Of a DNA stretch of 64,000 nucleotides, positions 1 through 64,000 are shown piece by piece. Under the pieces are notes generated by a model. The model saw nothing but the letters and a program-made list of their open reading frames with translations. It was not told the DNA's origin and ran no database searches. The stretch comes from Tenuifilaceae bacterium CYCD (GTDB taxonomy: Bacteria; Bacteroidota; Bacteroidia; Bacteroidales; Tenuifilaceae), in the NCBI GenBank assembly GCA_036322835.1, contig AP027304.1, forward strand, positions 2,728,001 through 2,792,000. Reading direction: 5' to 3'. The first letter of the stretch is position 1. Each line of letters begins with the position of its first letter. Made by a program: the position numbers and the translations under genes.

Positions 1-1369
1 CCACAATACTTTCTTCGCCCTCTATTAAAGTAGAATTTACAACCGATTTATTTTGCCATCGTCCATACTTATAGTAAAGGACTGCTGCAATTGCCCCGAA
101 AATCCAACCAATCGGAATTGACCACCAAATCCCTTTTTCTCCCATATCTAGTGTCTTGCTTAGGAAGTAGGCAAGGGGAACCCTAATTATCCATAGCGAT
201 AGCAGCGTAATGTACATTGGAATTACTGCCGCACCGGCTCCGCGAAGTAGCCCGTTGATGTTAAACATCACGGCAAAAACAATATAGAAGATGCTTACAA
301 TTAAAAGGTACTGATAGCCATGTTCAATTACATCGGGGCTTGCGGTGAATATGGTCATTATTGATCGTCCCCATACAATGATGACGATTGTTATTGCTAT
401 GCAAACAACCGCCGACATCCATATTGCCGATTTCAGTCCGTTGGCCACGCGCTCAATTTTGCCCGCGCCAATGTTCTGTCCAACAAAACCCGATAAAGCT
501 GCCGAGAAATTCATGATTGGCATTACGGCCAAAGAGTCAACTCTGCCTGCGGCAGAGTAGGCTGCAATAACAGGAGTGCCAAAAGTATTTACTATTCCCA
601 TCATGGCCATTCCGCCAAGAGCAACCAATGTTTGGTGAACGCCTGCAGGTAATCCAATTCTGATACTCTGACGGAATATTTCCCAATCGAAGGAGATATC
701 CTTTAAATTAATTCTAAGTATATGCTCTTTGTGGTTTAGGTAGATTATGGCAGCAACAAAAGCACCCGCTTGCGAAATAACAGTAGCCCAAGCTGCACCT
801 GCAATTCCCCATTTAAATCCAACCACAAATAAAATGTCAAGGCCAATGTTTGCAAAGGTTGATACTATTAAAAAGTACAGGGGAGTTTTTGAATCGCCAA
901 TTCCTCTTAGCACGCTAGCGGTACCGTTAAATCCAAACATAATTATCATCCCGGCCATGTAGATGTTTAGGTAGGTAACGGCAGGTTCAATTAACTCTTC
1001 GGGAAGTTGAAGGAATCTGAAAATCCATTTGCTGGAGACAAGTCCTACTACGGTCATTATAACCCCAGCAACCAGTAAAAAAATATAAGCGGTGTCCGAT
1101 GCCCGTTTAACCTTATCGTACTGTTTTGCCCCAAAGTATTGAGAGATTACCACGGAAACCCCAATTCCAACCCCAATTATTAGGGCAATTATCATGAATA
1201 TAATCGGAAACGAGGCTCCAACTGCGGCTAACGCTTTGTCGCCAAGGTAACGCCCAACAATTATGCTATCTACAATGTTGTATAGTTGCTGAAAAACATT
1301 CCCAATAAGCATGGGAACTGCAAACTTGAATATATGCTTTGATTCGCTACCTGTGGTAAAATCGTTCAT
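1..1369 (-). CDS. MATE family multidrug efflux transporter (C-terminus cut by window start)
   Basis: Reading leftward from an ATG at 1369-1367, the frame stays open to base 1, giving 456 codons. The product is a polytopic membrane protein with about 12 hydrophobic segments. It has MATE-type signatures: an N-terminal FAVPMLIGNVFQQLYNIVD stretch, VGRYLGDKALAAVGAS, and in the second half GLPAGVHQTLVALGG and GFVGQNIGAGK. MATE proteins export cationic drugs or metabolites in exchange for Na+ or H+ and usually have 440-460 residues, so only the last few residues are missing. The substrate cannot be told from sequence. The gene is separated from the tryptophanase by a terminator, so it is probably its own unit. 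Confidence 0.93.
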   Translation of the reverse strand, partial: MNDFTTGSESKHIFKFAVPMLIGNVFQQLYNIVDSIIVGRYLGDKALAAVGASFPIIFMIIALIIGVGIGVSVVISQYFGAKQYDKVKRASDTAYIFLLVAGVIMTVVGLVSSKWIFRFLQLPEELIEPAVTYLNIYMAGMIIMFGFNGTASVLRGIGDSKTPLYFLIVSTFANIGLDILFVVGFKWGIAGAAWATVISQAGAFVAAIIYLNHKEHILRINLKDISFDWEIFRQSIRIGLPAGVHQTLVALGGMAMMGIVNTFGTPVIAAYSAAGRVDSLAVMPIMNFSAALSGFVGQNIGAGKIERVANGLKSAIWMSAVVCIAITIVIIVWGRSIMTIFTASPDVIEHGYQYLLIVSIFYIVFAVMFNINGLLRGAGAAVIPMYITLLSLWIIRVPLAYFLSKTLDMGEKGIWWSIPIGWIFGAIAAVLYYKYGRWQNKSVVNSTLIEGEESIV

Positions 1370-1511
1370 TAATTTGATGCTAGGTATCAGTTAAACGACA
1401 CTAGATTTCATAAAGGAATTGCAAAGTAGATTAAAATTAGACGAATTATCAAATTAAAAACATTAAACGAATTTAAGAGTTCAATAAATTGGGTTAAAGT
1501 TTAACAAAACG

Positions 1512-1542
1512 AAAAAAGTCATCAAATTTAAACCTGATGACC
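1512..1542 (-). terminator. Rho-independent terminator after tryptophanase
   Basis: On the minus strand a 7-bp stem (GTCATCA/TGATGAC, arms at 1535-1541 and 1518-1524) is followed by six T residues. It lies about 45 bp past the tryptophanase stop codon. Confidence 0.8.
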
Positions 1543-1584
1543 TTTCCTGTTTTGTTTGATTTCTAGTATCGGATATCTTGCATG

Positions 1585-2961
1585 CTATTTTGCTCGATCC
1601 ATCTCGATGGTAAAGTGACGCATAATTGGAGCTTCGCGGGTAATGGCTAGCCCATGCTTAATGTCGTTTCTTCTGTCGAACACATTCTTGAGCGCAACCG
1701 CAATTACATCCATGTGGTTATTGGTATATACTCTACGAGGAATAGCTAGGCGAAGAAGTTCGAGTTTGGGAAAACGATTTTCGCGGGTTACCGGATCGCG
1801 ATCGGCTAACAGTGCCCCAATTTCAACACCGCGGATACCTGCTTCAAGGTAAAGTTCAATGGCCAATGTTTGTGCTCTGAACTGCTCCTTGGGAATGTTA
1901 GGCAACACTTTGTTGGCGTCAACAAAAATTGCATGCCCACCAGCCGGGAATTGGTAGGGAATTCCAAATTCTGTTAGGCGGTTACCCAGATATTCAACCT
2001 GCTTAATGCGTGTTTCTAGGTAATCGAACTCGGTTCCTTCATCTAGTCCAACTGCAAGAGCATTCATATCACGCCCCGACATTCCGCCGTAGGTTACATA
2101 GCCCTCAAACATAATGTTGAATGTTGAGCACTGGCGCCACAAGTCGCTATCGCGCATTGCAATAAATCCGCCCATGTTTACAATGGCATCCTTTTTACTG
2201 CTCATGGTCATTGCATCGGCGTAGGAGTACATCTCCTTAACAATCTCTTTAATGGTTTTATTGGCGTAGCCCTGTTCGCGAACTTTGATGAAGTAAGCAT
2301 TCTCGGCAAAGCGTGCAGAGTCGTAAATTACCATTTTTTTATACTTATCGGCAATTTTACGCACTTCGCGCAGGCACTCCATCGAAACGGGTTGTCCTCC
2401 GGCTGTGTTGTTGGTAACCGTAACAATAATAAAGGGAACCTTATCGGCCTTTTCGCTTAAGAATTTCTCGAGTTTTTTAGGGTCTACATTTCCTTTGAAT
2501 GGGTGATTGAGTTCTGTATTGGCAGCCTCATCAATAGTACAATCTATTGCGTGCGCCTTGCGGAACTCAATATGGCCCTTGGTGGTATCGAAGTGGGAGT
2601 TTCCTGGTACGTAATCGCCTTCCTTTACCAATGCCGAAAAAAGAACATTCTCTGCTGCACGGCCTTGGTGGGTTGGCAGGAAGTTGTCGAAACCAAGTAT
2701 GTTTTTGATGGCATTTTTTAGGTTGTAGTACGATGAGGCCCCGGCATAACTTTCATCGCCAAGCATCATTGCGCTCCATTGGCGGTCGCTCATTGCTCCG
2801 GTTCCGGAGTCGGTAAGCAGGTCAATAAATACTTGTTCGCTTTTAAGGTTAAACAGGTTGTACTTGGCCTCTTTAATCCACTGTTCGCGTTCCTGGCGTG
2901 TGCTGCGGCGGATGGGTTCAACCATCTTAATTTTATACGATTCTGAAAATGGTAATTCCAT
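1585..2961 (-). CDS. tnaA: Tryptophanase (tryptophan indole-lyase)
   Basis: A 458-residue PLP-dependent beta-eliminating lyase that splits L-tryptophan into indole, pyruvate and ammonia in the cytoplasm. The PLP lysine is K257 in SSKKDAIVNMGG. Conserved blocks include FIDLLTDSGTGAMSD, PTHQGRAAEN and DSARFAENAYFIK. The close relative tyrosine phenol-lyase has an Arg in the RxxERG block and a Phe near the C-terminus. Here the blocks read RGVEIG and MRHFT (His449), as in tryptophanase, so tryptophanase is preferred. I see no TnaC-like leader peptide in the 300 bp upstream. The upstream gap is shared with the divergent PatB/MalY-type gene, also a PLP lyase. Confidence 0.93.
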   Translation of the reverse strand: MELPFSESYKIKMVEPIRRSTRQEREQWIKEAKYNLFNLKSEQVFIDLLTDSGTGAMSDRQWSAMMLGDESYAGASSYYNLKNAIKNILGFDNFLPTHQGRAAENVLFSALVKEGDYVPGNSHFDTTKGHIEFRKAHAIDCTIDEAANTELNHPFKGNVDPKKLEKFLSEKADKVPFIIVTVTNNTAGGQPVSMECLREVRKIADKYKKMVIYDSARFAENAYFIKVREQGYANKTIKEIVKEMYSYADAMTMSSKKDAIVNMGGFIAMRDSDLWRQCSTFNIMFEGYVTYGGMSGRDMNALAVGLDEGTEFDYLETRIKQVEYLGNRLTEFGIPYQFPAGGHAIFVDANKVLPNIPKEQFRAQTLAIELYLEAGIRGVEIGALLADRDPVTRENRFPKLELLRLAIPRRVYTNNHMDVIAVALKNVFDRRNDIKHGLAITREAPIMRHFTIEMDRAK

Positions 2962-3266
2962 AATGTTTTATTTTTTTTGATTGTTGGTAATAGAAATAAA
3001 TTAATGCTTTCCGGTTGGAAAGAAAGAATAATGATAAAACGGAAAAATGGAATTAGAATGTATCCCTGTTCTTGATATTCAGGAATATGTACTTAGGTGC
3101 GAATTGAATGTATAAATTATATCTCATCAGTTTGATAATGAATATAATGTTACAAATATAGTAACTTGAAGGAATTATTGAAACCGTTTGATGAGAAAAT
3201 TTAATATCGAAATTAATACTGTTGGCTATTGACCCTTATCTTTGATACTCGATAAAATTACCACTT
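2962..3266. other. Divergent intergenic region between tnaA and the PatB/MalY gene
   Basis: These 305 bp of AT-rich DNA must hold both divergent promoters. The only box I can support is the one at 3237-3244. No ORF or repeat is seen. Confidence 0.6.
3237..3244 (+). promoter_or_regulatory. Bacteroidota-type -7 promoter box
   Basis: TATCTTTG matches the Bacteroidota -7 consensus TAnnTTTG exactly and sits 22 bp before the start codon of the PatB/MalY gene. A good -33 TTTG at the usual 19-bp spacing is not present; the nearest TTG is at 3222-3224. The assignment is therefore tentative. Confidence 0.45.
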
Positions 3267-4448
3267 ATGGGACTGTATAATTTTGATCAAATAATTAATA
3301 GAGAGGATACGGCCTGCGTTAAGTATGATATGCGTAAATCAATTTTTGGGAAAGAGGATGTTATTCCAATGTGGGTGGCCGATATGGATATTCCTACTCC
3401 CGATTTTATAGTTGATGCAATCCGAAACAGGTGCAATCACCCATTTCTGGGCTATACGTTTAGGGACGACAATTACAGCAATGCAATTGTTGATTGGTAT
3501 GCCCAACGGCATCGCTGGAATATTCAACCCGGATGGATTGAGTTTTGCCCAGGGGTTGTATCTGGGTTAAACCATGTTATTAGAGCCTTTACAAAGCCTG
3601 GCGATAGAATTATTATTCAACCTCCGGTATATCATCCATTCTACTCTACGGTTGAGAATAATGGCAGGGTTTTAGCCTTTAATCCATTGATTGAGACCGA
3701 TGGAGTTTACACCATCAATTATGATGGGTTGGAGCAGTTGGCCGCGGAGGGTGCTGCAATGCTTATTTTATCGAGTCCGCATAACCCCGTTGGTAGAGTT
3801 TGGACTAGTGACGAGTTGAGGCGGGTTGGATCAATTTGCGCAAAGCATAACGTTATAGTTGTTTCGGACGAAATCCATTCCGATTTGGTTTACGCTCCTT
3901 ACCGGCATACCTCGCTGGCCTCAATCTCCGAGGAGTTTGCAAATTGTACAATTACCTTTGGGTCGGCAAGTAAAACCTTCAATATAGCAGGGCTTTCGAG
4001 TGGCTTTACGATTATCCCAAATCCAAAACTCCTCAGTAAGTATAAGCAAGAGTTGGAGGTCTCGGGGGCTGGAATGGGAAACATATTTGGTAACGAAGCA
4101 TTAAAAGCGGCATTCTCGCATCGGGGCGAAGAGTGGTTAGCCGAACTCTTGGAATATTTTAAGGGAAATATAATGCTGGTTGAGGAAACCTTAAAACAAA
4201 AACTGCCCAAAGTAAAGTTTGTTAAGCCTGAGGGCACTTATCTTCTTTGGCTAAACTTCAGAGGAATTGATATTGATGATGCCGAATTGAATGGCAAACT
4301 GATTAACGATGCCGGTTTAGGCCTTAATGCCGGCAATGGTTTTGGAAAGGAGGGGGAACGGTTCCAGCGCATGAATATAGCATGTCCGCGCGCTACCGTT
4401 CAGCTGGCGCTCAGCAAGCTGGTTGCCTCGTTTGACAATTGCCGGTAG
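3267..4448 (+). CDS. PatB/MalY-type cystathionine beta-lyase / class I-II aminotransferase
   Basis: A 393-residue fold-type I PLP enzyme. The N-terminus has the PatB/MalY signature VIPMWVADMDIPTPD. The PLP lysine is in the FGSASKTFNIAGL block, preceded by the Asp of VVSDEIHSDLVY. The C-terminal GTYLLWLNFR segment is typical of the subgroup. Members cleave the C-S bond of cystathionine or cysteine conjugates, or transaminate. With tryptophanase divergently placed beside it, a role in amino acid catabolism releasing ammonia or sulfide is possible, but that is inference. The stop codon lies 1 bp from the convergent EamA gene's stop. Confidence 0.88.
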   Translation: MGLYNFDQIINREDTACVKYDMRKSIFGKEDVIPMWVADMDIPTPDFIVDAIRNRCNHPFLGYTFRDDNYSNAIVDWYAQRHRWNIQPGWIEFCPGVVSGLNHVIRAFTKPGDRIIIQPPVYHPFYSTVENNGRVLAFNPLIETDGVYTINYDGLEQLAAEGAAMLILSSPHNPVGRVWTSDELRRVGSICAKHNVIVVSDEIHSDLVYAPYRHTSLASISEEFANCTITFGSASKTFNIAGLSSGFTIIPNPKLLSKYKQELEVSGAGMGNIFGNEALKAAFSHRGEEWLAELLEYFKGNIMLVEETLKQKLPKVKFVKPEGTYLLWLNFRGIDIDDAELNGKLINDAGLGLNAGNGFGKEGERFQRMNIACPRATVQLALSKLVASFDNCR

Positions 4449-4449
4449 C

Positions 4450-5355
4450 TTAGCTTTTAAATATTCCAAAATGAGGTATTCGGCGTAGGCTCGATAGGTA
4501 AACACCCAACAGAATAATTACAAGGCTGTATATATGAATTGAGCTGATAATTTCATTATCCATTAGCCCCCACATTAGCGCAAAAAACGGAATAACATAG
4601 GTTGACGATGAGGCAAATATGGCGCCAGCCTTATGGATCAAATTATTGTAAATGAACAGCAGGATTACCGATCCGAACGTGGCAAGGGTTAGAACTGCCA
4701 ATAAGCTTGGCCAGAATTTAGGCGATTGAACCGCTGTGGGAAGATCGGTAAACATTAGCACAACGCCAGCAAAAGGACCTATCAAAAAGAATAGTAACGA
4801 TGTAATTTGTATTCCAGTTAACCCTGCCAGTTTATTCCTAATAATATTAGCGTTTATTCCATACATGAAAGTGGCAAAAACAATAATTAAAGCATACGCA
4901 TTAATTCCACTCAAAGAACTAAAGTTGCCGTTGGAAACCAATATGGAAGCGCCAATAAAACCAACAAAAACACCAACGTACTGCAATGTGTTAGGCCTAT
5001 TTTTAAATGCCAAAACGCCAATTATCAATGTAAAAAAAGGCGTTAAGCCATTAAGAATACCTGCTAGTGAGCTGGGTACCTGAGTTTGTGCAAGCGGAAA
5101 CAAAAAGGCCGGGAAGAGGTTTCCCAACAATCCGCTGGCCAGTAGATACCCAAAATTCTTTCGGGTGATAAGCCGTAAATTTTTTATTGATATTGGTAGC
5201 AGAATTAGGAAACTAAAGAATATGCGGATAGCCCCAATTTGGGCGTACGTAAAAGCATCGAGGCCGCGTTTCATCAGAATAAACGAAGCACCCCAAACAA
5301 ATGCTAGTAAAAACAACGCTGCCCATTGCCAGCGTTTCTTGTCCAAACTAAACAT
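4450..5355 (-). CDS. EamA/DMT family transporter
   Basis: A 301-residue inner-membrane protein with about ten hydrophobic helices arranged as two EamA repeats, each starting with a charged loop and a long helix (around residues 12-140 and 155-290). GGxxxA-like glycine and alanine packing and FLFPLAQTQVPSSLAGILNGLTP resemble the RhaT/YdcZ-type drug/metabolite exporters. Members export amino acids, metabolites or drugs; the substrate is unknown. It is convergent with the PLP lyase gene, with 1 bp between stop codons. Confidence 0.88.
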   Translation of the reverse strand: MFSLDKKRWQWAALFLLAFVWGASFILMKRGLDAFTYAQIGAIRIFFSFLILLPISIKNLRLITRKNFGYLLASGLLGNLFPAFLFPLAQTQVPSSLAGILNGLTPFFTLIIGVLAFKNRPNTLQYVGVFVGFIGASILVSNGNFSSLSGINAYALIIVFATFMYGINANIIRNKLAGLTGIQITSLLFFLIGPFAGVVLMFTDLPTAVQSPKFWPSLLAVLTLATFGSVILLFIYNNLIHKAGAIFASSSTYVIPFFALMWGLMDNEIISSIHIYSLVIILLGVYLSSLRRIPHFGIFKS

Positions 5356-5463
5356 ATAGCTGAATATTAGGCAGCAAATGTAGTTAAAAGAATTAATTCT
5401 TATTGAGTGGGTAAATTCTTTTCTATTAACTTGGATATCAGTGTAAAATATTCGGCAATAGCC

Positions 5464-7497
5464 CTAAACCTTTAGTCCCAGCACTAAAATATCATCGGTT
5501 TGATCGATGCTGCTTCCTTTCCAACTAAGAAGCATCTCGTTGATACTGTTTTTCTGATCATTGAGGGGTTTTCCCGAGATTTGTTTCAAAAACTCTACAA
5601 AATTCTTCCGTAAATATTTTTTGCCTGTTTGTGCGCCTAACTGATCCGTTATACCGTCGGTAAATAGGTAAATAATATCATCTTTCTCCAGGAAAACTTC
5701 TGTGAGATTAAATGCGCTCTCCTTCATTGATAAGCCAATAGATATTTTATCTGCAGGGTATTCTTTAAGTGTACCATTTCTGCATATCCAGAGCGATATT
5801 TTTGCGCCGCTGTAGATTAGTTTTTGTGCTTTAGGGTTGTAGCTAAACATCGCTATTTCGATACCTTCCTTCCGGAGGTCGTTTGGAGACTGCCTAAAAA
5901 TTGATTTTACGGCTAGCCTAAGTTCATCCAGCACGTTGTCGGGTTGAGTTAGATTGCTAGTACCAATTATTTCGTTAAGATAAGAGATGCCCATTATACT
6001 TAGCAGTGAGCCAGGAACACCATGTCCGGTACAATCGGCTACGGCAATAATAACTGATTCGTCTTTTTCTTTAATCCAGTAAAAATCACCACTAACAACA
6101 TCTCTGGGTTTATAGTAAACAAAATAATCCGAGAAGTAATTGCCAATAATATCCTCCGAGGGTAGCATTGCCGATTGGATAATGCTTGCATAGGCAATGC
6201 TATCGGTAATTTTTCTGTGGTTAAATTCAATTAGTTCCTTCTGGTTTTGAATGGCAATATTCGCTTGCTGAAGATTCTCTGCTTGAGTTAACACCTCTTC
6301 CTTTTGCTGTTGAAGTTCACCATTGAGTGAGATTAGAGTAAGATTAGCGTTTCGGATTTTTCGTCTGCTATTATATACGTTTAATGCAAGGCCGGTGCCT
6401 AGTATAATTAATACTAATAAACTGTAAAGCGATATTTTCTGTGCCCTATTTTGCTCAATCAACAATTGGTTTTCCTTCTCTTTTTTCTCGGTATCAAATT
6501 TTGTTTGCAATTCGATTATCTGAGCCGTTTTTTCAGAGTTCAACAATGTATCCTTAATTCTAAGTAGTTCTCTGTGGGCTTTTAGCGCTAAAGAACAATA
6601 CCCAATGGAGTCGTAAAGATTGGTTTGGGTTTCCAACGCATAGGCCAGTTGGTGGTAAGCCTTTATTTTGTAATTTATATCAATTGCTTTGCTTAGGTAT
6701 AGTTGAGCCGAGTCCATTTCGTTTAACTTCCTGTAGCATCCCGCCAGTCTTAAATACCCATCGGAAAGGGTGCTGCTATCCATTAGTTCAGCCGAAATCC
6801 GAATTGCCTCTTTCGCATTCTTTTTTGCATCATCTAGTTTATTCAATGTAATATATATACTGGCGATTGAAATATGCGAAATAGCAATTCCACGTTTATT
6901 ATTTTTTTTCTTTTCGAGTTCAAGACCTTTATATTGATATTTCAATGCTTTGTCGAATTGGTATGTTTCCTGATATATCAACCCTAGGTTTCCCAAACAT
7001 GAGGCTATGCCAGTTTCTTCATTTTGTTTCTCATATATTTTAAGGGCATTTTCAAAATATTCAACGGCTTTCGGAAAATTATCCAGGAAGTAGTATATGT
7101 TACCTATTCCTCCATAGCATTTTGCAACGCCGCTTTCATTTCCAATTTCTTGGTAAATATTGGTCGCATTAATCATTAACGTCATCGATTCCTGATAGCT
7201 ACCCTCTAATGCCTCTGCAATAGCTTTGGAGTAAAGCGCATCGGCCTCTCCTTTTTTTAATTTCAACAATTGGGCTTCCTGTATTGTTTCATCAAGAATT
7301 TTCTTCGACTTTGAAGGGTTTACGTAGGCTAGTTCACCTGCATACGATATTTTATAGCTAAGTTTAAGCGTGTCGTTTTTCGCATTATCTATTAATATCT
7401 GAATTGAGTCAAGTGTTGGTGTCTGAGAATATACGTTACCCAAGAGTAACGTAAAAAGCGTAACGATATAACAATATTTACACCGAGCCATATACAA
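5464..7497 (-). CDS. TPR - transmembrane - SpoIIE-type PP2C phosphatase
   Basis: A 677-residue envelope sensor-phosphatase. An N-terminal signal (1-25) is followed by about seven TPR units (roughly 55-320), for example AKCYGGIGNIYYFLDNFPKAVEYFENAL. Then come one membrane helix (about 355-377), a coiled coil (380-440) and a C-terminal SpoIIE/PP2C domain. The metal-binding blocks DVVSGDFYW, VADCTGHGVPGSLLS and the late LFTDGITDQ are present. The layout places the TPRs in the periplasm and the phosphatase in the cytoplasm. Such proteins usually dephosphorylate anti-sigma-antagonist proteins. No partner kinase or STAS gene is adjacent, so its target is unknown. It is divergent from the AlaX gene. 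Confidence 0.9.
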   Translation of the reverse strand: MYMARCKYCYIVTLFTLLLGNVYSQTPTLDSIQILIDNAKNDTLKLSYKISYAGELAYVNPSKSKKILDETIQEAQLLKLKKGEADALYSKAIAEALEGSYQESMTLMINATNIYQEIGNESGVAKCYGGIGNIYYFLDNFPKAVEYFENALKIYEKQNEETGIASCLGNLGLIYQETYQFDKALKYQYKGLELEKKKNNKRGIAISHISIASIYITLNKLDDAKKNAKEAIRISAELMDSSTLSDGYLRLAGCYRKLNEMDSAQLYLSKAIDINYKIKAYHQLAYALETQTNLYDSIGYCSLALKAHRELLRIKDTLLNSEKTAQIIELQTKFDTEKKEKENQLLIEQNRAQKISLYSLLVLIILGTGLALNVYNSRRKIRNANLTLISLNGELQQQKEEVLTQAENLQQANIAIQNQKELIEFNHRKITDSIAYASIIQSAMLPSEDIIGNYFSDYFVYYKPRDVVSGDFYWIKEKDESVIIAVADCTGHGVPGSLLSIMGISYLNEIIGTSNLTQPDNVLDELRLAVKSIFRQSPNDLRKEGIEIAMFSYNPKAQKLIYSGAKISLWICRNGTLKEYPADKISIGLSMKESAFNLTEVFLEKDDIIYLFTDGITDQLGAQTGKKYLRKNFVEFLKQISGKPLNDQKNSINEMLLSWKGSSIDQTDDILVLGLKV

Positions 7498-7579
7498 ACA
7501 TTTTCTACCAAATATAGATTTTTAAAGCAAAAAACTGATATTTTTCGGAGATTTTAATCCTGCAATTTAGTAGATACCC

Positions 7580-8017
7580 ATGAGCGAAAAGAGTTACGAT
7601 CCCCAAATGCATACCGCCGAGCATATACTAAACCAAACCATGGTTCGAAAGTATAATTGCGGCAGAGCATTCAGTAGCCATATTGAAAAGAAAAAATCCA
7701 AGTGCGATTATATACTATCCAGGGCACTTTCCGATACCGAGATAGTGGAGATTGAAAACGCTGTAAACAGCGTAATTGAGGGTAATGTTGACATTATCGA
7801 GGGGTTTGTGCCTAAACACGATGCCGCTCAATTTCTCGATTTAAGTAAACTGCCACCCGATGCTCCCGATACTATCAGGGTTATTAGGGTTGGTGAATAC
7901 GATGCATGCGCATGCATTGGCTCGCATGTGAAGAATACCCGTGAAATAGGAACATTTAAAATTATTTCCTCCGATTTCAACGATGGGGTGGTTAGGCTCC
8001 GGTTTAGGTTAGAGTAA
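7580..8017 (+). CDS. AlaX-type alanyl-tRNA editing domain protein
   Basis: A 145-residue stand-alone homologue of the second additional (editing) domain of threonyl- and alanyl-tRNA synthetases. The zinc ligands are visible as H11-x3-H15 (MHTAEH) and C112-x3-H116 (CIGSH). These proteins hydrolyse mischarged aminoacyl-tRNA such as Ser-tRNA(Ala) in trans in the cytoplasm. Length fits the shortest AlaX class, which lacks the N-terminal glycine-rich and C-terminal domains. The start at 7580 is the first ATG and puts the HxxxH motif at the expected distance. It is a single gene, divergent from the phosphatase. Confidence 0.9.
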   Translation: MSEKSYDPQMHTAEHILNQTMVRKYNCGRAFSSHIEKKKSKCDYILSRALSDTEIVEIENAVNSVIEGNVDIIEGFVPKHDAAQFLDLSKLPPDAPDTIRVIRVGEYDACACIGSHVKNTREIGTFKIISSDFNDGVVRLRFRLE

Positions 8018-8070
8018 TACTCCATCTCATTGCCGAAGGGCTAATGCACAGAATTGCACAAGGATTATAA

Positions 8071-8427
8071 TTATTGCCTATGCATCTTTTCGTTACGTCT
8101 TTTTATGTATGGGTAAACAAATATCATTACTGTCGGAATAAAGAACATTGACATAATCCAAATAGTTTTATTATAAATTTGGTTGCCTATAATATCGGCA
8201 AATACTATAACCCATAGCGCTAAGCTGTATGAGGCAAGTGCAAGAGCCATTGCTACAAGCATATCGCCTTTACATAAAAGGGTTATGAAAATGAATATTG
8301 CATATATTACCAGTAGTAGGTTGTACACTTTTGCGTTGATTGTAATTTTCATGGTTTCTAGTTTTAAGGTTGAATACTGTTTATTGTTAATGGTTATTGT
8401 ATCAATACTTTCTATTTTCGTTTTCAT
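8071..8427 (-). CDS. Small membrane protein of unknown function
   Basis: I do not recognise this family. The product has three likely membrane helices: LLLVIYAIFIFITLL, MLVAMALALASYSLALWVIV and IWIMSMFFIPTVMIFVYPYI. It ends in a basic tail (KRRNEKMHRQ). The first ATG gives 118 residues. An internal ATG at 8352 gives 93 residues starting MKITINAK and is more likely, because the extra N-terminal segment is hydrophilic and unlike a leader. Confidence 0.55.
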   Translation of the reverse strand: MKTKIESIDTITINNKQYSTLKLETMKITINAKVYNLLLVIYAIFIFITLLCKGDMLVAMALALASYSLALWVIVFADIIGNQIYNKTIWIMSMFFIPTVMIFVYPYIKRRNEKMHRQ

Positions 8428-8513
8428 ACCCTGGCAGATTCTTCGAATTCTGTAAGGTATTCTTCGGTTAGTAACGACCTTTCAGAGTCTGCCCGATGTT
8501 TTTAATACTAATT

Positions 8514-9086
8514 TCACTCAATTTCAATATCGTACTTGCGGAGTAGCCCTACAATGCCCGATACCGAAAACTTGGCTTTCTTTATTTGGTTAATTTCCGG
8601 ATCTAGGCTATAGTTGTAAGCCGTTCTAAAGTCGGCTTTTTCCAAATTGGTGTTTTCGAAAATTGTGCCCATTAAATCGCAGCTATCAAATTTAACCGCA
8701 TTTAGGTTGGCCTGGCCAAAATCAACCTCCTGTAAACTACAGTTGGCAAATTGTGTTGACTTCAGTTTTAGCTTGAAGAACGAGGATAGGTTTAGGGTAC
8801 AGTTCCTGAACTCGGCCGAGAACAAAATGTTATTGCAATTCTCGAAGTGCAGCCCCAGCATTTTGCAATCCTTAAACCTTACATCCTTAAACGAGGCGTC
8901 GTTGAGCTTTGCCATGCTTATGTTGCAGCCCGCAAACTCGCATTCCGAGAAATTAATCCCCGAAAGATCCGTATTGCTAAAGTTGCAGCTGGTAAAAGTG
9001 CAGCCCTCGTAGTCGGCCCTCGCTATAGGATTTGTGGTAAAATCCAATTTGCTGAATGTTTTGTCAAGAATAAAAGTTTTATCCAT
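8514..9086 (-). CDS. Pentapeptide repeat protein
   Basis: A 190-residue protein made almost entirely of A(D/N)LxX pentapeptides from about residue 20 to 165, for example CNFSNTDLSGINFSECEFAGCNIS and ANLNAVKFDSCDLMGTIFENTNLEKADF. This predicts a right-handed quadrilateral beta-helix. Some relatives (Qnr, MfpA) mimic DNA and protect gyrase, but most have no known role and nothing here points to gyrase. No signal peptide is seen. The last ~25 residues (IVGLLRKYDIEIE) are helical and may be a dimerisation cap. Confidence 0.88.
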   Translation of the reverse strand: MDKTFILDKTFSKLDFTTNPIARADYEGCTFTSCNFSNTDLSGINFSECEFAGCNISMAKLNDASFKDVRFKDCKMLGLHFENCNNILFSAEFRNCTLNLSSFFKLKLKSTQFANCSLQEVDFGQANLNAVKFDSCDLMGTIFENTNLEKADFRTAYNYSLDPEINQIKKAKFSVSGIVGLLRKYDIEIE

Positions 9087-9447
9087 TGTCCATTAGCTAA
9101 TTTGTAATCGGTTTTACTGGTTTCAGTATAGCAAAACAATATTTCAAATATAGCAATTGTTAGTAGCAAAGTAATTCTAAAGCGGATTTAACTATTCCTC
9201 GCAAAAAAAACGCACGCCAGCAAAGGGTGTTTGCGGGTTGTAAGCAATAAGGGAAAAGAGGGAGTAATTGTTTTTGTCAATCCGCTTTGCGCCTTAGGGC
9301 GCATTGAGATTAAAGAAAGTACCCCGTCGTACATTGCAATACATTTTCAAGACCATACAAGCCCTCGCTCTAGCCAATGGATTGCAAAAGAACTGCAATT
9401 TTCTCGTTCACCTTAATTTTAGTAAACTTCTTTTCATATTAATTATT
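9087..9447. other. Non-coding gap before the first IS1595-type element
   Basis: No convincing gene. Short reading frames here lack homology-like features. A fragment near 9210-9240 (ACGCACGCCAGC) resembles the dispersed repeat family found at 12985, 19797 and 62200. The 8-bp TAATTATT at 9440-9447 is the left target duplication of the insertion sequence. Confidence 0.6.
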
Positions 9448-10446
9448 TATGCATATCCGCTAATGTACCAAAATAATTATCTTTACAAAAACACTTGAGA
9501 TGAATTTTATCGATTTTGTAAAGAAATATCCAGATGAAGCCAGCTGCATAAGACACTTTCGAACCGTTAAGGAGCGAAAAGGAGTCGTCTGCAAGAAGTG
9601 TGGCAATACGCATCATTACTGGAACAAAACCTACAATTCGCACGATTGCAGCAGCTGTGGATACAGAACCACCTTACGAAGCGGCACCGTTATGGAGTCA
9701 TCGAAGCTACCTTTTCAGTACTGGTTGTACGCCATTTACCTGATGACCATGACCAAAAAAGGGATCTCTGCTGCTGAGGTTCAGCGGCAGCTTGGCCATA
9801 AGCGCTACGAACCGATTTGGGCCATGATGCACAAGATCAGATCGGTCATGGGATTGCGCGATGAGCGGTATGAATTGGAGGGCGTTGTCGAGCTGGACGA
9901 TGCCTTTTTCAGAACCCATGCAGAGGACGAAAATGACGAGCTGACCAAAAGAGGAAGAGGCAGTCAGCGGCAAAGCAAAGTTCTAGTTATGGCCAAAGTT
10001 GATCCCAGGCGGGGGCGACCTCGCAGGAACAAAAAGCCATCAGCATTCCGATACGTAAAGATGGTTGTCATTCCGGACTCTTCGTCGAAAACGATGAACA
10101 AAGTAGTCTCAGCGAGCACCAGCTCTTCATCGGTGATTAAGAGTGATGGCTGGCGTGGTTTTAACAAAATCAAAGAGATAAGCTCCAGACATATCAAAAA
10201 GATAGTACCACCCGAGGAGGCTTCAAGAGTTCTCCCATGGGTGCATACCATGATTAGCAATGCAAAGAGAAACTTCTTAGGAGTCAATCACAAAATAAAA
10301 GACGTGTACCTGCAAAACTATCTGGACGAGTTTTGTTATAAAACCAATCGAAGATATTTTGGCAAAGAGTTGTTTGAACGACTTATGGTTGCTGCTGTAG
10401 AAGATACTTGGTATGGTAAAATAAGGTATAATTGCGGATAATCATA
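9448..10446 (+). mobile_element. IS1595-family insertion sequence, copy 1 (999 bp)
   Basis: The ends are 13-bp terminal inverted repeats of form TATGnnTATCCGC (9448-9460 and 10434-10446). An 8-bp target duplication TAATTATT flanks the element at 9440-9447 and 10447-10454. It contains one transposase gene. Intact ends and duplication indicate a recent insertion. Copy 2 lies 286 bp away in inverted orientation. Confidence 0.9.
9500..10441 (+). CDS. IS1595-family (ISXO2-like) transposase, copy 1
   Basis: A 313-residue transposase. The N-terminus has a zinc-ribbon with CxxC pairs (CKKCGN and CSSCGY). A helix-turn-helix-like region follows (ISAAEVQRQLGHKRYEPIWAMMHKIR), then the ISXO2-like DDE/DDN nuclease beginning with the acidic VVELDDAFF. 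The C-terminal NYLDEFCYKTNRR motif is typical of the family. It moves its own element by cut-and-paste and creates the 8-bp duplication seen outside. The protein is identical to copy 2; at least one silent base differs (10231). Confidence 0.93.
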   Translation: MNFIDFVKKYPDEASCIRHFRTVKERKGVVCKKCGNTHHYWNKTYNSHDCSSCGYRTTLRSGTVMESSKLPFQYWLYAIYLMTMTKKGISAAEVQRQLGHKRYEPIWAMMHKIRSVMGLRDERYELEGVVELDDAFFRTHAEDENDELTKRGRGSQRQSKVLVMAKVDPRRGRPRRNKKPSAFRYVKMVVIPDSSSKTMNKVVSASTSSSSVIKSDGWRGFNKIKEISSRHIKKIVPPEEASRVLPWVHTMISNAKRNFLGVNHKIKDVYLQNYLDEFCYKTNRRYFGKELFERLMVAAVEDTWYGKIRYNCG

Positions 10447-10511
10447 TAATTATTTTAGGTAACAAATTTGTATTGATTCTTATGTAGCGGTATTATTAAC
10501 CTATTAACTTC

Positions 10512-10724
10512 ATGGAAAGTGTACTTAAAAAAATTGAAAAGAACAGAGTTAACCTGTCTCAGATTTGTGGAGGTGGTGTTTCCACAGGACGTGCGTTGTA
10601 TGGCACAAAAGGAGGTGTCACTTTGAGTGGAACTGAATATGCAGACTTTGATGATCAAGGTTGCTGTATTATCAGTTTTGTATCTGATACTGGAGGTGTA
10701 TTTTATCTTGACCCTATTTGCTAA
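10512..10724 (+). CDS. Small peptide with Gly-Gly leader-like N-terminus (putative natural product/bacteriocin precursor)
   Basis: A 70-residue peptide. The N-terminal third (ESVLKKIEKNRVNLSQICGGG) resembles double-glycine leader peptides of the Bacteroidota precursor type, with a candidate cleavage after the glycines at 20-22. The core is glycine-rich, uncharged to acidic, and contains Cys-Cys near residue 52 and a C-terminal Cys. No modification enzyme or C39 transporter is adjacent. In the ancestral sequence its TAA stop was followed directly by the ATG of the 411-aa gene, so the two formed an operon, now split by an IS1595-type insertion. Function is inference. Confidence 0.55.
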   Translation: MESVLKKIEKNRVNLSQICGGGVSTGRALYGTKGGVTLSGTEYADFDDQGCCIISFVSDTGGVFYLDPIC

Positions 10725-10732
10725 ATGATTAA

Positions 10733-11731
10733 TATGATTATCCGCAATTATACCTTATTTTACCATACCAAGTATCTTCTACAGCAGCAACCATAAGTCG
10801 TTCAAACAACTCTTTGCCAAAATATCTTCGATTGGTTTTATAACAAAACTCGTCCAGATAGTTTTGCAGGTACACGTCTTTTATTTTGTGATTGACTCCT
10901 AAGAAGTTTCTCTTTGCATTGCTAATCATGGTATGCACCCATGGGAGTACTCTTGAAGCCTCCTCGGGTGGTACTATCTTTTTGATATGTCTGGAGCTTA
11001 TCTCTTTGATTTTGTTAAAACCACGCCAGCCATCACTCTTAATCACCGATGAAGAGCTGGTGCTCGCTGAGACTACTTTGTTCATCGTTTTCGACGAAGA
11101 GTCCGGAATGACAACCATCTTTACGTATCGGAATGCTGATGGCTTTTTGTTCCTGCGAGGTCGCCCCCGCCTGGGATCAACTTTGGCCATAACTAGAACT
11201 TTGCTTTGCCGCTGACTGCCTCTTCCTCTTTTGGTCAGCTCGTCATTTTCGTCCTCTGCATGGGTTCTGAAAAAGGCATCGTCCAGCTCGACAACGCCCT
11301 CCAATTCATACCGCTCATCGCGCAATCCCATGACCGATCTGATCTTGTGCATCATGGCCCAAATCGGTTCGTAGCGCTTATGGCCAAGCTGCCGCTGAAC
11401 CTCAGCAGCAGAGATCCCTTTTTTGGTCATGGTCATCAGGTAAATGGCGTACAACCAGTACTGAAAAGGTAGCTTCGATGACTCCATAACGGTGCCGCTT
11501 CGTAAGGTGGTTCTGTATCCACAGCTGCTGCAATCGTGCGAATTGTAGGTTTTGTTCCAGTAATGATGCGTATTGCCACACTTCTTGCAGACGACTCCTT
11601 TTCGCTCCTTAACGGTTCGAAAGTGTCTTATGCAGCTGGCTTCATCTGGATATTTCTTTACAAAATCGATAAAATTCATCTCAAGTGTTTTTGTAAAGAT
11701 AATTATTTTGGTACATTAGCGGATATGCATA
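10733..11731 (-). mobile_element. IS1595-family insertion sequence, copy 2 (999 bp)
   Basis: The same element as copy 1 in opposite orientation. Ends lie at 10733-10745 and 11719-11731, with an 8-bp target duplication ATGATTAA at 10725-10732 and 11732-11739. The duplication differs from that of copy 1, so the two copies inserted independently. The right-hand duplication supplies the start codon of the downstream gene. Confidence 0.9.
10738..11679 (-). CDS. IS1595-family (ISXO2-like) transposase, copy 2
   Basis: A 313-residue transposase identical in protein sequence to copy 1, with the zinc ribbon, helix-turn-helix and ISXO2-like nuclease domains described there. The stop codon lies inside the inner terminal repeat region. 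Since both copies are intact, either could mobilise both. Confidence 0.93.
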   Translation of the reverse strand: MNFIDFVKKYPDEASCIRHFRTVKERKGVVCKKCGNTHHYWNKTYNSHDCSSCGYRTTLRSGTVMESSKLPFQYWLYAIYLMTMTKKGISAAEVQRQLGHKRYEPIWAMMHKIRSVMGLRDERYELEGVVELDDAFFRTHAEDENDELTKRGRGSQRQSKVLVMAKVDPRRGRPRRNKKPSAFRYVKMVVIPDSSSKTMNKVVSASTSSSSVIKSDGWRGFNKIKEISSRHIKKIVPPEEASRVLPWVHTMISNAKRNFLGVNHKIKDVYLQNYLDEFCYKTNRRYFGKELFERLMVAAVEDTWYGKIRYNCG

Positions 11732-12967
11732 ATGATTAAAATTACCTTTTATCTTTTGCTTCTGCTGTTTTTGCAAACTGCCAGTACAACTTCTGGTGAA
11801 AACAGCAGAAGTTATATACCCTATTACAAGGCTATAAACGAGGCAGAATTATGCGTGGTTGAACTTAACTTTAATCAGGCTTACAAAATTTATAGTAAGG
11901 CATTTGAACAGTTTGATAAGCATCAAAGGACCGATCTGTACAACGCTTCGCTTTGCGCAATTCTAACTGGCAATAACCATCAGGCAAAACTTTGGATAAA
12001 GGAGTTGATTGGATTAGGTTTCGCTCTCCCCAGTTTTAAGGGAAACATATTTCAACAATTACCATTAAATGAGTGGGATGATATAAAATCAGTGTACGAC
12101 TCTTTGCATAATGTGTATAGAGCAAGCCTTGATTTAACCTATCTTGCTGCGCTTGACACCATGCGTATCCGGGAGCAGCGCCTTGTACAAGGAGCACAAA
12201 ACCGATACGATAGTTTGCTATATATGCATGCCAAAGTGTTACACCATTTGATTACAGAAAAGGGCATCCCAAAGGGAACTGAATTTGAGGAGCAACCATT
12301 GCCACTAGATGTTTTTCGCCATCACTTTGGACTCAGGAATAGGCTAAAATATAATATGCTGAATGGTATTGATACCGTTGCCGAACCTTATAAAAGCATG
12401 TGTTTTAAAACTTACGACTTGGAAACCCTATTAAAAGAAGCTGTATTCAGGGGAGAATTAAGTCCTAACTTTGTTGCTGCATGTATAGACCATAGCGAAC
12501 TGGATAGAACGAAGCAGCAAGGTGTATTTGAGATATCCATTGATCTTAATACAAAAACCATAAAATATTTAGAACCAGAACCGAAGGAGTTGGAGTTAAT
12601 TGATGCACAGCGTATATCGCTTGGGTTGGAGTCTTGCCGCGATGCTGCCAAGAAGGATATTGAGGTTGCATTATATTACAATCAGGAAAAATACCCTTTC
12701 GATGAATTAATACGCCGTTCTAAAGAGATTGGCTACTCCAAAGCAGCCATTATAGCCTTAAGTAATAATATTGTAGAGAGGGATAAACTAACAATGGCTT
12801 TTCTTGATATGGTGAACGAAATTAGAAGAGAAATTTTATATAACGAAAATTTTAGTGCAAAAAATCACCTTGAAAATAACCCTGTATTTAATAAATGGGA
12901 ATTATTAAAACAGTTTCGATTAACTAAATCAATCGTTGTAAAACATATAGAACCGCTAGAACGCTAA
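11732..12967 (+). CDS. Secreted TPR-like protein, partner of the small peptide gene
   Basis: A 411-residue protein with a signal peptide (about 1-20, LLLLLFLQTAS). A helical repeat region follows in which residues 30-110 read like TPRs (NFNQAYKIYSKAFEQFDKHQRTDLYNASLCAILTGNNHQAKLWIKEL). The remainder is helical and I do not recognise it. The start codon is part of the 8-bp duplication made by the adjacent insertion sequence. Before insertion this ATG followed the TAA of the 70-aa peptide gene with no gap. Co-transcription suggests a role tied to the peptide (processing, immunity or sensing), but that is a guess. The insertion has probably removed its native promoter. Confidence 0.7.
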   Translation: MIKITFYLLLLLFLQTASTTSGENSRSYIPYYKAINEAELCVVELNFNQAYKIYSKAFEQFDKHQRTDLYNASLCAILTGNNHQAKLWIKELIGLGFALPSFKGNIFQQLPLNEWDDIKSVYDSLHNVYRASLDLTYLAALDTMRIREQRLVQGAQNRYDSLLYMHAKVLHHLITEKGIPKGTEFEEQPLPLDVFRHHFGLRNRLKYNMLNGIDTVAEPYKSMCFKTYDLETLLKEAVFRGELSPNFVAACIDHSELDRTKQQGVFEISIDLNTKTIKYLEPEPKELELIDAQRISLGLESCRDAAKKDIEVALYYNQEKYPFDELIRRSKEIGYSKAAIIALSNNIVERDKLTMAFLDMVNEIRREILYNENFSAKNHLENNPVFNKWELLKQFRLTKSIVVKHIEPLER

Positions 12968-12984
12968 CACTATGGTGTTGATAA

Positions 12985-13245
12985 TCTCGCTGGTGGGCGT
13001 TTTTAACGCGTGACATTTACAATTTCCTTTCCTATTGCGAAATTCCATTTAACAAATGGTTAAACCGTGCATCGCCTTATTAATGCTCCGCATTAAATCC
13101 CCGGGTTAAAACCCGGGGCAATTCAGATTCAACTCCGTTCGGGGTTACCCATCGGGTATCCCTTTTGGCCTTGATCTTCTTTACATCTTTCTTGTATCAA
13201 GACAAGAAAGATCACCCTTCGGGTAACAAAACCCAGCCCAACCCA
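12985..13245 (+). repeat. Dispersed intergenic repeat, copy A, with extra hairpin segment
   Basis: About 136 bp (12985-13122) is nearly identical to 19797-19937. It starts TCGCTGG, contains AACAAATGGTTAAACCG, and ends in a GC-rich palindrome (CCCCGGGTT/AACCCGGGG, about 13100-13120). A second module at 13179-13212 has inverted arms CTTTCTTG/CAAGAAAG and recurs at 16945-16978. The rest of the gap to 13496 holds nothing I can identify. Confidence 0.75.
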
Positions 13246-13496
13246 ATTAAACAGTATTAAAACCGTTAAGCGCTGTAAAATAGCATTGGTACTCATTGCT
13301 ATGCCAGGTGATAAGTGTGTTTTTATGATATATTAAATAAGTTATAGACAATTTAAAAAATGGTTTGAAGGGTTGACCACCCGAAGTCGAGGTATGCAAA
13401 GGTGAAAAGTCGACACGAAACAAGAGAGTAACATTGTAAAAGATTTCTATATGAAGAAATCTATTTGTAATTAGTATAAACAATAAAATTTTAATT

Positions 13497-14154
13497 ATGA
13501 ATAAAAAATTCTTTTTTATTGCATTAGGTGGTATTTCAATCACCATTATAGTATCATTTTTATACTCTTGTTCCAAGGATACAAAATCAGATGAAACTAT
13601 AATCAAACCTTCTCAACCATCATTATCTTATAGCTATAATGATACTTTAAATCAGTTCTCTGGAAATAATCACAACACAAATTTTGTATGGGTACAAAAA
13701 TCAAAAAAACAGAAAAGATGATGAGGTTTTCATTGGTAATGTAAAGGTAAATTATGACAAAATTTCGGGAATAACGATAGTAGATAAATACGATAAAACA
13801 CTTCAAATAAAATTTGATGGTAAAATGTATTTGTTTCAAAACATAGAAGCCAATGATAGCCTATTAAAATTTGAGGCAATGGGTTATGGAAGGAAACAAA
13901 CAACAGCATTTTCAATAATTGATCCTAACCATAATTTTTCAGATTTTCTATGTTCTCTTGAAACAGGACAAACATATATAACAAATAGTAAAGATGGAGG
14001 AATCAGCGCATTGTTCGTATTCGCTTGTCTATTAGCTAATGCAATAGATAATTATTGCGATGAAATGGTGAGGCAAAATGTGGCAACTTGCACTAAATAT
14101 GGCAGATGCAGTGTTGTTGAATCTTGTGGTGCCAGTTGTGTTGGTTGTAAGTAA
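13497..14154 (+). pseudogene. Frameshifted Cys-rich lipoprotein gene
   Basis: Two overlapping frames belong together. The first (13497-13721) encodes a lipoprotein signal with lipobox FLYSC and a short Ser/Asn-rich stretch, then stops. The second frame (open from about 13684 to 14154) has no signal peptide but encodes a beta-rich segment, a hydrophobic helix and a C-terminus with eight cysteines (CDEMV...CTKYGRC...CGASCVGC). The switch falls at the run of seven A residues near 13703-13709. The joined product would be about 215 residues. This is either a true inactivating indel, a sequencing error at a homopolymer, or a slippery-site frameshift. I do not recognise the family. Confidence 0.6.
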
Positions 14155-14429
14155 TTAATAGTAATTTTGAATGCAATAGATTTCCTTCGTTTCGATTGAA
14201 ATGAAGGAAATTTATTCTAGTAAATAGAAATAATGGAACAAAAGAATAATAAACTTATCAACTATCTCCTCATTACAGGGATAGTATTCTGGATTTTAGG
14301 TGTTTTAATTACACTATATTCAAATATTAACCAACATATAATTCCTGTTGATCAAACAAATGCAATAATTAAGTTATTTTCCATAAATAACACGTTTATT
14401 GTACTTTTGATAATACTGGTGCTTTTGTC

Positions 14430-15458
14430 TTAACCCCCTATAAGTTGGACATTTTTCTGAAAACAGTTTAGGTTGTTTTTTTTATTTTCCGCTTGATTTT
14501 CATTCATCATTCGATCCGCAAAGTTAGCCGTATCTCCGGAAATGTCAAGAGCAAGGCCAGTGTCCGCGCCGTCCGACACTCTTGACATCTCCTCCGATAC
14601 TTGCGCTGCTGTTGGCTTATCGGATGATAAATTCAAGTAGTATTCATTCCATTTTTTCATCGGCGGCACTCTTTTTAATGCGCCATGCAAGCGTTCGTTG
14701 TTGTAAAATTTCATATAAGCGCTTATGGTGAGCTTTGCGTCATAGAAGCCGGCGAAGTCGTGCCTTCTGATCACTTCTCTTTCAAGAAGGCTATGAAAGG
14801 CCTCTATGTATGAGTTCTCCTCGGGGGTTGCAATGTGCGTAAACTCCTGGTTTGCCTCCAGCGTTCTGAGGTAATGCCGCACTTTGTTGGCAATAAACTG
14901 TGAGCCATTATCATTGCGAACCGTAACACCTTTCAGATCATGGATTAGATTAACGCGGTTAATCATTTTAATGACATCTACTTTACGAATACTGCCTTGA
15001 AAGATCCAGTCGAGTATTCTGCGTGTGTAAACATCCATCAGGGAAAGCAAGTAGTAGTTTTTGCGCTCTCCCGGAACCCATACGTACTTGATGTCCCAGC
15101 AGAGGTACTCCATCGGTTTAGACGCGTTTATCTTGCGGAACTTGACCCATTCCCGCTTGCCCTGCGTTCTGATCACTTTGCCCAGTAAAAGGTTGTTCTC
15201 ATCCATGAGCCGGTATACTTTCTTATGGTTGATGATAAAATCCTTGCTCTTTAATGCCATTGTCACATTCTGATAGCCGTAACAAACAAATTCTCCGCAC
15301 AGTATCCTTTTTATTTCATCAATGATAACCGTATTTCCCACCAGGGTACCATCGCGCTTATTCGTCCATTGACTCGGATAAACCCCCTTGCGCCTATTGC
15401 TCGGACGGTAATAGTATACGCTACGAGGCAAAGCGAGCCACAGGAAAAGATGCTCCAT
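14430..15458 (-). CDS. IS3-family transposase OrfB (integrase core)
   Basis: A 342-residue rve-type integrase-core transposase. The DDE residues are in WDIKYV, RNDNGSQF and NSYIEAFHS. HTH_21-like residues precede it (CYGYQNVTMALKSKDFIINHKKVYRLM). In this family OrfB is normally made as an OrfAB fusion by -1 frameshifting from OrfA, which lies just upstream. The stop codon lies at the element's end, overlapping the TTAA target. Confidence 0.9.
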   Translation of the reverse strand: MEHLFLWLALPRSVYYYRPSNRRKGVYPSQWTNKRDGTLVGNTVIIDEIKRILCGEFVCYGYQNVTMALKSKDFIINHKKVYRLMDENNLLLGKVIRTQGKREWVKFRKINASKPMEYLCWDIKYVWVPGERKNYYLLSLMDVYTRRILDWIFQGSIRKVDVIKMINRVNLIHDLKGVTVRNDNGSQFIANKVRHYLRTLEANQEFTHIATPEENSYIEAFHSLLEREVIRRHDFAGFYDAKLTISAYMKFYNNERLHGALKRVPPMKKWNEYYLNLSSDKPTAAQVSEEMSRVSDGADTGLALDISGDTANFADRMMNENQAENKKNNLNCFQKNVQLIGG

Positions 15459-15860
15459 CGGTATTCTTGACCTAAAATGATTCGCAAGGGCTACCTTCTC
15501 TTGGTTTGGATAGGAGTTTTTTTTAAAAGCTCTCCCTTTACTTCTAGCTCCAACGCTTGCCGGGCAATGATTTTTTTCAGTCGCTCATTTTCTTCTTCCA
15601 GCAAGCGAACCTGAGGGTCTATGCGCTTATACTTTGGCTTTAAGCCATCTACGCCGCGGCTTAAATACCGTTGTTTCCATTTTGATAGCAGCGAAGGGGA
15701 AAGGCTATACTTCCTGCATGTTTCAATGGCGCCTTCACGTTCTGCTTCCTGAAGAATCGATAACCTTTCTTCCGGGGTAAACTTTCGGTGTGTTCGTTTC
15801 ATAATTTCCCTAATTACGTTACTAAATTAAAATATTAATTTAGTCCAGCCATTTTGGGGG
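14434..15860 (-). mobile_element. IS3-family insertion sequence (about 1.43 kb)
   Basis: The ends are imperfect inverted repeats beginning CCCCC and continuing to GGAC on both sides (14434-14450 and 15843-15860). TTAA flanks both ends (14430-14433 and 15861-15864) and is the likely target duplication. It contains overlapping orfA and orfB. The element interrupts the CPBP protease gene. Confidence 0.85.
15491..15802 (-). CDS. IS3-family transposase OrfA (helix-turn-helix)
   Basis: A 103-residue DNA-binding protein. The N-terminal helix-turn-helix has the family pattern KFTPEERLSILQEAEREGAIETCRKYSLSPSLLSKWKQRY. A C-terminal leucine-zipper-like helix follows (EEENERLKKIIARQALELEV), used for multimerisation. 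It is the first frame of the element and provides end recognition. Confidence 0.9.
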   Translation of the reverse strand: MKRTHRKFTPEERLSILQEAEREGAIETCRKYSLSPSLLSKWKQRYLSRGVDGLKPKYKRIDPQVRLLEEENERLKKIIARQALELEVKGELLKKTPIQTKRR

Positions 15861-16843
15861 TTAAGACACTTTCTCCAATAATAGAAGAATCTATTTTTAG
15901 AATATGGGTACAAAATAAGTTAATCAGTTCAATAATTACCTTTTTAGGAATTAATATTATCATATTTTACTCTTTCAGTCATATTATAGTTAATATTATT
16001 AATAGTATTATCCTAACATACGTACTTTTTTTCTTAAATAAAAACAAATTAAAAATCATCTTCTTGAGCATTTATACAAGTATAACTTTTGCAATGCTTC
16101 ATTATGCAAATCAATCAATTAACTTGTATGATATTGGCACTTTAATTCAATTACTTGGCTTGGGGTTGCTTTTAAGTTTTATTGGACTAAAAAAAGGGTT
16201 TATTTATTGTATCGTATCTCATGGTTTTTACAATTTGATTGTATTTCTAATTATTAGCTTATATTCAAATATTAATCCAATAATTCTTGAAAACGATTCA
16301 TATACTGCAAAAATTAAAAGAATATCAATTATACAGAATAAGCCAACAAGCAACTTTTTTCGAAAAGATTCAATTCAATTAAACGGTAGTTTATCAGAAA
16401 TATTAAAATACTTTGCTCAAGAAAATAAGGATACAATATTTAAATGTGAAAAAAGTATATATAAGTACTCCCTTCAAGTTAAAATAAAAACAAATTCCGA
16501 TACTATAAAAAAAGAACTATTTAATAACTTAATGAATGCTTTAAGAATTAATAAAACAATTTCGGAAGAACGGATCTATGTATTAAAAATCTATAGTGAT
16601 GATATTTATTTACAAAAAACAAACACATATAAAACAACGCTCAATGATTTTTGCATTTATTTAAATAATAAGTTTAATAAAATAATAAGACTTGATTCTA
16701 GACAGGAAAATAAAATTATATTTATATCTATCGATATTTTAAGCCTAAAATCAATTGATGATGTTAATAAATTTATTGAACTTAACCATAATATGACAAT
16801 TATCGATAGTGGTGAAAAAATATATGTAACCCAACTTCAATGA

Positions 16844-17961
16844 TTAAAAATTACTTGCTCGCGCGGAATTGTATTCCGTGCGTCCCTCGCTGGCGCGCGT
16901 TTGTAACGCGTGCCTCTTCAGTTCAAATCTTTCCGGCCTTGATTTTCTTTGCATCTTTCTTGTATCACCTCAAGAAAGATGATTGACTAAACCAACTCTG
17001 TAGGGTATCACCCAATGTATGACACTTACAATCCGCATCCATTGCGATGCAAACAGAGGTTCTTTAAGTCCTAGAATGGTCGAAGCGTGCATCGCCCTTT
17101 AATGCTCCGCATTAACCCCCCGGGTTAAAACCCGGGGCTATTTGCTCTTAACCCCGTTGGGGTTTACCCATTAAAAGGAAATGCCTCAGCCTCGCTCGCG
17201 CGGAATTGTATTCCCTTGGCTAAGCGTAGTCTCCTGACTACGCTTCTTTTATGTTCACTGCCCCGCATTTGTAACCCGTACCGGAAGTTTACGCCGGAAC
17301 TTAGTTCTGCGTCAGCTCCACGCTCAAATCGTTCAGCTCGCCATGCGTTACGGCCAGGGTAACAACCTGCTCCTTGTATCCATTTTTTTAACAATCACCC
17401 GGTAAATCCCTGTTTGGATGAGGTTGTAAAAAGTAATAAACCAAATGTGTTCGGCGGTCGGCTTTGCCGCCGTCGGAATATCATAGGTTGGGCATAGGTT
17501 CGCGAAGTATACCTGCGTACAATTATTCTTTCAGGCTGAGCCTGAGTTTTTCCCGTTCTGCCCTATGTTAAGCGTATTCTTCTGGCTACGCTTGCTGAAG
17601 TTCCGGTCTCCTGGCCGCAAACAACTAACCAATAACAGGCTTTGCCTTACAGCACGACAGTTAAAAAACTATCCTTTAGTCACGACATAGTTACCCTACG
17701 CTCAAATCTAAACGCACAAAAACTACGCCGAGCGAGGGTATTACTGTTCATGGATAGTAAAGGGGAGGGGTATGCATTAAAAATATTCGCAAACAAAGCG
17801 AATATGAAAGTTTTCACTACTTTTGTTTCGGTTTAGCGGTTGCTGCAAACAAACAAAAGAATTACAAATAAGAATAAGGGATTGTTTCATTTTATACTCC
17901 ATGTTCGAATCAGAGAATAACAGTAATAGAGTAATAAACCAACCTTTAAGACAAAAGCATA
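16844..17961. repeat. 1.1-kb gene-free stretch with partial dispersed repeats
   Basis: 16884-16914 and 17083-17143 match parts of the repeat at 12985 (TCGCTGGCGCGCGTTTGTAA and the CCCGGGTT/AACCCGGG palindrome). 16945-16978 repeats the CTTTCTTG/CAAGAAAG hairpin. Near 17453-17475 there is a GC-rich hairpin, CGGCGG...CCGCCG. Short reading frames here run through repeats and are not convincing genes. The stretch looks like accumulated repeat debris. Confidence 0.6.
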
Positions 17962-18147
17962 ATGACAAAGAAAACTACAATTATCATTTCGTTGCTATTA
18001 ATAATCGCTGCGGTTATAATTGAAATTCTACTTAAAGAATCCAAAACAAGTTTAGATATTGAACTTCTAGAATTCTTTGCTGGAATATTGTTTGGAGCAG
18101 GAATTAGTTTGCCGATACATTTATTTTTCGGAAAGAATAAAAAGTAA
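17962..18147 (+). CDS. Small two-helix membrane protein
   Basis: A 61-residue protein with two membrane helices (TIIISLLLIIAAVIIEILL and LLEFFAGILFGAGISLPIHLFF) and basic ends. I do not recognise it. It lies just upstream of a solitary attC-like site (18165-18290) in the same relative orientation as the cassette genes of the array at 41-60 kb, so it may be the cargo of a stranded cassette. The AT-rich composition is similar to the cassette genes. Confidence 0.5.
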   Translation: MTKKTTIIISLLLIIAAVIIEILLKESKTSLDIELLEFFAGILFGAGISLPIHLFFGKNKK

Positions 18148-18164
18148 AAAACATATACTGAGAA

Positions 18165-18290
18165 ATGGTTTAGCCTACTGGGGCTGATGATGCAGATACC
18201 AATGTTTCTAGTATTTTAGTATGGTTTTAACGTTGGATAACGCCGCTGGCAGTTAACTCCCCAGCAGTCCAAACCACCGACTGTTAATAA
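18165..18290 (+). other. Solitary attC-like site (degenerate)
   Basis: Reading on the plus strand, this matches the reverse complement of the attC sites at 41130 and 44310: GGTTTAGCCTACTGGGG, then CTGATGATGCAGATAC, then ACTCCCCAGCAGTCCAAACC and a GTTAATA core. The left core box is degraded (no clear YYYAAC before GGTTTAG), so the site may no longer recombine from that side. Confidence 0.65.
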
Positions 18291-18395
18291 CAAGGCAAAA
18301 AACAGACTACAAATGCAACATCATAATATGAAGTAGGAAATGTTAAATTTGAGCATTTCTCTTTACAACAAGAACAGTTAATTAAACCTTTCGGT

Positions 18396-19670
18396 ATGAA
18401 AAAAATTCTGTTTTTTCTGGTGACGTTTTGTTTTTTTCAATCAAACGTAGTTTTGGCTCAAACCGAGGAGCATGGATGGATATGCTTTTACTATACCAAT
18501 CAAATTGGCCATCGTCCAAGTTTTACAATCTCATTGAACGATAACGAAGTGTTTAATCTTGAAATGAGAGCAAGGGTAAGGTATAAAATTTTTTCTACTG
18601 GAGATATTAAAATTTCATGCTATGACAATAAGCATGGGATGGGTAATAGTATTACCTTAAATGTACAGCATGGGAAAACATACTATGTTAAGCTCGACCA
18701 TGTTTCCTTAAAGTTGAAACAAGTAGAAGAAAAAATTGGAGAAAATGAATTTAATAACCAGAGGTTAGCCGAAATTCAAAAAATTACGGAGGACAAGCAA
18801 AACCTAGTTATTAAAAAGGAAAAGCCAATTATAAATACCAGTAATACGCAGATAGCAAAAGTTGAAGTAAAATCTGATGTAGATATTAACATTCCCATAG
18901 ATGGTGCTGTGAAGAACAACACCTATGCACTAATTATTGGGAATGAGGACTACAGCTCAAACCAAACGGATATAAGCACGGAGGTCAACGTTCAGTTTGC
19001 CGAAAATGATGCAAAAATATTTAAGGAGTATTGTGTCAAAACCTTAGGTATTCCTGAAAAGAATGCTACTCTACTTATTAATGCAACGGGTAGTAGAATA
19101 TTACAGAACTTAGACCTGCTATCAAAAATTTCAAAAGCGAATGGTGGTGATGCCGAGTTAGTATTTTACTATGCAGGGCATGGCTTACCCGATGAGCAAA
19201 CCAAGGAACCGTATTTAATACCTGTTGATGTAAGTGGGGCTGACCTGAAATACGCCATTAAACTTGCCGAAGTGTATAAAAAGTTGACCGAAAATCCATC
19301 GGCTAAAGTAACCGTATTTATTGATGCCTGTTTTAGTGGTGGAGCCCGGAATGAAAGTTTACTCGCACTTCGAGGAGTTAAAGTTAGACCGAAAGAGGTT
19401 GCTGTTGGAAACAACCTTGTTGTGTTTACCTCAAGCTCTGGCAATGAGTCCTCTGCCTCATACAAAGACAAGCAGCATGGGATGTTTACCTATTACCTAC
19501 TAAAGAAATTACAGGACTCCAAAGGAAATTGCACGTATAAAGAACTTGATGAATATCTAAAGAAAGAGGTTTCCATAAACTCATTGGTCATTAATAAAAA
19601 ACAACAAACTCCACAGGCGATGGGCAGCCCAGATGTGGATGAGAAATGGAGAAATTGGAAAATAAAATAG
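18396..19670 (+). CDS. Secreted caspase-like (peptidase C14) protein with N-terminal DUF2846-like domain
   Basis: A 424-residue protein with a signal peptide (1-21). A beta-rich domain (about 25-110) resembles DUF2846. A lysine-rich linker follows, then a caspase-fold domain (about 174-420). The catalytic His262 (FYYAGHG) and Cys312 (FIDACFSGG) are present, and the fold starts with the usual YALIIGNEDY. These prokaryotic caspase-like peptidases cleave after basic or acidic residues. In this group they are exported, and their substrates are unknown. It shares its C-terminal domain with the WG-repeat caspase at 31223-33901, including FTYYLLKKLQDSKG. Confidence 0.88.
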   Translation: MKKILFFLVTFCFFQSNVVLAQTEEHGWICFYYTNQIGHRPSFTISLNDNEVFNLEMRARVRYKIFSTGDIKISCYDNKHGMGNSITLNVQHGKTYYVKLDHVSLKLKQVEEKIGENEFNNQRLAEIQKITEDKQNLVIKKEKPIINTSNTQIAKVEVKSDVDINIPIDGAVKNNTYALIIGNEDYSSNQTDISTEVNVQFAENDAKIFKEYCVKTLGIPEKNATLLINATGSRILQNLDLLSKISKANGGDAELVFYYAGHGLPDEQTKEPYLIPVDVSGADLKYAIKLAEVYKKLTENPSAKVTVFIDACFSGGARNESLLALRGVKVRPKEVAVGNNLVVFTSSSGNESSASYKDKQHGMFTYYLLKKLQDSKGNCTYKELDEYLKKEVSINSLVINKKQQTPQAMGSPDVDEKWRNWKIK

Positions 19671-19796
19671 TGAGAAAAGACTTAATTGAAAACGATAAGC
19701 AATGTTATTAGAAAATAGTTCTAAGTTACTAGCTACATATTTATTGTACTTAAACTGAAGCTGCATTGGGAGTTCTTAATGCTTTTTGCTAATATC

Positions 19797-19937
19797 ACTC
19801 TCGCTGGCGCGCGTTTGTAACGCGTGACATTTACAATTTCCTTTTCTATTGCGAAATTCCATTTAACAAATGGTTAAACCGTGCATCGCCTTATTAATGC
19901 TCCGCATTAAATCCCCGGGTTAAAACCCGGGGCAATT
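19797..19937 (+). repeat. Dispersed intergenic repeat, copy B
   Basis: About 140 bp, nearly identical to 12985-13122, starting CTCGCTGGCGCG and ending in the CCCCGGGTT/AACCCGGGG palindrome. It fills the gap between the caspase-like gene and the thioesterase. Nothing else is seen in 19671-20056. Confidence 0.8.
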
Positions 19938-20092
19938 TATTGCTATCCCGTAAGATCCAGGCGGAGTTACGTCCTGGCTGCATGTAAGCAATTTAAGGAT
20001 AGTTAACTCTTGGTAATGATTTATTTATTGATATTAATAGGGCAGGTAATCTGTTTATGGCTAATTTTGCATTAATATTTAATGCTGTAACC

Positions 20093-20530
20093 ATGGAAAA
20101 GAGATCAATTGAACCAAAGGCGCTAAGCACAATGCGATTGGTTAAGAGCGAGGATTTAAACCATCACGGAACACTGTTTGCCGGACGAAGTGCCGAATGG
20201 TTTGTTGAATCGGGATTTGTTGCTGCGGCATCGCTTGTTGGACCGCAAAGCGTTGTGTGTTTGCAAATACACGGTCTGTACTTTAGTCAGCCTGCACGTC
20301 CCGGCGATATTCTTAAGTTCTCGTCAAAAATAGTATATGCAGGTAGGAGCAGCTTAGTTTCCTATATTGATGTGGTAAAGGTTAATGAAACCGAACCATT
20401 CGTTAGCGGATTCATCACCTTTATTAATGTTGATGAGTCAACTAAACCAGTGGCTCACAATATTGAGATTGTTCCGGTTACTGACACGGATAAATTGCTG
20501 TACGAAAGAGCAAGGAGCTTAAAGAAATAG
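20093..20530 (+). CDS. Acyl-CoA thioesterase, hotdog fold
   Basis: A hotdog-fold thioesterase of 145 residues from the ATG at 20093 (157 from the earlier ATG at 20057). I prefer the later start because MEKRSIEPKALSTMRLV is typical of the family N-terminus. The HGTLFAG motif with the following acidic residue, and the RPGDILKFSSKIVYAGRSS block, identify the YciA/BACH-type group, which hydrolyses acyl-CoA to free acid and CoA in the cytoplasm. It is followed by a strong terminator. Confidence 0.87.
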   Translation: MEKRSIEPKALSTMRLVKSEDLNHHGTLFAGRSAEWFVESGFVAAASLVGPQSVVCLQIHGLYFSQPARPGDILKFSSKIVYAGRSSLVSYIDVVKVNETEPFVSGFITFINVDESTKPVAHNIEIVPVTDTDKLLYERARSLKK

Positions 20531-20551
20531 ATGTTTTTTTGTAACGCTACG

Positions 20552-20584
20552 AACACTTGCATGGTTTATGCAAGTGTTTTTTTT
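20552..20584 (+). terminator. Rho-independent terminator after thioesterase
   Basis: An 11-bp stem (AACACTTGCAT/ATGCAAGTGTT) followed by a run of T. It overlaps the last bases of the convergent DUF1456 gene. Confidence 0.85.
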
Positions 20585-21044
20585 ATCGGTTGTACTTTGC
20601 TTGTAAGCCTTTCAGAAAGTTCCGCATAATTTGATCGTTGCAGGGACGGTACTGCATTTGCGATGGATTCCGAAAGAAAGCGCTCAGCTCATGCTTGCTG
20701 ATCTGCATTCCCGATAGCGCTATGATCTCCAGTATATCATCGTCCTTAAGGTTAAGCGCTATTCTTAGCTTGCGGAAAACAATATTGTTGTTGAGCCGTT
20801 TCTCGGCTTCGGGCATTTCGCCATCCTTCCTACCGCGCTTATCAACTATTAGCCCGTTGAGGAACAGCGCTAAGTGGTAATCGTCAATCTTAACGAAAGC
20901 CGGATCCTCGTCTTTCTTAAGCCAATCGCTAATTTCGGCTCGCGTGGTTTCGTAACCTGCATGCGCAAATAGTTCAATTATCTTGGAATCGTTGTAATCG
21001 AAGATATACCGTATGCGGCGGATAATATCGTTGTTTGTTATCAT
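20583..21044 (-). CDS. DUF1456 family protein (YehS-like)
   Basis: A 153-residue cytoplasmic protein made of two similar helical halves (about 1-75 and 85-150). Each has the DUF1456 pattern NNDIIRRIRYIFDYNDSKIIELF / NNIVFRKLRIALNLKDDDILEII and ends in a helix with RA/KHE-(I/L)S. The repeat resembles a helix-turn-helix, but no biochemical role is established. Length matches the family. Confidence 0.9.
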   Translation of the reverse strand: MITNNDIIRRIRYIFDYNDSKIIELFAHAGYETTRAEISDWLKKDEDPAFVKIDDYHLALFLNGLIVDKRGRKDGEMPEAEKRLNNNIVFRKLRIALNLKDDDILEIIALSGMQISKHELSAFFRNPSQMQYRPCNDQIMRNFLKGLQAKYNR

Positions 21045-21092
21045 GGTTGCTATGGCTAAATTTCTGGTAAAAGTAGTGTTTTTTAATAGAAT

Positions 21093-21551
21093 CTACTTTT
21101 TGTCGGGATTCAGTATGTTGGCTCTAACAATCCAGCAATCCTTCACCCTCGACGAAACATTTAGTCCGGTTACATTTTCTGACAGTGCTTCAAACTTGGT
21201 GCTGTTGGTTGCAGTGTTGATGGTTACATTAAAATCGGGCTGGTTATCGCTGTTGTAATCTATGGCACTATTTATTGTCTCGGGCAGTTTGCCCGAAAAA
21301 GTTACCTGAACAAACCCCTTTGAGCTTGTGCCTATAAGAGCTGCAAAAACCGGCTTGTTAATGGTTACAGTAATGCTATCCTGCTGGTAGCTTCGGTCTA
21401 TATCTCCGCCGCTATAAATAGGGTTCACCTTCATGAACGGTAGCCTGGCCAATTGCTTTGCAAATTGGGTGTTCCCAATAAAGGTTGCGGGGATCAGCAG
21501 CATGCAGATTATTGCCCAAATATATGCCGGAATAGATAGTAGCTGTTTCAT
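21093..21551 (-). CDS. Membrane-anchored protein in an iron-sulfur operon, unknown function
   Basis: A 152-residue protein with one N-terminal helix (IPAYIWAIICMLLIPATFIG) and a mainly beta periplasmic domain. That domain may be FixG/CcoG-accessory or Ig-like (ITVTINKPVFAALIGTSSKGFVQVTFSG). It lies 11 bp downstream of the 4Fe-4S membrane protein gene on the same strand, so it is probably the last gene of that operon. I do not recognise the family. Confidence 0.65.
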   Translation of the reverse strand: MKQLLSIPAYIWAIICMLLIPATFIGNTQFAKQLARLPFMKVNPIYSGGDIDRSYQQDSITVTINKPVFAALIGTSSKGFVQVTFSGKLPETINSAIDYNSDNQPDFNVTINTATNSTKFEALSENVTGLNVSSRVKDCWIVRANILNPDKK

Positions 21552-21562
21552 CGTTGTACGGT

Positions 21563-22726
21563 TTAAATTAGACTTCCGGTGGTAATAAGTTTTACAATTA
21601 GCATGATACCCTGCTGTACGGTTCCCCCTGCAAATATCACAAGTAATGTAAATGTGGGGTAAAGGAATAGCATGCGGTTTAACGTGTAGTTTTTGTTAGC
21701 GGGAGTTCCCTTAACGTGGTAATGGATGGCATTTTGGGAACAAGCATCAATGCATTTTCCGCACTTAGTGCAGGTAATGGATGGACTGCCCTTCTCAAGG
21801 TCTTTCTCATCTATCGATAGGGTAGGGCATACCCTGATGCATTGCTTGCACTGGGTGCATTTGTCCTTATCGATACGCAATCCAAAAATGTTGATTTTAT
21901 TGGTGAGCGATAGCAGTGCTCCCATGGGGCAAAGGGTTGTACACTGAATTCGTTTTTTTGTCATAAACGGCAGCACAATTACCAACCCTATGAATAGCGA
22001 TAGGAATACTACTGTTTTAAAGAATATTTCCACCGAGGTAACCCGCTCAAACTCGGTAACCGTTTTGAATGGGCAGAGCCAATCGCAATAGGTGGGCGAT
22101 AGCGCAACTGCCGATGACAGGGCTACTACTATTAGTACCGCAAACGACATCCACTTTAGGGATGGATTTACGTTTTTAATAATCGGTTTCTTTGCAATAC
22201 TAGAAACACCATCGTCCCAGCCGCCATAGAAGCAGCCCCAGCTACAGAACCCCCGGCCAATAGATATACTTACCCCGATAACAATTACCAGCATCGATGC
22301 GATGGAGGCAAACCCTTCGATAATGCTTCCCGGAAAAATTATGGTTTTGGTTATAGCCGCAGGAATAATAACCATGGTGGTTACGATGTGGCAGAATGGA
22401 ATTTCGCACGATAGCAGGTTGTCGTTCGAAAAGGACATTGAGCCCCTCATTTGAATCAGGTTTACAACGAATACCAGGGCAAAGAATAGCGCCAGGGTAA
22501 CAAAGCCAATCCTACGGTAAAGGTTAGTTTTCCCTTTATACAGAATCATGAAGAATAGCCCGTTGAAGAATATGAAGGTTACAAGGAAAGAGGCTGTGTT
22601 TAACGGTGTTGAAAAATTGGGCTTGCCTCCACCAATAAAGATAAAGGTTAGGAGTACCATTGGAATTATTAGCAGAATGGTTTTTAGCAAACTGCCCGTT
22701 GTGGCGTAAACAGATTTTTGTTTCAT
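21563..22726 (-). CDS. NapH/CcoG-like membrane 4Fe-4S ferredoxin protein
   Basis: A 387-residue integral membrane protein with about seven helices. It contains two cysteine-rich blocks in the membrane part (FCSWGC and YCDWLCPF, then CTTLCPMG). Two classical 4Fe-4S clusters follow near residues 290-335: CTQCKQCIRVCP and CTKCGKCIDACS. Relatives pass electrons from quinols or ferredoxin to periplasmic or assembly enzymes (NapH, NosR, CcoG types). The real acceptor here is not visible. It overlaps functionally with the TauE/SafE-like gene, 3 bp upstream, and the anchored protein downstream. Confidence 0.85.
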   Translation of the reverse strand: MKQKSVYATTGSLLKTILLIIPMVLLTFIFIGGGKPNFSTPLNTASFLVTFIFFNGLFFMILYKGKTNLYRRIGFVTLALFFALVFVVNLIQMRGSMSFSNDNLLSCEIPFCHIVTTMVIIPAAITKTIIFPGSIIEGFASIASMLVIVIGVSISIGRGFCSWGCFYGGWDDGVSSIAKKPIIKNVNPSLKWMSFAVLIVVALSSAVALSPTYCDWLCPFKTVTEFERVTSVEIFFKTVVFLSLFIGLVIVLPFMTKKRIQCTTLCPMGALLSLTNKINIFGLRIDKDKCTQCKQCIRVCPTLSIDEKDLEKGSPSITCTKCGKCIDACSQNAIHYHVKGTPANKNYTLNRMLFLYPTFTLLVIFAGGTVQQGIMLIVKLITTGSLI

Positions 22727-22729
22727 TGC

Positions 22730-23362
22730 TTAATGGTTAAGAAGTATGAATAAACCTTTATAAAGGTAAAGTATACCAGCTAAAATTGCAGCGAATTTTC
22801 CAATTATCCGCAAAATATTTTGCTTCTTAAATATGCCTATAAGAGGTAGTGGCAAGAAATAGAGCGATGTTCCGATAAAGAACATCAAAAAGAATACTAT
22901 ACTGTTACCAATTTGATGGCTCGATATGGCCTTTGTTATTGCCAGCAGTATTGGCGGACAAATGTTCAGCCCCGTTAGAGTTCCACCCAGTAATGGAATT
23001 AAGTAGGGCATATTCGTGAAATGCTTGGTGGCAATTTTAGATTGCGTTTTGCCTAGGCAAACCTCCTTAAACCGAAAGTTGCCATACAAAATCATCATTA
23101 CGGATAGGATAATGTACGACACGCCAACAAGCCGCACGCTAAAATTGGATGGCTGAAGAATTAGTTTGCCGGCAATTCCAGCAATAAATCCTATTGCTAT
23201 GTAAGCCAGCAATCGACCCAAAAGGAATAGCGAAACGTAGATTAGATTAGCGATGATGCTTTTGTTTTCTCCGAGTAGGTAGGGCAGCAGTACTGGCCCG
23301 CAGTATGCTAGGCAAACCGCCCCAGTGCTTAGTCCAAGCAGTATTCCTTCGGAGTAATTCAT
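22730..23362 (-). CDS. Sulfite exporter TauE/SafE-like (DsbD-like) membrane protein
   Basis: A 210-residue protein with six membrane helices. The first contains CLAYCGPVLLPYLLG, the CxxxCGP signature shared by the UreH/TauE/SafE branch and the CcdA/DsbD electron carriers. The paired cysteines suggest thiol-disulfide or metal handling across the membrane. It is the first gene of a three-gene operon with the 4Fe-4S protein, which favours an electron-transfer or metal-site assembly role over sulfite export. That is inference. Confidence 0.78.
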   Translation of the reverse strand: MNYSEGILLGLSTGAVCLAYCGPVLLPYLLGENKSIIANLIYVSLFLLGRLLAYIAIGFIAGIAGKLILQPSNFSVRLVGVSYIILSVMMILYGNFRFKEVCLGKTQSKIATKHFTNMPYLIPLLGGTLTGLNICPPILLAITKAISSHQIGNSIVFFLMFFIGTSLYFLPLPLIGIFKKQNILRIIGKFAAILAGILYLYKGLFILLNH

Positions 23363-23378
23363 TGCTGACGTTGTGTGG

Positions 23379-23798
23379 CTACTCTTTTTGTTTTATGATT
23401 ATTCCATTTTTGTTAGCCCTTCGGCATTGTATGATGGCCCAAATAATTAACAATAGCATTATTGCCGATGCTATGCCTTTTACGTAAACGTTCTTGGAGT
23501 TCGAAACTATAGGTATATAGATTGAAAGAAATGGAAACACTAGCAGTGTTGGCGATATTTTTATGGCAGGGTTCATCGAAATCTCAATTTCGGTATTTTC
23601 GCCGCATTCAATATTCAGTACAGGACTTTTGTATATTACCAGTGATTTGGCGTATATTTCAATTGAATTCGACTGAACAGTGATTTCCTTCGTTTCGTTT
23701 TGCTTCAACCTTTCAACAAGATCACCATTGACGTAAACCTTAAGCTTATGCTCATTGTGGTACTTTTCTTTTACTCGGGTAATTCTAACTTTATGCAT
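23379..23798 (-). CDS. Hypothetical protein with two membrane helices
   Basis: 139 residues: a hydrophilic beta-rich N-terminal half (KVYVNGDLVERLKQNETKEITVQSNSIEIYA), then two hydrophobic helices (ISPTLLVFPFLSIYIPIV and GIASAIMLLLIIWAIIQC). I do not recognise it. It lies 16 bp from the upstream end of the redox operon and could be its first gene. Confidence 0.6.
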   Translation of the reverse strand: MHKVRITRVKEKYHNEHKLKVYVNGDLVERLKQNETKEITVQSNSIEIYAKSLVIYKSPVLNIECGENTEIEISMNPAIKISPTLLVFPFLSIYIPIVSNSKNVYVKGIASAIMLLLIIWAIIQCRRANKNGIIIKQKE

Positions 23799-23848
23799 TT
23801 TATTCTATAGAAAGTTTGTATTTACTCAATTTAGGTTGGATTTATAAA

Positions 23849-24586
23849 TTAGTCGGCATAGGTTATATCGAAGTAATTTCCACTACTAATTGTCATTTTA
23901 ACTATTCGCCCTTTGGAGTCAAACGTGTAGGTGTACTCGTAGGTATACGAATATCCATCGGTATTCGTAAAGAAAGATTCTTTAAGCAAATTTTTACCCC
24001 GTTTACCCAGAAAGTCGGCTCCCGTTTTTGTATAGTCGAAACAGTTAAATAGATTCGAATTGGTGTTGTTTAGCTTATCGCTAAAGCATTCAAAACTTTC
24101 AGAGGTTAATATGTTTCCTTCGTAGTAATCTGCGGTATAGGTAATGTTTTCGTTCGAAATTGTATAGTTTGTTTCTATGCCGCCTTCAATGGCTTTGGTT
24201 AAGAATCCATTGGAGTCGTATTCATAGGATCCTAACGAACGAGTATTGTCTGTGTGCACTGTTACGGACGAAATAGCTAGTCCATCGGAATTTAGAATGT
24301 AGGTTGTAGTGTATTTTAGTTCGTTAATGTCGCCATTGCTGGCCGATAGATTGTAGCAGGTAAAAACAATGCTGTCGGCATAGTACTCGTATATGCCATA
24401 GTAGTTCCCGGTGCGTTCAAATTGTTTAAGCTTTCCATCGGGGTAGTACTCGAACGCAAGCGATGGGCCACTATTCGAGGAGTGCTTTATGGTTGCTACT
24501 CTGTGAATTTTACTCGAATCAGTATCATCCTTTGAGCATGATGTAATCAGTGCTAAAAATAGGAGGGCAAGGCTTAGGTGCTTCAT
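23849..24586 (-). CDS. Lipoprotein with YD-repeat-like beta structure (DUF4595-like)
   Basis: A 245-residue lipoprotein. The lipobox LALITSC ends at about residue 17. The mature part consists of beta-hairpin repeats with aromatic and glycine pattern (YYPDGKLKQFERTGNYYGIYEYY, YEYDSNGFLTKAIEG, YEYTYTFDSKGRIVKMTIS), as in YD-repeat/DUF4595 lipoproteins common in Bacteroidota. It is probably anchored to the outer or inner membrane. Function is unknown. Confidence 0.8.
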   Translation of the reverse strand: MKHLSLALLFLALITSCSKDDTDSSKIHRVATIKHSSNSGPSLAFEYYPDGKLKQFERTGNYYGIYEYYADSIVFTCYNLSASNGDINELKYTTTYILNSDGLAISSVTVHTDNTRSLGSYEYDSNGFLTKAIEGGIETNYTISNENITYTADYYEGNILTSESFECFSDKLNNTNSNLFNCFDYTKTGADFLGKRGKNLLKESFFTNTDGYSYTYEYTYTFDSKGRIVKMTISSGNYFDITYAD

Positions 24587-24780
24587 ACTTATGGTTTAAA
24601 TATTTTACATTACTACTAAAGTAAACATTCCTGTTTAAAATACAATTTTTTGATGGATTAATTGTCTTACAGATTCTTTGCTGTGAGGCCGTGACGAATT
24701 TTTCAGTTGCTGAGACTGGGCTAAAGGTGAATGGCCGTGGGCTTAAACCCGGAGGGTATCAACACGGTACATTATTCCCG

Positions 24781-25240
24781 CCCCCTGTCAGGGTTTTAAA
24801 CCCTGACAGGGGGTACTCCCGAAGTACCCCTCCCCACTTCGAAACAGGATCGATCCTCAAAAAATGAAGATGCATCCTCAATTTAAGTGACAGGGGGTAC
24901 TTCAAAATAGGATTCATCCTCAAAAAATGAAGATGCATCCATCAAAATTGAGGATGAGGGTACTTCGAAACCGGATGCATCTATCCATTTTGAAGATAGG
25001 GGTACTTCGAAATAGGATCGATCCTCAAAAAATGAAGATGCATCCATCGAATTTGAGGATGGGGGTACTTTAAAATCGGATCGATCTATCTTTTTTGAGG
25101 ATGCATCCACCTTGGGAGTGGGCAGGGGGACTTCCGGAGTACCCCCTCGTATTGTTTCGGTACGATAGGGTACTTAAATGATAGGCAAGCCTATCGATTT
25201 AATAGGTTATCCTATCAATTTGATAGGCCATTGTATTAAA
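24781..25240. repeat. Cluster of short palindromes and imperfect tandem repeats
   Basis: A 33-bp perfect inverted repeat (24781-24813, arms CCCCCTGTCAGGGTTT) is followed by about five imperfect units of 45-65 bp (24841-25110). The units are built around GGATCGATCC and GATGCATCC palindromes, each closed by GGGGGTACTT. Then comes a run of ATAGG/CCTAT palindromes (25180-25230). The reading frame that runs through it (24883-25110 minus) only mirrors the repeat and is not a gene. Copy 25319-25350 at the end is a fragment of the dispersed repeat. Confidence 0.75.
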
Positions 25241-25402
25241 ACGATACGATAGCGCGGCAAGCTGATGCTTCGGTTTATAAAAGAGCCAAATTTTTGTCAA
25301 AGCACCCAAGATTGATTACCTCGCTGGCGCGCATTTGTAATGCGTGCCCAGTTCATAGTTATCCATCTGTAGGCTTAACAGGTTTGGTGTATTAGAGCCT
25401 GT

Positions 25403-28400
25403 TTACTGCGATACTACAATAGGAAAATCCATTCCCCTTATGCTGGTGCTGGGGTACTGCACCGTTCCGCGGTACTGCTTGGTGAGTTCGGGTACGTTAT
25501 CCTCAATAAATGCCGCCAGCTCCTTAATGGTGATTTTTCCATCCTTAACCCCACCGTCGGCCTTGCCGTTTAGCCCCTCTAGCAACGAGTAGGTGAATAC
25601 TCCATGCCCCAGCTGCTTTACCTCGGTGGCAAACTGCTCAGTTCCTGTTGACGATAGCACGGCAATTCCTGCGCTCCGCGCCAACTGCATAAGCGCTTTC
25701 TCCTCGGCGGCGCCCCGCATGGCCAGCATCTCGGTTGCACCGCCGCTTTGACAGGCATCCATCACAATTAGCTGCTTCTGCGCTTTAATACTTACTAGCG
25801 CTTTGCGCAGCTCGCTGGCCGATATCCCTTTTGCATTCAGCAACTCATCGTTGCCGTAGAGTTGCGTTACATCGTAGGGAACAAAGTAGAACTCCGAGGG
25901 TGAATTGGGCGCCCCTTCGCTCATAACACCATGCCCTGCGTAGTAGAATATGAATACATCCTCGGGCTTAATCTCTTTACTCAAACTGTTAAAATACGAT
26001 AGGATTCCTTCCTTGGTGCATTGCTCATCCTTCAGAATAGTTGTTTTAATATCCTTGAATATCCCTTTAGATTTAGTTGATATTACCTGGGCAAAACCCT
26101 CAGCATCGGCACTGCTATAGGTGAGGGTGTACTTCTCGTTTTTGTACCTGTTGATACCAATGGATAGCACGTAAAGATTGGAGCTGGCAATGGCCTTGCT
26201 TAGCTCTATGTTCACAGAAAAGGGGGTTGATTCGGTTCGGTCGTTGTTGAAGGCGGTGGCCTTTAGCTCGTTGTTGCCCGATAGAAGCGATATGGTGTAC
26301 TGTTTTGTTAGGGTTTCGCCTATCCGCAGCGCTGGTTTCATTCCGCGTTGCTCCTCGCTTACCAGTTTGCCATTTTGGTATAGCCGGATTTCATCTATTC
26401 CGCCGCCCTGATCGGTGGCCTCAATTACCACTGTCACCTCATCGGTAGGGAATTTGTCGTTGATTGTGGGTGAAACAATTCTTACCTTGGGGGGCAGCTT
26501 TATGTCGTTACCAATAGTGGCAAGGTTGCCGTTTGTTTCGCTGGTGCCGCTCATTACCTGAGCAACCAATCCGGGTGTGTAGAACCTTTCGTAGAAACTC
26601 TCTAGCGGAATAATCTCTAGGTTCTTAACGTAGTATAGCAACTTAAGGCCGTCATCGGTACCATCAAATCGGCCATCGGGGGTAACGGCAACCCAATCTG
26701 TGGAGTTGGGCACGTCGTAGCGCGATACCATGCATTTGCCCGTGGCAACATTCCATATCTTTACCGAGCCATCGTCGCTTGAACTAACAATGTAGTTCCC
26801 ATCGGCCGAGAACTGTACCGATTTAACTTTGCCCACATGCCCGTTGAATGCTTTTAGTTGCTGACCGGTTGATAAATCCCAGAGCTTTACGGTAAACTCC
26901 TCCAGGTAATGCCCGCTTACTAGGTACTTACCATCGTCGGAGAATGCTACCGAGGAGATCATCGATTTGTTTCCGCCTATATTTTTAACCAGTTTTTTGG
27001 TGGCAACATCCCATATCTTTACGTAGCCATCGCAGCTTCCACTGGCTATATATTTCCCATCGGGCGTGAAGCATACCGCGTTGATGCCGTTTTGATGACC
27101 GTTGAGTGACATTAACTTTTTACCATCGGCAACGCTCCATACTTTTATAGGGTTATTAGGGTACTCATCCTCGCCGCCGGCCACTACAAATTTACCATCG
27201 GGGGAAAGATTAATAGCTTCTAGCGTGGTTTTGTAGCCAACAAATGACGACAGTAGGGTCATTCCATTCTCTATATTCCAAACTTTAATGGTGTTATCGC
27301 TAAACCCTATGGTCAAAACCTTGCTATCATCGGATAGGGCTGCCATGGTGATACCGTAGATATTCTCATTTAACCCAAGTGTTTTGATGCACTCGTTGGT
27401 TTTTACGTCGAATAGGGCGATGCTTTCAACGCCACCGATTGAGTAGCAGCATGCCACATTTTTACGATTGCCCGAGTGGGCAAGAATCTTTAAATCGCCC
27501 GACATGCTGTTAATTTTCTCTAGTAAACCGCTTACGCCTTCATGCTTTTTTACCTTCTCGGCGTCACTCCAGCTCCATAACTTTAAGCTTTGATTCATTC
27601 CTCCATTCTCGGATGAATTAATATCTATGTTTGTATTGATTACAGCCTGTCCATCGGCCGAGAAGAAAGCATCAACAATTTCCAATTTATCGCCTGGCCA
27701 TAGCGCAATGCTTTTATCGGTGGAGGTGTCGAATATCCGTATGGTTCTGTTTCCGTTTCCGCTTGCCAAATATTTTCCATTGCTGGTAATATCTATGGAT
27801 AATACGTTCTCAAGAAAATTTTCGGGATAGGTTTTTAGGTTATTTCCGGTGGCTACATCCCAGAATCTGATTGTTCCGTCATAGCTACCACTAATCACAA
27901 ATTTTCCATCGGGGCTAAAACAAACCGATTCAACTGCATTTTCGTGCCCCCTGAGCGTTTTTAACACTTTTCCGGTTGCAATATCCCATATCTTAACTGT
28001 ATTATCGCCAGTTGTACCCCCGCTAACAATATACTTGCCGTTGGGCGAGAAAGCGATAGATCGGACGTCGCCTGTGTGCCCCCTAAATGTTTTAACCGCT
28101 AATCCGGTAGAAATATTCCATAGCCTGATAGTTTTATCATCGCATCCACTCACAAAGTATTTACCATCGGGCGAGAACTTTGCACACCATAAGTAACCCG
28201 TATGCCCAACAAAGAATTTTTTTTTCTCTCCCGGAGTAGTAGGTATTAGTACAATTTTGCCCTCGTAGCTTGCTGTTGCAATTGCATACTTACCATCGCT
28301 AGAGAGTTCGGCAATTTGTGTTTCCACTTCCGATAACTTTGTAACATTACCCGATTCTATGTTCCATAGTTTTGCTCCGGCACGGCCTCCGCTTACTATA

Positions 28401-28657
28401 TATTTTCCATCGGCCGAGAATGAAACGGAGTATATTTTGTCGGTATCGGTAAATGTTTTTAACTCCTTGCCCGTGGTAAAGTCCCATAGTTTAATAGTGT
28501 TGTCTTCGCTCCCGCTGGCCACATACCTATCATCGGGTGAGAAGCAAATGGAATTGACATAATCGGTATGTCCAATATTTACTTTAAGTTCGGGAGCCTG
28601 TGCGAAGAGTTGTCCTGCTAATAGTAGCCCAATAATTGTATGAGAAAAGTTTTTCAT
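25403..28657 (-). CDS. Secreted WD40-repeat caspase-like protein
   Basis: A 1084-residue protein with a signal peptide (1-19). About 14 WD40 units follow (roughly 25-670; motif SPDGKYIVSGSxDxTIKLWDIxTGK), making one or two beta-propellers. A linker with an Ig-like segment (about 715-800, PPKVRIVSPTINDKFPTDEVTV) precedes the C-terminal caspase domain (about 810-1084). The catalytic His lies in FYYAGHG and the Cys in VMDACQSGG. The propeller probably binds a partner or senses a ligand that controls the peptidase. It is exported, like the other three caspase-like proteins in the window. It stands alone with no obvious operon partner. Confidence 0.92.
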   Translation of the reverse strand: MKNFSHTIIGLLLAGQLFAQAPELKVNIGHTDYVNSICFSPDDRYVASGSEDNTIKLWDFTTGKELKTFTDTDKIYSVSFSADGKYIVSGGRAGAKLWNIESGNVTKLSEVETQIAELSSDGKYAIATASYEGKIVLIPTTPGEKKKFFVGHTGYLWCAKFSPDGKYFVSGCDDKTIRLWNISTGLAVKTFRGHTGDVRSIAFSPNGKYIVSGGTTGDNTVKIWDIATGKVLKTLRGHENAVESVCFSPDGKFVISGSYDGTIRFWDVATGNNLKTYPENFLENVLSIDITSNGKYLASGNGNRTIRIFDTSTDKSIALWPGDKLEIVDAFFSADGQAVINTNIDINSSENGGMNQSLKLWSWSDAEKVKKHEGVSGLLEKINSMSGDLKILAHSGNRKNVACCYSIGGVESIALFDVKTNECIKTLGLNENIYGITMAALSDDSKVLTIGFSDNTIKVWNIENGMTLLSSFVGYKTTLEAINLSPDGKFVVAGGEDEYPNNPIKVWSVADGKKLMSLNGHQNGINAVCFTPDGKYIASGSCDGYVKIWDVATKKLVKNIGGNKSMISSVAFSDDGKYLVSGHYLEEFTVKLWDLSTGQQLKAFNGHVGKVKSVQFSADGNYIVSSSDDGSVKIWNVATGKCMVSRYDVPNSTDWVAVTPDGRFDGTDDGLKLLYYVKNLEIIPLESFYERFYTPGLVAQVMSGTSETNGNLATIGNDIKLPPKVRIVSPTINDKFPTDEVTVVIEATDQGGGIDEIRLYQNGKLVSEEQRGMKPALRIGETLTKQYTISLLSGNNELKATAFNNDRTESTPFSVNIELSKAIASSNLYVLSIGINRYKNEKYTLTYSSADAEGFAQVISTKSKGIFKDIKTTILKDEQCTKEGILSYFNSLSKEIKPEDVFIFYYAGHGVMSEGAPNSPSEFYFVPYDVTQLYGNDELLNAKGISASELRKALVSIKAQKQLIVMDACQSGGATEMLAMRGAAEEKALMQLARSAGIAVLSSTGTEQFATEVKQLGHGVFTYSLLEGLNGKADGGVKDGKITIKELAAFIEDNVPELTKQYRGTVQYPSTSIRGMDFPIVVSQ

Positions 28658-28756
28658 GGGAGTATTTTTTAAAACACATGCAATAACTAGTGCTAAATGT
28701 AGGTATAATTGTATTACTTTGATTCAATAAAGTGAAGTGATTTAAATCTTTTTATA

Positions 28757-29215
28757 ATGGAAAACAGAACGTTGTGTATTGATAAAAGAGTAAGAGAGCC
28801 GTTAACCCGTGGTACTCGAATTTATAGAGTTATATATGGCCTTGGCATTTTAACTCTGGGAGTAATTTTAATGTTTAGGGTAGGGGTGTCCTTTTCCAAT
28901 AATCTATCGGTTATGGGAGTAGGATTAATTCTTATAGGTTTCTTCTCTGCGCTTTATGGGTATATCGGTAAAAAGATTTTCTCGCAGAGAATAAGGGTTG
29001 ATATGGATAATAGTACGATGCGTATAAGGAAAACTCTCGAGAGGGAGGTTTTGGTTGACCTAAGAGCTATAACGCATCTAAATGTACTTCCTTTAACGCT
29101 GGAATTAAGTTTTGGTGATTATACCAAAACATGCGATTTTTCATTGCTAAATCAAACCGAGTTTGATGGTATGGTAAACCACATTAAGAGTGCTATGGAA
29201 AAGCAAAAAGCGTAG
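28757..29215 (+). CDS. Hypothetical protein with two membrane helices
   Basis: 152 residues with a basic N-terminus, two membrane helices (VIYGLGILTLGVILMFRVG and NNLSVMGVGLILIGFFSALYGYIG) and a cytoplasmic PH-like beta domain (IRVDMDNSTMRIRKTLEREVLVDL...LELSFGDYTKTCDFSLLN). I do not recognise it. The last codons form one arm of the terminator that follows. Confidence 0.65.
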   Translation: MENRTLCIDKRVREPLTRGTRIYRVIYGLGILTLGVILMFRVGVSFSNNLSVMGVGLILIGFFSALYGYIGKKIFSQRIRVDMDNSTMRIRKTLEREVLVDLRAITHLNVLPLTLELSFGDYTKTCDFSLLNQTEFDGMVNHIKSAMEKQKA

Positions 29216-29234
29216 GAAACTACGCTTTTTGCTT
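29201..29234. terminator. Bidirectional terminator
   Basis: A 15-bp perfect stem (arm AAGCAAAAAGCGTAG) with a GAAA loop. It has T-rich DNA on one side and A-rich on the other, between convergent genes ending at 29215 and 29252. Confidence 0.85.
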
Positions 29235-29251
29235 TTCTAAGTAATATGTAT

Positions 29252-30094
29252 TTATTTCTTTACAATTTCCACCCTGCGATTTTTTGCTCTACCCTCTTCG
29301 GTTCTATTATCGGCAACAGGTCTTTCTTGTCCCCATCCCGCAGAGGTTAACCGTTTAGCATCAATGCCCTTTGCCAGCAATGCATTCATAACAGCCTTAG
29401 CCCTATCGTCGGAGAGTTTTTTGTTTGCATCAGCGTTGCCTACATTGTCGGTATGCCCTTCGATGCTAACATTCAACGAGGTATTGTTTTTAAGCAACGA
29501 GTAGATCTCCTCGATAATAGGTTGGGATTCCGCTTTAATAACCGATTTTCCATTGTCGAATAGAATGTCGAGCGCAATATATCCATCGGTGTTAAGCGCT
29601 TTAAGAATATCGTTAGCCTGTATAACCTGAGCCATTGCCTCGCGTTCAACTATGGTAATGTAGTATTCAGGAGCACTTGATTCAATCTTTACCCAAATTT
29701 CGTTTTTGCCCTTAGTTACTTTTGCGCAAATGAAGCTGTAACTATTTCCGCTCTCTACAACCTTTCCAACAATGGTTGCATTAATACTTTTAAGTGCATT
29801 CTCAAAATTGCGGAAGACTTGTAGGTCCGAAACTTCAGGAGCATCTTCATTTAAAACGTAGGTGTAATGATAGTATTTCCCTTCAACATTTTCCTTTTTA
29901 GCATCCTCATCGGTGGTGTTTGCAACGGTGAAAGCAAAGGCATCGAACTCCTTTAATTCGCAGTCGGAAATGTGGTAGTTATTCATTCGGTTGAACATGG
30001 GGTAATCCTTGCACCCTTCGGCATCTTCGTTTTGAGCAAAGGCAATTGTAGTGCAAAAAGCGCTGCAAAGCATAAGAAGTATCGATTTTTTCAT
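29252..30094 (-). CDS. OmpA family outer-membrane protein
   Basis: A 280-residue exported protein with signal peptide MKKSILLMLCSAFCTTIAFAQ. A beta-rich middle domain (about 30-165) precedes a C-terminal OmpA/Pal peptidoglycan-binding domain (about 170-280). The domain shows LDILFDNGKSVIK, VSIEGHTDNVGNADANKKLSDDRA and the final AKNRRVEIV. The domain binds peptidoglycan diaminopimelate and tethers the outer membrane. The N-terminal part resembles no barrel I can name. Confidence 0.9.
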   Translation of the reverse strand: MKKSILLMLCSAFCTTIAFAQNEDAEGCKDYPMFNRMNNYHISDCELKEFDAFAFTVANTTDEDAKKENVEGKYYHYTYVLNEDAPEVSDLQVFRNFENALKSINATIVGKVVESGNSYSFICAKVTKGKNEIWVKIESSAPEYYITIVEREAMAQVIQANDILKALNTDGYIALDILFDNGKSVIKAESQPIIEEIYSLLKNNTSLNVSIEGHTDNVGNADANKKLSDDRAKAVMNALLAKGIDAKRLTSAGWGQERPVADNRTEEGRAKNRRVEIVKK

Positions 30095-30271
30095 TGGTTT
30101 AAATTTTTGGTTAATAGTATGAGTTTTAGTTTTATAAATAGTTTTCGGGTTTGTAAGGAGAAACTAAGATAGAAATTATTTTCTATTCTATTTGGCGGGT
30201 GAATTGCATTTTGATTAATTGATTTTTGAAAATGTCTTTTATTTGCTTGGATTTCTTAAGGTTGTGTGCAT

Positions 30272-31081
30272 TTACTTCTCCACATCGGCATCAACGCTGA
30301 TACTTACCCCTACTGGTGCGGTTTGCCATCCGCCTTGACTTGTTTTCCTGTAGTGAGTTTTGCCTGCTAGTCCTGCACAGAAATATAGGTATCCATCGCC
30401 CATGTTTTTGATATGCTCAATGGTTACCAGAAAATCACCATCAACAACAATGTTGTACGGTTGTAGGTCGATCTCTATCTTCTCTTTTATTTTATCTTTA
30501 GGGATATTGATATAGATAGGCTTGTTGAGTATATTCTCGAAGCTATTTTTCCCAGTTACCTTATAGATGTTTAGTCGGTAAAAGATTGTATCGAATGAAC
30601 AGGCCGAAATGTTGAGGTTTACCTTTTTTACCACGGCCGATTTCTTTACCTTCATCAGAATCCCCATTTCGTAGCCCAGAAAGTTATCCTTAAATCCAGC
30701 CATAGCAACCTTTGAATGTGTTGAAATTCCAAGAACTTTATGCACAAATTTTTTGGGTTTAACAACCACTCCGCTTAGTTCGTATATCTTTTCCTTTAAA
30801 CGTACAGTGATATTGTCCTTACGTAAATCGGATACCTTAATCGATACAGGATCGTATCCAATGCTGGAGAATAAGAGAGAGTCATTATCGAACTGCGAGT
30901 CAATTGCTATGGCAAATTTTCCATTCGCATCGGAAACCGTTCCAATGTTTTTCCCGGCCAATCCAATGTTTACATACTCTACAGGCTGTTTGGTGCGTTC
31001 GCTAATAATAGTTCCAGTAATGTTTTGCCCAAGGGTTATATTACAGTAAAGAAGCAATACGGCTATTAGTATTCTATTCAT
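30272..31081 (-). CDS. CarboxypepD_reg-like domain protein
   Basis: A 269-residue exported protein. After the signal peptide (1-18) comes a carboxypeptidase-regulatory-like beta-sandwich (about 20-105). It has the SusC-N-terminus-type motif ITGTIISERTKQPVEYVNIGLAGKNIGTVSDANGKF. Then follows a beta-rich domain of about 150 residues often paired with it in Bacteroidota, of unknown function. It lacks a TonB plug or barrel, so it is not a SusC receptor. Probably periplasmic or outer-membrane associated. Confidence 0.82.
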   Translation of the reverse strand: MNRILIAVLLLYCNITLGQNITGTIISERTKQPVEYVNIGLAGKNIGTVSDANGKFAIAIDSQFDNDSLLFSSIGYDPVSIKVSDLRKDNITVRLKEKIYELSGVVVKPKKFVHKVLGISTHSKVAMAGFKDNFLGYEMGILMKVKKSAVVKKVNLNISACSFDTIFYRLNIYKVTGKNSFENILNKPIYINIPKDKIKEKIEIDLQPYNIVVDGDFLVTIEHIKNMGDGYLYFCAGLAGKTHYRKTSQGGWQTAPVGVSISVDADVEK

Positions 31082-31222
31082 TTTATATGAGATTTTAGAT
31101 TGAACCTAAGCTTTAATTGTTTCCATTGGCTAGTTCGTAAATTCAAATCTGCAATAAATTCAGAGTAGCTGTTTTATTGCAGATTTGACAGTTTCGATTG
31201 GCAAGCAATCAATAGTGTAAGG

Positions 31223-33901
31223 CTACTTAAGCTTGATATTCATCCAAGCATTTTGAATCTCGGACGAAGAGTTCACCTGTGGCGTTTGCGACTTTTGATT
31301 AACCACAATGGATTGCTGCTTCACGTTTTCGGTTATGTAGTTCGATAGTGTTTGATAATCAACTTCTCCTTTTGTATCCTGCAATTTTTTCAGCAAGAAA
31401 TAGGTGAATAGTCCGTGCTGCTTTTCCTTGTAAGGATACGCTGTTTCGTCGCCAGTTGCTGCGCTGAATACAACCATTTTTCCTTTTAATGCATCGGCTT
31501 TTGGCCTTATTTTAACACCGCGGGCATTGGCTAGCATTCCGTTTTCGCGAATACTTCCGCTAAAGCATGCATCTAAGAATACGGTTACACCTTGCGATGG
31601 GTTTGTGGCCAGGCGGTTATAAAGGTCGTCGAGTTTGATGGCTGTTTCGTAATCGGATGAGAATCCATCGACCGGGAGCAAGTATGCCGATTTATCGGCC
31701 TCGTTGGGCATTCCATGTCCAGCGTAGTAGAATATAACCTTTGCCTTGCCGTTGAATGCTGCAATAACGTCGCTTACCCATTTAATCTCCGATTTCATGG
31801 TGCCATAGGTAGCATCGGGTGAGTAGTGTATGTTTTTTGCAGGAATACCCAAAGTTTTCTCGCAGTAATCCTTAAACACTTTTCCATCGTTTAAAGCATA
31901 CTGTACCTTTACCTCGCGTGAGTAGTTTTCGTTAGCAATAATTACCACAAAGGTTTTGTCGTTGTTTTGCTGATTAACGGGGATATTGGTGTCAACTTCC
32001 GATAATCCAACCGACAATGTTTTGGTGTCAGTTTTAACAGATTGCGTATTATTTGCCGTTTGAACATTTATGTTAATGGGTTCAAAGTTCATGTTTAACT
32101 GGGTGTAGGCAAATACAGCCTGATCGGTTGATGAAAAGTTGTATGTTTTCCCGTTGCTCGGATTTTTTACGGTTGCCTTTTGCAGGAAGAAGCGGTTGTC
32201 CTTTCCTAAAGCAAATTGTGTGTTCTGGAACTGAATGCTAGCAATTGACTGATCGAACGATTCGGCCTCGGTAACTGGTACTTTTACATAGAAAGGAGGT
32301 AATCCCTTAGTGTTAACCTTGAATGTTTGGTTATCGGCATCGTACTCGGTCGACAAGTTCCTTAGATCGCAGAATTTTTGGGCAACCATTTGCACAGCAT
32401 TGTTAGATAGTTCCTCAAGCTTCTTTTTACGGCTATTCTCGTTCACCCTAGTTTGGTATGCTTCGGATGTTTCATACTTACCTTTCTCTTGCCATTTAAG
32501 AATCTCGGTATTGATGTATTCGGTTACATAGTCGATAGGGGTTAAAGGTTTAATAACTCCGTACTTGTTGTTCTTTTGAGCCAAAGCCAGTCCATTCTCG
32601 CTCTCGTATGGAACATGATTGAACTGAAAGCCGATAACTGTTTTCCCTTCGGTGTCTATTGCACCCCATGTTTCGCCCTTTTGCACAAAGACTATTCCGT
32701 TTGCGTTGAATTTTGGCATGTACATCAGATACTTGGGATCAGCAAAAACGTTGTCGAACTGGAAGTCGATGATAACCTTTCCGCTTTGATCGATAAATCC
32801 CCATTTTCCACCCTTCGAAACAAAGGCAAAACCATTACTGAACTCCGATGCGCCATCGTATTGAGGGTCGATTATAGCTTTGCCTGTTGCATCAATAAAT
32901 CCCCATTTTCCGCCTTGCTGAACAAGGGCAATGCCGTTCTTAAAACTATAGGCATCATCGAATTGAAAGTTAACGACGGTTTTCCCTGATTGATCAATGT
33001 ATCCCCATTTCGAGTTAGGCTTCTTAACTAATGCCAAGCCATCGACAAAAACACCAAATCCCTCGTGGAATGATCCTTCGTTATCGAATTGGAAATCGAT
33101 AACTACTCTACCTGTTTGATCGATAAATCCCCATTCTTCATCTTTTTTTGCAGCAGCCAACCCGTTTGAACTAAACTGACGCACCCCATTAAATTTAAAG
33201 TCAATGGCTTTTTCACCTTTCTTGTTGATAAATCCAGCATGTATTTTAATTCCACCAAATGGTGTTTTTTCGGTCTCCAGTACTGGGATTAGTTCGCTAT
33301 TGCTAATTGTAAAGTAATCGCTATGCGTACTGACGTCTGTTATGAAGAAGCGTTGATTCCCGATAAACTCGCCGGTTCGATTAATAATACCGCATTTGTA
33401 CACTCCAAATTTAGTGTTTCCGGCAAAGGCTAACCCATCGGAATTAAATGTTCGAGCCACCTCAAATATGTAATTGATGGCTAACTTTCCGGTTTCGTCG
33501 ATATAGCCCCAATACCCTTTATCATTCATTACAGGAGCTAGCCCATTCTCAAAGTTTTTTGCATCAAAAAACTGAAAGTCGATTATGATTTTTCCTGTTT
33601 TATCGATAAAGCCACATTTGCTATTCTTCGATACCATTGCCAAACCATTGGATGCAAAGTTGAAAGCCCTGTCGTACTGAAAATCGATGGTTATATTCCC
33701 TTTTTCATCTATAAAACCCCATTTTCCACCAAAGATTTGGCCATATTTTACCTGTCCATCCTTATTCACGGAACACAAACCATTTTCAAACCCCAGCGCA
33801 TAATCAAATTGGTAATCGGCTATCAATTTATAGTCGTTCTGCGAGAGTGCCGTAAATGATAAAAGGCATAGGATTGATAGTTGGAGTAGCAAACGCTTCA
33901 T
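31223..33901 (-). CDS. Secreted WG-repeat caspase-like protein
   Basis: An 892-residue protein with a signal peptide (1-20). About 11 WG (KWG) repeats follow from 25 to 465 (KWGFIDxxGKxxIDFQFDxAxxFxNGLAxV). Next comes a helical linker with a beta domain (about 470-640), then a caspase-fold domain (about 660-892). The catalytic His lies in FYYAGHGMP and the Cys in FLDACFSGS. The caspase half closely resembles the protein at 18396-19670, suggesting a duplicated catalytic module joined to different sensing domains. Upstream and downstream gaps are short and hold no partner gene. Confidence 0.92.
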   Translation of the reverse strand: MKRLLLQLSILCLLSFTALSQNDYKLIADYQFDYALGFENGLCSVNKDGQVKYGQIFGGKWGFIDEKGNITIDFQYDRAFNFASNGLAMVSKNSKCGFIDKTGKIIIDFQFFDAKNFENGLAPVMNDKGYWGYIDETGKLAINYIFEVARTFNSDGLAFAGNTKFGVYKCGIINRTGEFIGNQRFFITDVSTHSDYFTISNSELIPVLETEKTPFGGIKIHAGFINKKGEKAIDFKFNGVRQFSSNGLAAAKKDEEWGFIDQTGRVVIDFQFDNEGSFHEGFGVFVDGLALVKKPNSKWGYIDQSGKTVVNFQFDDAYSFKNGIALVQQGGKWGFIDATGKAIIDPQYDGASEFSNGFAFVSKGGKWGFIDQSGKVIIDFQFDNVFADPKYLMYMPKFNANGIVFVQKGETWGAIDTEGKTVIGFQFNHVPYESENGLALAQKNNKYGVIKPLTPIDYVTEYINTEILKWQEKGKYETSEAYQTRVNENSRKKKLEELSNNAVQMVAQKFCDLRNLSTEYDADNQTFKVNTKGLPPFYVKVPVTEAESFDQSIASIQFQNTQFALGKDNRFFLQKATVKNPSNGKTYNFSSTDQAVFAYTQLNMNFEPININVQTANNTQSVKTDTKTLSVGLSEVDTNIPVNQQNNDKTFVVIIANENYSREVKVQYALNDGKVFKDYCEKTLGIPAKNIHYSPDATYGTMKSEIKWVSDVIAAFNGKAKVIFYYAGHGMPNEADKSAYLLPVDGFSSDYETAIKLDDLYNRLATNPSQGVTVFLDACFSGSIRENGMLANARGVKIRPKADALKGKMVVFSAATGDETAYPYKEKQHGLFTYFLLKKLQDTKGEVDYQTLSNYITENVKQQSIVVNQKSQTPQVNSSSEIQNAWMNIKLK

Positions 33902-34006
33902 ACTTGTTAATATTTATTGTTTGTAATATTCTGCTAAAGTAATAATATTTAGATGATTTGCAAGAGAATAGAGTTTTACTAATGCTAAAGAAGGATTGGA
34001 CAAGAT

Positions 34007-35083
34007 CTACGCTTTAATGGCCCAGCGTAGTTTTGCCGAGCGAGCGCGCGGATTGCTATTGCACTCCTGTGCCGATGGCCGAATAGGATCGGGGGCCACC
34101 TGGCTGTATATACCAGCCCGCGAAAACATCTGGAACGATTTTTTTACCCTTCGATCCTCTCCCGAGTGGAATGAGAGTATCGCAACGCGCCCCCCAGGTG
34201 CAAGAGCATCGGGAAGTTTCTCCAGAAACTTATCCAGCACATCAAACTCATTGTTCACCTCAATGCGTAGTGCCTGAAAAACGCGCTGACACGATTTCTT
34301 GATCTCGTCCTTACGCTGCTGTTTTGGAATAAACTCTAATGTTTCGGCAATAATATCGCGGAGTTGGGTTGTTGTTTCAATTTTAATGTTGGCTAAAACT
34401 TTATCAATAATTGTTTCGGCAATTTGATGGGCATAGGGCTCATCGGAGTTGAGTACGAGAATCTCCTCCAGATGATTTTGAGATATGGTGCTCAGTAATT
34501 CCGCTGCCGATTTGCCATTTTTAGGGTTTAGCCGTAGATCTAATGGCCCATCAACCTTAAAGGAGAAGCCTCTATCGGGGTTATCTATTTGCATTGACGA
34601 TACGCCTAGGTCGGCAAGTACAAAGTTTAGTAGTCCCGATTCTGCAACAATAGCATCAATCTCCGAGAAATTCATCCTTCGTATAAAGAGAGTGTCCTCT
34701 CCATAGCCTAACGATCTTAATCGTTGCTCGGTTTTGGGAAGTTCCAATGGATCTACATCGGTGGCAAATAAACGTCCGCCGGGTTGCAGCCGTTTAAGCA
34801 TCTCAAGGCTATGGCCTCCATATCCCAGCGTTGCATCCATACCTACTTGTCCGGGAGTAATATTCAGAAACTCCATAATTTCGTCAACACAAATGGAGCG
34901 ATGCATTCCTGCAGGTGTTTTGCCCTGCTCCTTAATTTTGGCCACATCTGCAGTATACTTTTCGGGATTCAGCTCCTTGTACTTTTCGTGATATGCCTTT
35001 GGGTGTGTACCTTTATATCGCTTGCGCCTAACGTGCTTAGGTTGCTCCTGATTTTCCATAGATAATCCTTTGTGTGCTTGCAT
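34007..35083 (-). CDS. RsmH-type 16S rRNA (cytosine-N4) methyltransferase family protein
   Basis: A 358-residue SAM-dependent methyltransferase. The SAM motif DATLGYGGHSLEML, the family block ADLGVSSMQIDNPDRGFSF and C-terminal LSFHSGEDRRVK are all present. RsmH methylates C1402 of 16S rRNA. Two things are unusual: an N-terminal extension of about 55 basic residues (HVRRKRYKGTHPKAYHEKYKELNP) and the absence of the usual mraZ-rsmH-ftsL cell-division neighbourhood. It may therefore be a second, specialised paralogue, so no symbol is given. Confidence 0.85.
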   Translation of the reverse strand: MQAHKGLSMENQEQPKHVRRKRYKGTHPKAYHEKYKELNPEKYTADVAKIKEQGKTPAGMHRSICVDEIMEFLNITPGQVGMDATLGYGGHSLEMLKRLQPGGRLFATDVDPLELPKTEQRLRSLGYGEDTLFIRRMNFSEIDAIVAESGLLNFVLADLGVSSMQIDNPDRGFSFKVDGPLDLRLNPKNGKSAAELLSTISQNHLEEILVLNSDEPYAHQIAETIIDKVLANIKIETTTQLRDIIAETLEFIPKQQRKDEIKKSCQRVFQALRIEVNNEFDVLDKFLEKLPDALAPGGRVAILSFHSGEDRRVKKSFQMFSRAGIYSQVAPDPIRPSAQECNSNPRARSAKLRWAIKA

Positions 35084-35160
35084 TAACTTGCTGGCTACAA
35101 AAGTAATGATTAATGCAGAAATATAGGATTATGCAAACGGATTACGAATAATTAATTTGA

Positions 35161-35802
35161 TTATAGGCTTTTGCTTAACTCAACCTGATTAGGCAGAATA
35201 TGCAGCAAATTTATAAGCGTTGTATCGTTTTCTGTTTTGCTGTAAAGTTCTATGTATAGATGTGTGATTAGATTAGATACTTGCTTCTTGCTAAAAGTTG
35301 TTTTCGCATTTAATGGAACTACCATCAGAATCATTTCTGTGGGGACTGTGCCATTGAGCGATGGCAGAGTATAGGGTATATCCTTTAGAATGTAAGCCCC
35401 ATTGTTGAGGTAAAAATTAATCCGCTTTACCTTGCCGGCAGAGTTTAACTCTCCAGCAGGACTTTCCACCTCCATGATTAGGTGCTTACCCTTACTGGTT
35501 GCAATACCTGAAAGGTAGCGAAAGAACTCTGAGCCTATCCGTTTTCCTCTGCATTCTTTGGTTACAGCAAAGTAATCGAGAAGAATAAAATTGAGCTCAT
35601 CGAAATACCAAAGTAAGGCAATGCATACCACATTTTCATTATCAATGCCAATGTAAAGTTCCTGTTTGCCCGATTGTAGCCTTTGCTTGATTGTATCAAT
35701 TGGATGTCGCTCATTATCCGGGAATGAATCACGGTATATCTGCATAGCATCGTTAAAGTGCGGGCTGTTGAGGTTATATATCAGGCTATACTGGAGCGAC
35801 AT
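35161..35802 (-). CDS. GNAT family N-acetyltransferase
   Basis: A 213-residue protein. The acetyl-CoA-binding motif A is seen as LDYFAVTKECRGKRIGSEFFRYL (Q/RxxGxG/A type), followed by KGKHLIMEVESP. The last ~45 residues are helical and not part of the fold. The substrate is unknown. It is upstream of and co-directional with the RsmH-type gene but 77 bp away. Confidence 0.85.
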   Translation of the reverse strand: MSLQYSLIYNLNSPHFNDAMQIYRDSFPDNERHPIDTIKQRLQSGKQELYIGIDNENVVCIALLWYFDELNFILLDYFAVTKECRGKRIGSEFFRYLSGIATSKGKHLIMEVESPAGELNSAGKVKRINFYLNNGAYILKDIPYTLPSLNGTVPTEMILMVVPLNAKTTFSKKQVSNLITHLYIELYSKTENDTTLINLLHILPNQVELSKSL

Positions 35803-35836
35803 ATTGTATGGCTAGAGCCTAGTGTTTGGATGTGAA

Positions 35837-36313
35837 CTATTGGTTTATCAGTTCCTGAATTTCGTTTAGATGCAACTTTAAGTGATCAAGATAACCTACA
35901 ACCATTTCCTTTAGGGTAATGGTTGTATTGGGTGCCGATATCCAATGATTCTCCAGTTTACTTTTATCGATATTGTTTATTACATGCACAATATGCCTAT
36001 TGTAGTACTTCCATAATTGCACTATGTTTTCCCAATTTTCATCCTGGTAGTTCTGTATGGCTATCCATCTATCGTTATTGCCATTAGTAGCATAGTTAGG
36101 GAACTCCAATGGATCCTCACGGTACTGCATGTGAACAATCCGATGGTTGTTATTCGATGCCGAATCAACCAGATGCCCAAGTATTTGTTTTATGGTTCTA
36201 TTCTGATTGTTTCTTCTTTTGGTTATTACATCAGTTGGAAGCAATAAAAGTTTTGGCTCCCATTCATCAATCAGAAGGAGTATCTCCTGATTGTTTTCAG
36301 CAAACTTTTCCAT
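35837..36313 (-). CDS. DinB superfamily protein
   Basis: A 158-residue four-helix-bundle protein. Candidate metal ligands are the histidines in ILGHLVDSASNNNHRIVH and the late GYLDHLKLHLNEI, matching the DinB/YfiT pattern. Members bind Ni or Zn and some are thiol transferases for bacillithiol or mycothiol. The role here is unknown. It sits 23 bp after the 164-aa gene, probably co-transcribed. Confidence 0.85.
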   Translation of the reverse strand: MEKFAENNQEILLLIDEWEPKLLLLPTDVITKRRNNQNRTIKQILGHLVDSASNNNHRIVHMQYREDPLEFPNYATNGNNDRWIAIQNYQDENWENIVQLWKYYNRHIVHVINNIDKSKLENHWISAPNTTITLKEMVVGYLDHLKLHLNEIQELINQ

Positions 36314-36336
36314 TTTTAGTAGTAGCTATTTATTAT

Positions 36337-36831
36337 CTACTTAAGCATTCCATTTATTTGATCCATTGTACTTAGCATCCGATGATGTTCGTATATCTGA
36401 TCATCGGTAATATCATCGTTTGCCTCGGATAGCTCAAAGTCAACATTATCTATCATAATGGAGCAAATCTCAACTAAATGCTGATTGTTGGAGTCCTTTG
36501 TGAACATTAATAGTTCCAGTACGGCGCTTACCGCATTAATAATATACCCCTCGTCCCAGGTCTGAATATCGGCGGTAGAGGGCATTAACTTCTCCACATC
36601 TGCAATAAGTTCATCAACCCTAGCGATGTTTACGGCTGATTTCGAAAACTCCTGCTCGCAGAAATCTATTGCATTGCTAATCAGTGATATGCTTGTATTG
36701 TCCGTTACCAATTTTTTATAGAAAGGATATAGATTACGGCAGATACTTATGGCGGTATGCTGTTGTTTTTCCTTGGCTGATGAGTTAACCAGCTCAACAA
36801 GGCTGTCGATGAAGTTTAGGTATGCTTGCAT
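36337..36831 (-). CDS. Hypothetical helical protein
   Basis: 164 residues, all helical, no signal or membrane segments. I do not recognise the family. It is probably co-transcribed with the DinB gene 23 bp downstream. Repeated acidic helices (VNIARVDELIADVEKLM, IMIDNVDFELSEANDDI) suggest a protein-protein role only. Confidence 0.6.
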   Translation of the reverse strand: MQAYLNFIDSLVELVNSSAKEKQQHTAISICRNLYPFYKKLVTDNTSISLISNAIDFCEQEFSKSAVNIARVDELIADVEKLMPSTADIQTWDEGYIINAVSAVLELLMFTKDSNNQHLVEICSIMIDNVDFELSEANDDITDDQIYEHHRMLSTMDQINGMLK

Positions 36832-36895
36832 TAGTTCGGGCTATTTGGTATGATTCAAATGTAATGAAAATTTAGGGTCAATAATGGAAAGAAAG

Positions 36896-37165
36896 TTATA
36901 AAGTTGAAAGTTGAAAGTTAAAAGATAGAAGATAGAAGTTAGAAGATAGAAGTTGTAAAGTTATAAAGTTGAAAGTTGAAAGTTAAAAGATAGAAGATAG
37001 AAGATAGAAGTTAGAAAGTTAAAAGTTGAAAGTTAGAAGATAGAAGTTATAAAGTTATAAAGTTGAAAGTAGAAAGTTATAAAGTTAAAAGTTTAAAGTT
37101 GAAAAGTTGAAAGGTAGAAGATAGAAGATATAAAGTTAAAAGTTAAAAAGTTGAAAGGTAGAAAG
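36896..37165. repeat. Purine-rich heptamer microsatellite
   Basis: About 270 bp built from seven-base words (GAAAGTT, AAAAGTT, AGATAGA and variants) in mixed order, with almost no C on the plus strand. It occupies the gap between 36832 and 37190. Downstream of it, to 37300, nothing else is seen. Confidence 0.85.
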
Positions 37166-37303
37166 TTGATGGTTTAGGTGTAATTATATTTTATTAAATG
37201 AGCATGACAAATGGAGTTAAGCAGCAATTAAGAATTCATGATTATAATACACCAGCAAAAGATAGTTGATGATTAAAGATTAATAGGGAAGGGGATGAAG
37301 ACT

Positions 37304-37338
37304 AAAAAAACAGAACCCCAACTGCTGTTGAGGTTCTG
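37304..37338 (-). terminator. Rho-independent terminator after the M56 peptidase
   Basis: On the minus strand a stem (CAGAACC/GGTTCTG, extended by CAAC/GTTG) is followed by seven T residues, 25 bp past the stop codon of the M56 gene. Confidence 0.8.
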
Positions 37339-37362
37339 CTGCTAGAGGTTAGCATGCTTCAG

Positions 37363-38931
37363 CTACTTTTTACCCTTTTTGGTTGTAATGAGTATTACAC
37401 CATCGTAATCCTTGGTTGTGTACTTTTTCATATCATCACCCTTAAATATTTGTATCTCCTTAATATCATTGGGGTTGATATCCTTTATAGCATTGCTCTG
37501 CTCAACGCCATCAACGATGTAGAGCACATTTGATGATTCAACAGCCTTTTGGGTAGATATCACTATAACACCATCGCAATCCTTAGTGGTAAATTTCTTT
37601 GCTTGATCGCCCTTGTACACCTCAACCTTCCTGATGCTTTTGGAATCTATATTATCAATTGCACTTTTATCGGGTTGCTCCACGCCATCAACAATGTAAA
37701 TTACATTGGAGGGAACCTTGCTATTCTCGTCCATAACAATGATAGTATCCTTTGCCGAATCATCGGAGGTTTTATGAACAACAATCATTTTGTTGCTTGA
37801 TGTGTTAAATACCTGAACCGAGGCTTTGGCATTGGTACTATCGGCAATACCGTTGCTCGAAACATATATTACTTCGGAGTCGCCTTTTTGGTCCGAATCC
37901 ATTTTAATAGTATAGGTGGTGGAGTTGGCGTTTTTGGTAACAATAACCTTTTTAACTTTAAGTGTGTCTGCTTCAGCGTTGATCTCTGCTTTTTGTGGGT
38001 TGGTTACCACTATTGCCGATTCCGCTTTGGTATTACTGGCGAATAGTCCATTTATACCCGCTGTAAAAATTAGCACAACTGCCGAAACAGGAACTAGAGT
38101 TAAAATTCTTAACTTTGTTCCATGATTAAATTTACTTTTAGTCATCATGATCATTCGTTTTTTAATTAATGAATGGTTAAAGCTCGACGAAAGGCAGATG
38201 AGTCTTTCCTCGGCTGCTTGATTCACGAGGAGTGCTTGGTACCTGAGCCTGTCAATCCCAGTACTAAGTGCTCCTTCATCTGCTAAGTACTCATGCACCA
38301 GCTGCATAGAGCTACACATCATCCAAATCAGGGGATTAAACCACATCACGGCCGCTAGCAGTTCAATCAGGATTAGATCGATGGAGTGATATTGTGAGGC
38401 ATGAACTTTCTCGTGCGATACTATTTGCTCAAACTCCTCACTGGTGGTAGATTCACTATTTATGAATATCCAGTGGAAGAACGAGAACGCATTTTTTCTA
38501 TTGTTTAATACTAGTGTATACCTACTCAGCTTTACCCGTTCAGAGCGATAGTAGTATATAACCATACCTATTATTTGTATGACAATACGGATAAGCAGTA
38601 TTGCGGCTACTATCAGGTAAATACCTTTAGCCACATTGCCCCAGCTTATACTTTGCTGTGCCGGGGTATTTATAGCCGGATAATTTGCAAGCATTTCGGT
38701 TTCCTGTACTGGGAGTGGAATTGTAACATTTGGCCCTGCAAACATGTTTACAACCTTGTCCATATTCAGGGATACACCCGTTAAAGGCAAAATAACCGAT
38801 ACTGCTATTGATGCAAGTAGGTAGAAGCGTAGCTGATTAAAGTTAACCACATTTCGGAACATCAACCTATAGGCAATATAGAATATGCTAAGGCATATTG
38901 ATACTGTAAGTATATACTGAATATAGCTCAT
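37363..38931 (-). CDS. BlaR1-type M56 peptidase with C-terminal TonB-plug-like repeats
   Basis: A 522-residue membrane protein. Four N-terminal helices surround the M56 zinc peptidase motif (VSHEKVHASQYHS, HExxH) near residue 170-175. A further helix near 275-295 leads to a periplasmic tail. The tail contains two copies of a plug-like unit (VxYIVDGVEQ...KGDxxKKxTTKDxDGVIxI), known from TonB receptor plugs. BlaR1-like proteins sense cell-wall stress or beta-lactam and cleave the BlaI repressor. The upstream blaI-like gene ends 1 bp before this start, so they are an operon. Confidence 0.9.
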   Translation of the reverse strand: MSYIQYILTVSICLSIFYIAYRLMFRNVVNFNQLRFYLLASIAVSVILPLTGVSLNMDKVVNMFAGPNVTIPLPVQETEMLANYPAINTPAQQSISWGNVAKGIYLIVAAILLIRIVIQIIGMVIYYYRSERVKLSRYTLVLNNRKNAFSFFHWIFINSESTTSEEFEQIVSHEKVHASQYHSIDLILIELLAAVMWFNPLIWMMCSSMQLVHEYLADEGALSTGIDRLRYQALLVNQAAEERLICLSSSFNHSLIKKRMIMMTKSKFNHGTKLRILTLVPVSAVVLIFTAGINGLFASNTKAESAIVVTNPQKAEINAEADTLKVKKVIVTKNANSTTYTIKMDSDQKGDSEVIYVSSNGIADSTNAKASVQVFNTSSNKMIVVHKTSDDSAKDTIIVMDENSKVPSNVIYIVDGVEQPDKSAIDNIDSKSIRKVEVYKGDQAKKFTTKDCDGVIVISTQKAVESSNVLYIVDGVEQSNAIKDINPNDIKEIQIFKGDDMKKYTTKDYDGVILITTKKGKK

Positions 38932-38932
38932 A

Positions 38933-39307
38933 TTACTCTTTTTGGTTTTTTATTTCCTGCTCAATCATGATCTTAAGCTCCTCGAGCTCGTTGAGGCTAA
39001 CATCCTTGCTTTTTACAAACGATGACACCATCTGATTAACCGATCCGTTGAAGAAACCCTTTAGGGTTTGCTTTAGCTGGTACTGCGCATACTCCTGCTT
39101 GGTAATTAACGCATAGTAAACATTTGTTTTGCCATAGGTTTTATGTGCCACATAGCCCTTTTTCTCCAAAACCTTAATTACGGTAGATACGGTATTGTAT
39201 GCAGGCTTCGGTTCGGGCAGCACATCAAGCACATCGCTTGCGGCGCCATTCTTAATTTCCCATAGGGCTTTAAGAATCTCCTCCTGCGCTTTTGTAATCT
39301 CTTTCAT
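38933..39307 (-). CDS. BlaI/MecI/CopY-family transcriptional repressor
   Basis: A 124-residue winged-helix repressor. The N-terminal helix-turn-helix ends in the signature PAYNTVSTVIKVLEKKGYVAHKTYGKTNVYYAL, and the C-terminal helix dimerises. It is the typical partner of the M56 peptidase that follows with a 1-bp gap. The M56 protein is expected to cleave it to relieve repression of this operon and any others. No palindromic operator was confirmed upstream; a TATAATTATAGTTAATATTTCAT-like stretch near 39350 contains TATAA/TTATA symmetry and could be one. Confidence 0.92.
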   Translation of the reverse strand: MKEITKAQEEILKALWEIKNGAASDVLDVLPEPKPAYNTVSTVIKVLEKKGYVAHKTYGKTNVYYALITKQEYAQYQLKQTLKGFFNGSVNQMVSSFVKSKDVSLNELEELKIMIEQEIKNQKE

Positions 39308-39464
39308 TGCGTACTGTTTGATGCAAATATATACTATAAACTTTAAAATACAACTATAATTATAGTTAATATTTCATAATTTATATATGTAAGTATAAAA
39401 CTCAATGCCGATAAGCATTTTAGATATATCGGAATGACTTTAAATTCATCTGTTGGGAGTTAGC

Positions 39465-39674
39465 ATGGTTCTGTCGGGAGCTAACATGGTTCTGTCGGGA
39501 GCTAACATGGTTCTGTCGGGAGCTAACATGGTTCTGTCGGGAGCTAACATGGTTCTGTCGGGAGCTAACATGGTTCTGTCAGGAGCTAACATGGTTCTGT
39601 CAGGAGCTAACATGGTTCTGTCAGGAGCTAATATGGTTCTGCCGGGAGCTAACATGGTTCTGTCGGGAGTCAAC
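39465..39674. repeat. 21-bp minisatellite, ten units
   Basis: Ten head-to-tail units of exactly 21 bp (consensus TGGTTCTGTCGGGAGCTAAC plus A), with a few substitutions in the last three. Period 21 is a multiple of three, so both strands have open frames giving repeated heptapeptides; these are not considered genes. The IS256-family element begins three bases after the last unit. Confidence 0.9.
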
Positions 39675-39677
39675 AGT

Positions 39678-41001
39678 GGGTCTGTTCAATAAACTGTGTC
39701 AAAGTAGGTAATTACTGAACATTTAATCTGTCCTCAAAAATAATAATTAATTGCGCCATTACCTGCCTCCAACCATTAATCGGTCCTGCTTTTTCATATA
39801 TCCTTTGCTGTACCAGGAATAGAAGCTTCATCAGGGCTTGATCGTTTGTGAATACTCGCTTCGATTTAGTCACCTTACGTAATTGGCTATTAAAGCTTTC
39901 GATTACATTGGTAGTATACATTAGCTTTCTTACCATGTCAGGGAACTCAAACATTTGAGCGAGCCTGTTCCAGTTTTCAAGCCAGGACTTGACCATTGAG
40001 GGGTATTTTGACTGCCATCGCAAATCCAACTGGAAAAGGGCTTTCTCCGCTTGTTTTAGGCCGTTGGCCTGGTAGACTTCCTTTAGTGAGGCAACTACTT
40101 CTTTTCGGTCTTTTATGGCCACATACCTTAGGGAGTTCCGGATTTGATGGACAATGCATAGCTGTACTTTAGTTTTAGGGAAAACGGCCTCGATGGCCTG
40201 AGCAAAGCCCTTTAAGTTGTCGATACTGGCAATCAGTATATCCTGTACCCCCCTGCGATGAATATCGTTGAGCACAGAGAGCCAGAAGCGTGCGCTTTCG
40301 CTTTCTCCGATGTACATGCCTAGTAGGTCTTTTACCCCTTCCCGGTTTAGCCCGATCAGGCAGTAAACGGCCTTTGTTTTAATGGCGTTGTCCTCGCGTA
40401 CCTTATAGTGGATGGCATCGAGCCACAGAATAGGGTAAACGCTCTCCAAGGAGCGGGTTTGCCATTGCTCTATTGCTGGCAGTATCTTATCGGTAATAGC
40501 GGTTATGGTTGCCGGGGAAAGCGTGAGCTGGTACAGCTGGCTTAGATGGTCGCATATATCGCTGTAGCTCATCCCAATCGCGTATAAGCTGATAATCTTA
40601 TGGTCAAGCCCATCGCCAAGGGTGGTTTGCCTTTTGGGGAGTATCTCGGGCTCAAACGTTCCCTCACGGTCACGCGGAGTGCTGATCGCAATACTCCCGT
40701 AGTGCGTTTTAACCTTCTTGGTGGTTTGCCCATTGCGACGGTTCTTCCTTTCTGCCCCTGAGGCTCTTTCTTCCTGCAGGTGGGTTTCCATTTCACCCTG
40801 CAGGCTCGCCTCTAGGAGGCGTTTAAGCAATGGCGCTAGAACGCCGTCTTTACCTTCTAGCGAAACGCCCTTCTTCAATTTGGCAAGGGCTTCTTTTTCA
40901 AATGCATCGTAGCTAAACTGTTCGTCAATACTCATGCGTCTTGTTTTATGGGTTAAACTTATATAAGTTTAACCACTTGACACAGTTTATTGAACAGACC
41001 C
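39678..41001 (-). mobile_element. IS256-family insertion sequence (about 1.32 kb)
   Basis: Perfect terminal inverted repeats of 25 bp (starting GGGTCTGTTCAATAAACTG) bound one transposase gene. No matching 8-9-bp target duplication is visible at the two flanks, so one flank may have been rearranged after insertion. It lies between the minisatellite and the distal end of the cassette array. Confidence 0.88.
39712..40935 (-). CDS. IS256-family (Mutator-type) transposase
   Basis: A 407-residue transposase, full length for the family. The DDE residues are in LWLDAIHYK, IASIDNLKGF and TNVIESFNSQLRK. The family block KVQLCIVHQIRNSLRYV lies between the last two. An N-terminal region (ERKNRRNGQTTKKVKTHYGS) binds the ends. 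The element looks intact. Confidence 0.93.
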   Translation of the reverse strand: MSIDEQFSYDAFEKEALAKLKKGVSLEGKDGVLAPLLKRLLEASLQGEMETHLQEERASGAERKNRRNGQTTKKVKTHYGSIAISTPRDREGTFEPEILPKRQTTLGDGLDHKIISLYAIGMSYSDICDHLSQLYQLTLSPATITAITDKILPAIEQWQTRSLESVYPILWLDAIHYKVREDNAIKTKAVYCLIGLNREGVKDLLGMYIGESESARFWLSVLNDIHRRGVQDILIASIDNLKGFAQAIEAVFPKTKVQLCIVHQIRNSLRYVAIKDRKEVVASLKEVYQANGLKQAEKALFQLDLRWQSKYPSMVKSWLENWNRLAQMFEFPDMVRKLMYTTNVIESFNSQLRKVTKSKRVFTNDQALMKLLFLVQQRIYEKAGPINGWRQVMAQLIIIFEDRLNVQ

Positions 41002-41129
41002 CATAAATCCGGAAGGTTGTTTGAAGAAAAATGTTGTCTACTTGCAGTTTTCGGGAAGGACTTTTTTGCGTTTTCTCTTAGTGTCGATTATTGGCTTAAA
41101 GTGTATAAATATCGGTCTCTTAGCCTTGC

Positions 41130-41263
41130 CCATAACGGTCGGTGGTTTGGGCTGCTGGGGAGTTAAAGGCCAGCGGCGTCATCCCACGTTAAAACCATGC
41201 TAAATTACTAAAAACTTTGGTATCTGCATCATCAGCCCCAGTAGGCTAAACCACCTGTTAGGG
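41130..41263 (-). other. Integron attC site 1 (distal end of array)
   Basis: A 134-bp imperfect palindrome: left arm TGGTTTGGGCTGCTGGGG, right arm CCCCAGTAGGCTAAACCA, central ATCTGCATCATCAG. Left core is ATAAC (41132-41136) and right core GTTAGGGGCA (41257-41266). The right core pairs exactly with the left core of site 2. The left core has no further partner, as expected for the last site of the array. Confidence 0.85.
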
Positions 41264-41294
41264 GCAGGTGTTTTTTTAATTTCAATCTTCAATG

Positions 41295-41963
41295 TCATTT
41301 TGTTATTTGTAAATCTAATTCATCTTCGGTTTCTATAACAACTTTATCTATACTCAGTTTTCTGAAATTCAAAAATAAAAACACACATAGCGATAAATAG
41401 GGAATTACTAAAACAATCTCAATGAAATTAAAGAAAAAAGGATATTGAATATGACTATTGATTAGTATTAATGAAAGTACTACCCTCGTAATTGTAATTA
41501 AGATTGCAATCAGTGCATAAAGTTTCAAATAAATAAGACCTGTGATTTCTTTCCTTTTAATTCTTAATATTAGAATGAAAAACCATAAATTTAGTAAAAG
41601 AACAATAAATGCGGAGATTCCCCATGGTATAGAAATAATTTTCATTCTTTCAAAATTTCCGTCAAATCTCATGTAAAACAGTAGTGAAAGAATTATGAGT
41701 TGTAAAATTATAATCAGATTAATTGTCGACTTGAAATTATCCAATTTTAGTGTAGTTACAAGAATATGCCTTAGTGATAAGAATATAAAAACAATAAAGA
41801 TTGATAAATAATTATTTATTAAATCAATCAAAGGAATTCTAAAGTTGTCAAAGAAGAAAGAAAAAGTTTTAATTAGAAATATTCCAATTATCAATGCGCA
41901 TGAAATCAAGCCGATTGTCTGTATTATTTTACCTTTACTCATAAATGTTTCTTTTGTCATCAC
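41295..41963 (-). CDS. Cassette gene: six-helix membrane protein
   Basis: 222 residues (215 from the internal ATG at 41942, MSKGKI). Six hydrophobic helices and very little loop sequence; no recognised motif. It is the only gene of the most distal cassette (about 41136-41973). The stop is 31 bp from attC site 1, and the first ATG lies only 4 bp from the core of site 2, typical tight cassette packing. Very AT-rich compared with flanking chromosomal genes. Confidence 0.65.
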   Translation of the reverse strand: MMTKETFMSKGKIIQTIGLISCALIIGIFLIKTFSFFFDNFRIPLIDLINNYLSIFIVFIFLSLRHILVTTLKLDNFKSTINLIIILQLIILSLLFYMRFDGNFERMKIISIPWGISAFIVLLLNLWFFILILRIKRKEITGLIYLKLYALIAILITITRVVLSLILINSHIQYPFFFNFIEIVLVIPYLSLCVFLFLNFRKLSIDKVVIETEDELDLQITK

Positions 41964-41966
41964 TTG

Positions 41967-42102
41967 CCCCTAACGGTCGACGGTTTAAACTGCTGGGGGG
42001 TTAACCGCCAGCGGCGTTATCCGCCGTTAAAAACTAGGTTAAAGGTAATAAAAATTCTGCATCTGCATCATCAGCCCCAGTAGTTTGAACCGTGTGTTAG
42101 GC
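41967..42102 (-). other. Integron attC site 2
   Basis: A 136-bp palindrome with arms CGGTTTAAACTGCTGGGG / CCCCAGTAGTTTGAACCG. Left core is TGCCCCTAAC, the exact reverse complement of the right core of site 1. Right core is GTTAGGCAGC, which matches the classical GTTRRRY consensus. Confidence 0.88.
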
Positions 42103-42121
42103 AGCGTAATTTTTTCTTTCG

Positions 42122-42472
42122 TTACTTCTTCAATTCATTCTTTATCAAGTTTTCGATTTCCGAGATTCTACTCAGCGGAACAGCGTTCAACAGCTGGTTC
42201 AGCTGGGAAACATTCCCTGTTCTCATCAGGGCGGAAAGGGGGTGGTTTTCCGTGTTCTTTTCATTCTTGTCGGGAATCCATTCGAGAATGTCGTTCGGTG
42301 TGCAATTCAGCATCCCACAAAGCGCTTCCACGTCCTTTAAATTCATTCTCTCGATTTTACTATTTACAACACGGGTGGCAAAACTATCAGAGTATCCCGC
42401 TTTCACGAGGTAGGAGAAGGGTTTCTCAATGCCTCTTGCCTTAAAAACTCTCTTGAAGTTGAACGTTAGCAT
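42122..42472 (-). CDS. Cassette gene: XRE-family regulator
   Basis: A 116-residue Cro/C1-type helix-turn-helix protein. The DNA-binding region (about 5-65) has SYLVKAGYSDSFATRVVNSKIERMNLKDVEALCGMLNCTPNDILEW, the XRE pattern ending in the usual CxPxDIL(E/F). The C-terminal tail is helical and may dimerise. It is the only gene of its cassette (about 41974-42753). Its start codon is followed upstream by an array of 21-bp repeats (42480-42715) that may be its operator. No toxin partner is present, so this is not an obvious toxin-antitoxin pair. Confidence 0.85.
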   Translation of the reverse strand: MLTFNFKRVFKARGIEKPFSYLVKAGYSDSFATRVVNSKIERMNLKDVEALCGMLNCTPNDILEWIPDKNEKNTENHPLSALMRTGNVSQLNQLLNAVPLSRISEIENLIKNELKK

Positions 42473-42479
42473 TTTCTAG

Positions 42480-42715
42480 TCGTGTGATTTTAAAAGTAAG
42501 TACTGTAAAAATAAAACAAACTCGTTACATATAAAAAATAATTCGTTAGATTTTATTTTGTAGTCGTGTTTTTGCAAAACAAATTCGTTAGTTCTAAAAA
42601 GTAGGTCGTGGGTTCAAGAAATCAGTTCGTTCTTTCTAAAAATCAACTCGTTCGTTTTAATCAATAGGTTGGTCGTTTAATACTTTCGGGAAGTCGTTTT
42701 TCAATTCGGGGAGAG
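42480..42715. promoter_or_regulatory. 21-bp phased repeat array upstream of the XRE cassette gene
   Basis: The word TCGT recurs at 42480, 42522, 42543, 42564, 42585, 42606, 42627, 42648 (and 42652), 42673 and 42694; a degenerate copy falls at 42501. Spacing is 21 bp throughout, except that one unit is offset by four bases at 42648-42652. The unit is about TCGTTnnTTnTAAAAAnnnA. Period 21 equals two helical turns, so all copies face the same side of the DNA. It fills the space between the XRE start codon and attC site 3. Confidence 0.7.
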
Positions 42716-42747
42716 TTTTTCGAGTTGGAAGAATCAGCATTTATGCT

Positions 42748-42881
42748 GCCTAACGGTTCCACGCTAAGTTTCGGTTGGGAGCAGAGAACCGATTCTTTGT
42801 CCCCCGATAAAAAGCAACCTAAGTTACTAAAAACATTGATATCAGCATATAAGCCCAACTGAAATTTAGCGTGTGTTAGCG
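42748..42881 (-). other. Integron attC site 3
   Basis: A 134-bp palindrome with different arm sequence (ACGCTAAGTTTCGGTTGGG / CCCAACTGAAATTTAGCGT) but the same length and layout. Left core is GCTGCCTAAC, complementary to the right core of site 2. Right core is GTTAGCGGTA. Confidence 0.88.
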
Positions 42882-42888
42882 GTAGTAA

Positions 42889-43620
42889 TTAAATTTTCAC
42901 TGCAATCTCAATTATTTCATTCATTTCATTTTTCATTTCATTTGATACATTAAATGTATTGAGGATACTAATAAAACTGTCTAAGTATAAACTATAAGTT
43001 ACCATTATCTTTTTTAAATTTTCAATTGTATCATTTTCATGAAATTCTTGTAACTCAAAAGTCAATTTCCCTATATGTTCAAATTTTGACAAATAATCAT
43101 AAAATCCATAAGCAGTTTTATAGATTGAACTTTCATTAGCAATAAACTCCTTGGCCATTTCAGAAACACTTTTCTTAAAAGGCTTAATGACTTTATTTTC
43201 ACTTTTTTCAAAATATTCAGGCCATTTAGATTTCATTATCTTAAAACACTTATTTCTTTCATTAATATCATCGATTTTTGAAATATCTTTATGCAAATGG
43301 TCTAGATTATCTGCCATGAATCTTTTGATTATGGACTCGTACTCGTTTGGGTTACTATTTTTTAAACCAAAAAGATAGTAAAATGTAATTAAGTCAGACA
43401 TGCATGTTCTGAGTATTACACCTACAGCAATAATTGAATATTTGTTGGCTTCTAAATTGGGAACTAAGGATAATAGAGAATTCGAAAAAGCATAGAACCT
43501 CTTTATGTATATTATCTTCAATTCATTAACAATATCTTTATCTTCATTCAAAATCAATTTTGAATTTAAAGTATCTATTTTCTTAAGCAATTTAATAAAT
43601 GACTCTGTTTCCATTTTCAA
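42889..43620 (-). CDS. Cassette gene: hypothetical helical protein
   Basis: 243 residues, helical and soluble. The pattern SIIAVGVILRTCMSDLITFYYLF plus a later YDYLSKFEHIG resembles the layout of HEPN-like helical proteins such as the DUF5677 group. I cannot confirm that and see no RxxxxH motif. The gene stops 8 bp from attC site 3 and starts 1 bp after the stop of the preceding membrane-anchored gene, so the two form one two-gene cassette. Confidence 0.65.
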   Translation of the reverse strand: MKMETESFIKLLKKIDTLNSKLILNEDKDIVNELKIIYIKRFYAFSNSLLSLVPNLEANKYSIIAVGVILRTCMSDLITFYYLFGLKNSNPNEYESIIKRFMADNLDHLHKDISKIDDINERNKCFKIMKSKWPEYFEKSENKVIKPFKKSVSEMAKEFIANESSIYKTAYGFYDYLSKFEHIGKLTFELQEFHENDTIENLKKIMVTYSLYLDSFISILNTFNVSNEMKNEMNEIIEIAVKI

Positions 43621-43621
43621 T

Positions 43622-44269
43622 TTATTCTTTTAAGATTTTCCAACTCCATTTTACAGCATAATAAAGGTAACGAAATAAAAACAAAATTGTTACTGAGGAA
43701 ATAAATGCCCATAAAGCTGCTTTAACCTGGCTGCCTAGTGAAAGAATTTTTGAACTGTAAATCGTTTTTATTTTTTCATGTAATCTTACTTCTATTAATT
43801 TATCTTCTCCTTGACGATAATTAGTGCTGTCTAATTTTGTTAGTTTTTCGTTTGGTTTTAAAATTAATGCATTAGAAAATTCATCTAAATCCCTGTACAA
43901 TCTTTTAACATTTATTGAAGAACTTATTAACTCATATACATCTTTTACATTTTCAGGTACGGATAGATATGAATAGAACTCTTGAAAATCTTTAAAATAT
44001 CCTTCCATTCCAGATGATAGCATAATATCGTATAATTTTTTTATTTTGTCTCTTATTTCGTTAATTCTGTCTTCTTTAGTTTTATATGATTTCATAAGAC
44101 TATCAGCCTTATATTGCTTAGCAAAAACAATGGCTGAAATGTTTTGATATTTTGACTTTTGATAATAGGTATAAGAAAAAGAGGATATAAACGCTAAAAA
44201 CCCGATACCTAAGGACAACATTAGAAGAAGAAATTCTCTAGCAATTGTTTTTTTAGTTTTGATGTTCAT
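43622..44269 (-). CDS. Cassette gene: membrane-anchored coiled-coil protein
   Basis: 215 residues. One helix near the N-terminus (FLLLMLSLGIGFLAFISSFSYTYY) and one near the C-terminus (AALWAFISSVTILFLFRYLYYAV) frame a charged helical domain of about 130 residues, probably periplasmic. I do not recognise it. It is the first gene of the cassette bounded by attC sites 3 and 4 and is tightly linked (1 bp) to the 243-residue gene. A membrane protein with a soluble helical partner is a common effector layout, but no function is shown. Confidence 0.65.
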   Translation of the reverse strand: MNIKTKKTIAREFLLLMLSLGIGFLAFISSFSYTYYQKSKYQNISAIVFAKQYKADSLMKSYKTKEDRINEIRDKIKKLYDIMLSSGMEGYFKDFQEFYSYLSVPENVKDVYELISSSINVKRLYRDLDEFSNALILKPNEKLTKLDSTNYRQGEDKLIEVRLHEKIKTIYSSKILSLGSQVKAALWAFISSVTILFLFRYLYYAVKWSWKILKE

Positions 44270-44309
44270 GATCGCTATATTTAAAATAAGTAGTCATTCT
44301 TATTATTAC

Positions 44310-44443
44310 CGCTAACGGTCTGTGGTTTGGGCTGCTGGGGAGTTAAAAGCCAGCGGCGTCATCCCACGTTAAAACCATACTAAATTACTAAAAACTTTCG
44401 TATCTGCATCATCAGCCCCAGTAGGCTAAACCACCTGTTAGCG
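44310..44443 (-). other. Integron attC site 4
   Basis: A 134-bp palindrome nearly identical to site 1 (arms TGGTTTGGGCTGCTGGGG / CCCCAGTAGGCTAAACCA). Left core TACCGCTAAC complements the right core of site 3; right core is GTTAGCGGTA. Confidence 0.88.
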
Positions 44444-44447
44444 GTAG

Positions 44448-45242
44448 TTATTTATTTATTTGTCCTTTTAATTCCGAAAGTTTCTTTTTTGCAGCCTCAA
44501 TTTTTTCCTTCTTTCTAATTGCTTCAATTTTTTCGTCAAGTATGATTTCAATTCCAACTCTTAATGTGTCAAAATGAGAAAGACAAGTTTGTTCGTCAAG
44601 TTCATGTATACCTAAACTCAATATTGAATACATAGCTTTATTTTCAACAAGAAATAGAGGAAGATAGGAGTGTAACATTTTAATTTTATCCTCCATTTTC
44701 GCTTTTTGGAAGTCACTTTCATTCACGGCACCATCTTTAATTGCCAATTCATAAGCTTCATGGATTAAATGTTCAAAAATTCTTCTTAAATATACGAATG
44801 AACCTATTCCAACACCATTTGCTGCAAGACCAATTGCTCTAGTAAGTTCTTTCAATTTTTCTTCGGAAATTACTTTTTTATATTGTTTGACCTCTCCTAA
44901 ATGAAAGTCTGCAACAGTTGGGAATTGACCTATTTTTGTAATAAATCTATTCTTTGGAGACCAATAAATGTAAAATATAAATTCATCGTTATAGCGTTTG
45001 CATGTTAAACAAACGGTACCAAATCCTCCTGATGTTTTAAAATTGTTATTTGAATAAGTTAAATTTCTGGAAATTGTAAATGTTGAGTCAGCTTTATTCC
45101 AAGGATTATAACCTTCAATATCTCTTTTTTCGCTTAAATAGAATAGCGCATCAAACTCCTTCGAGTCTATATCATTTGTATCAATTTTTTCACCACTGTA
45201 TATTGGCGTGTCAAAGAAAAATTTCTCAAGATTGAATTTCAT
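44448..45242 (-). CDS. Cassette gene: hypothetical protein with C-terminal helical (DUF4145-like) region
   Basis: 264 residues. The N-terminal half (1-125) is beta-rich and has a CLTC pair near 78-81. The C-terminal half is helical with AANGVGIGSFVYLRRIFEHLIHEAYELA, followed by a helix bundle and a Lys/Glu coiled coil. The YLRRIFEHLIHE element resembles DUF4145/HEPN-like domains often fused to defence nucleases, but this is a weak resemblance. It is the only gene of its cassette. The stop is 5 bp from attC site 4 and the start 23 bp from the core of site 5. Confidence 0.62.
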   Translation of the reverse strand: MKFNLEKFFFDTPIYSGEKIDTNDIDSKEFDALFYLSEKRDIEGYNPWNKADSTFTISRNLTYSNNNFKTSGGFGTVCLTCKRYNDEFIFYIYWSPKNRFITKIGQFPTVADFHLGEVKQYKKVISEEKLKELTRAIGLAANGVGIGSFVYLRRIFEHLIHEAYELAIKDGAVNESDFQKAKMEDKIKMLHSYLPLFLVENKAMYSILSLGIHELDEQTCLSHFDTLRVGIEIILDEKIEAIRKKEKIEAAKKKLSELKGQINK

Positions 45243-45264
45243 TGTTTCGTCGTTTTATAATTAC

Positions 45265-45396
45265 CGCTAACGGTTGCGTGTTTGTTTTGTTTGGGAGATT
45301 GAAACAATCTGTTTAACTCACAAAAGTAAAGATAGCAAAAAGTGGAGATGTTACCAAGAACATCTCCACCCAAATAAAATAAACACGTTGTTAGCT
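45265..45396 (-). other. Integron attC site 5
   Basis: 132 bp. Arms differ again (GTGTTTGTTTTGTTTGGG / CCCAAATAAAATAAACAC), and the centre contains a second hairpin (GTGGAGATGTT/AACATCTCCAC). Left core TACCGCTAAC complements the right core of site 4; right core is GTTAGCTGC. Confidence 0.87.
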
Positions 45397-45409
45397 GCTG
45401 GGCTTTAAA

Positions 45410-46330
45410 TTATTTATTCTGAGAAGATTTTTCTTTTTTCAAATATTGAATTTTTTTATACCACATGTTTTCCTTTATCTTTGCTATTTCATTTTTTTCA
45501 CTTAGTCTATAGTACGTTTGTATACGTTCGTCATAATCTTTTTTCTGTTGTGCAATGTAATAATTTACAGAACCTTTTCTGTCCAAAACATACATATCTC
45601 TAAAGAAACTAGCAGAAACATTATTTCTATCAAAAGTCTCAATAGTAAGTGCAGTATCTGGTGCTATGTTATAACTGTATAGGTCGCTATTTAAGAAATA
45701 ATTAATAAGTTTAATTCTAAATTTTTCTTTAGATAGTTCTGTTGAGTCTTTTGGAACATATCCATCTAACAAGGTATCAACGGTTTGTTCAATACGCAAT
45801 TTTACTTTGGAAGCCTTATTTTTTATGTAGGGAACTAGAGCAGGAGCAACTTGTTCTTTGAAAACTTTAAAAGCTTCTTCACTATACAGTTCTTTTGCTA
45901 CTTCCAAGTCTTCCGCAGATTTTACTTGGTCTTTAATTCTTTTTTCTACATAATTTTTAAATTCAATAGGGTAGCCTGCGGGTTCAATAATGAACATTTC
46001 GCCTAAGTTAGAATCCCCTATGTCATAAGTTAATATAAAAGGCTTTAAACATTTTTTTGTTTTGACAGCAACAAAGTAGTACCAATCAGAAGGGTCGTTT
46101 AAAGGCATTACTTTTATTTCTTTTATGTTTACAATCTGGTCTCCTTTCCATTCATTTGAAATAAGAAAAGAATTGAGTTTGTCGGTATAAAAATTATACC
46201 TAGATTGAGGAGGTTTTGTACCTTGTGTATTTACACGTTGTACTTGAGTTTTAAATGCTTCAGCATCAGATTGAGATTTTGCCTGATACGAAAATGCAAT
46301 TAATGCAATAATGAATAATAGTCTTTTCAT
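45410..46330 (-). CDS. Cassette gene: secreted protein of unknown function
   Basis: 306 residues with a signal peptide (LLFIIALIAFSYQAKSQS). The mature part has a beta-rich first half (KVMPLNDPSDWYYFVAVKT) and a long charged helical second half ending in a Lys-rich tail. I do not recognise it. It overlaps the stop of the PD-(D/E)XK-like gene by 4 bp (ATGA), so the two are translationally coupled within one cassette. Pairing a cytoplasmic nuclease-like protein with an exported one is unusual. Confidence 0.65.
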   Translation of the reverse strand: MKRLLFIIALIAFSYQAKSQSDAEAFKTQVQRVNTQGTKPPQSRYNFYTDKLNSFLISNEWKGDQIVNIKEIKVMPLNDPSDWYYFVAVKTKKCLKPFILTYDIGDSNLGEMFIIEPAGYPIEFKNYVEKRIKDQVKSAEDLEVAKELYSEEAFKVFKEQVAPALVPYIKNKASKVKLRIEQTVDTLLDGYVPKDSTELSKEKFRIKLINYFLNSDLYSYNIAPDTALTIETFDRNNVSASFFRDMYVLDRKGSVNYYIAQQKKDYDERIQTYYRLSEKNEIAKIKENMWYKKIQYLKKEKSSQNK

Positions 46331-46971
46331 GTTCTTAAGTTTTGAGAATTTAACAATATATTTTGAATCGTATCGTATCTGACTGTTTCAAAATCTTTTA
46401 TAATTAAATATATCGAATCCAAATCACTTAGTTGGTCTTGAATTCTTAGCAAATAAGGAATTATAGATGTAACTAAACAGTCCTCAATATCCAATATTTG
46501 CAAAAAAACACAATAATCAAAACTTAATTCATGATGGTAACTCGATAATTTTATTAAATCTTTTTTAAATTGTTTTTGACCATTCTTATGTTTTAGTGCT
46601 TTGGAAGTTTTTATCTCACAAGCAATCCTTTGTTGGTTCAGATTATTTTGTTGTTCATGCAATATTAAATCAGGATAAACTTGTCCAATATTAGAATGCC
46701 TATAAATAGAACCATCCTTCCTTATCTCACCGTTTATTATTAAATTCTGATAATCAAATTCCTCAGAAATCTTTCTCCATTGATGATAAAATTCATATGC
46801 AAACACCCTTTCTCCTATTTGAAAATTATTTATACCATATGGCCAAATTAAGTAATGGCTTTCAACTCTTAATAACGCAATCAAAAAGTCAATAAAGTAT
46901 TTTTCTCTATCGTCAACTTGATTTCTCCTATTAATCAATGTATCTAAATCTGAATTTCTAAGTTCTATCAT
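46327..46971 (-). CDS. Cassette gene: PD-(D/E)XK nuclease-like protein
   Basis: 214 residues, soluble. A PD-(D/E)XK active-site pattern is visible: P100-D101 in QVYPDLIL, then E119-x-K121 in IACEIKTSK after 17 residues, preceded by beta strands and followed by an amphipathic helix. This is typical of restriction-endonuclease-like and related defence nucleases. No methyltransferase lies in the cassette, so it is not a classical restriction-modification gene. It is the first gene of the cassette and starts 25 bp from the core of attC site 6. Confidence 0.65.
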   Translation of the reverse strand: MIELRNSDLDTLINRRNQVDDREKYFIDFLIALLRVESHYLIWPYGINNFQIGERVFAYEFYHQWRKISEEFDYQNLIINGEIRKDGSIYRHSNIGQVYPDLILHEQQNNLNQQRIACEIKTSKALKHKNGQKQFKKDLIKLSSYHHELSFDYCVFLQILDIEDCLVTSIIPYLLRIQDQLSDLDSIYLIIKDFETVRYDTIQNILLNSQNLRT

Positions 46972-46995
46972 GTATTTTTTGTCTTTTTTGCCTTG

Positions 46996-47126
46996 CAGCT
47001 AACGTTCCCGTGGTTTGGCACGCTGGGGAGTTAGCAGCGTCTTTATCCCACGTTAAACTTTTACTAAGTTACAAAAAACTTTCCTATCTGCAAATCAGCC
47101 CCAGTGGGTTAAACCACGTGTTAGCG
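46996..47126 (-). other. Integron attC site 6
   Basis: 131 bp, same subfamily as sites 1 and 4 (arms GTGGTTTGGCACGCTGGGG / CCCCAGTGGGTTAAACCAC). Left core GCAGCTAAC complements the right core of site 5; right core is GTTAGCGTTTC. Confidence 0.88.
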
Positions 47127-47321
47127 TTTCGTTGTTTATTCTAAAATATTCCTTTTTATTTTAAATTTTTTAAAAAATGTCGGGTAGTTTAATCAGCCAG
47201 TTTATTGACCTTTTGGATTTAAGACTTATTTTCGAACTACTTTATGGTAGTTCTTTTCCTGTTATCTTAAAAACAAGGTACAAAATGAAATATAATAGTT
47301 TCATTTTGTACCTTGACACAA

Positions 47322-48239
47322 TTAATCCTTGAGGCAACGAATTGAAAACCCATCAACTTTATCACCCTCACCTCTGCCAACTATAGCATTAGTGTTAACT
47401 AAATAACGAGTCCAAGCACCTTCAGTGTTGAATTCGGTAGAACTCCACCAGACACCAAGGTCACCTAGGGAATAAAACGCTCCATTATCCATGCGTCCTG
47501 CTCCAGGAAGGGCTGTAAAACCATTCTCGTTGGTTGCTCCGGTGTTGGGGGTATTCCAGCCTGTAATTGATTTTAATTTACCCCCAGCCACGCTTTCACC
47601 GCCAAGGAAATCTATTAAAGTTTTCCACTCTGCATCGCTAGGAACATGCCAGCCTGTTGGGCATAGTTTACCAGTTTTCACCGCATTCCAGTTATATAAG
47701 GCGCCATAAGTAGTACCATTTGCAGAACTATTATTGTAGTTACAATAGGCTCCTGCGATTTGAGTAACCCACGCCTCTGCATCTGTAATATTGGGTATAT
47801 CAGAGCCATCATTGTAATGAGTAGTTTTTAAGTTTTCTTTCATCCAAACCTGAGTTCCAATTACAACAGTATTGTAAACATTACCATCATAGTCAGTTAC
47901 CGTGCTTGTTGTTGGTGCCGTTACATTTATCTTTACGGTCTTACTCGCAGTGTTGTAATTTTCTATATCTGTTGGGATAAAATCAACCGTTAAATCCTGA
48001 TTGTCACCTACTTCTAGTTTCACGCCTATTGCAGGAGTATAAACAAAATTGCCAGGTACATCCGCAGTTGCATTCAACTGCGTAGCGCTTAATAATGTAC
48101 CATAAACGATATCTGCTGGATTTGCCCAAGTAATAACAGGATCCTTTTTGGTTGGGTCTTTCTCGCAACTAAACGTTAATATCAGAAAAAATGCCAATAA
48201 GAATAATTGAGAGATTAAAATTCTACTTTTCTTTTTCAT
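47322..48239 (-). CDS. Cassette gene: FISUMP-domain lipoprotein
   Basis: A 305-residue lipoprotein (lipobox LTFSC, Cys at about 25). An MBG/Ig-like beta domain (about 30-115) is followed by the Fibrobacter succinogenes major paralogous domain (about 118-305). That domain is recognised by DYDGNVYNTVVIGTQVWMKENL, YNWNAV, CPTGWHVPSDAEW and a final GFSIRCLKD. The domain is common on Bacteroidota surface proteins; its role is unknown. It is the only gene of a 1.3-kb cassette but leaves about 195 bp between its stop and attC site 6, longer than its neighbours. Confidence 0.88.
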   Translation of the reverse strand: MKKKSRILISQLFLLAFFLILTFSCEKDPTKKDPVITWANPADIVYGTLLSATQLNATADVPGNFVYTPAIGVKLEVGDNQDLTVDFIPTDIENYNTASKTVKINVTAPTTSTVTDYDGNVYNTVVIGTQVWMKENLKTTHYNDGSDIPNITDAEAWVTQIAGAYCNYNNSSANGTTYGALYNWNAVKTGKLCPTGWHVPSDAEWKTLIDFLGGESVAGGKLKSITGWNTPNTGATNENGFTALPGAGRMDNGAFYSLGDLGVWWSSTEFNTEGAWTRYLVNTNAIVGRGEGDKVDGFSIRCLKD

Positions 48240-48292
48240 TGCTTTTCAAATTTAAAGTTAATACTAATTTATGTTTTCTCTTGTCCAATGAA

Positions 48293-48422
48293 CGCTAACG
48301 GTTGAGTGTATGTGCCGTAAGGGATTGCGGAGTAGTTTCCTGTCCACCGAAACGAAAGTTTGAGCGGGCTACAATGCTTGAATACCCACTGAAACCCTTA
48401 TGGCATATACACTTTGTTGGCG
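48293..48422 (-). other. Integron attC site 7
   Basis: 130 bp, a different subfamily: arms GTGTATGTGCCGTAAGGG / CCCTTATGGCATATACAC, centre ATTGCGGAGTAG. Left core AACGCTAAC complements site 6. Right core is GTTGGCG, a variant with G at the second purine, matched by CGCCAAC in site 8. Confidence 0.87.
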
Positions 48423-48571
48423 TTTCGTTGTTTATTTTTCTCGTCATTTTCTTTCATTTTTGCCGCATCGTTTTTGTCTGCCGTGCGTTTGGGTAGGCAA
48501 GCTCTTTTGCAGGTTTTGGTTTTAGCGGGGGATTGTGTGACCTGCAAATGTGCTTGACTACGAAGCGTTGG

Positions 48572-49309
48572 CTATGTTGTTTTATAATTTTCCACAAATG
48601 TTTCAAACAAGCGTTTCATGGCTTCATAGTTTTTTCTTTTCGATAGAGTTGTAATTTCAAAAGTCAGTAAATGTTCAATGTCTTTCTGTGAGAGATAATT
48701 ACCATGTATTAGGATTTCTCGAATCTGGTCTAAATCATCGTAATATTGTCGTTTTTCGGGGTCGTGATTTTCGATTAAGAATTTTGAAAGGCATTCTTCA
48801 ATTATTGGATTTGAATGACTTTGTATCTCGTCAATATTCCTGATTACTTCACTGATTTTTGTGTCAATAATCGCTTTATCATTGAAGAAAATCCTGCCAT
48901 TGCTATGAGCAGCGTCATTTCTTGATTTTACGCTGGCTGTATAATTTCCGATTTGTGAATTATCGCAACCTACAAGTTTTAAGAATCGTATGAAATTGCT
49001 TTCTCCTAACTCAACAAAGGCAAAAGGAGTTGTAGCATTGCAAAGGAGTTTTTCAAAATCCTTGCTAAAACCGACCATTGCTTTTTCAAAATCTGTTTTT
49101 CGGTTCTCTTTAATCTGCCAGACCTCGAAATACACAAAGCTCATGTACAGCATGTGAAAAGCAATAAAGGCAAAAGGATATTTTGCATTATTGTAATTAC
49201 TCTCAAAACTTTCCCAAAGGAAATTTATATAATCTTGCTCGTCTCTGGTTTTATAGGAGTTCGGCAAATATTCCAGTATGTCGATTGCATTTGCCATTAT
49301 TCTTCCCAA
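48572..49309 (-). CDS. Cassette gene: HEPN-like protein in a type I restriction-modification operon
   Basis: A 245-residue helical soluble protein. The motif SRNDAAHSNGR (R130-x4-H135) matches the RxxxxH active site of HEPN ribonucleases, set between long helices as in that fold. It overlaps the end of the methyltransferase/specificity gene by 13 bp and is the last gene of the operon. HEPN proteins often act as RNA-cutting toxins or abortive-infection effectors. In this position it could be a second line of defence if restriction fails, but this is inference. The family (MAE_18760-like or other) cannot be settled by eye. Confidence 0.68.
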   Translation of the reverse strand: MGRIMANAIDILEYLPNSYKTRDEQDYINFLWESFESNYNNAKYPFAFIAFHMLYMSFVYFEVWQIKENRKTDFEKAMVGFSKDFEKLLCNATTPFAFVELGESNFIRFLKLVGCDNSQIGNYTASVKSRNDAAHSNGRIFFNDKAIIDTKISEVIRNIDEIQSHSNPIIEECLSKFLIENHDPEKRQYYDDLDQIREILIHGNYLSQKDIEHLLTFEITTLSKRKNYEAMKRLFETFVENYKTT

Positions 49310-51801
49310 AGTTTATTGATTTCGTCTTTTATTTTTTGCTCGTATATTTTAACCAGTTCTTTGGTTGCGTTGACCAGTTGTTGCTCTTTTTCGATTTGAA
49401 CTACAATTGAATTTTGTTCTTCAACTGGAATTATGGGTATTTGAACAATTTCAACTGTTTTAAAACTCAGAGCCGGCATAGCACCACCAGCAGTAATTCT
49501 TTTAAAATAAGATTGAACATATTCTGAAGTAAGATAATAGTAAAGAAAATCATTTGTGATATTCTCAATTGGTGTAACTTTAAAAAGATTGTTTGCTAAT
49601 ACACCGTCAAAACCTCTTCCTACATATCCAGCAGACGCACCATATCTTACAACTACCACCTCATTTTTTCTAATATATTTATTTTTCGATAGTTCCTTTG
49701 GTATATATCTAAAATCATCAGAATTTTGAGTGTAATTCTCAATTCTCAAAAAAACATCATAATCCTCAACATATTCTTTACTCTGTAATTCCAAATCAAC
49801 CTGAATGCCTTGTGAAAAATCACATACAGAACCCAACTCCACCATTTCCCATTCGGGTTTAATATCAATTTGGGGTTTGTAATTTTCTACTACCTGCTTT
49901 GCGCCGGCTATAATTTTCTCGAATTTCGCTATTTTATTTAATATCTCATATTGAATTGAAAGCGGAGGTAATGGGATTCTAAAAGAGTATAAGAATTCAG
50001 CTTTCAAGTTTTTAATATTTGCTCCGGCAATAATATTATTTAAATGATTATTAAATCTTTCACCTCTTAAGTTTTGAAATAGAAATTCTGGAAGTACTTG
50101 TTCGTTACATCTAATTGCACCCATGAAGCCCCCAAAATAATAATCAATATCTTGTTCTACAAAGGCTGTTTTCCCAATATGTTCAGCACTTCCTGAAGCG
50201 GTGCAAATAAAAATATCTTTTGCTTTCAATTTTTGTTTATCGGAAAGCTTAAGGTTTTTTGAAATTAATTTTACATCATTAAAATCAATATTTCCACTAT
50301 CCAATTTAATATTATTGGCTCTTAACACCTTGTACCCATCTTCTTCTACCTCATCTTCTTTTGAATATGTCACCCCTCTGATTAATTCACATAATTCGCT
50401 TAAAGAAACCATTTCAAATTTGCCATTATGCCTGTGATTTGTTTCTTTGTATCTATCCCCGTTAAGATTAAAATCTCCGTTTTCAATTATTCTGCTTTTT
50501 TCAACAACAATTGAATTAAAAGGCAAATCTTCAAAATTTATCAACGAAAAATCATTGTTGCGAATAGCTGTAATGTATTGATTTATAAAATTTGTAGCAT
50601 CAGGCAAATCACTTGTACTAAGTTCTTTTCTTTGCGCCCCCAGACTGTACCCATCATTCTCAATTTTTGCGAAAAGGATTTTATCGTTTTTTTTTGCAAG
50701 TGTCTTATCTAATAAAAGAATGGAAGTTTTCACTCCGCTGTATGGCTGGAAAAGACCGGCTGGCAGACTTACAACTCCATATAGAAAGTTTTTTTCAACC
50801 AGCAATTTCCGCAATGCTTTGTAAGCTGTGGCACTTTGAAAAATAATACCTTCGGGAACAATCACTGCTGCACGTCCGGTTGTCGGGTTAATATGTTCCA
50901 TAATGTAATCCACAAAAAGCACCTCACTACGGTTTGCCTGCATGGCAAATTTCTTATGCGGGCGGATACCTCCTTTTGGTGTCATAAATGGCGGATTAGC
51001 CATGATAATGTCAAAAGTATCACCCCAACGGTCGGTGCTGGTCAGGGTATCGTATTCGTATATTTTTGGTGTGGTAAAACCATGCAGATACATATTTACC
51101 AAACTCAAACGCACCATTTCGGAAGAAATGTCGTAACCCACAAAGTTGTTGATTAGCTTTTTTCGTTCATCGGGCGTAAGTAAATCGCCTTTGTTCTTTT
51201 TTGTGTTTTCGTTCAGTATGTGTTTGTACGAAGAAATTAAAAAGCCGGCAGTGCCACAGGCAGGGTCGCAAATGCTTTCATCTTTTTTGGGCTGCATAAT
51301 GGCAACCATAAAATCAATGATATGGCGGGGTGTACGAAATTGACCTGCATCACCCTGACTGCCTAAAACTGATAACAGGTACTCAAAAGCATCGCCCAGT
51401 TTTTCGCTGTGGTCGTAATGAAATTCATTGATAACTTTCAGAAACATTTTCAAGGTTTCCGGGTCGCGGTAAGGCAGATATGCGTTTTTAAAAATATCTC
51501 TGAAAAGTTGTGGTATGTTTGGGTTTTGGTTGAGTTTTACAATGGCTTCTCCGTAGAGTGCCAACATTTCAAAACCGCCCAATTTCGGGTCGAATATTTT
51601 TGTCCAGCTGTATTTTTCGTAATCGCCTGAAAAAAAAGTAGCTTCTCCACCAAATTCCATTGCTTCCTTATCCATGTCGTCCATGAATTTGTATATCATG
51701 GCAATGGTAATTTGCTCCACCTGACTTTGTGGGTTTGGCAACTTTCCTACTAAAATGTCTCTTGCAGTATCAATCCTGCGTTTTGTTTCTTGGTCTAACA
51801 T
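49297..51801 (-). CDS. Type I restriction-modification methyltransferase fused to specificity subunit (HsdM-HsdS)
   Basis: 834 residues. The N-terminal half is an N6-adenine methyltransferase (about 1-430) with the SAM motif DPACGTAG at 179-186 and catalytic NPPF at 269-272. The C-terminal half is an HsdS-like specificity region with two target-recognition domains (about 455-630 and 650-834). Each begins with a (F/W)EMVxLxxxCx motif and ends in a helix carrying (L/I)xxQxxI. The single protein should both bind the two-part target and methylate adenine. It starts 1 bp after the HsdR stop, in an R-MS-HEPN operon. Confidence 0.9.
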   Translation of the reverse strand: MLDQETKRRIDTARDILVGKLPNPQSQVEQITIAMIYKFMDDMDKEAMEFGGEATFFSGDYEKYSWTKIFDPKLGGFEMLALYGEAIVKLNQNPNIPQLFRDIFKNAYLPYRDPETLKMFLKVINEFHYDHSEKLGDAFEYLLSVLGSQGDAGQFRTPRHIIDFMVAIMQPKKDESICDPACGTAGFLISSYKHILNENTKKNKGDLLTPDERKKLINNFVGYDISSEMVRLSLVNMYLHGFTTPKIYEYDTLTSTDRWGDTFDIIMANPPFMTPKGGIRPHKKFAMQANRSEVLFVDYIMEHINPTTGRAAVIVPEGIIFQSATAYKALRKLLVEKNFLYGVVSLPAGLFQPYSGVKTSILLLDKTLAKKNDKILFAKIENDGYSLGAQRKELSTSDLPDATNFINQYITAIRNNDFSLINFEDLPFNSIVVEKSRIIENGDFNLNGDRYKETNHRHNGKFEMVSLSELCELIRGVTYSKEDEVEEDGYKVLRANNIKLDSGNIDFNDVKLISKNLKLSDKQKLKAKDIFICTASGSAEHIGKTAFVEQDIDYYFGGFMGAIRCNEQVLPEFLFQNLRGERFNNHLNNIIAGANIKNLKAEFLYSFRIPLPPLSIQYEILNKIAKFEKIIAGAKQVVENYKPQIDIKPEWEMVELGSVCDFSQGIQVDLELQSKEYVEDYDVFLRIENYTQNSDDFRYIPKELSKNKYIRKNEVVVVRYGASAGYVGRGFDGVLANNLFKVTPIENITNDFLYYYLTSEYVQSYFKRITAGGAMPALSFKTVEIVQIPIIPVEEQNSIVVQIEKEQQLVNATKELVKIYEQKIKDEINKLWEE

Positions 51802-54333
51802 TTATGCAACAAATTTATTTAGTGATACATTATCTTTTATGTACTCAGGTATCGCAAATCGCAATTCTGGCGGCAACTTTCTGAACACATCACCATTTGG
51901 ATTGGTGTTTAATAATGCATATTTTTTATTTTCAATTATGTCTCTGAACTCAGAGTCGGTAATGTAACTTTTAAAATAATCCCTTGCGAAAGTGAAGTAT
52001 TCCTCAGGGGGCAAATAACGGCTATCAAATTTTTCAAATTCCTCGTCAAGCAACTCGTCCTTAGATTTAAAATATGGAATAAAGCCAAAGATTTTTTCAA
52101 TGATTTCCCGCAATGATAAACGCCTGTCAATTTTTATGGCATTCCGCAATTTGCTTATATTGTAATACTCCTCCGGCTTATCAAAAATTTGACTGATAAT
52201 GTATTGTTCTATTGCATCAAAATCCTTTTGCTGAACTAATTCCTTAATTTTGTCATCCTCTTTTACTTTATCTTCGAATTTCTCAAAATACATTCGGTCA
52301 ATCTTCATTCCTTCAAGTCCAATTTCATTGACTGTAAAGGTTTTTAAAGGGTCGTGTCTTGTGCTGTCGTATTCGTTAACAACATAACCGCCTCCGCCAC
52401 CGCCTTCGGTTGAAGTTCCTTTTGGAGGTAACTTTAAAACTTCATCGTAATTGAATTTTTCCTCAAAATACTCGCAGTTTGCAAAGAAGTCAAAAAGTTT
52501 AAACCTCGACTTTTGCAGGTTTTCTTCCGGTATGTTTTCGATTAAACTTTTATCTTTCAAAACCTCTTTATTCGCAAAATTGAATTTTCTTGTTCCTCTG
52601 CCTTTGATTTGAATAAAGTCGGTTGGTGAGAAAATTGGTCGCATCAAACACACATTTAAAATATCAGGGCAATCATAACCTGTTGTCATCATGCCAACTG
52701 TAACACATACACGGGTTTTGCTTGTCTGGTATAAATCGTGAAAGTTGCCTTTGCCGCCTAAACGATTGTTAGTAAAGTTAATCGTCAATTGCTGTGCATC
52801 TGGTATCCAAGAGGTAACTTGCATTGCAAAATCAGATTGATATTTATCCGGAAACATCTTGTCGGCAAATTCATTCAGAATTTGCGTGATTTTAGCAGCG
52901 TGATTTTGACTTACACAAAATAAAATTGACTTGCCAATTTCACCAGAAATTGGGTCTTTATAAGAGTTCTCTAAAAATGTTTTGCAAAAAATGCGGTTCG
53001 TGTTTTCGGAAAACAATTTCTTTTCAAAATCACGTTGAGAAAAAGTTGTTGAAGTTTCTTCGCCATCATCGTCAGTTATTTCAACCGTATAACCCTCATC
53101 GCTTAAAAGCTGTGTGGTGATTTCTGTTCGTGCATCCACAACACAAGGATTTACCAGAAAACCATCTATCACGCCATGTAAAAGACTGTACTGATAAGTC
53201 GGCTTTCCATCTTCACAACCAAAGGTCGTGTAGGTGTCTAAAAGCATTCTTCTTTCTAACTCTCTTGGGTCTTTTTCGCTTAATTCTCCGGCATTTATTT
53301 TCTTTAAATAGTCTTTTGGCGTAGCTGTTAATCCTAACTTGTAACCAATAAAATATTCAAAAACAGCTCTGCTGTTACCTCCGATACTTCTGTGTGCTTC
53401 ATCAGAAATTACGAGGTCAAAGTCAGTGGGAGAGAAAATTCGTTTGTATTTGTTTTTGAAAAGAAATGATTGCACTGTCGAAACAACAATTTCTGCTTGT
53501 CGCCAGTCATCCTTGTTTTCTTTGTAAATACTGCATTTATAATCAGTTCTTAGATATTCCTTAAAAGCTTTATCAGCCTGGTCTTCTAATTCCAAACGGT
53601 CAACCAAAAATAAAACCCGTCTTGCGTTTCCTGTACGCAAAAACAATTTTATAACTGCTGCTGAAGTTAAAGTTTTGCCAGTACCGGTTGCCATCTCAAA
53701 TAAAAAACGGTCTTTACCTGATTTTACTTCTTCCTGTATCCGTTCTATGGCTCTAACCTGATACTTACGCAAGAACCTTAATTTATTTTCTTCAATAAAT
53801 GCACTGCGTTGTGATTCATCGATATATCTCGGGTCGCTGGCGTAGTCTGGTTTTTGAGTTTTTACAACGTAATCTTCTTTTACGGTTTCATTTACTAATG
53901 CCTCAGCATTTGGCTTAAATTCAGTATATCCGATTACGGTCTCAGGTTTTGGAAATGTTGCAATAATGTTTGGATTTCCTCTCTGTAAATCCCAGAAGTA
54001 ATGCAAATTACCATTTGAAAGAATTATGAATCTACAGTTTTGAGCTTGTGCGTATTTTCTGGCTTGTTCCTTTGCAAAGAGCGGGTTTATTTCTTCTTTC
54101 TTTGCTTCTAAAACAATGAAAGGAAAACCTTTGTCATCAAGTAACAGATAGTCAATGAAGCCATTTTTCGTTTTTTCAAAATCTTCCCCGAATTCATCTA
54201 ATTCGGTTTGAGTTAATTTGGTTTTATTCTCAAGTACAATGTTGGCTTTGCCTTCTTTAGAGTCAAAGAAACGCCATCCTGCTTCTTCAAGCAGTTTATT
54301 AATTTTTATTCTTGCTTTAGCTTCTTTTGACAT
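51802..54333 (-). CDS. hsdR: Type I restriction endonuclease subunit R (EcoEI-like)
   Basis: 843 residues. The N-terminal nuclease domain has D61 (FIDYLLL) and E76-A-K78 (VLEAKKE). The superfamily 2 helicase core has Walker A ATGTGKT at 215-221, DEAH at 311-314 and TATP, with later motifs RPIFSPTDFIQIKGRGTRKF. A C-terminal helical domain of about 200 residues resembles EcoEI_R_C and binds the methyltransferase. It is the ATP-dependent translocating and cutting subunit. It is first in the operon, with about 245 bp to the cassette boundary upstream, which may hold its own promoter. Confidence 0.92.
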   Translation of the reverse strand: MSKEAKARIKINKLLEEAGWRFFDSKEGKANIVLENKTKLTQTELDEFGEDFEKTKNGFIDYLLLDDKGFPFIVLEAKKEEINPLFAKEQARKYAQAQNCRFIILSNGNLHYFWDLQRGNPNIIATFPKPETVIGYTEFKPNAEALVNETVKEDYVVKTQKPDYASDPRYIDESQRSAFIEENKLRFLRKYQVRAIERIQEEVKSGKDRFLFEMATGTGKTLTSAAVIKLFLRTGNARRVLFLVDRLELEDQADKAFKEYLRTDYKCSIYKENKDDWRQAEIVVSTVQSFLFKNKYKRIFSPTDFDLVISDEAHRSIGGNSRAVFEYFIGYKLGLTATPKDYLKKINAGELSEKDPRELERRMLLDTYTTFGCEDGKPTYQYSLLHGVIDGFLVNPCVVDARTEITTQLLSDEGYTVEITDDDGEETSTTFSQRDFEKKLFSENTNRIFCKTFLENSYKDPISGEIGKSILFCVSQNHAAKITQILNEFADKMFPDKYQSDFAMQVTSWIPDAQQLTINFTNNRLGGKGNFHDLYQTSKTRVCVTVGMMTTGYDCPDILNVCLMRPIFSPTDFIQIKGRGTRKFNFANKEVLKDKSLIENIPEENLQKSRFKLFDFFANCEYFEEKFNYDEVLKLPPKGTSTEGGGGGGYVVNEYDSTRHDPLKTFTVNEIGLEGMKIDRMYFEKFEDKVKEDDKIKELVQQKDFDAIEQYIISQIFDKPEEYYNISKLRNAIKIDRRLSLREIIEKIFGFIPYFKSKDELLDEEFEKFDSRYLPPEEYFTFARDYFKSYITDSEFRDIIENKKYALLNTNPNGDVFRKLPPELRFAIPEYIKDNVSLNKFVA

Positions 54334-54579
54334 TACAATTCTGTTCTATTTTTATAATCACAAAGTTAATTTTAAATTCTCAATACCATTTTTCAAATAA
54401 GTCGCTGTCTTTCAGTAGAGCGTAGGCAAAATGAAGGCTCTTTTGGCTGCGAAGCGGTCGCCCGTGCGTTGGGGCAGCCAAATGTGCCTTTATGTGCGAT
54501 GGGTTTCCGTTTTCTTTGTCTTTATGCAGCAAAAATTCTTTTATCATTCTGTCGTCTGTTTCTGTCTTTTTACAATGAA

Positions 54580-54710
54580 CGCCAACGGCCGGCGGTATGA
54601 AATCGTTGGGGATTGCGGGCTACTTTCCTATCAAGTTACACCGAACTTGATGCGTGGAAGAATGCTTGATTAACCACTTAAACCCCAATGTTTTATACCG
54701 CGTGTTAGCA
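54580..54710 (-). other. Integron attC site 8
   Basis: 131 bp, subfamily of site 7: arms GGCGGTATGAAATCGTTGGGG / CCCCAATGTTTTATACCGC. Left core CGCCAAC pairs with the variant right core GTTGGCG of site 7. Right core is GTTAGCAGC. Confidence 0.88.
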
Positions 54711-54750
54711 GCTGAACTTATTCATATTCATTATTTTACAGTCTTTCAAA

Positions 54751-55344
54751 TTATAAGCAGTCAGGTTTCGATACTGATAAAATTGAGAATAATTGTTCTT
54801 TGTCAAATTCTGAAACTCCGTTGTCGGTTGCCATTTGTAAAGCTTCTTGATATGTCGGTTTTGTGTTGAAGAATTTGCGATTGAAATAGTCATATTTGAT
54901 ATACGACCAGAAATAATAATAAATTCCTTTAGGTTCAATCATCAAAGCGGCATTGATATACTCTTCAATTTTGTCAATGGTAGGGCGTTGTGTCAGAAAT
55001 GCTTTATTGCCTTGTAATAAACAGATTGCTGCATAAAAGAATGTTTCTGAATTGTCAAAATTATCTTCAATTGCTTTTTCAAAAGCCGAAAGAGCTTTGT
55101 CATATAATTTCAATTTCAAATAACACATTGCAATTGAAGTGTTCAAGTCTTTATTGTCGGGATTATCTGAAAGAGCTTTACGATATTCGTTTGCGTATTT
55201 GTTTACCTCTGGCATCGGCATTGAATACACACTATTAAAAGTCGATATTACTATCGGTTTATGACAAAATCTACATTCCGTTTGTCCCGTTGTAACTCTG
55301 TCACCACAACCGGGGCAAGTTAATTCTACTATTTGTTGAGCCAT
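54751..55344 (-). CDS. Cassette gene: zinc-ribbon TPR protein
   Basis: 197 residues. An N-terminal zinc ribbon has C10-x2-C13 (CPGCG) and C24-x2-C27 (CRFCHK). Two or three TPR units follow (about 45-190), for example KDLNTSIAMCYLKLKLYDKALSAFEKAI. No membrane segment. It is the last gene of a five-gene cassette, 18 bp after its neighbour. Zinc-ribbon proteins next to SPFH (YdjI-like) proteins occur in envelope-stress operons such as Bacillus ydjFGHI. A similar scaffold role is possible but not shown. Confidence 0.75.
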   Translation of the reverse strand: MAQQIVELTCPGCGDRVTTGQTECRFCHKPIVISTFNSVYSMPMPEVNKYANEYRKALSDNPDNKDLNTSIAMCYLKLKLYDKALSAFEKAIEDNFDNSETFFYAAICLLQGNKAFLTQRPTIDKIEEYINAALMIEPKGIYYYFWSYIKYDYFNRKFFNTKPTYQEALQMATDNGVSEFDKEQLFSILSVSKPDCL

Positions 55345-55361
55345 ATTTACAAATCTGTTTT

Positions 55362-56042
55362 TTAGTTTAAAAGTTTTAATTGTCGGTTTCTTTCGTTAGC
55401 CAAATTGCAAATTTTATCAACTATCAGTTGAATGTCGTCAAGTTTGTTTTTCTGCATTGCTTTTTCAAGATTGTCAATTTCACTAATTACATCTTGCTCA
55501 ATTGATTTTACATTGTAAGAAGATTTAACTTGACTGCTATGTATCAAATCATAAGCCTTTTCAACCTTCTTACGAATAGTATTGTCTGATATTTGTTTTA
55601 ACAAAGCATCAAGTCTTGAAGAAGATTCTTTCACATATTTTAATTCTACTTCATGCCTTTCAATATTATCTGCTGTATGTTCATTTGCAATCAGGTTTGT
55701 AAGCAATAGAATTGCGAAAATTGCAGCAATTGTAACTTGCACTAATAATGCAACTGTTATACTTTCAGGTGAAATTGCTATAAAAACAACACCAACTATT
55801 AGTGCCAAAAAAAAGTAACTTGTTGTAATCACAAACAATGGACGACCATAATCAGCCGAAACGCTTCCCTTTCTCACAAAAGAAGGCGTTATTAGAAGCA
55901 TTAAATATGCTAAGTGAATAGAGGCGTATGAAATCCAAACTGAAGCAGGTTGGTCTGTGCCTTTAAGCAGAAAGAAATAAAGGTTAAAAACAATCAAAAA
56001 GATTGAATCCAACAAGTACCAAAAAATTTTATTTTTTTTCAT
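55362..56042 (-). CDS. Cassette gene: four-helix membrane protein with C-terminal coiled coil
   Basis: 226 residues. Four N-terminal membrane helices (10-30, 38-58, 70-95, 100-120) are followed by a cytoplasmic helical tail of about 110 residues with coiled-coil character (NIERHEVELKYVKESSSRLDALLKQISDN). I do not recognise it. It lies between the SPFH gene (14 bp upstream) and the zinc-ribbon gene (18 bp downstream), so it is probably part of the same complex, perhaps its membrane anchor. Confidence 0.68.
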   Translation of the reverse strand: MKKNKIFWYLLDSIFLIVFNLYFFLLKGTDQPASVWISYASIHLAYLMLLITPSFVRKGSVSADYGRPLFVITTSYFFLALIVGVVFIAISPESITVALLVQVTIAAIFAILLLTNLIANEHTADNIERHEVELKYVKESSSRLDALLKQISDNTIRKKVEKAYDLIHSSQVKSSYNVKSIEQDVISEIDNLEKAMQKNKLDDIQLIVDKICNLANERNRQLKLLN

Positions 56043-56056
56043 AATTGCCTCCTTTC

Positions 56057-57139
56057 TTACATTTTACTTAAAATTTCCTTTTTCTTTTCATCAAACTCCT
56101 CTTGTGTAATTGCACCAATGTCAAGCATTTCTTTAAGTTGTTTGATTTTTTCAACAGGGCTTACATTTTGAGGTTGTTGACTTTGAGAAGGATTAAAAAC
56201 TTGTTGAGCCATACCGCCAAACACTCCACCAGCAGCCAAACCCATTCCTAAACCTGCGCCTGCCGTGGCAACGCCACCGCCTTCGTTATTTGCAATACCT
56301 TTAAGTATATCAACTTGTTGCTGTTTTGCCCAGTCTTCGCCCAATATTCCCATAACAGATTTGTCTGCTTGTGCATTTCTCATTTTTGCAATGGCATCCA
56401 TTCCAATTTCATCATAACGCCTTCTTAGTTCATCATCGTCAATATTGATTGCTGCAATTGAAAACTTAACTAATTTTAATCCATAATCATTAAGCGTTTC
56501 CTGCATGAATGGACTTATAGCATCTGCAAATTCATCTAATCGGGCTTCAATGCCTAAAAGTTCTTGCGTTGATTCGTTTGCTGCTCTTGTAATGCTTGAC
56601 TTTATTTTGCTTTGAAATTCATTAATGAAATATTTGCTAAGTTCTTCCTGAAATTGAAAAGGCACATTATTACCTATCAGTTTTTCAAGAAACTTAACAG
56701 GGTTGTCTATTTGAACTTTATATGCCCCTCTTGCTTTAAGTTTGGTAGCAATTCCAAGCATTTTGTCACGCACCTGAATTGGAGAATCTGTACCCCACAA
56801 AATTTCTTCGGAGTGAGCTTTGCGAATAAAATAAACAACACAATTAAATGTACTTATGCCACCAGTAAAAGCGTTTCGTAAACGACTTATAAAAGGATAG
56901 TTTTCAGTTGATAGTTTGTAAGTTCCATTTTCAAAGGTTTGTTCAACATTACCACCTTTTATAAAAATGGCTTCTTCACCAGGCATAACAATAAGAGTAG
57001 AATTTGTATTAAAATCTTCCTCTGGTTGTCGCCAAATTAAAAGTTCACCGGGGCCAGAATTTTTGATTACATCAGCCCAGTGCTTTTTACCGCCTGTAAA
57101 GGCGGTTTCGTTTGGATTTTTGTTATTGAAAAGTCCCAT
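56057..57139 (-). CDS. Cassette gene: SPFH/YdjI-like protein with C-terminal SHOCT domain
   Basis: 360 residues. The N-terminus (KKHWADVIKNSGPGELLIWRQPEEDF) and the SPFH core (about 40-250; VMPGEEAIFIKGGNVEQTFENGTYKLST) match the virion-core-like YdjI branch of the band-7 superfamily. A glycine/alanine-rich segment with GMGLAAGGVFGGMAQQ (about 290-315) follows. The protein ends in a SHOCT motif (EKIKQLKEMLDIGAITQEEFDEKKKEIL). SPFH proteins build ring-like scaffolds on membranes; YdjI in Bacillus helps recruit PspA under membrane stress. It is central to a five-gene cassette, which has no pspA. Confidence 0.85.
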   Translation of the reverse strand: MGLFNNKNPNETAFTGGKKHWADVIKNSGPGELLIWRQPEEDFNTNSTLIVMPGEEAIFIKGGNVEQTFENGTYKLSTENYPFISRLRNAFTGGISTFNCVVYFIRKAHSEEILWGTDSPIQVRDKMLGIATKLKARGAYKVQIDNPVKFLEKLIGNNVPFQFQEELSKYFINEFQSKIKSSITRAANESTQELLGIEARLDEFADAISPFMQETLNDYGLKLVKFSIAAINIDDDELRRRYDEIGMDAIAKMRNAQADKSVMGILGEDWAKQQQVDILKGIANNEGGGVATAGAGLGMGLAAGGVFGGMAQQVFNPSQSQQPQNVSPVEKIKQLKEMLDIGAITQEEFDEKKKEILSKM

Positions 57140-57159
57140 GATTTTTTTGTTTAATAATT

Positions 57160-57621
57160 TTATGGTTTGTCAATTCCGTAAATACCACTACAAGTAATAA
57201 ATAAGCGAATGTAAATTTTCTTAAATGCTTTAACCATTCCATACTTATTTAAAACCATAATAGAATATTCTGAACAAGTTGGTTTTAATGTACATTTTCT
57301 TCTTTTTTCTTCCGATGCATAGTGCTGATATAGTTCTATAAAAAGAATAGAAAATCTTTTATAAAACATCAATAGCAATAGTACACTAATGATAAAGTGC
57401 AACGAAGTAAAATTGTAACTAAAACCAACAAATACGAGTATTTTAGCAACTAAATAAGTGATTAAAAGAGTTGCTAACTCTAAAACAACTATGTATTTCA
57501 TTGCTGTAATAATATTTGTCTTAGGTCTATTAATTTCTCTATTAACACAATAATTTATTAATGCTTCCAACTCGTATTTGTTTTGAGGTTTTTCCATTAT
57601 ACAATTACGATTTTTTCTCAC
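57160..57621 (-). CDS. Cassette gene: YidD-like membrane protein
   Basis: 153 residues. The C-terminal 60 residues match YidD, the membrane protein insertion efficiency factor: ELYQHYASEEKRRKCTLKPTCSEYSIMVLNKYG, with C110 and PTCSEYS at 114-120. An N-terminal extension of about 90 residues adds two membrane helices not present in ordinary YidD (about 70-85 residues). The conserved RCxP end is changed to a TCSGIYG stretch. It may have a role in this cassette's membrane module rather than in YidC-dependent insertion. An internal ATG (MEKPQ, near 57597) is a possible start. Confidence 0.72.
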   Translation of the reverse strand: MRKNRNCIMEKPQNKYELEALINYCVNREINRPKTNIITAMKYIVVLELATLLITYLVAKILVFVGFSYNFTSLHFIISVLLLLMFYKRFSILFIELYQHYASEEKRRKCTLKPTCSEYSIMVLNKYGMVKAFKKIYIRLFITCSGIYGIDKP

Positions 57622-58288
57622 GCAATTTTGCTTTCATTGCCTGAATTGCTCGTTCTGTATAGTCATTTTGTTCTAGAGAACAATAGAATTTGTCACCAGG
57701 AACAGTTAAAGCAAAACGATTTGAATCAATATTTTCTAATAATGATTTCTTTTGTTTTGGGTCCCAATACGGTGTTTCTACTGTGTCTGTACTTGTAGAG
57801 AAGTTCGTTATATCTTTATAGAAATACTCCTCAGTTGCAACTTTTTTGTCATCTTTATCAAAATGAATTGTATTCTGATACAAATACACTTGAGTAGAAG
57901 AGAAAAACAACCAAGAAACTTGATATGCAGAACTTCTCCAACTTCCATCTTTTCCTCTTTTAGCATAGCTTATATTATTACCATAAGCCCAACCTTCAAA
58001 ATGAACAGGGTCGATTTCTTTTAATTCAGATTCATCTAAACCAATTTTGTCTAATGCTTTCTTTTTAAAATCTTGCTTAGAAATTGTTGACTTAACTAAT
58101 TCGTCATATTGAACATCAGACATTGTTTTTGATAAACAACCCTCTACAGCAAAATAACGAATAACTTTTTTCTGTTCATCATTACGATTCTTGTAACGAT
58201 TTTTCACTTCTGAAGGGTCAGACATTGAACTACTTTTATAAAAATATACTCCGACACCAATTAAAATAAGAACAATTATAAATCCCAT
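57605..58288 (-). CDS. Cassette gene: membrane-anchored hypothetical protein
   Basis: 227 residues. One N-terminal helix (MGFIIVLILIGVGVYFY) anchors a soluble domain with two parts: a helical portion (35-105) and a beta-rich portion (120-220; WGSWRSSAYQVSWLFFSSTQVYLYQ-type strands). I do not recognise it. It is the first gene of the five-gene cassette and overlaps the YidD-like gene by 17 bp. About 260 bp upstream to the cassette core are non-coding and could hold a promoter. Confidence 0.65.
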   Translation of the reverse strand: MGFIIVLILIGVGVYFYKSSSMSDPSEVKNRYKNRNDEQKKVIRYFAVEGCLSKTMSDVQYDELVKSTISKQDFKKKALDKIGLDESELKEIDPVHFEGWAYGNNISYAKRGKDGSWRSSAYQVSWLFFSSTQVYLYQNTIHFDKDDKKVATEEYFYKDITNFSTSTDTVETPYWDPKQKKSLLENIDSNRFALTVPGDKFYCSLEQNDYTERAIQAMKAKLREKKS

Positions 58289-58547
58289 AATATTAAAATT
58301 TTATTTGCCTACTCTGTTTAATTATAAGGTTTTCGGCTTTCCCTATATTTTATTAATTTAAACTTTTAATTTACATCTTGATGTTGTAGTTTATCCTGTA
58401 TTCATAATGGTTTGATTTAAAATTTGGGTTCTATAACGAATGTCTGAAAAAGAGTAAGAACCTTTAACTCTTGTTTTTTATCTTTGTTTCTTCTTTTCTT
58501 CATTTTTCAATTTTGTTTTCAAGCTGTACGTCGTTTCTTAGTTTTGC

Positions 58548-58680
58548 TGCTAACGTTTCCGTGGCAAGAAATGTTGGGGAGTTAACGACCGAACATTTAT
58601 CCCACGTTAAACTGATACTAAAGTACTAAAAACTTGCTTATCTGCGCACCAGCCCCAATATTTTTTGCCACGTGTTACAG
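58548..58680 (-). other. Integron attC site 9
   Basis: 133 bp, arms CGTGGCAAGAAATGTTGGGG / CCCCAATATTTTTTGCCACG. Left core GCTGCTAAC complements site 8. Right core is GTTACAGGC, matched by GCCTGTAAC in site 10. The stop codon of the adjacent decayed gene lies inside the right core. Confidence 0.87.
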
Positions 58681-59301
58681 GCTGTGGTTTTTTATCAATT
58701 GTTCTTTCAATAATCCATCAATGAATTTAATGTATTTCAAATATTCAGACAGTAAAATATTTCCGTCCATTATTGTTTCGTTTGTCTGATATTTAATTTT
58801 AAGTTTATCACTATCGTATTGAATGTTAAATACTGAGGTTTCTAATCCAAAAATCAAATCTTGAATTTCCTTTTTTGAAAACAAGGATTCAATTTCTTTT
58901 TTTCGATTTGTTTTGTATCCAATAGTTTTAAAGAATTCAAAATGGTCATCATTCCGTTGCTTACTAAATATTTTCTCTAAAAATCCTTTTCTCCATATAT
59001 AAAGGAAGAATTCATCTTGCTTTTCAAGTTCTGCTTCTATTCTCAAATTACTTAATCCAAATTTGTCTCTTTCGGCAGGTGATTGTCTAAATGTCGAATG
59101 AAGTTCAATATTAATTCCTTGGTACTCTTTTAATATTCTGAGATGAAAGTAATCGGAGAGTATAATTCCCGCGTTCTGGGTTTGTTGCGTTATTTTGAAT
59201 ACGCCATCAATCTCAGTCGCAACTTTCTGCCAAAAATCTCTTGGGTCAATATGATATCGAGGATTCTGTTTCCATTTTTCTTAAAAGCTTCGTAACACCA
59301 T
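58675..59301 (-). pseudogene. Cassette gene inactivated by an early in-frame stop
   Basis: From an ATG at 59301, right beside the core of attC site 10, the frame reads MVLRSF then TAA at codon 7. The same frame then continues open for about 200 codons (EKWKQNPRYHIDPRDFWQKV... to ...LIKNHSL) and ends inside the core of site 9. No other ATG occurs in that stretch; an internal TTG at 59046 would give only 123 residues. The full product would be about 208 residues, soluble, unrecognised. Either the gene is dead or it starts at a rare codon. Confidence 0.62.
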
Positions 59302-59304
59302 TGC

Positions 59305-59439
59305 CTGTAACGTTCCTGTGGTTTGGCATGCTGTGGAGTTGCTTGCAGCACGCTTATCCGCCGTTAAGAACTTAGTTAAAGGTAGCAATAATTCTGCATC
59401 TGCCAAATCAGCCACAGTAGGCTAAACCACATGTTGGCA
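59305..59439 (-). other. Integron attC site 10
   Basis: 135 bp, arms TGTGGTTTGGCATGCTGTGG / CCACAGTAGGCTAAACCACA. Left core CCTGTAAC complements site 9. Right core GTTGGCAGC does not pair with its own left core, but pairs with the lone GCTGCCAAC at 60680. Confidence 0.88.
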
Positions 59440-59443
59440 GCAG

Positions 59444-60619
59444 TTATTCTTTATGTATTTCAATTTGTTTAATAATACCACGATTGTCTTTAAGCGTTAA
59501 TGTTGCTTTATCCTTATCTTTAAGTTTTAGACCCAATAAATTACAAATATCCCAATTTTCGTAATTTGTGCTGTCTATAGCTATAATTTTATCACCTAGG
59601 TTGATTTGACCTTTCAATTCCCCCCAAACAACTCCAACGGTTATTTGACTGTTAAATACAGTTGGGCTTACAGGCCATTTTTTCTCTTCTAAATTTATTT
59701 CGCTTTCAAAGGGTTCAAAGTAAAAGTTCTTATTCAAGTAATCTAATGTCACCGTTCCATATTTTAGAAGTTCTGAACCAATACTTGATTGTACTATACT
59801 AGATGTTTCAACTATGGTATTTTCAAATTTCCCTTTGTTGATTTGTAATAGAGGTATTCTCAGCCTGAACATTTCTGTATTATTTTCTGCACCGAATAAA
59901 CCAAAAGAATTCGCCCCAAAACCTGTTGATATCGTTTCGAAAGGTTTATTCTTTTCACCCTTAATTATATTATTCATCATACCGTTAGAGAGCGAAAAGA
60001 AAGCACCATTTCCGGTATCAAAGATTACTTCCAGAGGAATTTTATTAATTGATATTTGAATAAATGGATAGCTAGATTTAATAAGTTTCAGTTTTGAGAT
60101 ATTATCCTTACTTAAAGGTAACTTCTTTTGATTATCGGTTATGGTTACTGTATGATTTTTGGAAGAAATTTGAACGATTGAATTTCTTAACATATTACTT
60201 CCAATTATTCCTTCCACATTTAAGCATTTAAACCAATCAGGAGAGGATTGAATGACAGATGCTGGAATATCATTAAAAATAATACTGCCTAGTTTCAAGT
60301 CATTGAGAGATACAATCTTTAAAGTGTCTTTGTTTTTAAACATATCTACAACTATCTGCTTATTCATCAAAGCTGGGTTGATTTCTCTGAACAAACTTTC
60401 GCTGATTAAAGTGGTAGATCCTGTATCGAAAAGAAATTTTCTTTTTTTGCCGTTTATCTCAACGTTAATAAAAATCTTGTCGTTATTAGTTTCATAAGGA
60501 ATAACGTCATAATAATCTTTGTGAGTTGCACCTCCTTGGTTAAAGGAAAATTCTTGTCCAAAGCTGTAATGAAAATTAAAAATTCCAATCGCTATAAGTA
60601 ATAAGTTTAATCTTTTCAT
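59444..60619 (-). CDS. Cassette gene: secreted retropepsin-like aspartic protease with PDZ-like C-terminus
   Basis: 391 residues with a signal peptide (LLLIAIGIFNFHYSFGQ). Two aspartic protease motifs are present: FDTGST near residue 64-69 and FDTGNG near 200, each after a hydrophobic strand, so one chain could form a pepsin-like two-lobed site. The C-terminal ~75 residues (VGVVWGELKGQINLGDKIIAIDSTNYENW) resemble a PDZ domain. Proteins of this kind are exported and cleave unknown targets. It is the only gene of the cassette nearest the attI-like end, the most strongly expressed position if a Pc promoter works. Confidence 0.82.
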   Translation of the reverse strand: MKRLNLLLIAIGIFNFHYSFGQEFSFNQGGATHKDYYDVIPYETNNDKIFINVEINGKKRKFLFDTGSTTLISESLFREINPALMNKQIVVDMFKNKDTLKIVSLNDLKLGSIIFNDIPASVIQSSPDWFKCLNVEGIIGSNMLRNSIVQISSKNHTVTITDNQKKLPLSKDNISKLKLIKSSYPFIQISINKIPLEVIFDTGNGAFFSLSNGMMNNIIKGEKNKPFETISTGFGANSFGLFGAENNTEMFRLRIPLLQINKGKFENTIVETSSIVQSSIGSELLKYGTVTLDYLNKNFYFEPFESEINLEEKKWPVSPTVFNSQITVGVVWGELKGQINLGDKIIAIDSTNYENWDICNLLGLKLKDKDKATLTLKDNRGIIKQIEIHKE

Positions 60620-60679
60620 TTGTTTGTTATTATTGACTTTCTCATTAGATAAATAACTTCCTTAAATGCTATCATAATT

Positions 60680-60688
60680 GCTGCCAAC
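60680..60688 (-). other. attI-like end of the cassette array (lone core box)
   Basis: GCTGCCAAC on the plus strand is the exact partner of the right core of site 10. On the minus strand it reads GTTGGCAGC, a GTTRRRY core at the start of the first cassette. There is no palindrome around it, unlike the ten attC sites; this asymmetry is expected for attI. No integron integrase gene is found next to it. Confidence 0.6.
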
Positions 60689-60782
60689 TTGCTTATATAT
60701 ACCATTTTTTAGTATCAATACACCCATTTTGGGATGTATTGTACAGTTTTATAGTATAATATTTATTTTAAAATTAGGTATA

Positions 60783-60813
60783 AAACTAAGTATATTTTTT
60801 TGTGGATCAAAAT
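60783..60813 (-). promoter_or_regulatory. Candidate cassette promoter (Pc-like)
   Basis: On the minus strand, TTTG (60810-60813) is followed after exactly 19 bp by TAGTTTTA (60783-60790). This matches the Bacteroidota consensus TTTG-N19-TAnnTTTG at all defined positions but one. It points into the array about 95 bp upstream of the lone core box. The region is AT-rich, so chance matches are possible. Confidence 0.45.
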
Positions 60814-61006
60814 TTTACTTGCGTGTTTAGGTGGTTACACAGTTATTTTTTTTCGTAGTTACTCGCTTTCGGTCGTCGGTTTTTGGTTGTTTGTCATTAG
60901 ATCAGTTAATTATTTGATTGCTAGGTTGAACCAGATGCTTTAATTTCTTAAATTTATTTATACAAAATGTAACGTATTATTAGTTAATCACTTAAAAATT
61001 TAAAGT

Positions 61007-61963
61007 ATGACATCAAAACAGACCGCAAAGCACAGTATGTACATAACGGTAGTTGAGTACTTAACAATTTACCTAGAGGTTGTAGGTCGGCTTCCAAATC
61101 TCTCTGCATCCCTCACCGAGCTGAGGAGTTACGTTACGGGGATCGAGGAACTTTCGTCGCAGCATGTGTTTAGCAAGACCGGCATATCGGCAGCTAAACG
61201 AAGCCAAAAGAATGCGCTGGCCAAGATGCTGGCCAACCTGATTATCCGGCTTAGGGCCTTTGCCAAGCTGGAGAATAACCAGGTGCTCCGCGATGAGCTG
61301 AAGCACTCCGAGAGCACCCTTAAGGTTATGCCCGATACCACCCTCTACGGCTACGCGCAGGGTATATATAGCCGCATAGACGAGAATATCAGGGTGTTGG
61401 ATACCTACGGCATAACCGCCGAGTCCCAAGCTGCGCTCCAGCAGGCTATGGGTAGCTTCTTTTCATCTATACCCAAGCCCCGGCTCAGCATAGCGGACAA
61501 GAAACAGATTACGGTGGACTTAGCGCGTTACTTCGACAACGCCGATGCTATCCTCGCAAATGTTGATACGGTGATGAAGATCATGAAGGAGGTTAACCCC
61601 AAGGTGTACAACGGGTACGTATCGTCGAGGAAGGTTGTTCATACCGGAAGCACCTCGTTAACGCTACGGGGTATAGTAACCGATTCGGCCACGGGAGATC
61701 CGGTTAAGGGAGTGCTGCTAAGCTTTAGCGCCATAGCCGACGATACCACGCTTAACACATCAACCAATGCCCTTATTGCCAGCAAGGAGGAGGTGCAGCT
61801 TACCAAGCGTACTGCCGATAAGGGTGGCTTTAACATTAAATCGTTGCCCGAGGGTATTTATAGCGTAAACGTTAAGAAGAACGGCTATAAGCCGCAGATT
61901 TTAACCCTGGCGGTGAACGATGGCGAGCTGAACGAACTGAATATTGAGATTGTTAAGAATTAA
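61007..61963 (+). CDS. Protein with helical N-terminus and CarboxypepD_reg-like C-terminus
   Basis: 318 residues, no signal peptide. The first ~200 residues are helical (VEYLTIYLEVVGRLPNLSASLTELRSYVTGIEELSSQHVF). The last ~95 form a carboxypeptidase-regulatory-like beta-sandwich (LRGIVTDSATGDPVKGVLLSF...GGFNIKSLPEGIYSVNVKKNGYKPQILTL). I do not recognise the N-terminal domain. The gene is clearly more GC-rich than the cassette genes to its left, marking the end of the array. It is divergent from the array and ends at a strong terminator. Confidence 0.75.
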   Translation: MTSKQTAKHSMYITVVEYLTIYLEVVGRLPNLSASLTELRSYVTGIEELSSQHVFSKTGISAAKRSQKNALAKMLANLIIRLRAFAKLENNQVLRDELKHSESTLKVMPDTTLYGYAQGIYSRIDENIRVLDTYGITAESQAALQQAMGSFFSSIPKPRLSIADKKQITVDLARYFDNADAILANVDTVMKIMKEVNPKVYNGYVSSRKVVHTGSTSLTLRGIVTDSATGDPVKGVLLSFSAIADDTTLNTSTNALIASKEEVQLTKRTADKGGFNIKSLPEGIYSVNVKKNGYKPQILTLAVNDGELNELNIEIVKN

Positions 61964-61997
61964 CGGTTACCCAATACGTTTTTGCTACTGTGTAATG

Positions 61998-62022
61998 GCA
62001 CGCGCTTTTTGCGCGTGCTTTT
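61998..62022 (+). terminator. Rho-independent terminator
   Basis: An 8-bp GC-rich stem (GCACGCGC/GCGCGTGC) with a TTTTT loop and T-rich tail, 35 bp after the stop of the 318-residue gene. Confidence 0.85.
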
Positions 62023-62104
62023 GTGTTAAGGAGTAAGACAAGGTTGGAATATAGAATAGAGAGGGTTGATAGCCCTTAGATTTTAACTCATGGAGCAAGG
62101 ATGA

Positions 62105-62280
62105 GGCATTGAACGGCTATGCGCGGTTTAACCATTTGTTGAATGCACCGCCAGGGATGTGGATGGTGAGCATCGAATTAGCTAAGGATGGGCACGCGTT
62201 AGAAACGCGCGCCAGCGAAGTTTACAGGTTGCATGTAGTAAGGTGAAAGCGCACGCGTTAGAAACACTCGCCAGCAGAGG
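62105..62280 (-). repeat. Dispersed intergenic repeat, inverted partial copies
   Basis: Reverse-complement matches to the repeat at 12985 and 19797: GGTTTAACCATTTGTTGAATG near 62125, and ACGCGTTAGAAACGCGCGCC near 62195. A second short copy lies near 62255. No gene is seen between 62023 and 62309. Confidence 0.65.
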
Positions 62281-62309
62281 TGTATACCCGTGAGGGGTAA
62301 AGTTGTTTG

Positions 62310-64000
62310 TTATTTTCTGATAAATATAAATTCACCCCCTTCGTCGCCCGCATTTTGTATTGTCCCGAATTGTGGCTCTGTTTGACTATTATTCATTACT
62401 GCGATTCTAAAACTCGCAAATAACTGGTCTGACGGTAAATATTTCTCTGTATTATTATCCAATCGTTTTACTAAATACTCTAAAAAGACACTTTTATCGG
62501 GTACTTCCTTTAAATTACCACTTGTCATTGCAGTTCTACTTGGTAATTTGTAGAGTGAGTTAATTGCTTGGCCAGCATCAGAAAAAGCGGATCTTGTTTT
62601 AAAGATACTCCCACTAAAGCAAGCATCAGCAATTAACAGCGTATGCTTTGTTTTAATGCTGCTCATGTAGTCACTAATTGTGCTATTCCTAATCCAAAAA
62701 GCAGTGCTGCTTTTCTTTGCATTTGAAGGTAACCAGTAACCAAGTTTTTTTTCTTCGTCCCACCAACCGTGTCCTGCATAGAAAACCAATAAGTTGTCGT
62801 TCTCGGTAATTTGATTGCTGATATTATCAAATGCCTCAATCATTTGAACATAGGTTGCATTTTTAATAAAGGTGACATTTTGGGGGTCGAATGAATATTC
62901 GGTTGTAAGCACATTGTATAGTTTTGTCGCATCGTTTATTGGTTCGTCTAATGAATTTATTGCAGGATCGCTGTAATTGTTATTCCCAATAATCAGGGCG
63001 TAATATTTTCCTGTTTGCAAATTACCCGAATTGTTTGTTTTACTACTTACGGCTACAGCATCATTTTGATTTGTTTGCCGTTCAATTACAAATGTTTCCG
63101 TTGCTGTATTTTGCTTAATATCTGTTGCTGTCACTGTAAATGAATTATCACCGTAAGCAAGTAAAACAGTTTTTGAAAAATTGCCCTGCTTATCAACACT
63201 TGCAGGTTCTCCGTTGATTGAAATCTCGTATATTCCGCTGGCATCAGTTGCTTGTCCGGTAATTGTTACTTGGTTTTGTTGCTCAACTGGTTTAAAGCCG
63301 CGTGAGATATTTGGATAATTTATTGTAATTATGGGTGCAATGTTATCCGATTGTATTACTTGTTGTTTACCCAGGTAAGAAACCTTTAAATAATCAATTT
63401 CAATAGAGTTGTAGTTTGCCAACATAAAACCTATTTGCTGAATAGGAATTAAATCGATTGATGCGTCAAAAATAAAATTTGCATTATAAAAGACATAAAT
63501 TTTACTCTTTACTTTACGAATTGTATAGGTGTTAAAATCGCCATAATCAATGGAGTAATCCAGATAGGTGTCCTTTGTGTATTTTGTATATGTACCATAA
63601 GGGCCACTCGAAAAACTATTGAAATTGCCTCCACCAATGGACAGCGTATTTGATGTGGAATATTTTTCTCCAAAGAATAGGATGATAACCGAATATATAT
63701 CCGAATAATTTAGTTTAGCCTTATACTCTATCTCAAAATCAGCATTTATATCTATTGCAACATCCTGATGTATTTCGTCCCAACCTATATTTTTGTCCTT
63801 ATTCCTTAAAATGTATTTATTATCATCAAAAGTCAATGAGTGCGTACTATTGTTTTCGATTATCCAATTATTTCTATTGTCATTAAAATCATCTACAAAT
63901 ATTCTTGTCTTTTGATTTTCGGTATAATCATAGTAGTTTGATTGAGGAAAACCGGTTAGTGAAATGAGGATAAATAAAAACCCAATAAGTACTCTGCTTT
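62310..64000 (-). CDS. Secreted caspase-like protein (N-terminus cut by window end)
   Basis: The reading frame continues upstream past any internal start to base 64000, where a signal peptide is visible (SRVLIGFLFILISLTGFPQSN). Only a few N-terminal residues are missing, and the length is about 563 residues. After the signal comes a concanavalin-like beta-sandwich (about 30-220), then an Ig-like segment (PIITINYPNISRGFKPVEQQNQVTITG). A C-terminal caspase domain follows, with His in FYAGHGWW and Cys in IADACFSGS. The sensing domain differs from the other three caspase-like proteins. Confidence 0.88.
   Translation of the reverse strand, partial: SRVLIGFLFILISLTGFPQSNYYDYTENQKTRIFVDDFNDNRNNWIIENNSTHSLTFDDNKYILRNKDKNIGWDEIHQDVAIDINADFEIEYKAKLNYSDIYSVIILFFGEKYSTSNTLSIGGGNFNSFSSGPYGTYTKYTKDTYLDYSIDYGDFNTYTIRKVKSKIYVFYNANFIFDASIDLIPIQQIGFMLANYNSIEIDYLKVSYLGKQQVIQSDNIAPIITINYPNISRGFKPVEQQNQVTITGQATDASGIYEISINGEPASVDKQGNFSKTVLLAYGDNSFTVTATDIKQNTATETFVIERQTNQNDAVAVSSKTNNSGNLQTGKYYALIIGNNNYSDPAINSLDEPINDATKLYNVLTTEYSFDPQNVTFIKNATYVQMIEAFDNISNQITENDNLLVFYAGHGWWDEEKKLGYWLPSNAKKSSTAFWIRNSTISDYMSSIKTKHTLLIADACFSGSIFKTRSAFSDAGQAINSLYKLPSRTAMTSGNLKEVPDKSVFLEYLVKRLDNNTEKYLPSDQLFASFRIAVMNNSQTEPQFGTIQNAGDEGGEFIFIRK

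Follow-up and report, generated by a model that had tools for sequence, protein, structure and literature searches.

The window (the whole 64-kb stretch of DNA analysed) contains an array of ten attC sites, which is preceded by a lone core sequence at position 60680 with no integrase gene nearby. None of the seven matches to PF00589 in the genome falls inside the window. The question raised by this locus is what kind of site the lone core belongs to, and which recombinase could have delivered cassettes to it.

Homology of the lone core region to attI

The 9-mer GCTGCCAAC at 60680-60688 was found twice in the 64-kb window, there and reversed at 59433, where it belongs to the R'' box of attC 1 (reverse strand of 59433-59442). 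Read in the direction of the cassette genes, the lone core GTTGGCAGCA (60688-60679) agreed at 10/10 positions with R'' of attC 1 (reverse complement TGCTGCCAAC), and the pairing with the last right core of the array claimed in the first-pass annotation was thus borne out. That annotation had also seen no attC palindrome around the core. With the filters turned off, the attC covariance model gave a partial match of 5.5 bits at 60680 (E 0.18 in 1 kb) and a best match of 7.5 bits over 60300-61300, whereas the scores of the ten true attC sites were 104-147 bits.

The assignment of the site as attI goes beyond the mere absence of a palindrome because it is based on homology to the attI located behind an integrase gene elsewhere in the genome (primary attI, see below). 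When the genome was searched with the primary attI, the window site was the second best match (90% identity over 83 bp, E 1.7e-26). The match at 2788682-2788764 corresponds to window positions 60682-60764, and the lone core ends this attI-like sequence of about 85 bp. Judged by this homology, the 60680 site is a second attI, heading an array of ten cassettes with its own candidate Pc, as the attI-like appearance of the core had suggested. The site has the following features:

60679-60688, minus: attI core GTTGGCAGCA; probable crossover between G and TT; 10/10 match with R'' of attC 1
60679-60764, minus: satellite attI; 83 bp shared at 90% identity with the primary attI (G000:C1:1574678-1574767); aligned with the other copies
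60719-60738, minus: central inverted repeat of attI, ACATCCCAAAATGGGTGT / TACATCCCAAAATGGGTGTA, recognized from the sequence; a similar repeat is at the same place in the attI of several relatives

The cassette array of the window

The ten attC sites are about 145 bp each and can be aligned end to end. RNAalifold predicted 19 base pairs, 15 of which show changes on both sides. The array lies entirely on the minus strand, its ten attC sites as well as its cassette genes, in agreement with the polarity proposed earlier, from 60.7 kb toward 41 kb. In the list below, bit scores are those of the covariance model.

59444-60619, minus: cassette 1 gene, retropepsin-like aspartyl protease domain (PF13975/PF13650)
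59299-59445, minus: attC 1, 130.8 bits, covarying stem
58542-58686, minus: attC 2, 126.4 bits
54751-58288, minus: genes of cassette 3 (4.0 kb, 54574-58554), five co-oriented genes (YidD, SPFH/Band 7 with SHOCT, TPR protein, two unknown)
54574-54716, minus: attC 3, 105.8 bits
48572-54333, minus: genes of cassette 4 (6.3 kb, 48287-54586), type I restriction-modification (HsdR, fused HsdM-HsdS, third protein)
48287-48428, minus: attC 4, 103.8 bits
46991-47132, minus: attC 5, 121.9 bits
45259-45402, minus: attC 6, 109.7 bits
44304-44449, minus: attC 7, 146.6 bits
42742-42887, minus: attC 8, 117.8 bits
41962-42108, minus: attC 9, 130.7 bits
41124-41269, minus: attC 10, last in the array, 137.4 bits
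39712-40935, minus: Mutator-family transposase (PF00872) at the distal end of the array

The cores bounding the two long cassettes agree, both in cassette 3 (GTTAGCAGC and GCTGCTAAC) and in cassette 4 (GTTGGCGTT and AACGCCAAC). The size of cassette 4, 6.3 kb, is unusual for a cassette, and the five genes of cassette 3 possibly constitute an undescribed operon. A DUF805b RNA motif (RF02914, 39.7 bits) was detected ahead of the first gene of cassette 3 (58306-58346, minus strand); it was the sole significant match of the Rfam search, which found no family for the attC repeats. No partner of the right core of attC 10, GTTATGGGC, was found within the 64-kb window, and the array seems to be cut short beside the transposase (41020-41123 plus 39712-40935).

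A single attC (104 bits) is located at 18150-18295 on the plus strand, opposite to the main array. Its R'' box is decayed (CTGAGA instead of xTAAC), and no recognizable attI precedes it.

The candidate Pc and the flanking gene

Upstream of this attI, two further features were distinguished:

60781-60811, minus: candidate Pc, TTTG-N19-TAGTTTTA, found in the sequence, with comparative support from relatives
61007-61963, plus: flanking gene, carboxypeptidase-regulatory domain (PF13620), 50% GC; not a recombinase, outside the system

The promoter candidate facing the array was found where it had been proposed, at 60811-60781 on the minus strand. Transcription is predicted to start close to 60774, which agrees with the 60776 given previously. 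TTTG followed by TAnnTTTg is the promoter consensus of Bacteroidetes. In relatives, TTTG lies in the last codons of the integrase gene (motif SPFDDL) and is followed after 17-21 bases by TAnnTTTg. This arrangement was present at the end of the integrase gene in 17/61 loci and on the opposite strand in 0/61, with a frequency of 0.7% in Markov controls. The window candidate agrees with the motif of the relatives in place and spacing, and TAGTTTTA also precedes two other attI copies of the genome (at 3141316 and 2836031), the -33 box being poor at both. The comparison supports the candidate Pc, which would act as a promoter for the array.

The place where intI would be expected is occupied by the carboxypeptidase-regulatory-domain gene, in keeping with the unrelated, GC-richer gene recognized earlier. 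A caspase-domain protein (PF00656) that also contains a Glucodextran_B domain is encoded at 62310-63836 (minus strand), beside the array and outside it.

A patch-less integrase at the head of the main array

A tyrosine recombinase gene was found 1.21 Mb from the window site, at G000:C1:1574784-1575911 (minus strand). The main array follows immediately, the distance from the gene being 0.1 kb to the primary attI and 1 kb to the first attC of that array. The encoded protein is the only member of its family in the genome and also the most IntI-like of its recombinases. A genome-wide search for a recombinase with the IntI patch had been suggested; none of the proteins reached the IntI cut-off. With the IntI profile TIGR02249 the integrase gave 196.8 bits in two stretches, below the curated cut-off of 265, whereas it exceeded the curated cut-off of NF040815 (XerA-like tyrosine recombinase/integron integrase; 223 bits, cut-off 220).

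In a two-part alignment with VchIntIA (2A3V) there were 26 integrase residues where IntI has 68, indicating that the patch is missing. The distance between the GKG box and the H-x-L-R-H box is 66 residues in the integrase and 107 in 12/12 true IntI proteins of the phylum; the missing segment amounts to about 41 residues (I2, near patch III). The integrase is not an IntI. Moreover, its gene is on the cassette strand with attI behind the stop codon, and not divergent as expected of intI. In a tree with IntI and Xer sequences the family stood apart from IntI, with weak support (57/96) and long branches.

The AlphaFold2 model, built with 48 aligned relatives, consists of a normal tyrosine recombinase and a confidently predicted N-terminal domain of about 75 residues. 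The closest folds were archaeal XerA, then VchIntIA. For the N-terminal domain, the Pfam HARP model matched 2/24 family members (best E 4.7e-4, weak), a profile search of the PDB matched 4o66 (E 0.014, weak) and Foldseek ranked 4o66 first (E 0.025, weak), followed by XPB. These weak but concordant matches are suggestive of a resemblance to the HARP substrate-recognition domain of SMARCAL1. HARP domains bind forked DNA. By analogy, the HARP-like domain may read the folded attC, as the patch of IntI does in classical integrons.

Cassette logic and attC features in the genome

The attC covariance model gave 59 matches in the genome at E<=0.1, 57 of them full-length. The main array contains 37 sites (1524150-1573802) and the window array 10; smaller groups are near 3142114-3159269, 1765901-1766893, 2746150, 2637751 and 2837149. 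In the two large arrays 40/45 neighbouring cores were equal at 6/6 variable bases, as against 2% of non-neighbours. In the window array all neighbouring cores were equal (9/9, or 10/10 with the attI core), and mismatched pairs occurred in the main array, at its distal end.

The cores consist of GTTR plus variable bases (e.g. GTTGGCA, GTTAGCG). Nearly all keep GTTR, and they do not follow GTTRRRY. An A.C mismatch in the attC stem is conserved in 45/47 sites with clear arms; on the other strand it is T.G. The bottom strand was predicted to fold more stably at 47/57 sites (DNA parameters, Wilcoxon p 1.7e-7). We infer that this strand bias parallels the use of the bottom strand in classical integrons, by means of a feature other than extrahelical bases.

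BLAST comparison of the window with the main array detected no near-identical common cassette; there were only matches of about 70% over 190-200 bp, which is the size of attC. One cassette of the main array is present in two copies with 97% identity over 851 bp (1540273-1541119 and 1567100-1567946 of G000:C1), which hints at copying of cassettes.

Further attI copies and the possible origin of satellites

The primary attI is the 90-bp sequence between the stop codon of the integrase gene and the first main cassette. It ends in AAGTAAG^TTAGCAACC, the latter agreeing with R'' of the first main attC; the core is 93 bp behind the stop codon and heads the main array. Besides the primary and the window site, four attI-like copies were found. 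Three of them, at 3141316 (+), 2635693 (+) and 2836031 (+), each precede an attC group on the same strand. The core mirrors that of the first attC at 3141316 and 2836031, and does so at 5/6 positions at 2635693. Satellite attI platforms thus number at least four, with the window site among them, 1.21 Mb from the sole integrase of its family in the genome. The attC clusters at G000:C1:1765901 and at window position 18150 have no recognizable attI. The fourth copy (G000:C1:3861732-3861808, plus strand, L063), with the core GTTAACCC, has no attC nearby and is apparently an empty platform.

A second satellite attI was found in another genus (L108). In genome G005, one attI is directly preceded by an integrase remnant, the last 39 amino acids with 64% identity; another has no integrase sequence ahead of it, but has TTTGATGAT, a promoter-like box, and is followed after 0.8 kb by a matching attC. 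Because of this intermediate, satellites may plausibly have come about when a duplicated integrase-attI block lost its integrase. When integrase remnants were searched for next to the window attI, no match exceeded chance level; a duplication confined to the promoter-attI block is therefore equally possible. No empty site was found among near relatives: when nine family members were searched, the flanking gene had no counterpart in eight, including both of the same genus, and the counterparts in G005 were only 30-54% identical.

In seven relatives (L081, L083, L084, L088, L089, L091 and L092) the central inverted repeat of attI, ACACCC-AAAA-GGRTGT, is flanked by two repeat or palindrome blocks. 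Their sequence varies between genomes, yet the two blocks within one genome are alike, as expected of binding sites that evolve together. Since attI diverges fast, its DNA was a poor query in relatives, and core matching was used with success instead.

Proposed action in trans and alternative explanations

Taken together, the segment 60679-60811 is very probably a satellite insertion platform, which belongs to an integron-like system and is served in trans by the only integrase of that system; this integrase, the primary attI and the main array are located around G000:C1:1574784-1575911. The first-pass annotation was correct in that no integrase is present locally, and the in trans option it offered is now supported by a cognate integrase elsewhere in the genome, whose action on the window site would proceed as follows. 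The integrase would bind double-stranded attI and the folded strand of attC, and cut between G and TT. Circular cassettes would be inserted at 60688/60687, so that new cassettes would become the first in the array and be transcribed from Pc toward 41 kb. With about 10% of the positions differing between the two attI sites, binding in trans is not certain.

It is also conceivable, though unlikely, that the locus is a dead relic, i.e. a formerly complete integron that lost its integrase and whose attI, Pc and cassettes are no longer recombined. The truncated integrase ahead of an attI in G005 illustrates such a loss, and the transposase at the distal end of the array would fit decay. However, no such remnant was found beside the window attI, the ten core pairs including that of attI are all perfect, whereas the main array has mismatched pairs at its distal end, and the cognate integrase is still present in the genome.

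A second alternative is that the array began with the insertion of a cassette at some unrelated place in the chromosome, without a true attI. The attG sites of IntI need only a short GWT-type sequence. Like attG, the window site would receive cassettes away from the integrase, but attG lacks homology to attI beyond such a sequence, whereas here 83 bp are shared with the primary attI at 90% identity; nor would attG have the central inverted repeat or, in the corresponding position, a promoter. Unless this similarity were an assembly error, it rules out an attG origin. Seeding of this kind is therefore highly improbable for the window array, even though some clusters of the genome are without recognizable attI, attG insertion is cited in PMC12901181, and CALINs have been proposed to originate from off-target insertions made by a distant integrase (PMC8618304).

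Finally, although classical IntI proteins above the cut-off occur in 105/395 sampled genomes of the phylum (among those listed, one in the class of the host and none in its order), a classical IntI acting on the window array, with the patch-less integrase as a bystander, can hardly be credited, as no protein of this genome reaches the IntI cut-off and the patch-less integrase is directly ahead of the main array and of the arrays of relatives, always co-oriented.

Comparison with known systems

The system resembles sedentary chromosomal integrons in several respects: a tyrosine recombinase adjoins attI, each cassette has one attC, the R''/R' core logic, the predicted GTT crossover and the covarying hairpins are the same, a candidate promoter faces the cassettes, and attI has upstream repeats. 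It differs from them in that the integrase has no IntI patch (65-66 versus 107 residues between the motifs) and carries a HARP-like N-terminal domain, that its gene reads toward the cassettes with attI behind the stop, that further attI sites lie away from the integrase, that the cores are not strictly GTTRRRY, and that the attC stem has a conserved A.C mismatch. By its sequence features the system appears to work like an integron, yet its integrase fails the feature that defines IntI.

In the integron of Treponema denticola the integrase and the cassettes read in the same direction, as here, but its integrase is reported to be an IntI that has the patch; we know of no satellite attI in this species. 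For the catalytic part of the integrase, XerA and the archaeal Xer-type recombinases (NF040815, 4a8e, 5hxy) were the best matches in sequence and fold; they start at residue ~94 and leave the HARP-like domain outside. Xer-type recombinases are not known to drive cassette arrays. Archaeal integrases have been described with the additional domain that defines IntI (PMC9668308).

With ten attC sites and no integron integrase nearby, the window array would be classed as a CALIN (at least two attC sites, no integron integrase nearby), but it differs from a CALIN in having an attI, together with a candidate Pc, at its head. The definition of a CALIN rests on attC sites only, and such arrays are regarded as degraded or as products of off-target insertion (PMC9024848, PMC8618304). 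In the classical theory the IntI patch and the extrahelical bases of attC have co-evolved, which poses a chicken-and-egg problem (Escudero 2016, PMC4792948). The combination of attC-like hairpins and cassette logic with a patch-less integrase makes the question of co-evolution testable.

Recurrence in the Bacteroidota

Among the 60 nearest genomes, attC and the integrase occurred together in 27 and were both absent from 18; attC was present without the integrase in 13, and the integrase without attC in two (Fisher p 2.5e-5). In the taxonomic family, attC sites were present in 25/27 genomes. The attI of relatives is located 85-121 bp behind the stop codon of the integrase gene, and in the nine genomes where integrase and first attC were readable, the core behind the integrase, at 85-118 bp from the stop, was identical to that of attC over six variable bases. 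The wider sample comprised 80 relatives from named genomes, with Flavobacterium, Pedobacter, Algoriphagus, Cyclobacterium and many MAGs among them. The attC sites around them were co-oriented with the integrase without exception (115/115), and in 27 of 37 loci a core located behind the integrase agreed at 6/6 positions with the first attC detected.

We consider it fairly likely that Bacteroidota have a second kind of integron, in which a patch-less, HARP-like recombinase reads attC hairpins, attI lies behind the integrase gene, and satellite attI-Pc platforms across the chromosome are served in trans; this kind would have arisen separately from IntI integrons or branched off before them. In the open literature (preprints and most subscription papers aside), no patch-less integrons or satellite attI sites were found reported for this phylum, nor was this family of integrases found linked to integrons. 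If the reading is right, integrons are common in a phylum for which the IntegronFinder 2.0 survey named one complete integron of Bacteroidetes (Salinibacter ruber) beyond integrase-only elements (PMC9024848). Searches relying on the IntI patch would miss the patch-less integrases. Satellite attI sites with promoters would let one integrase feed several expression platforms, and with cassettes of 4-6 kb, one of them containing a whole type I restriction system, defence operons are among the cargo.

The system is not confined to chromosomes: plasmid NZ_CP041688.1 of Chryseobacterium sp. SNU WT5 (L212) carries the integrase gene and five co-oriented attC matches. Several R' boxes of this plasmid run into GTTGGGAAAAATCGCCC, the sequence that also follows its attI.
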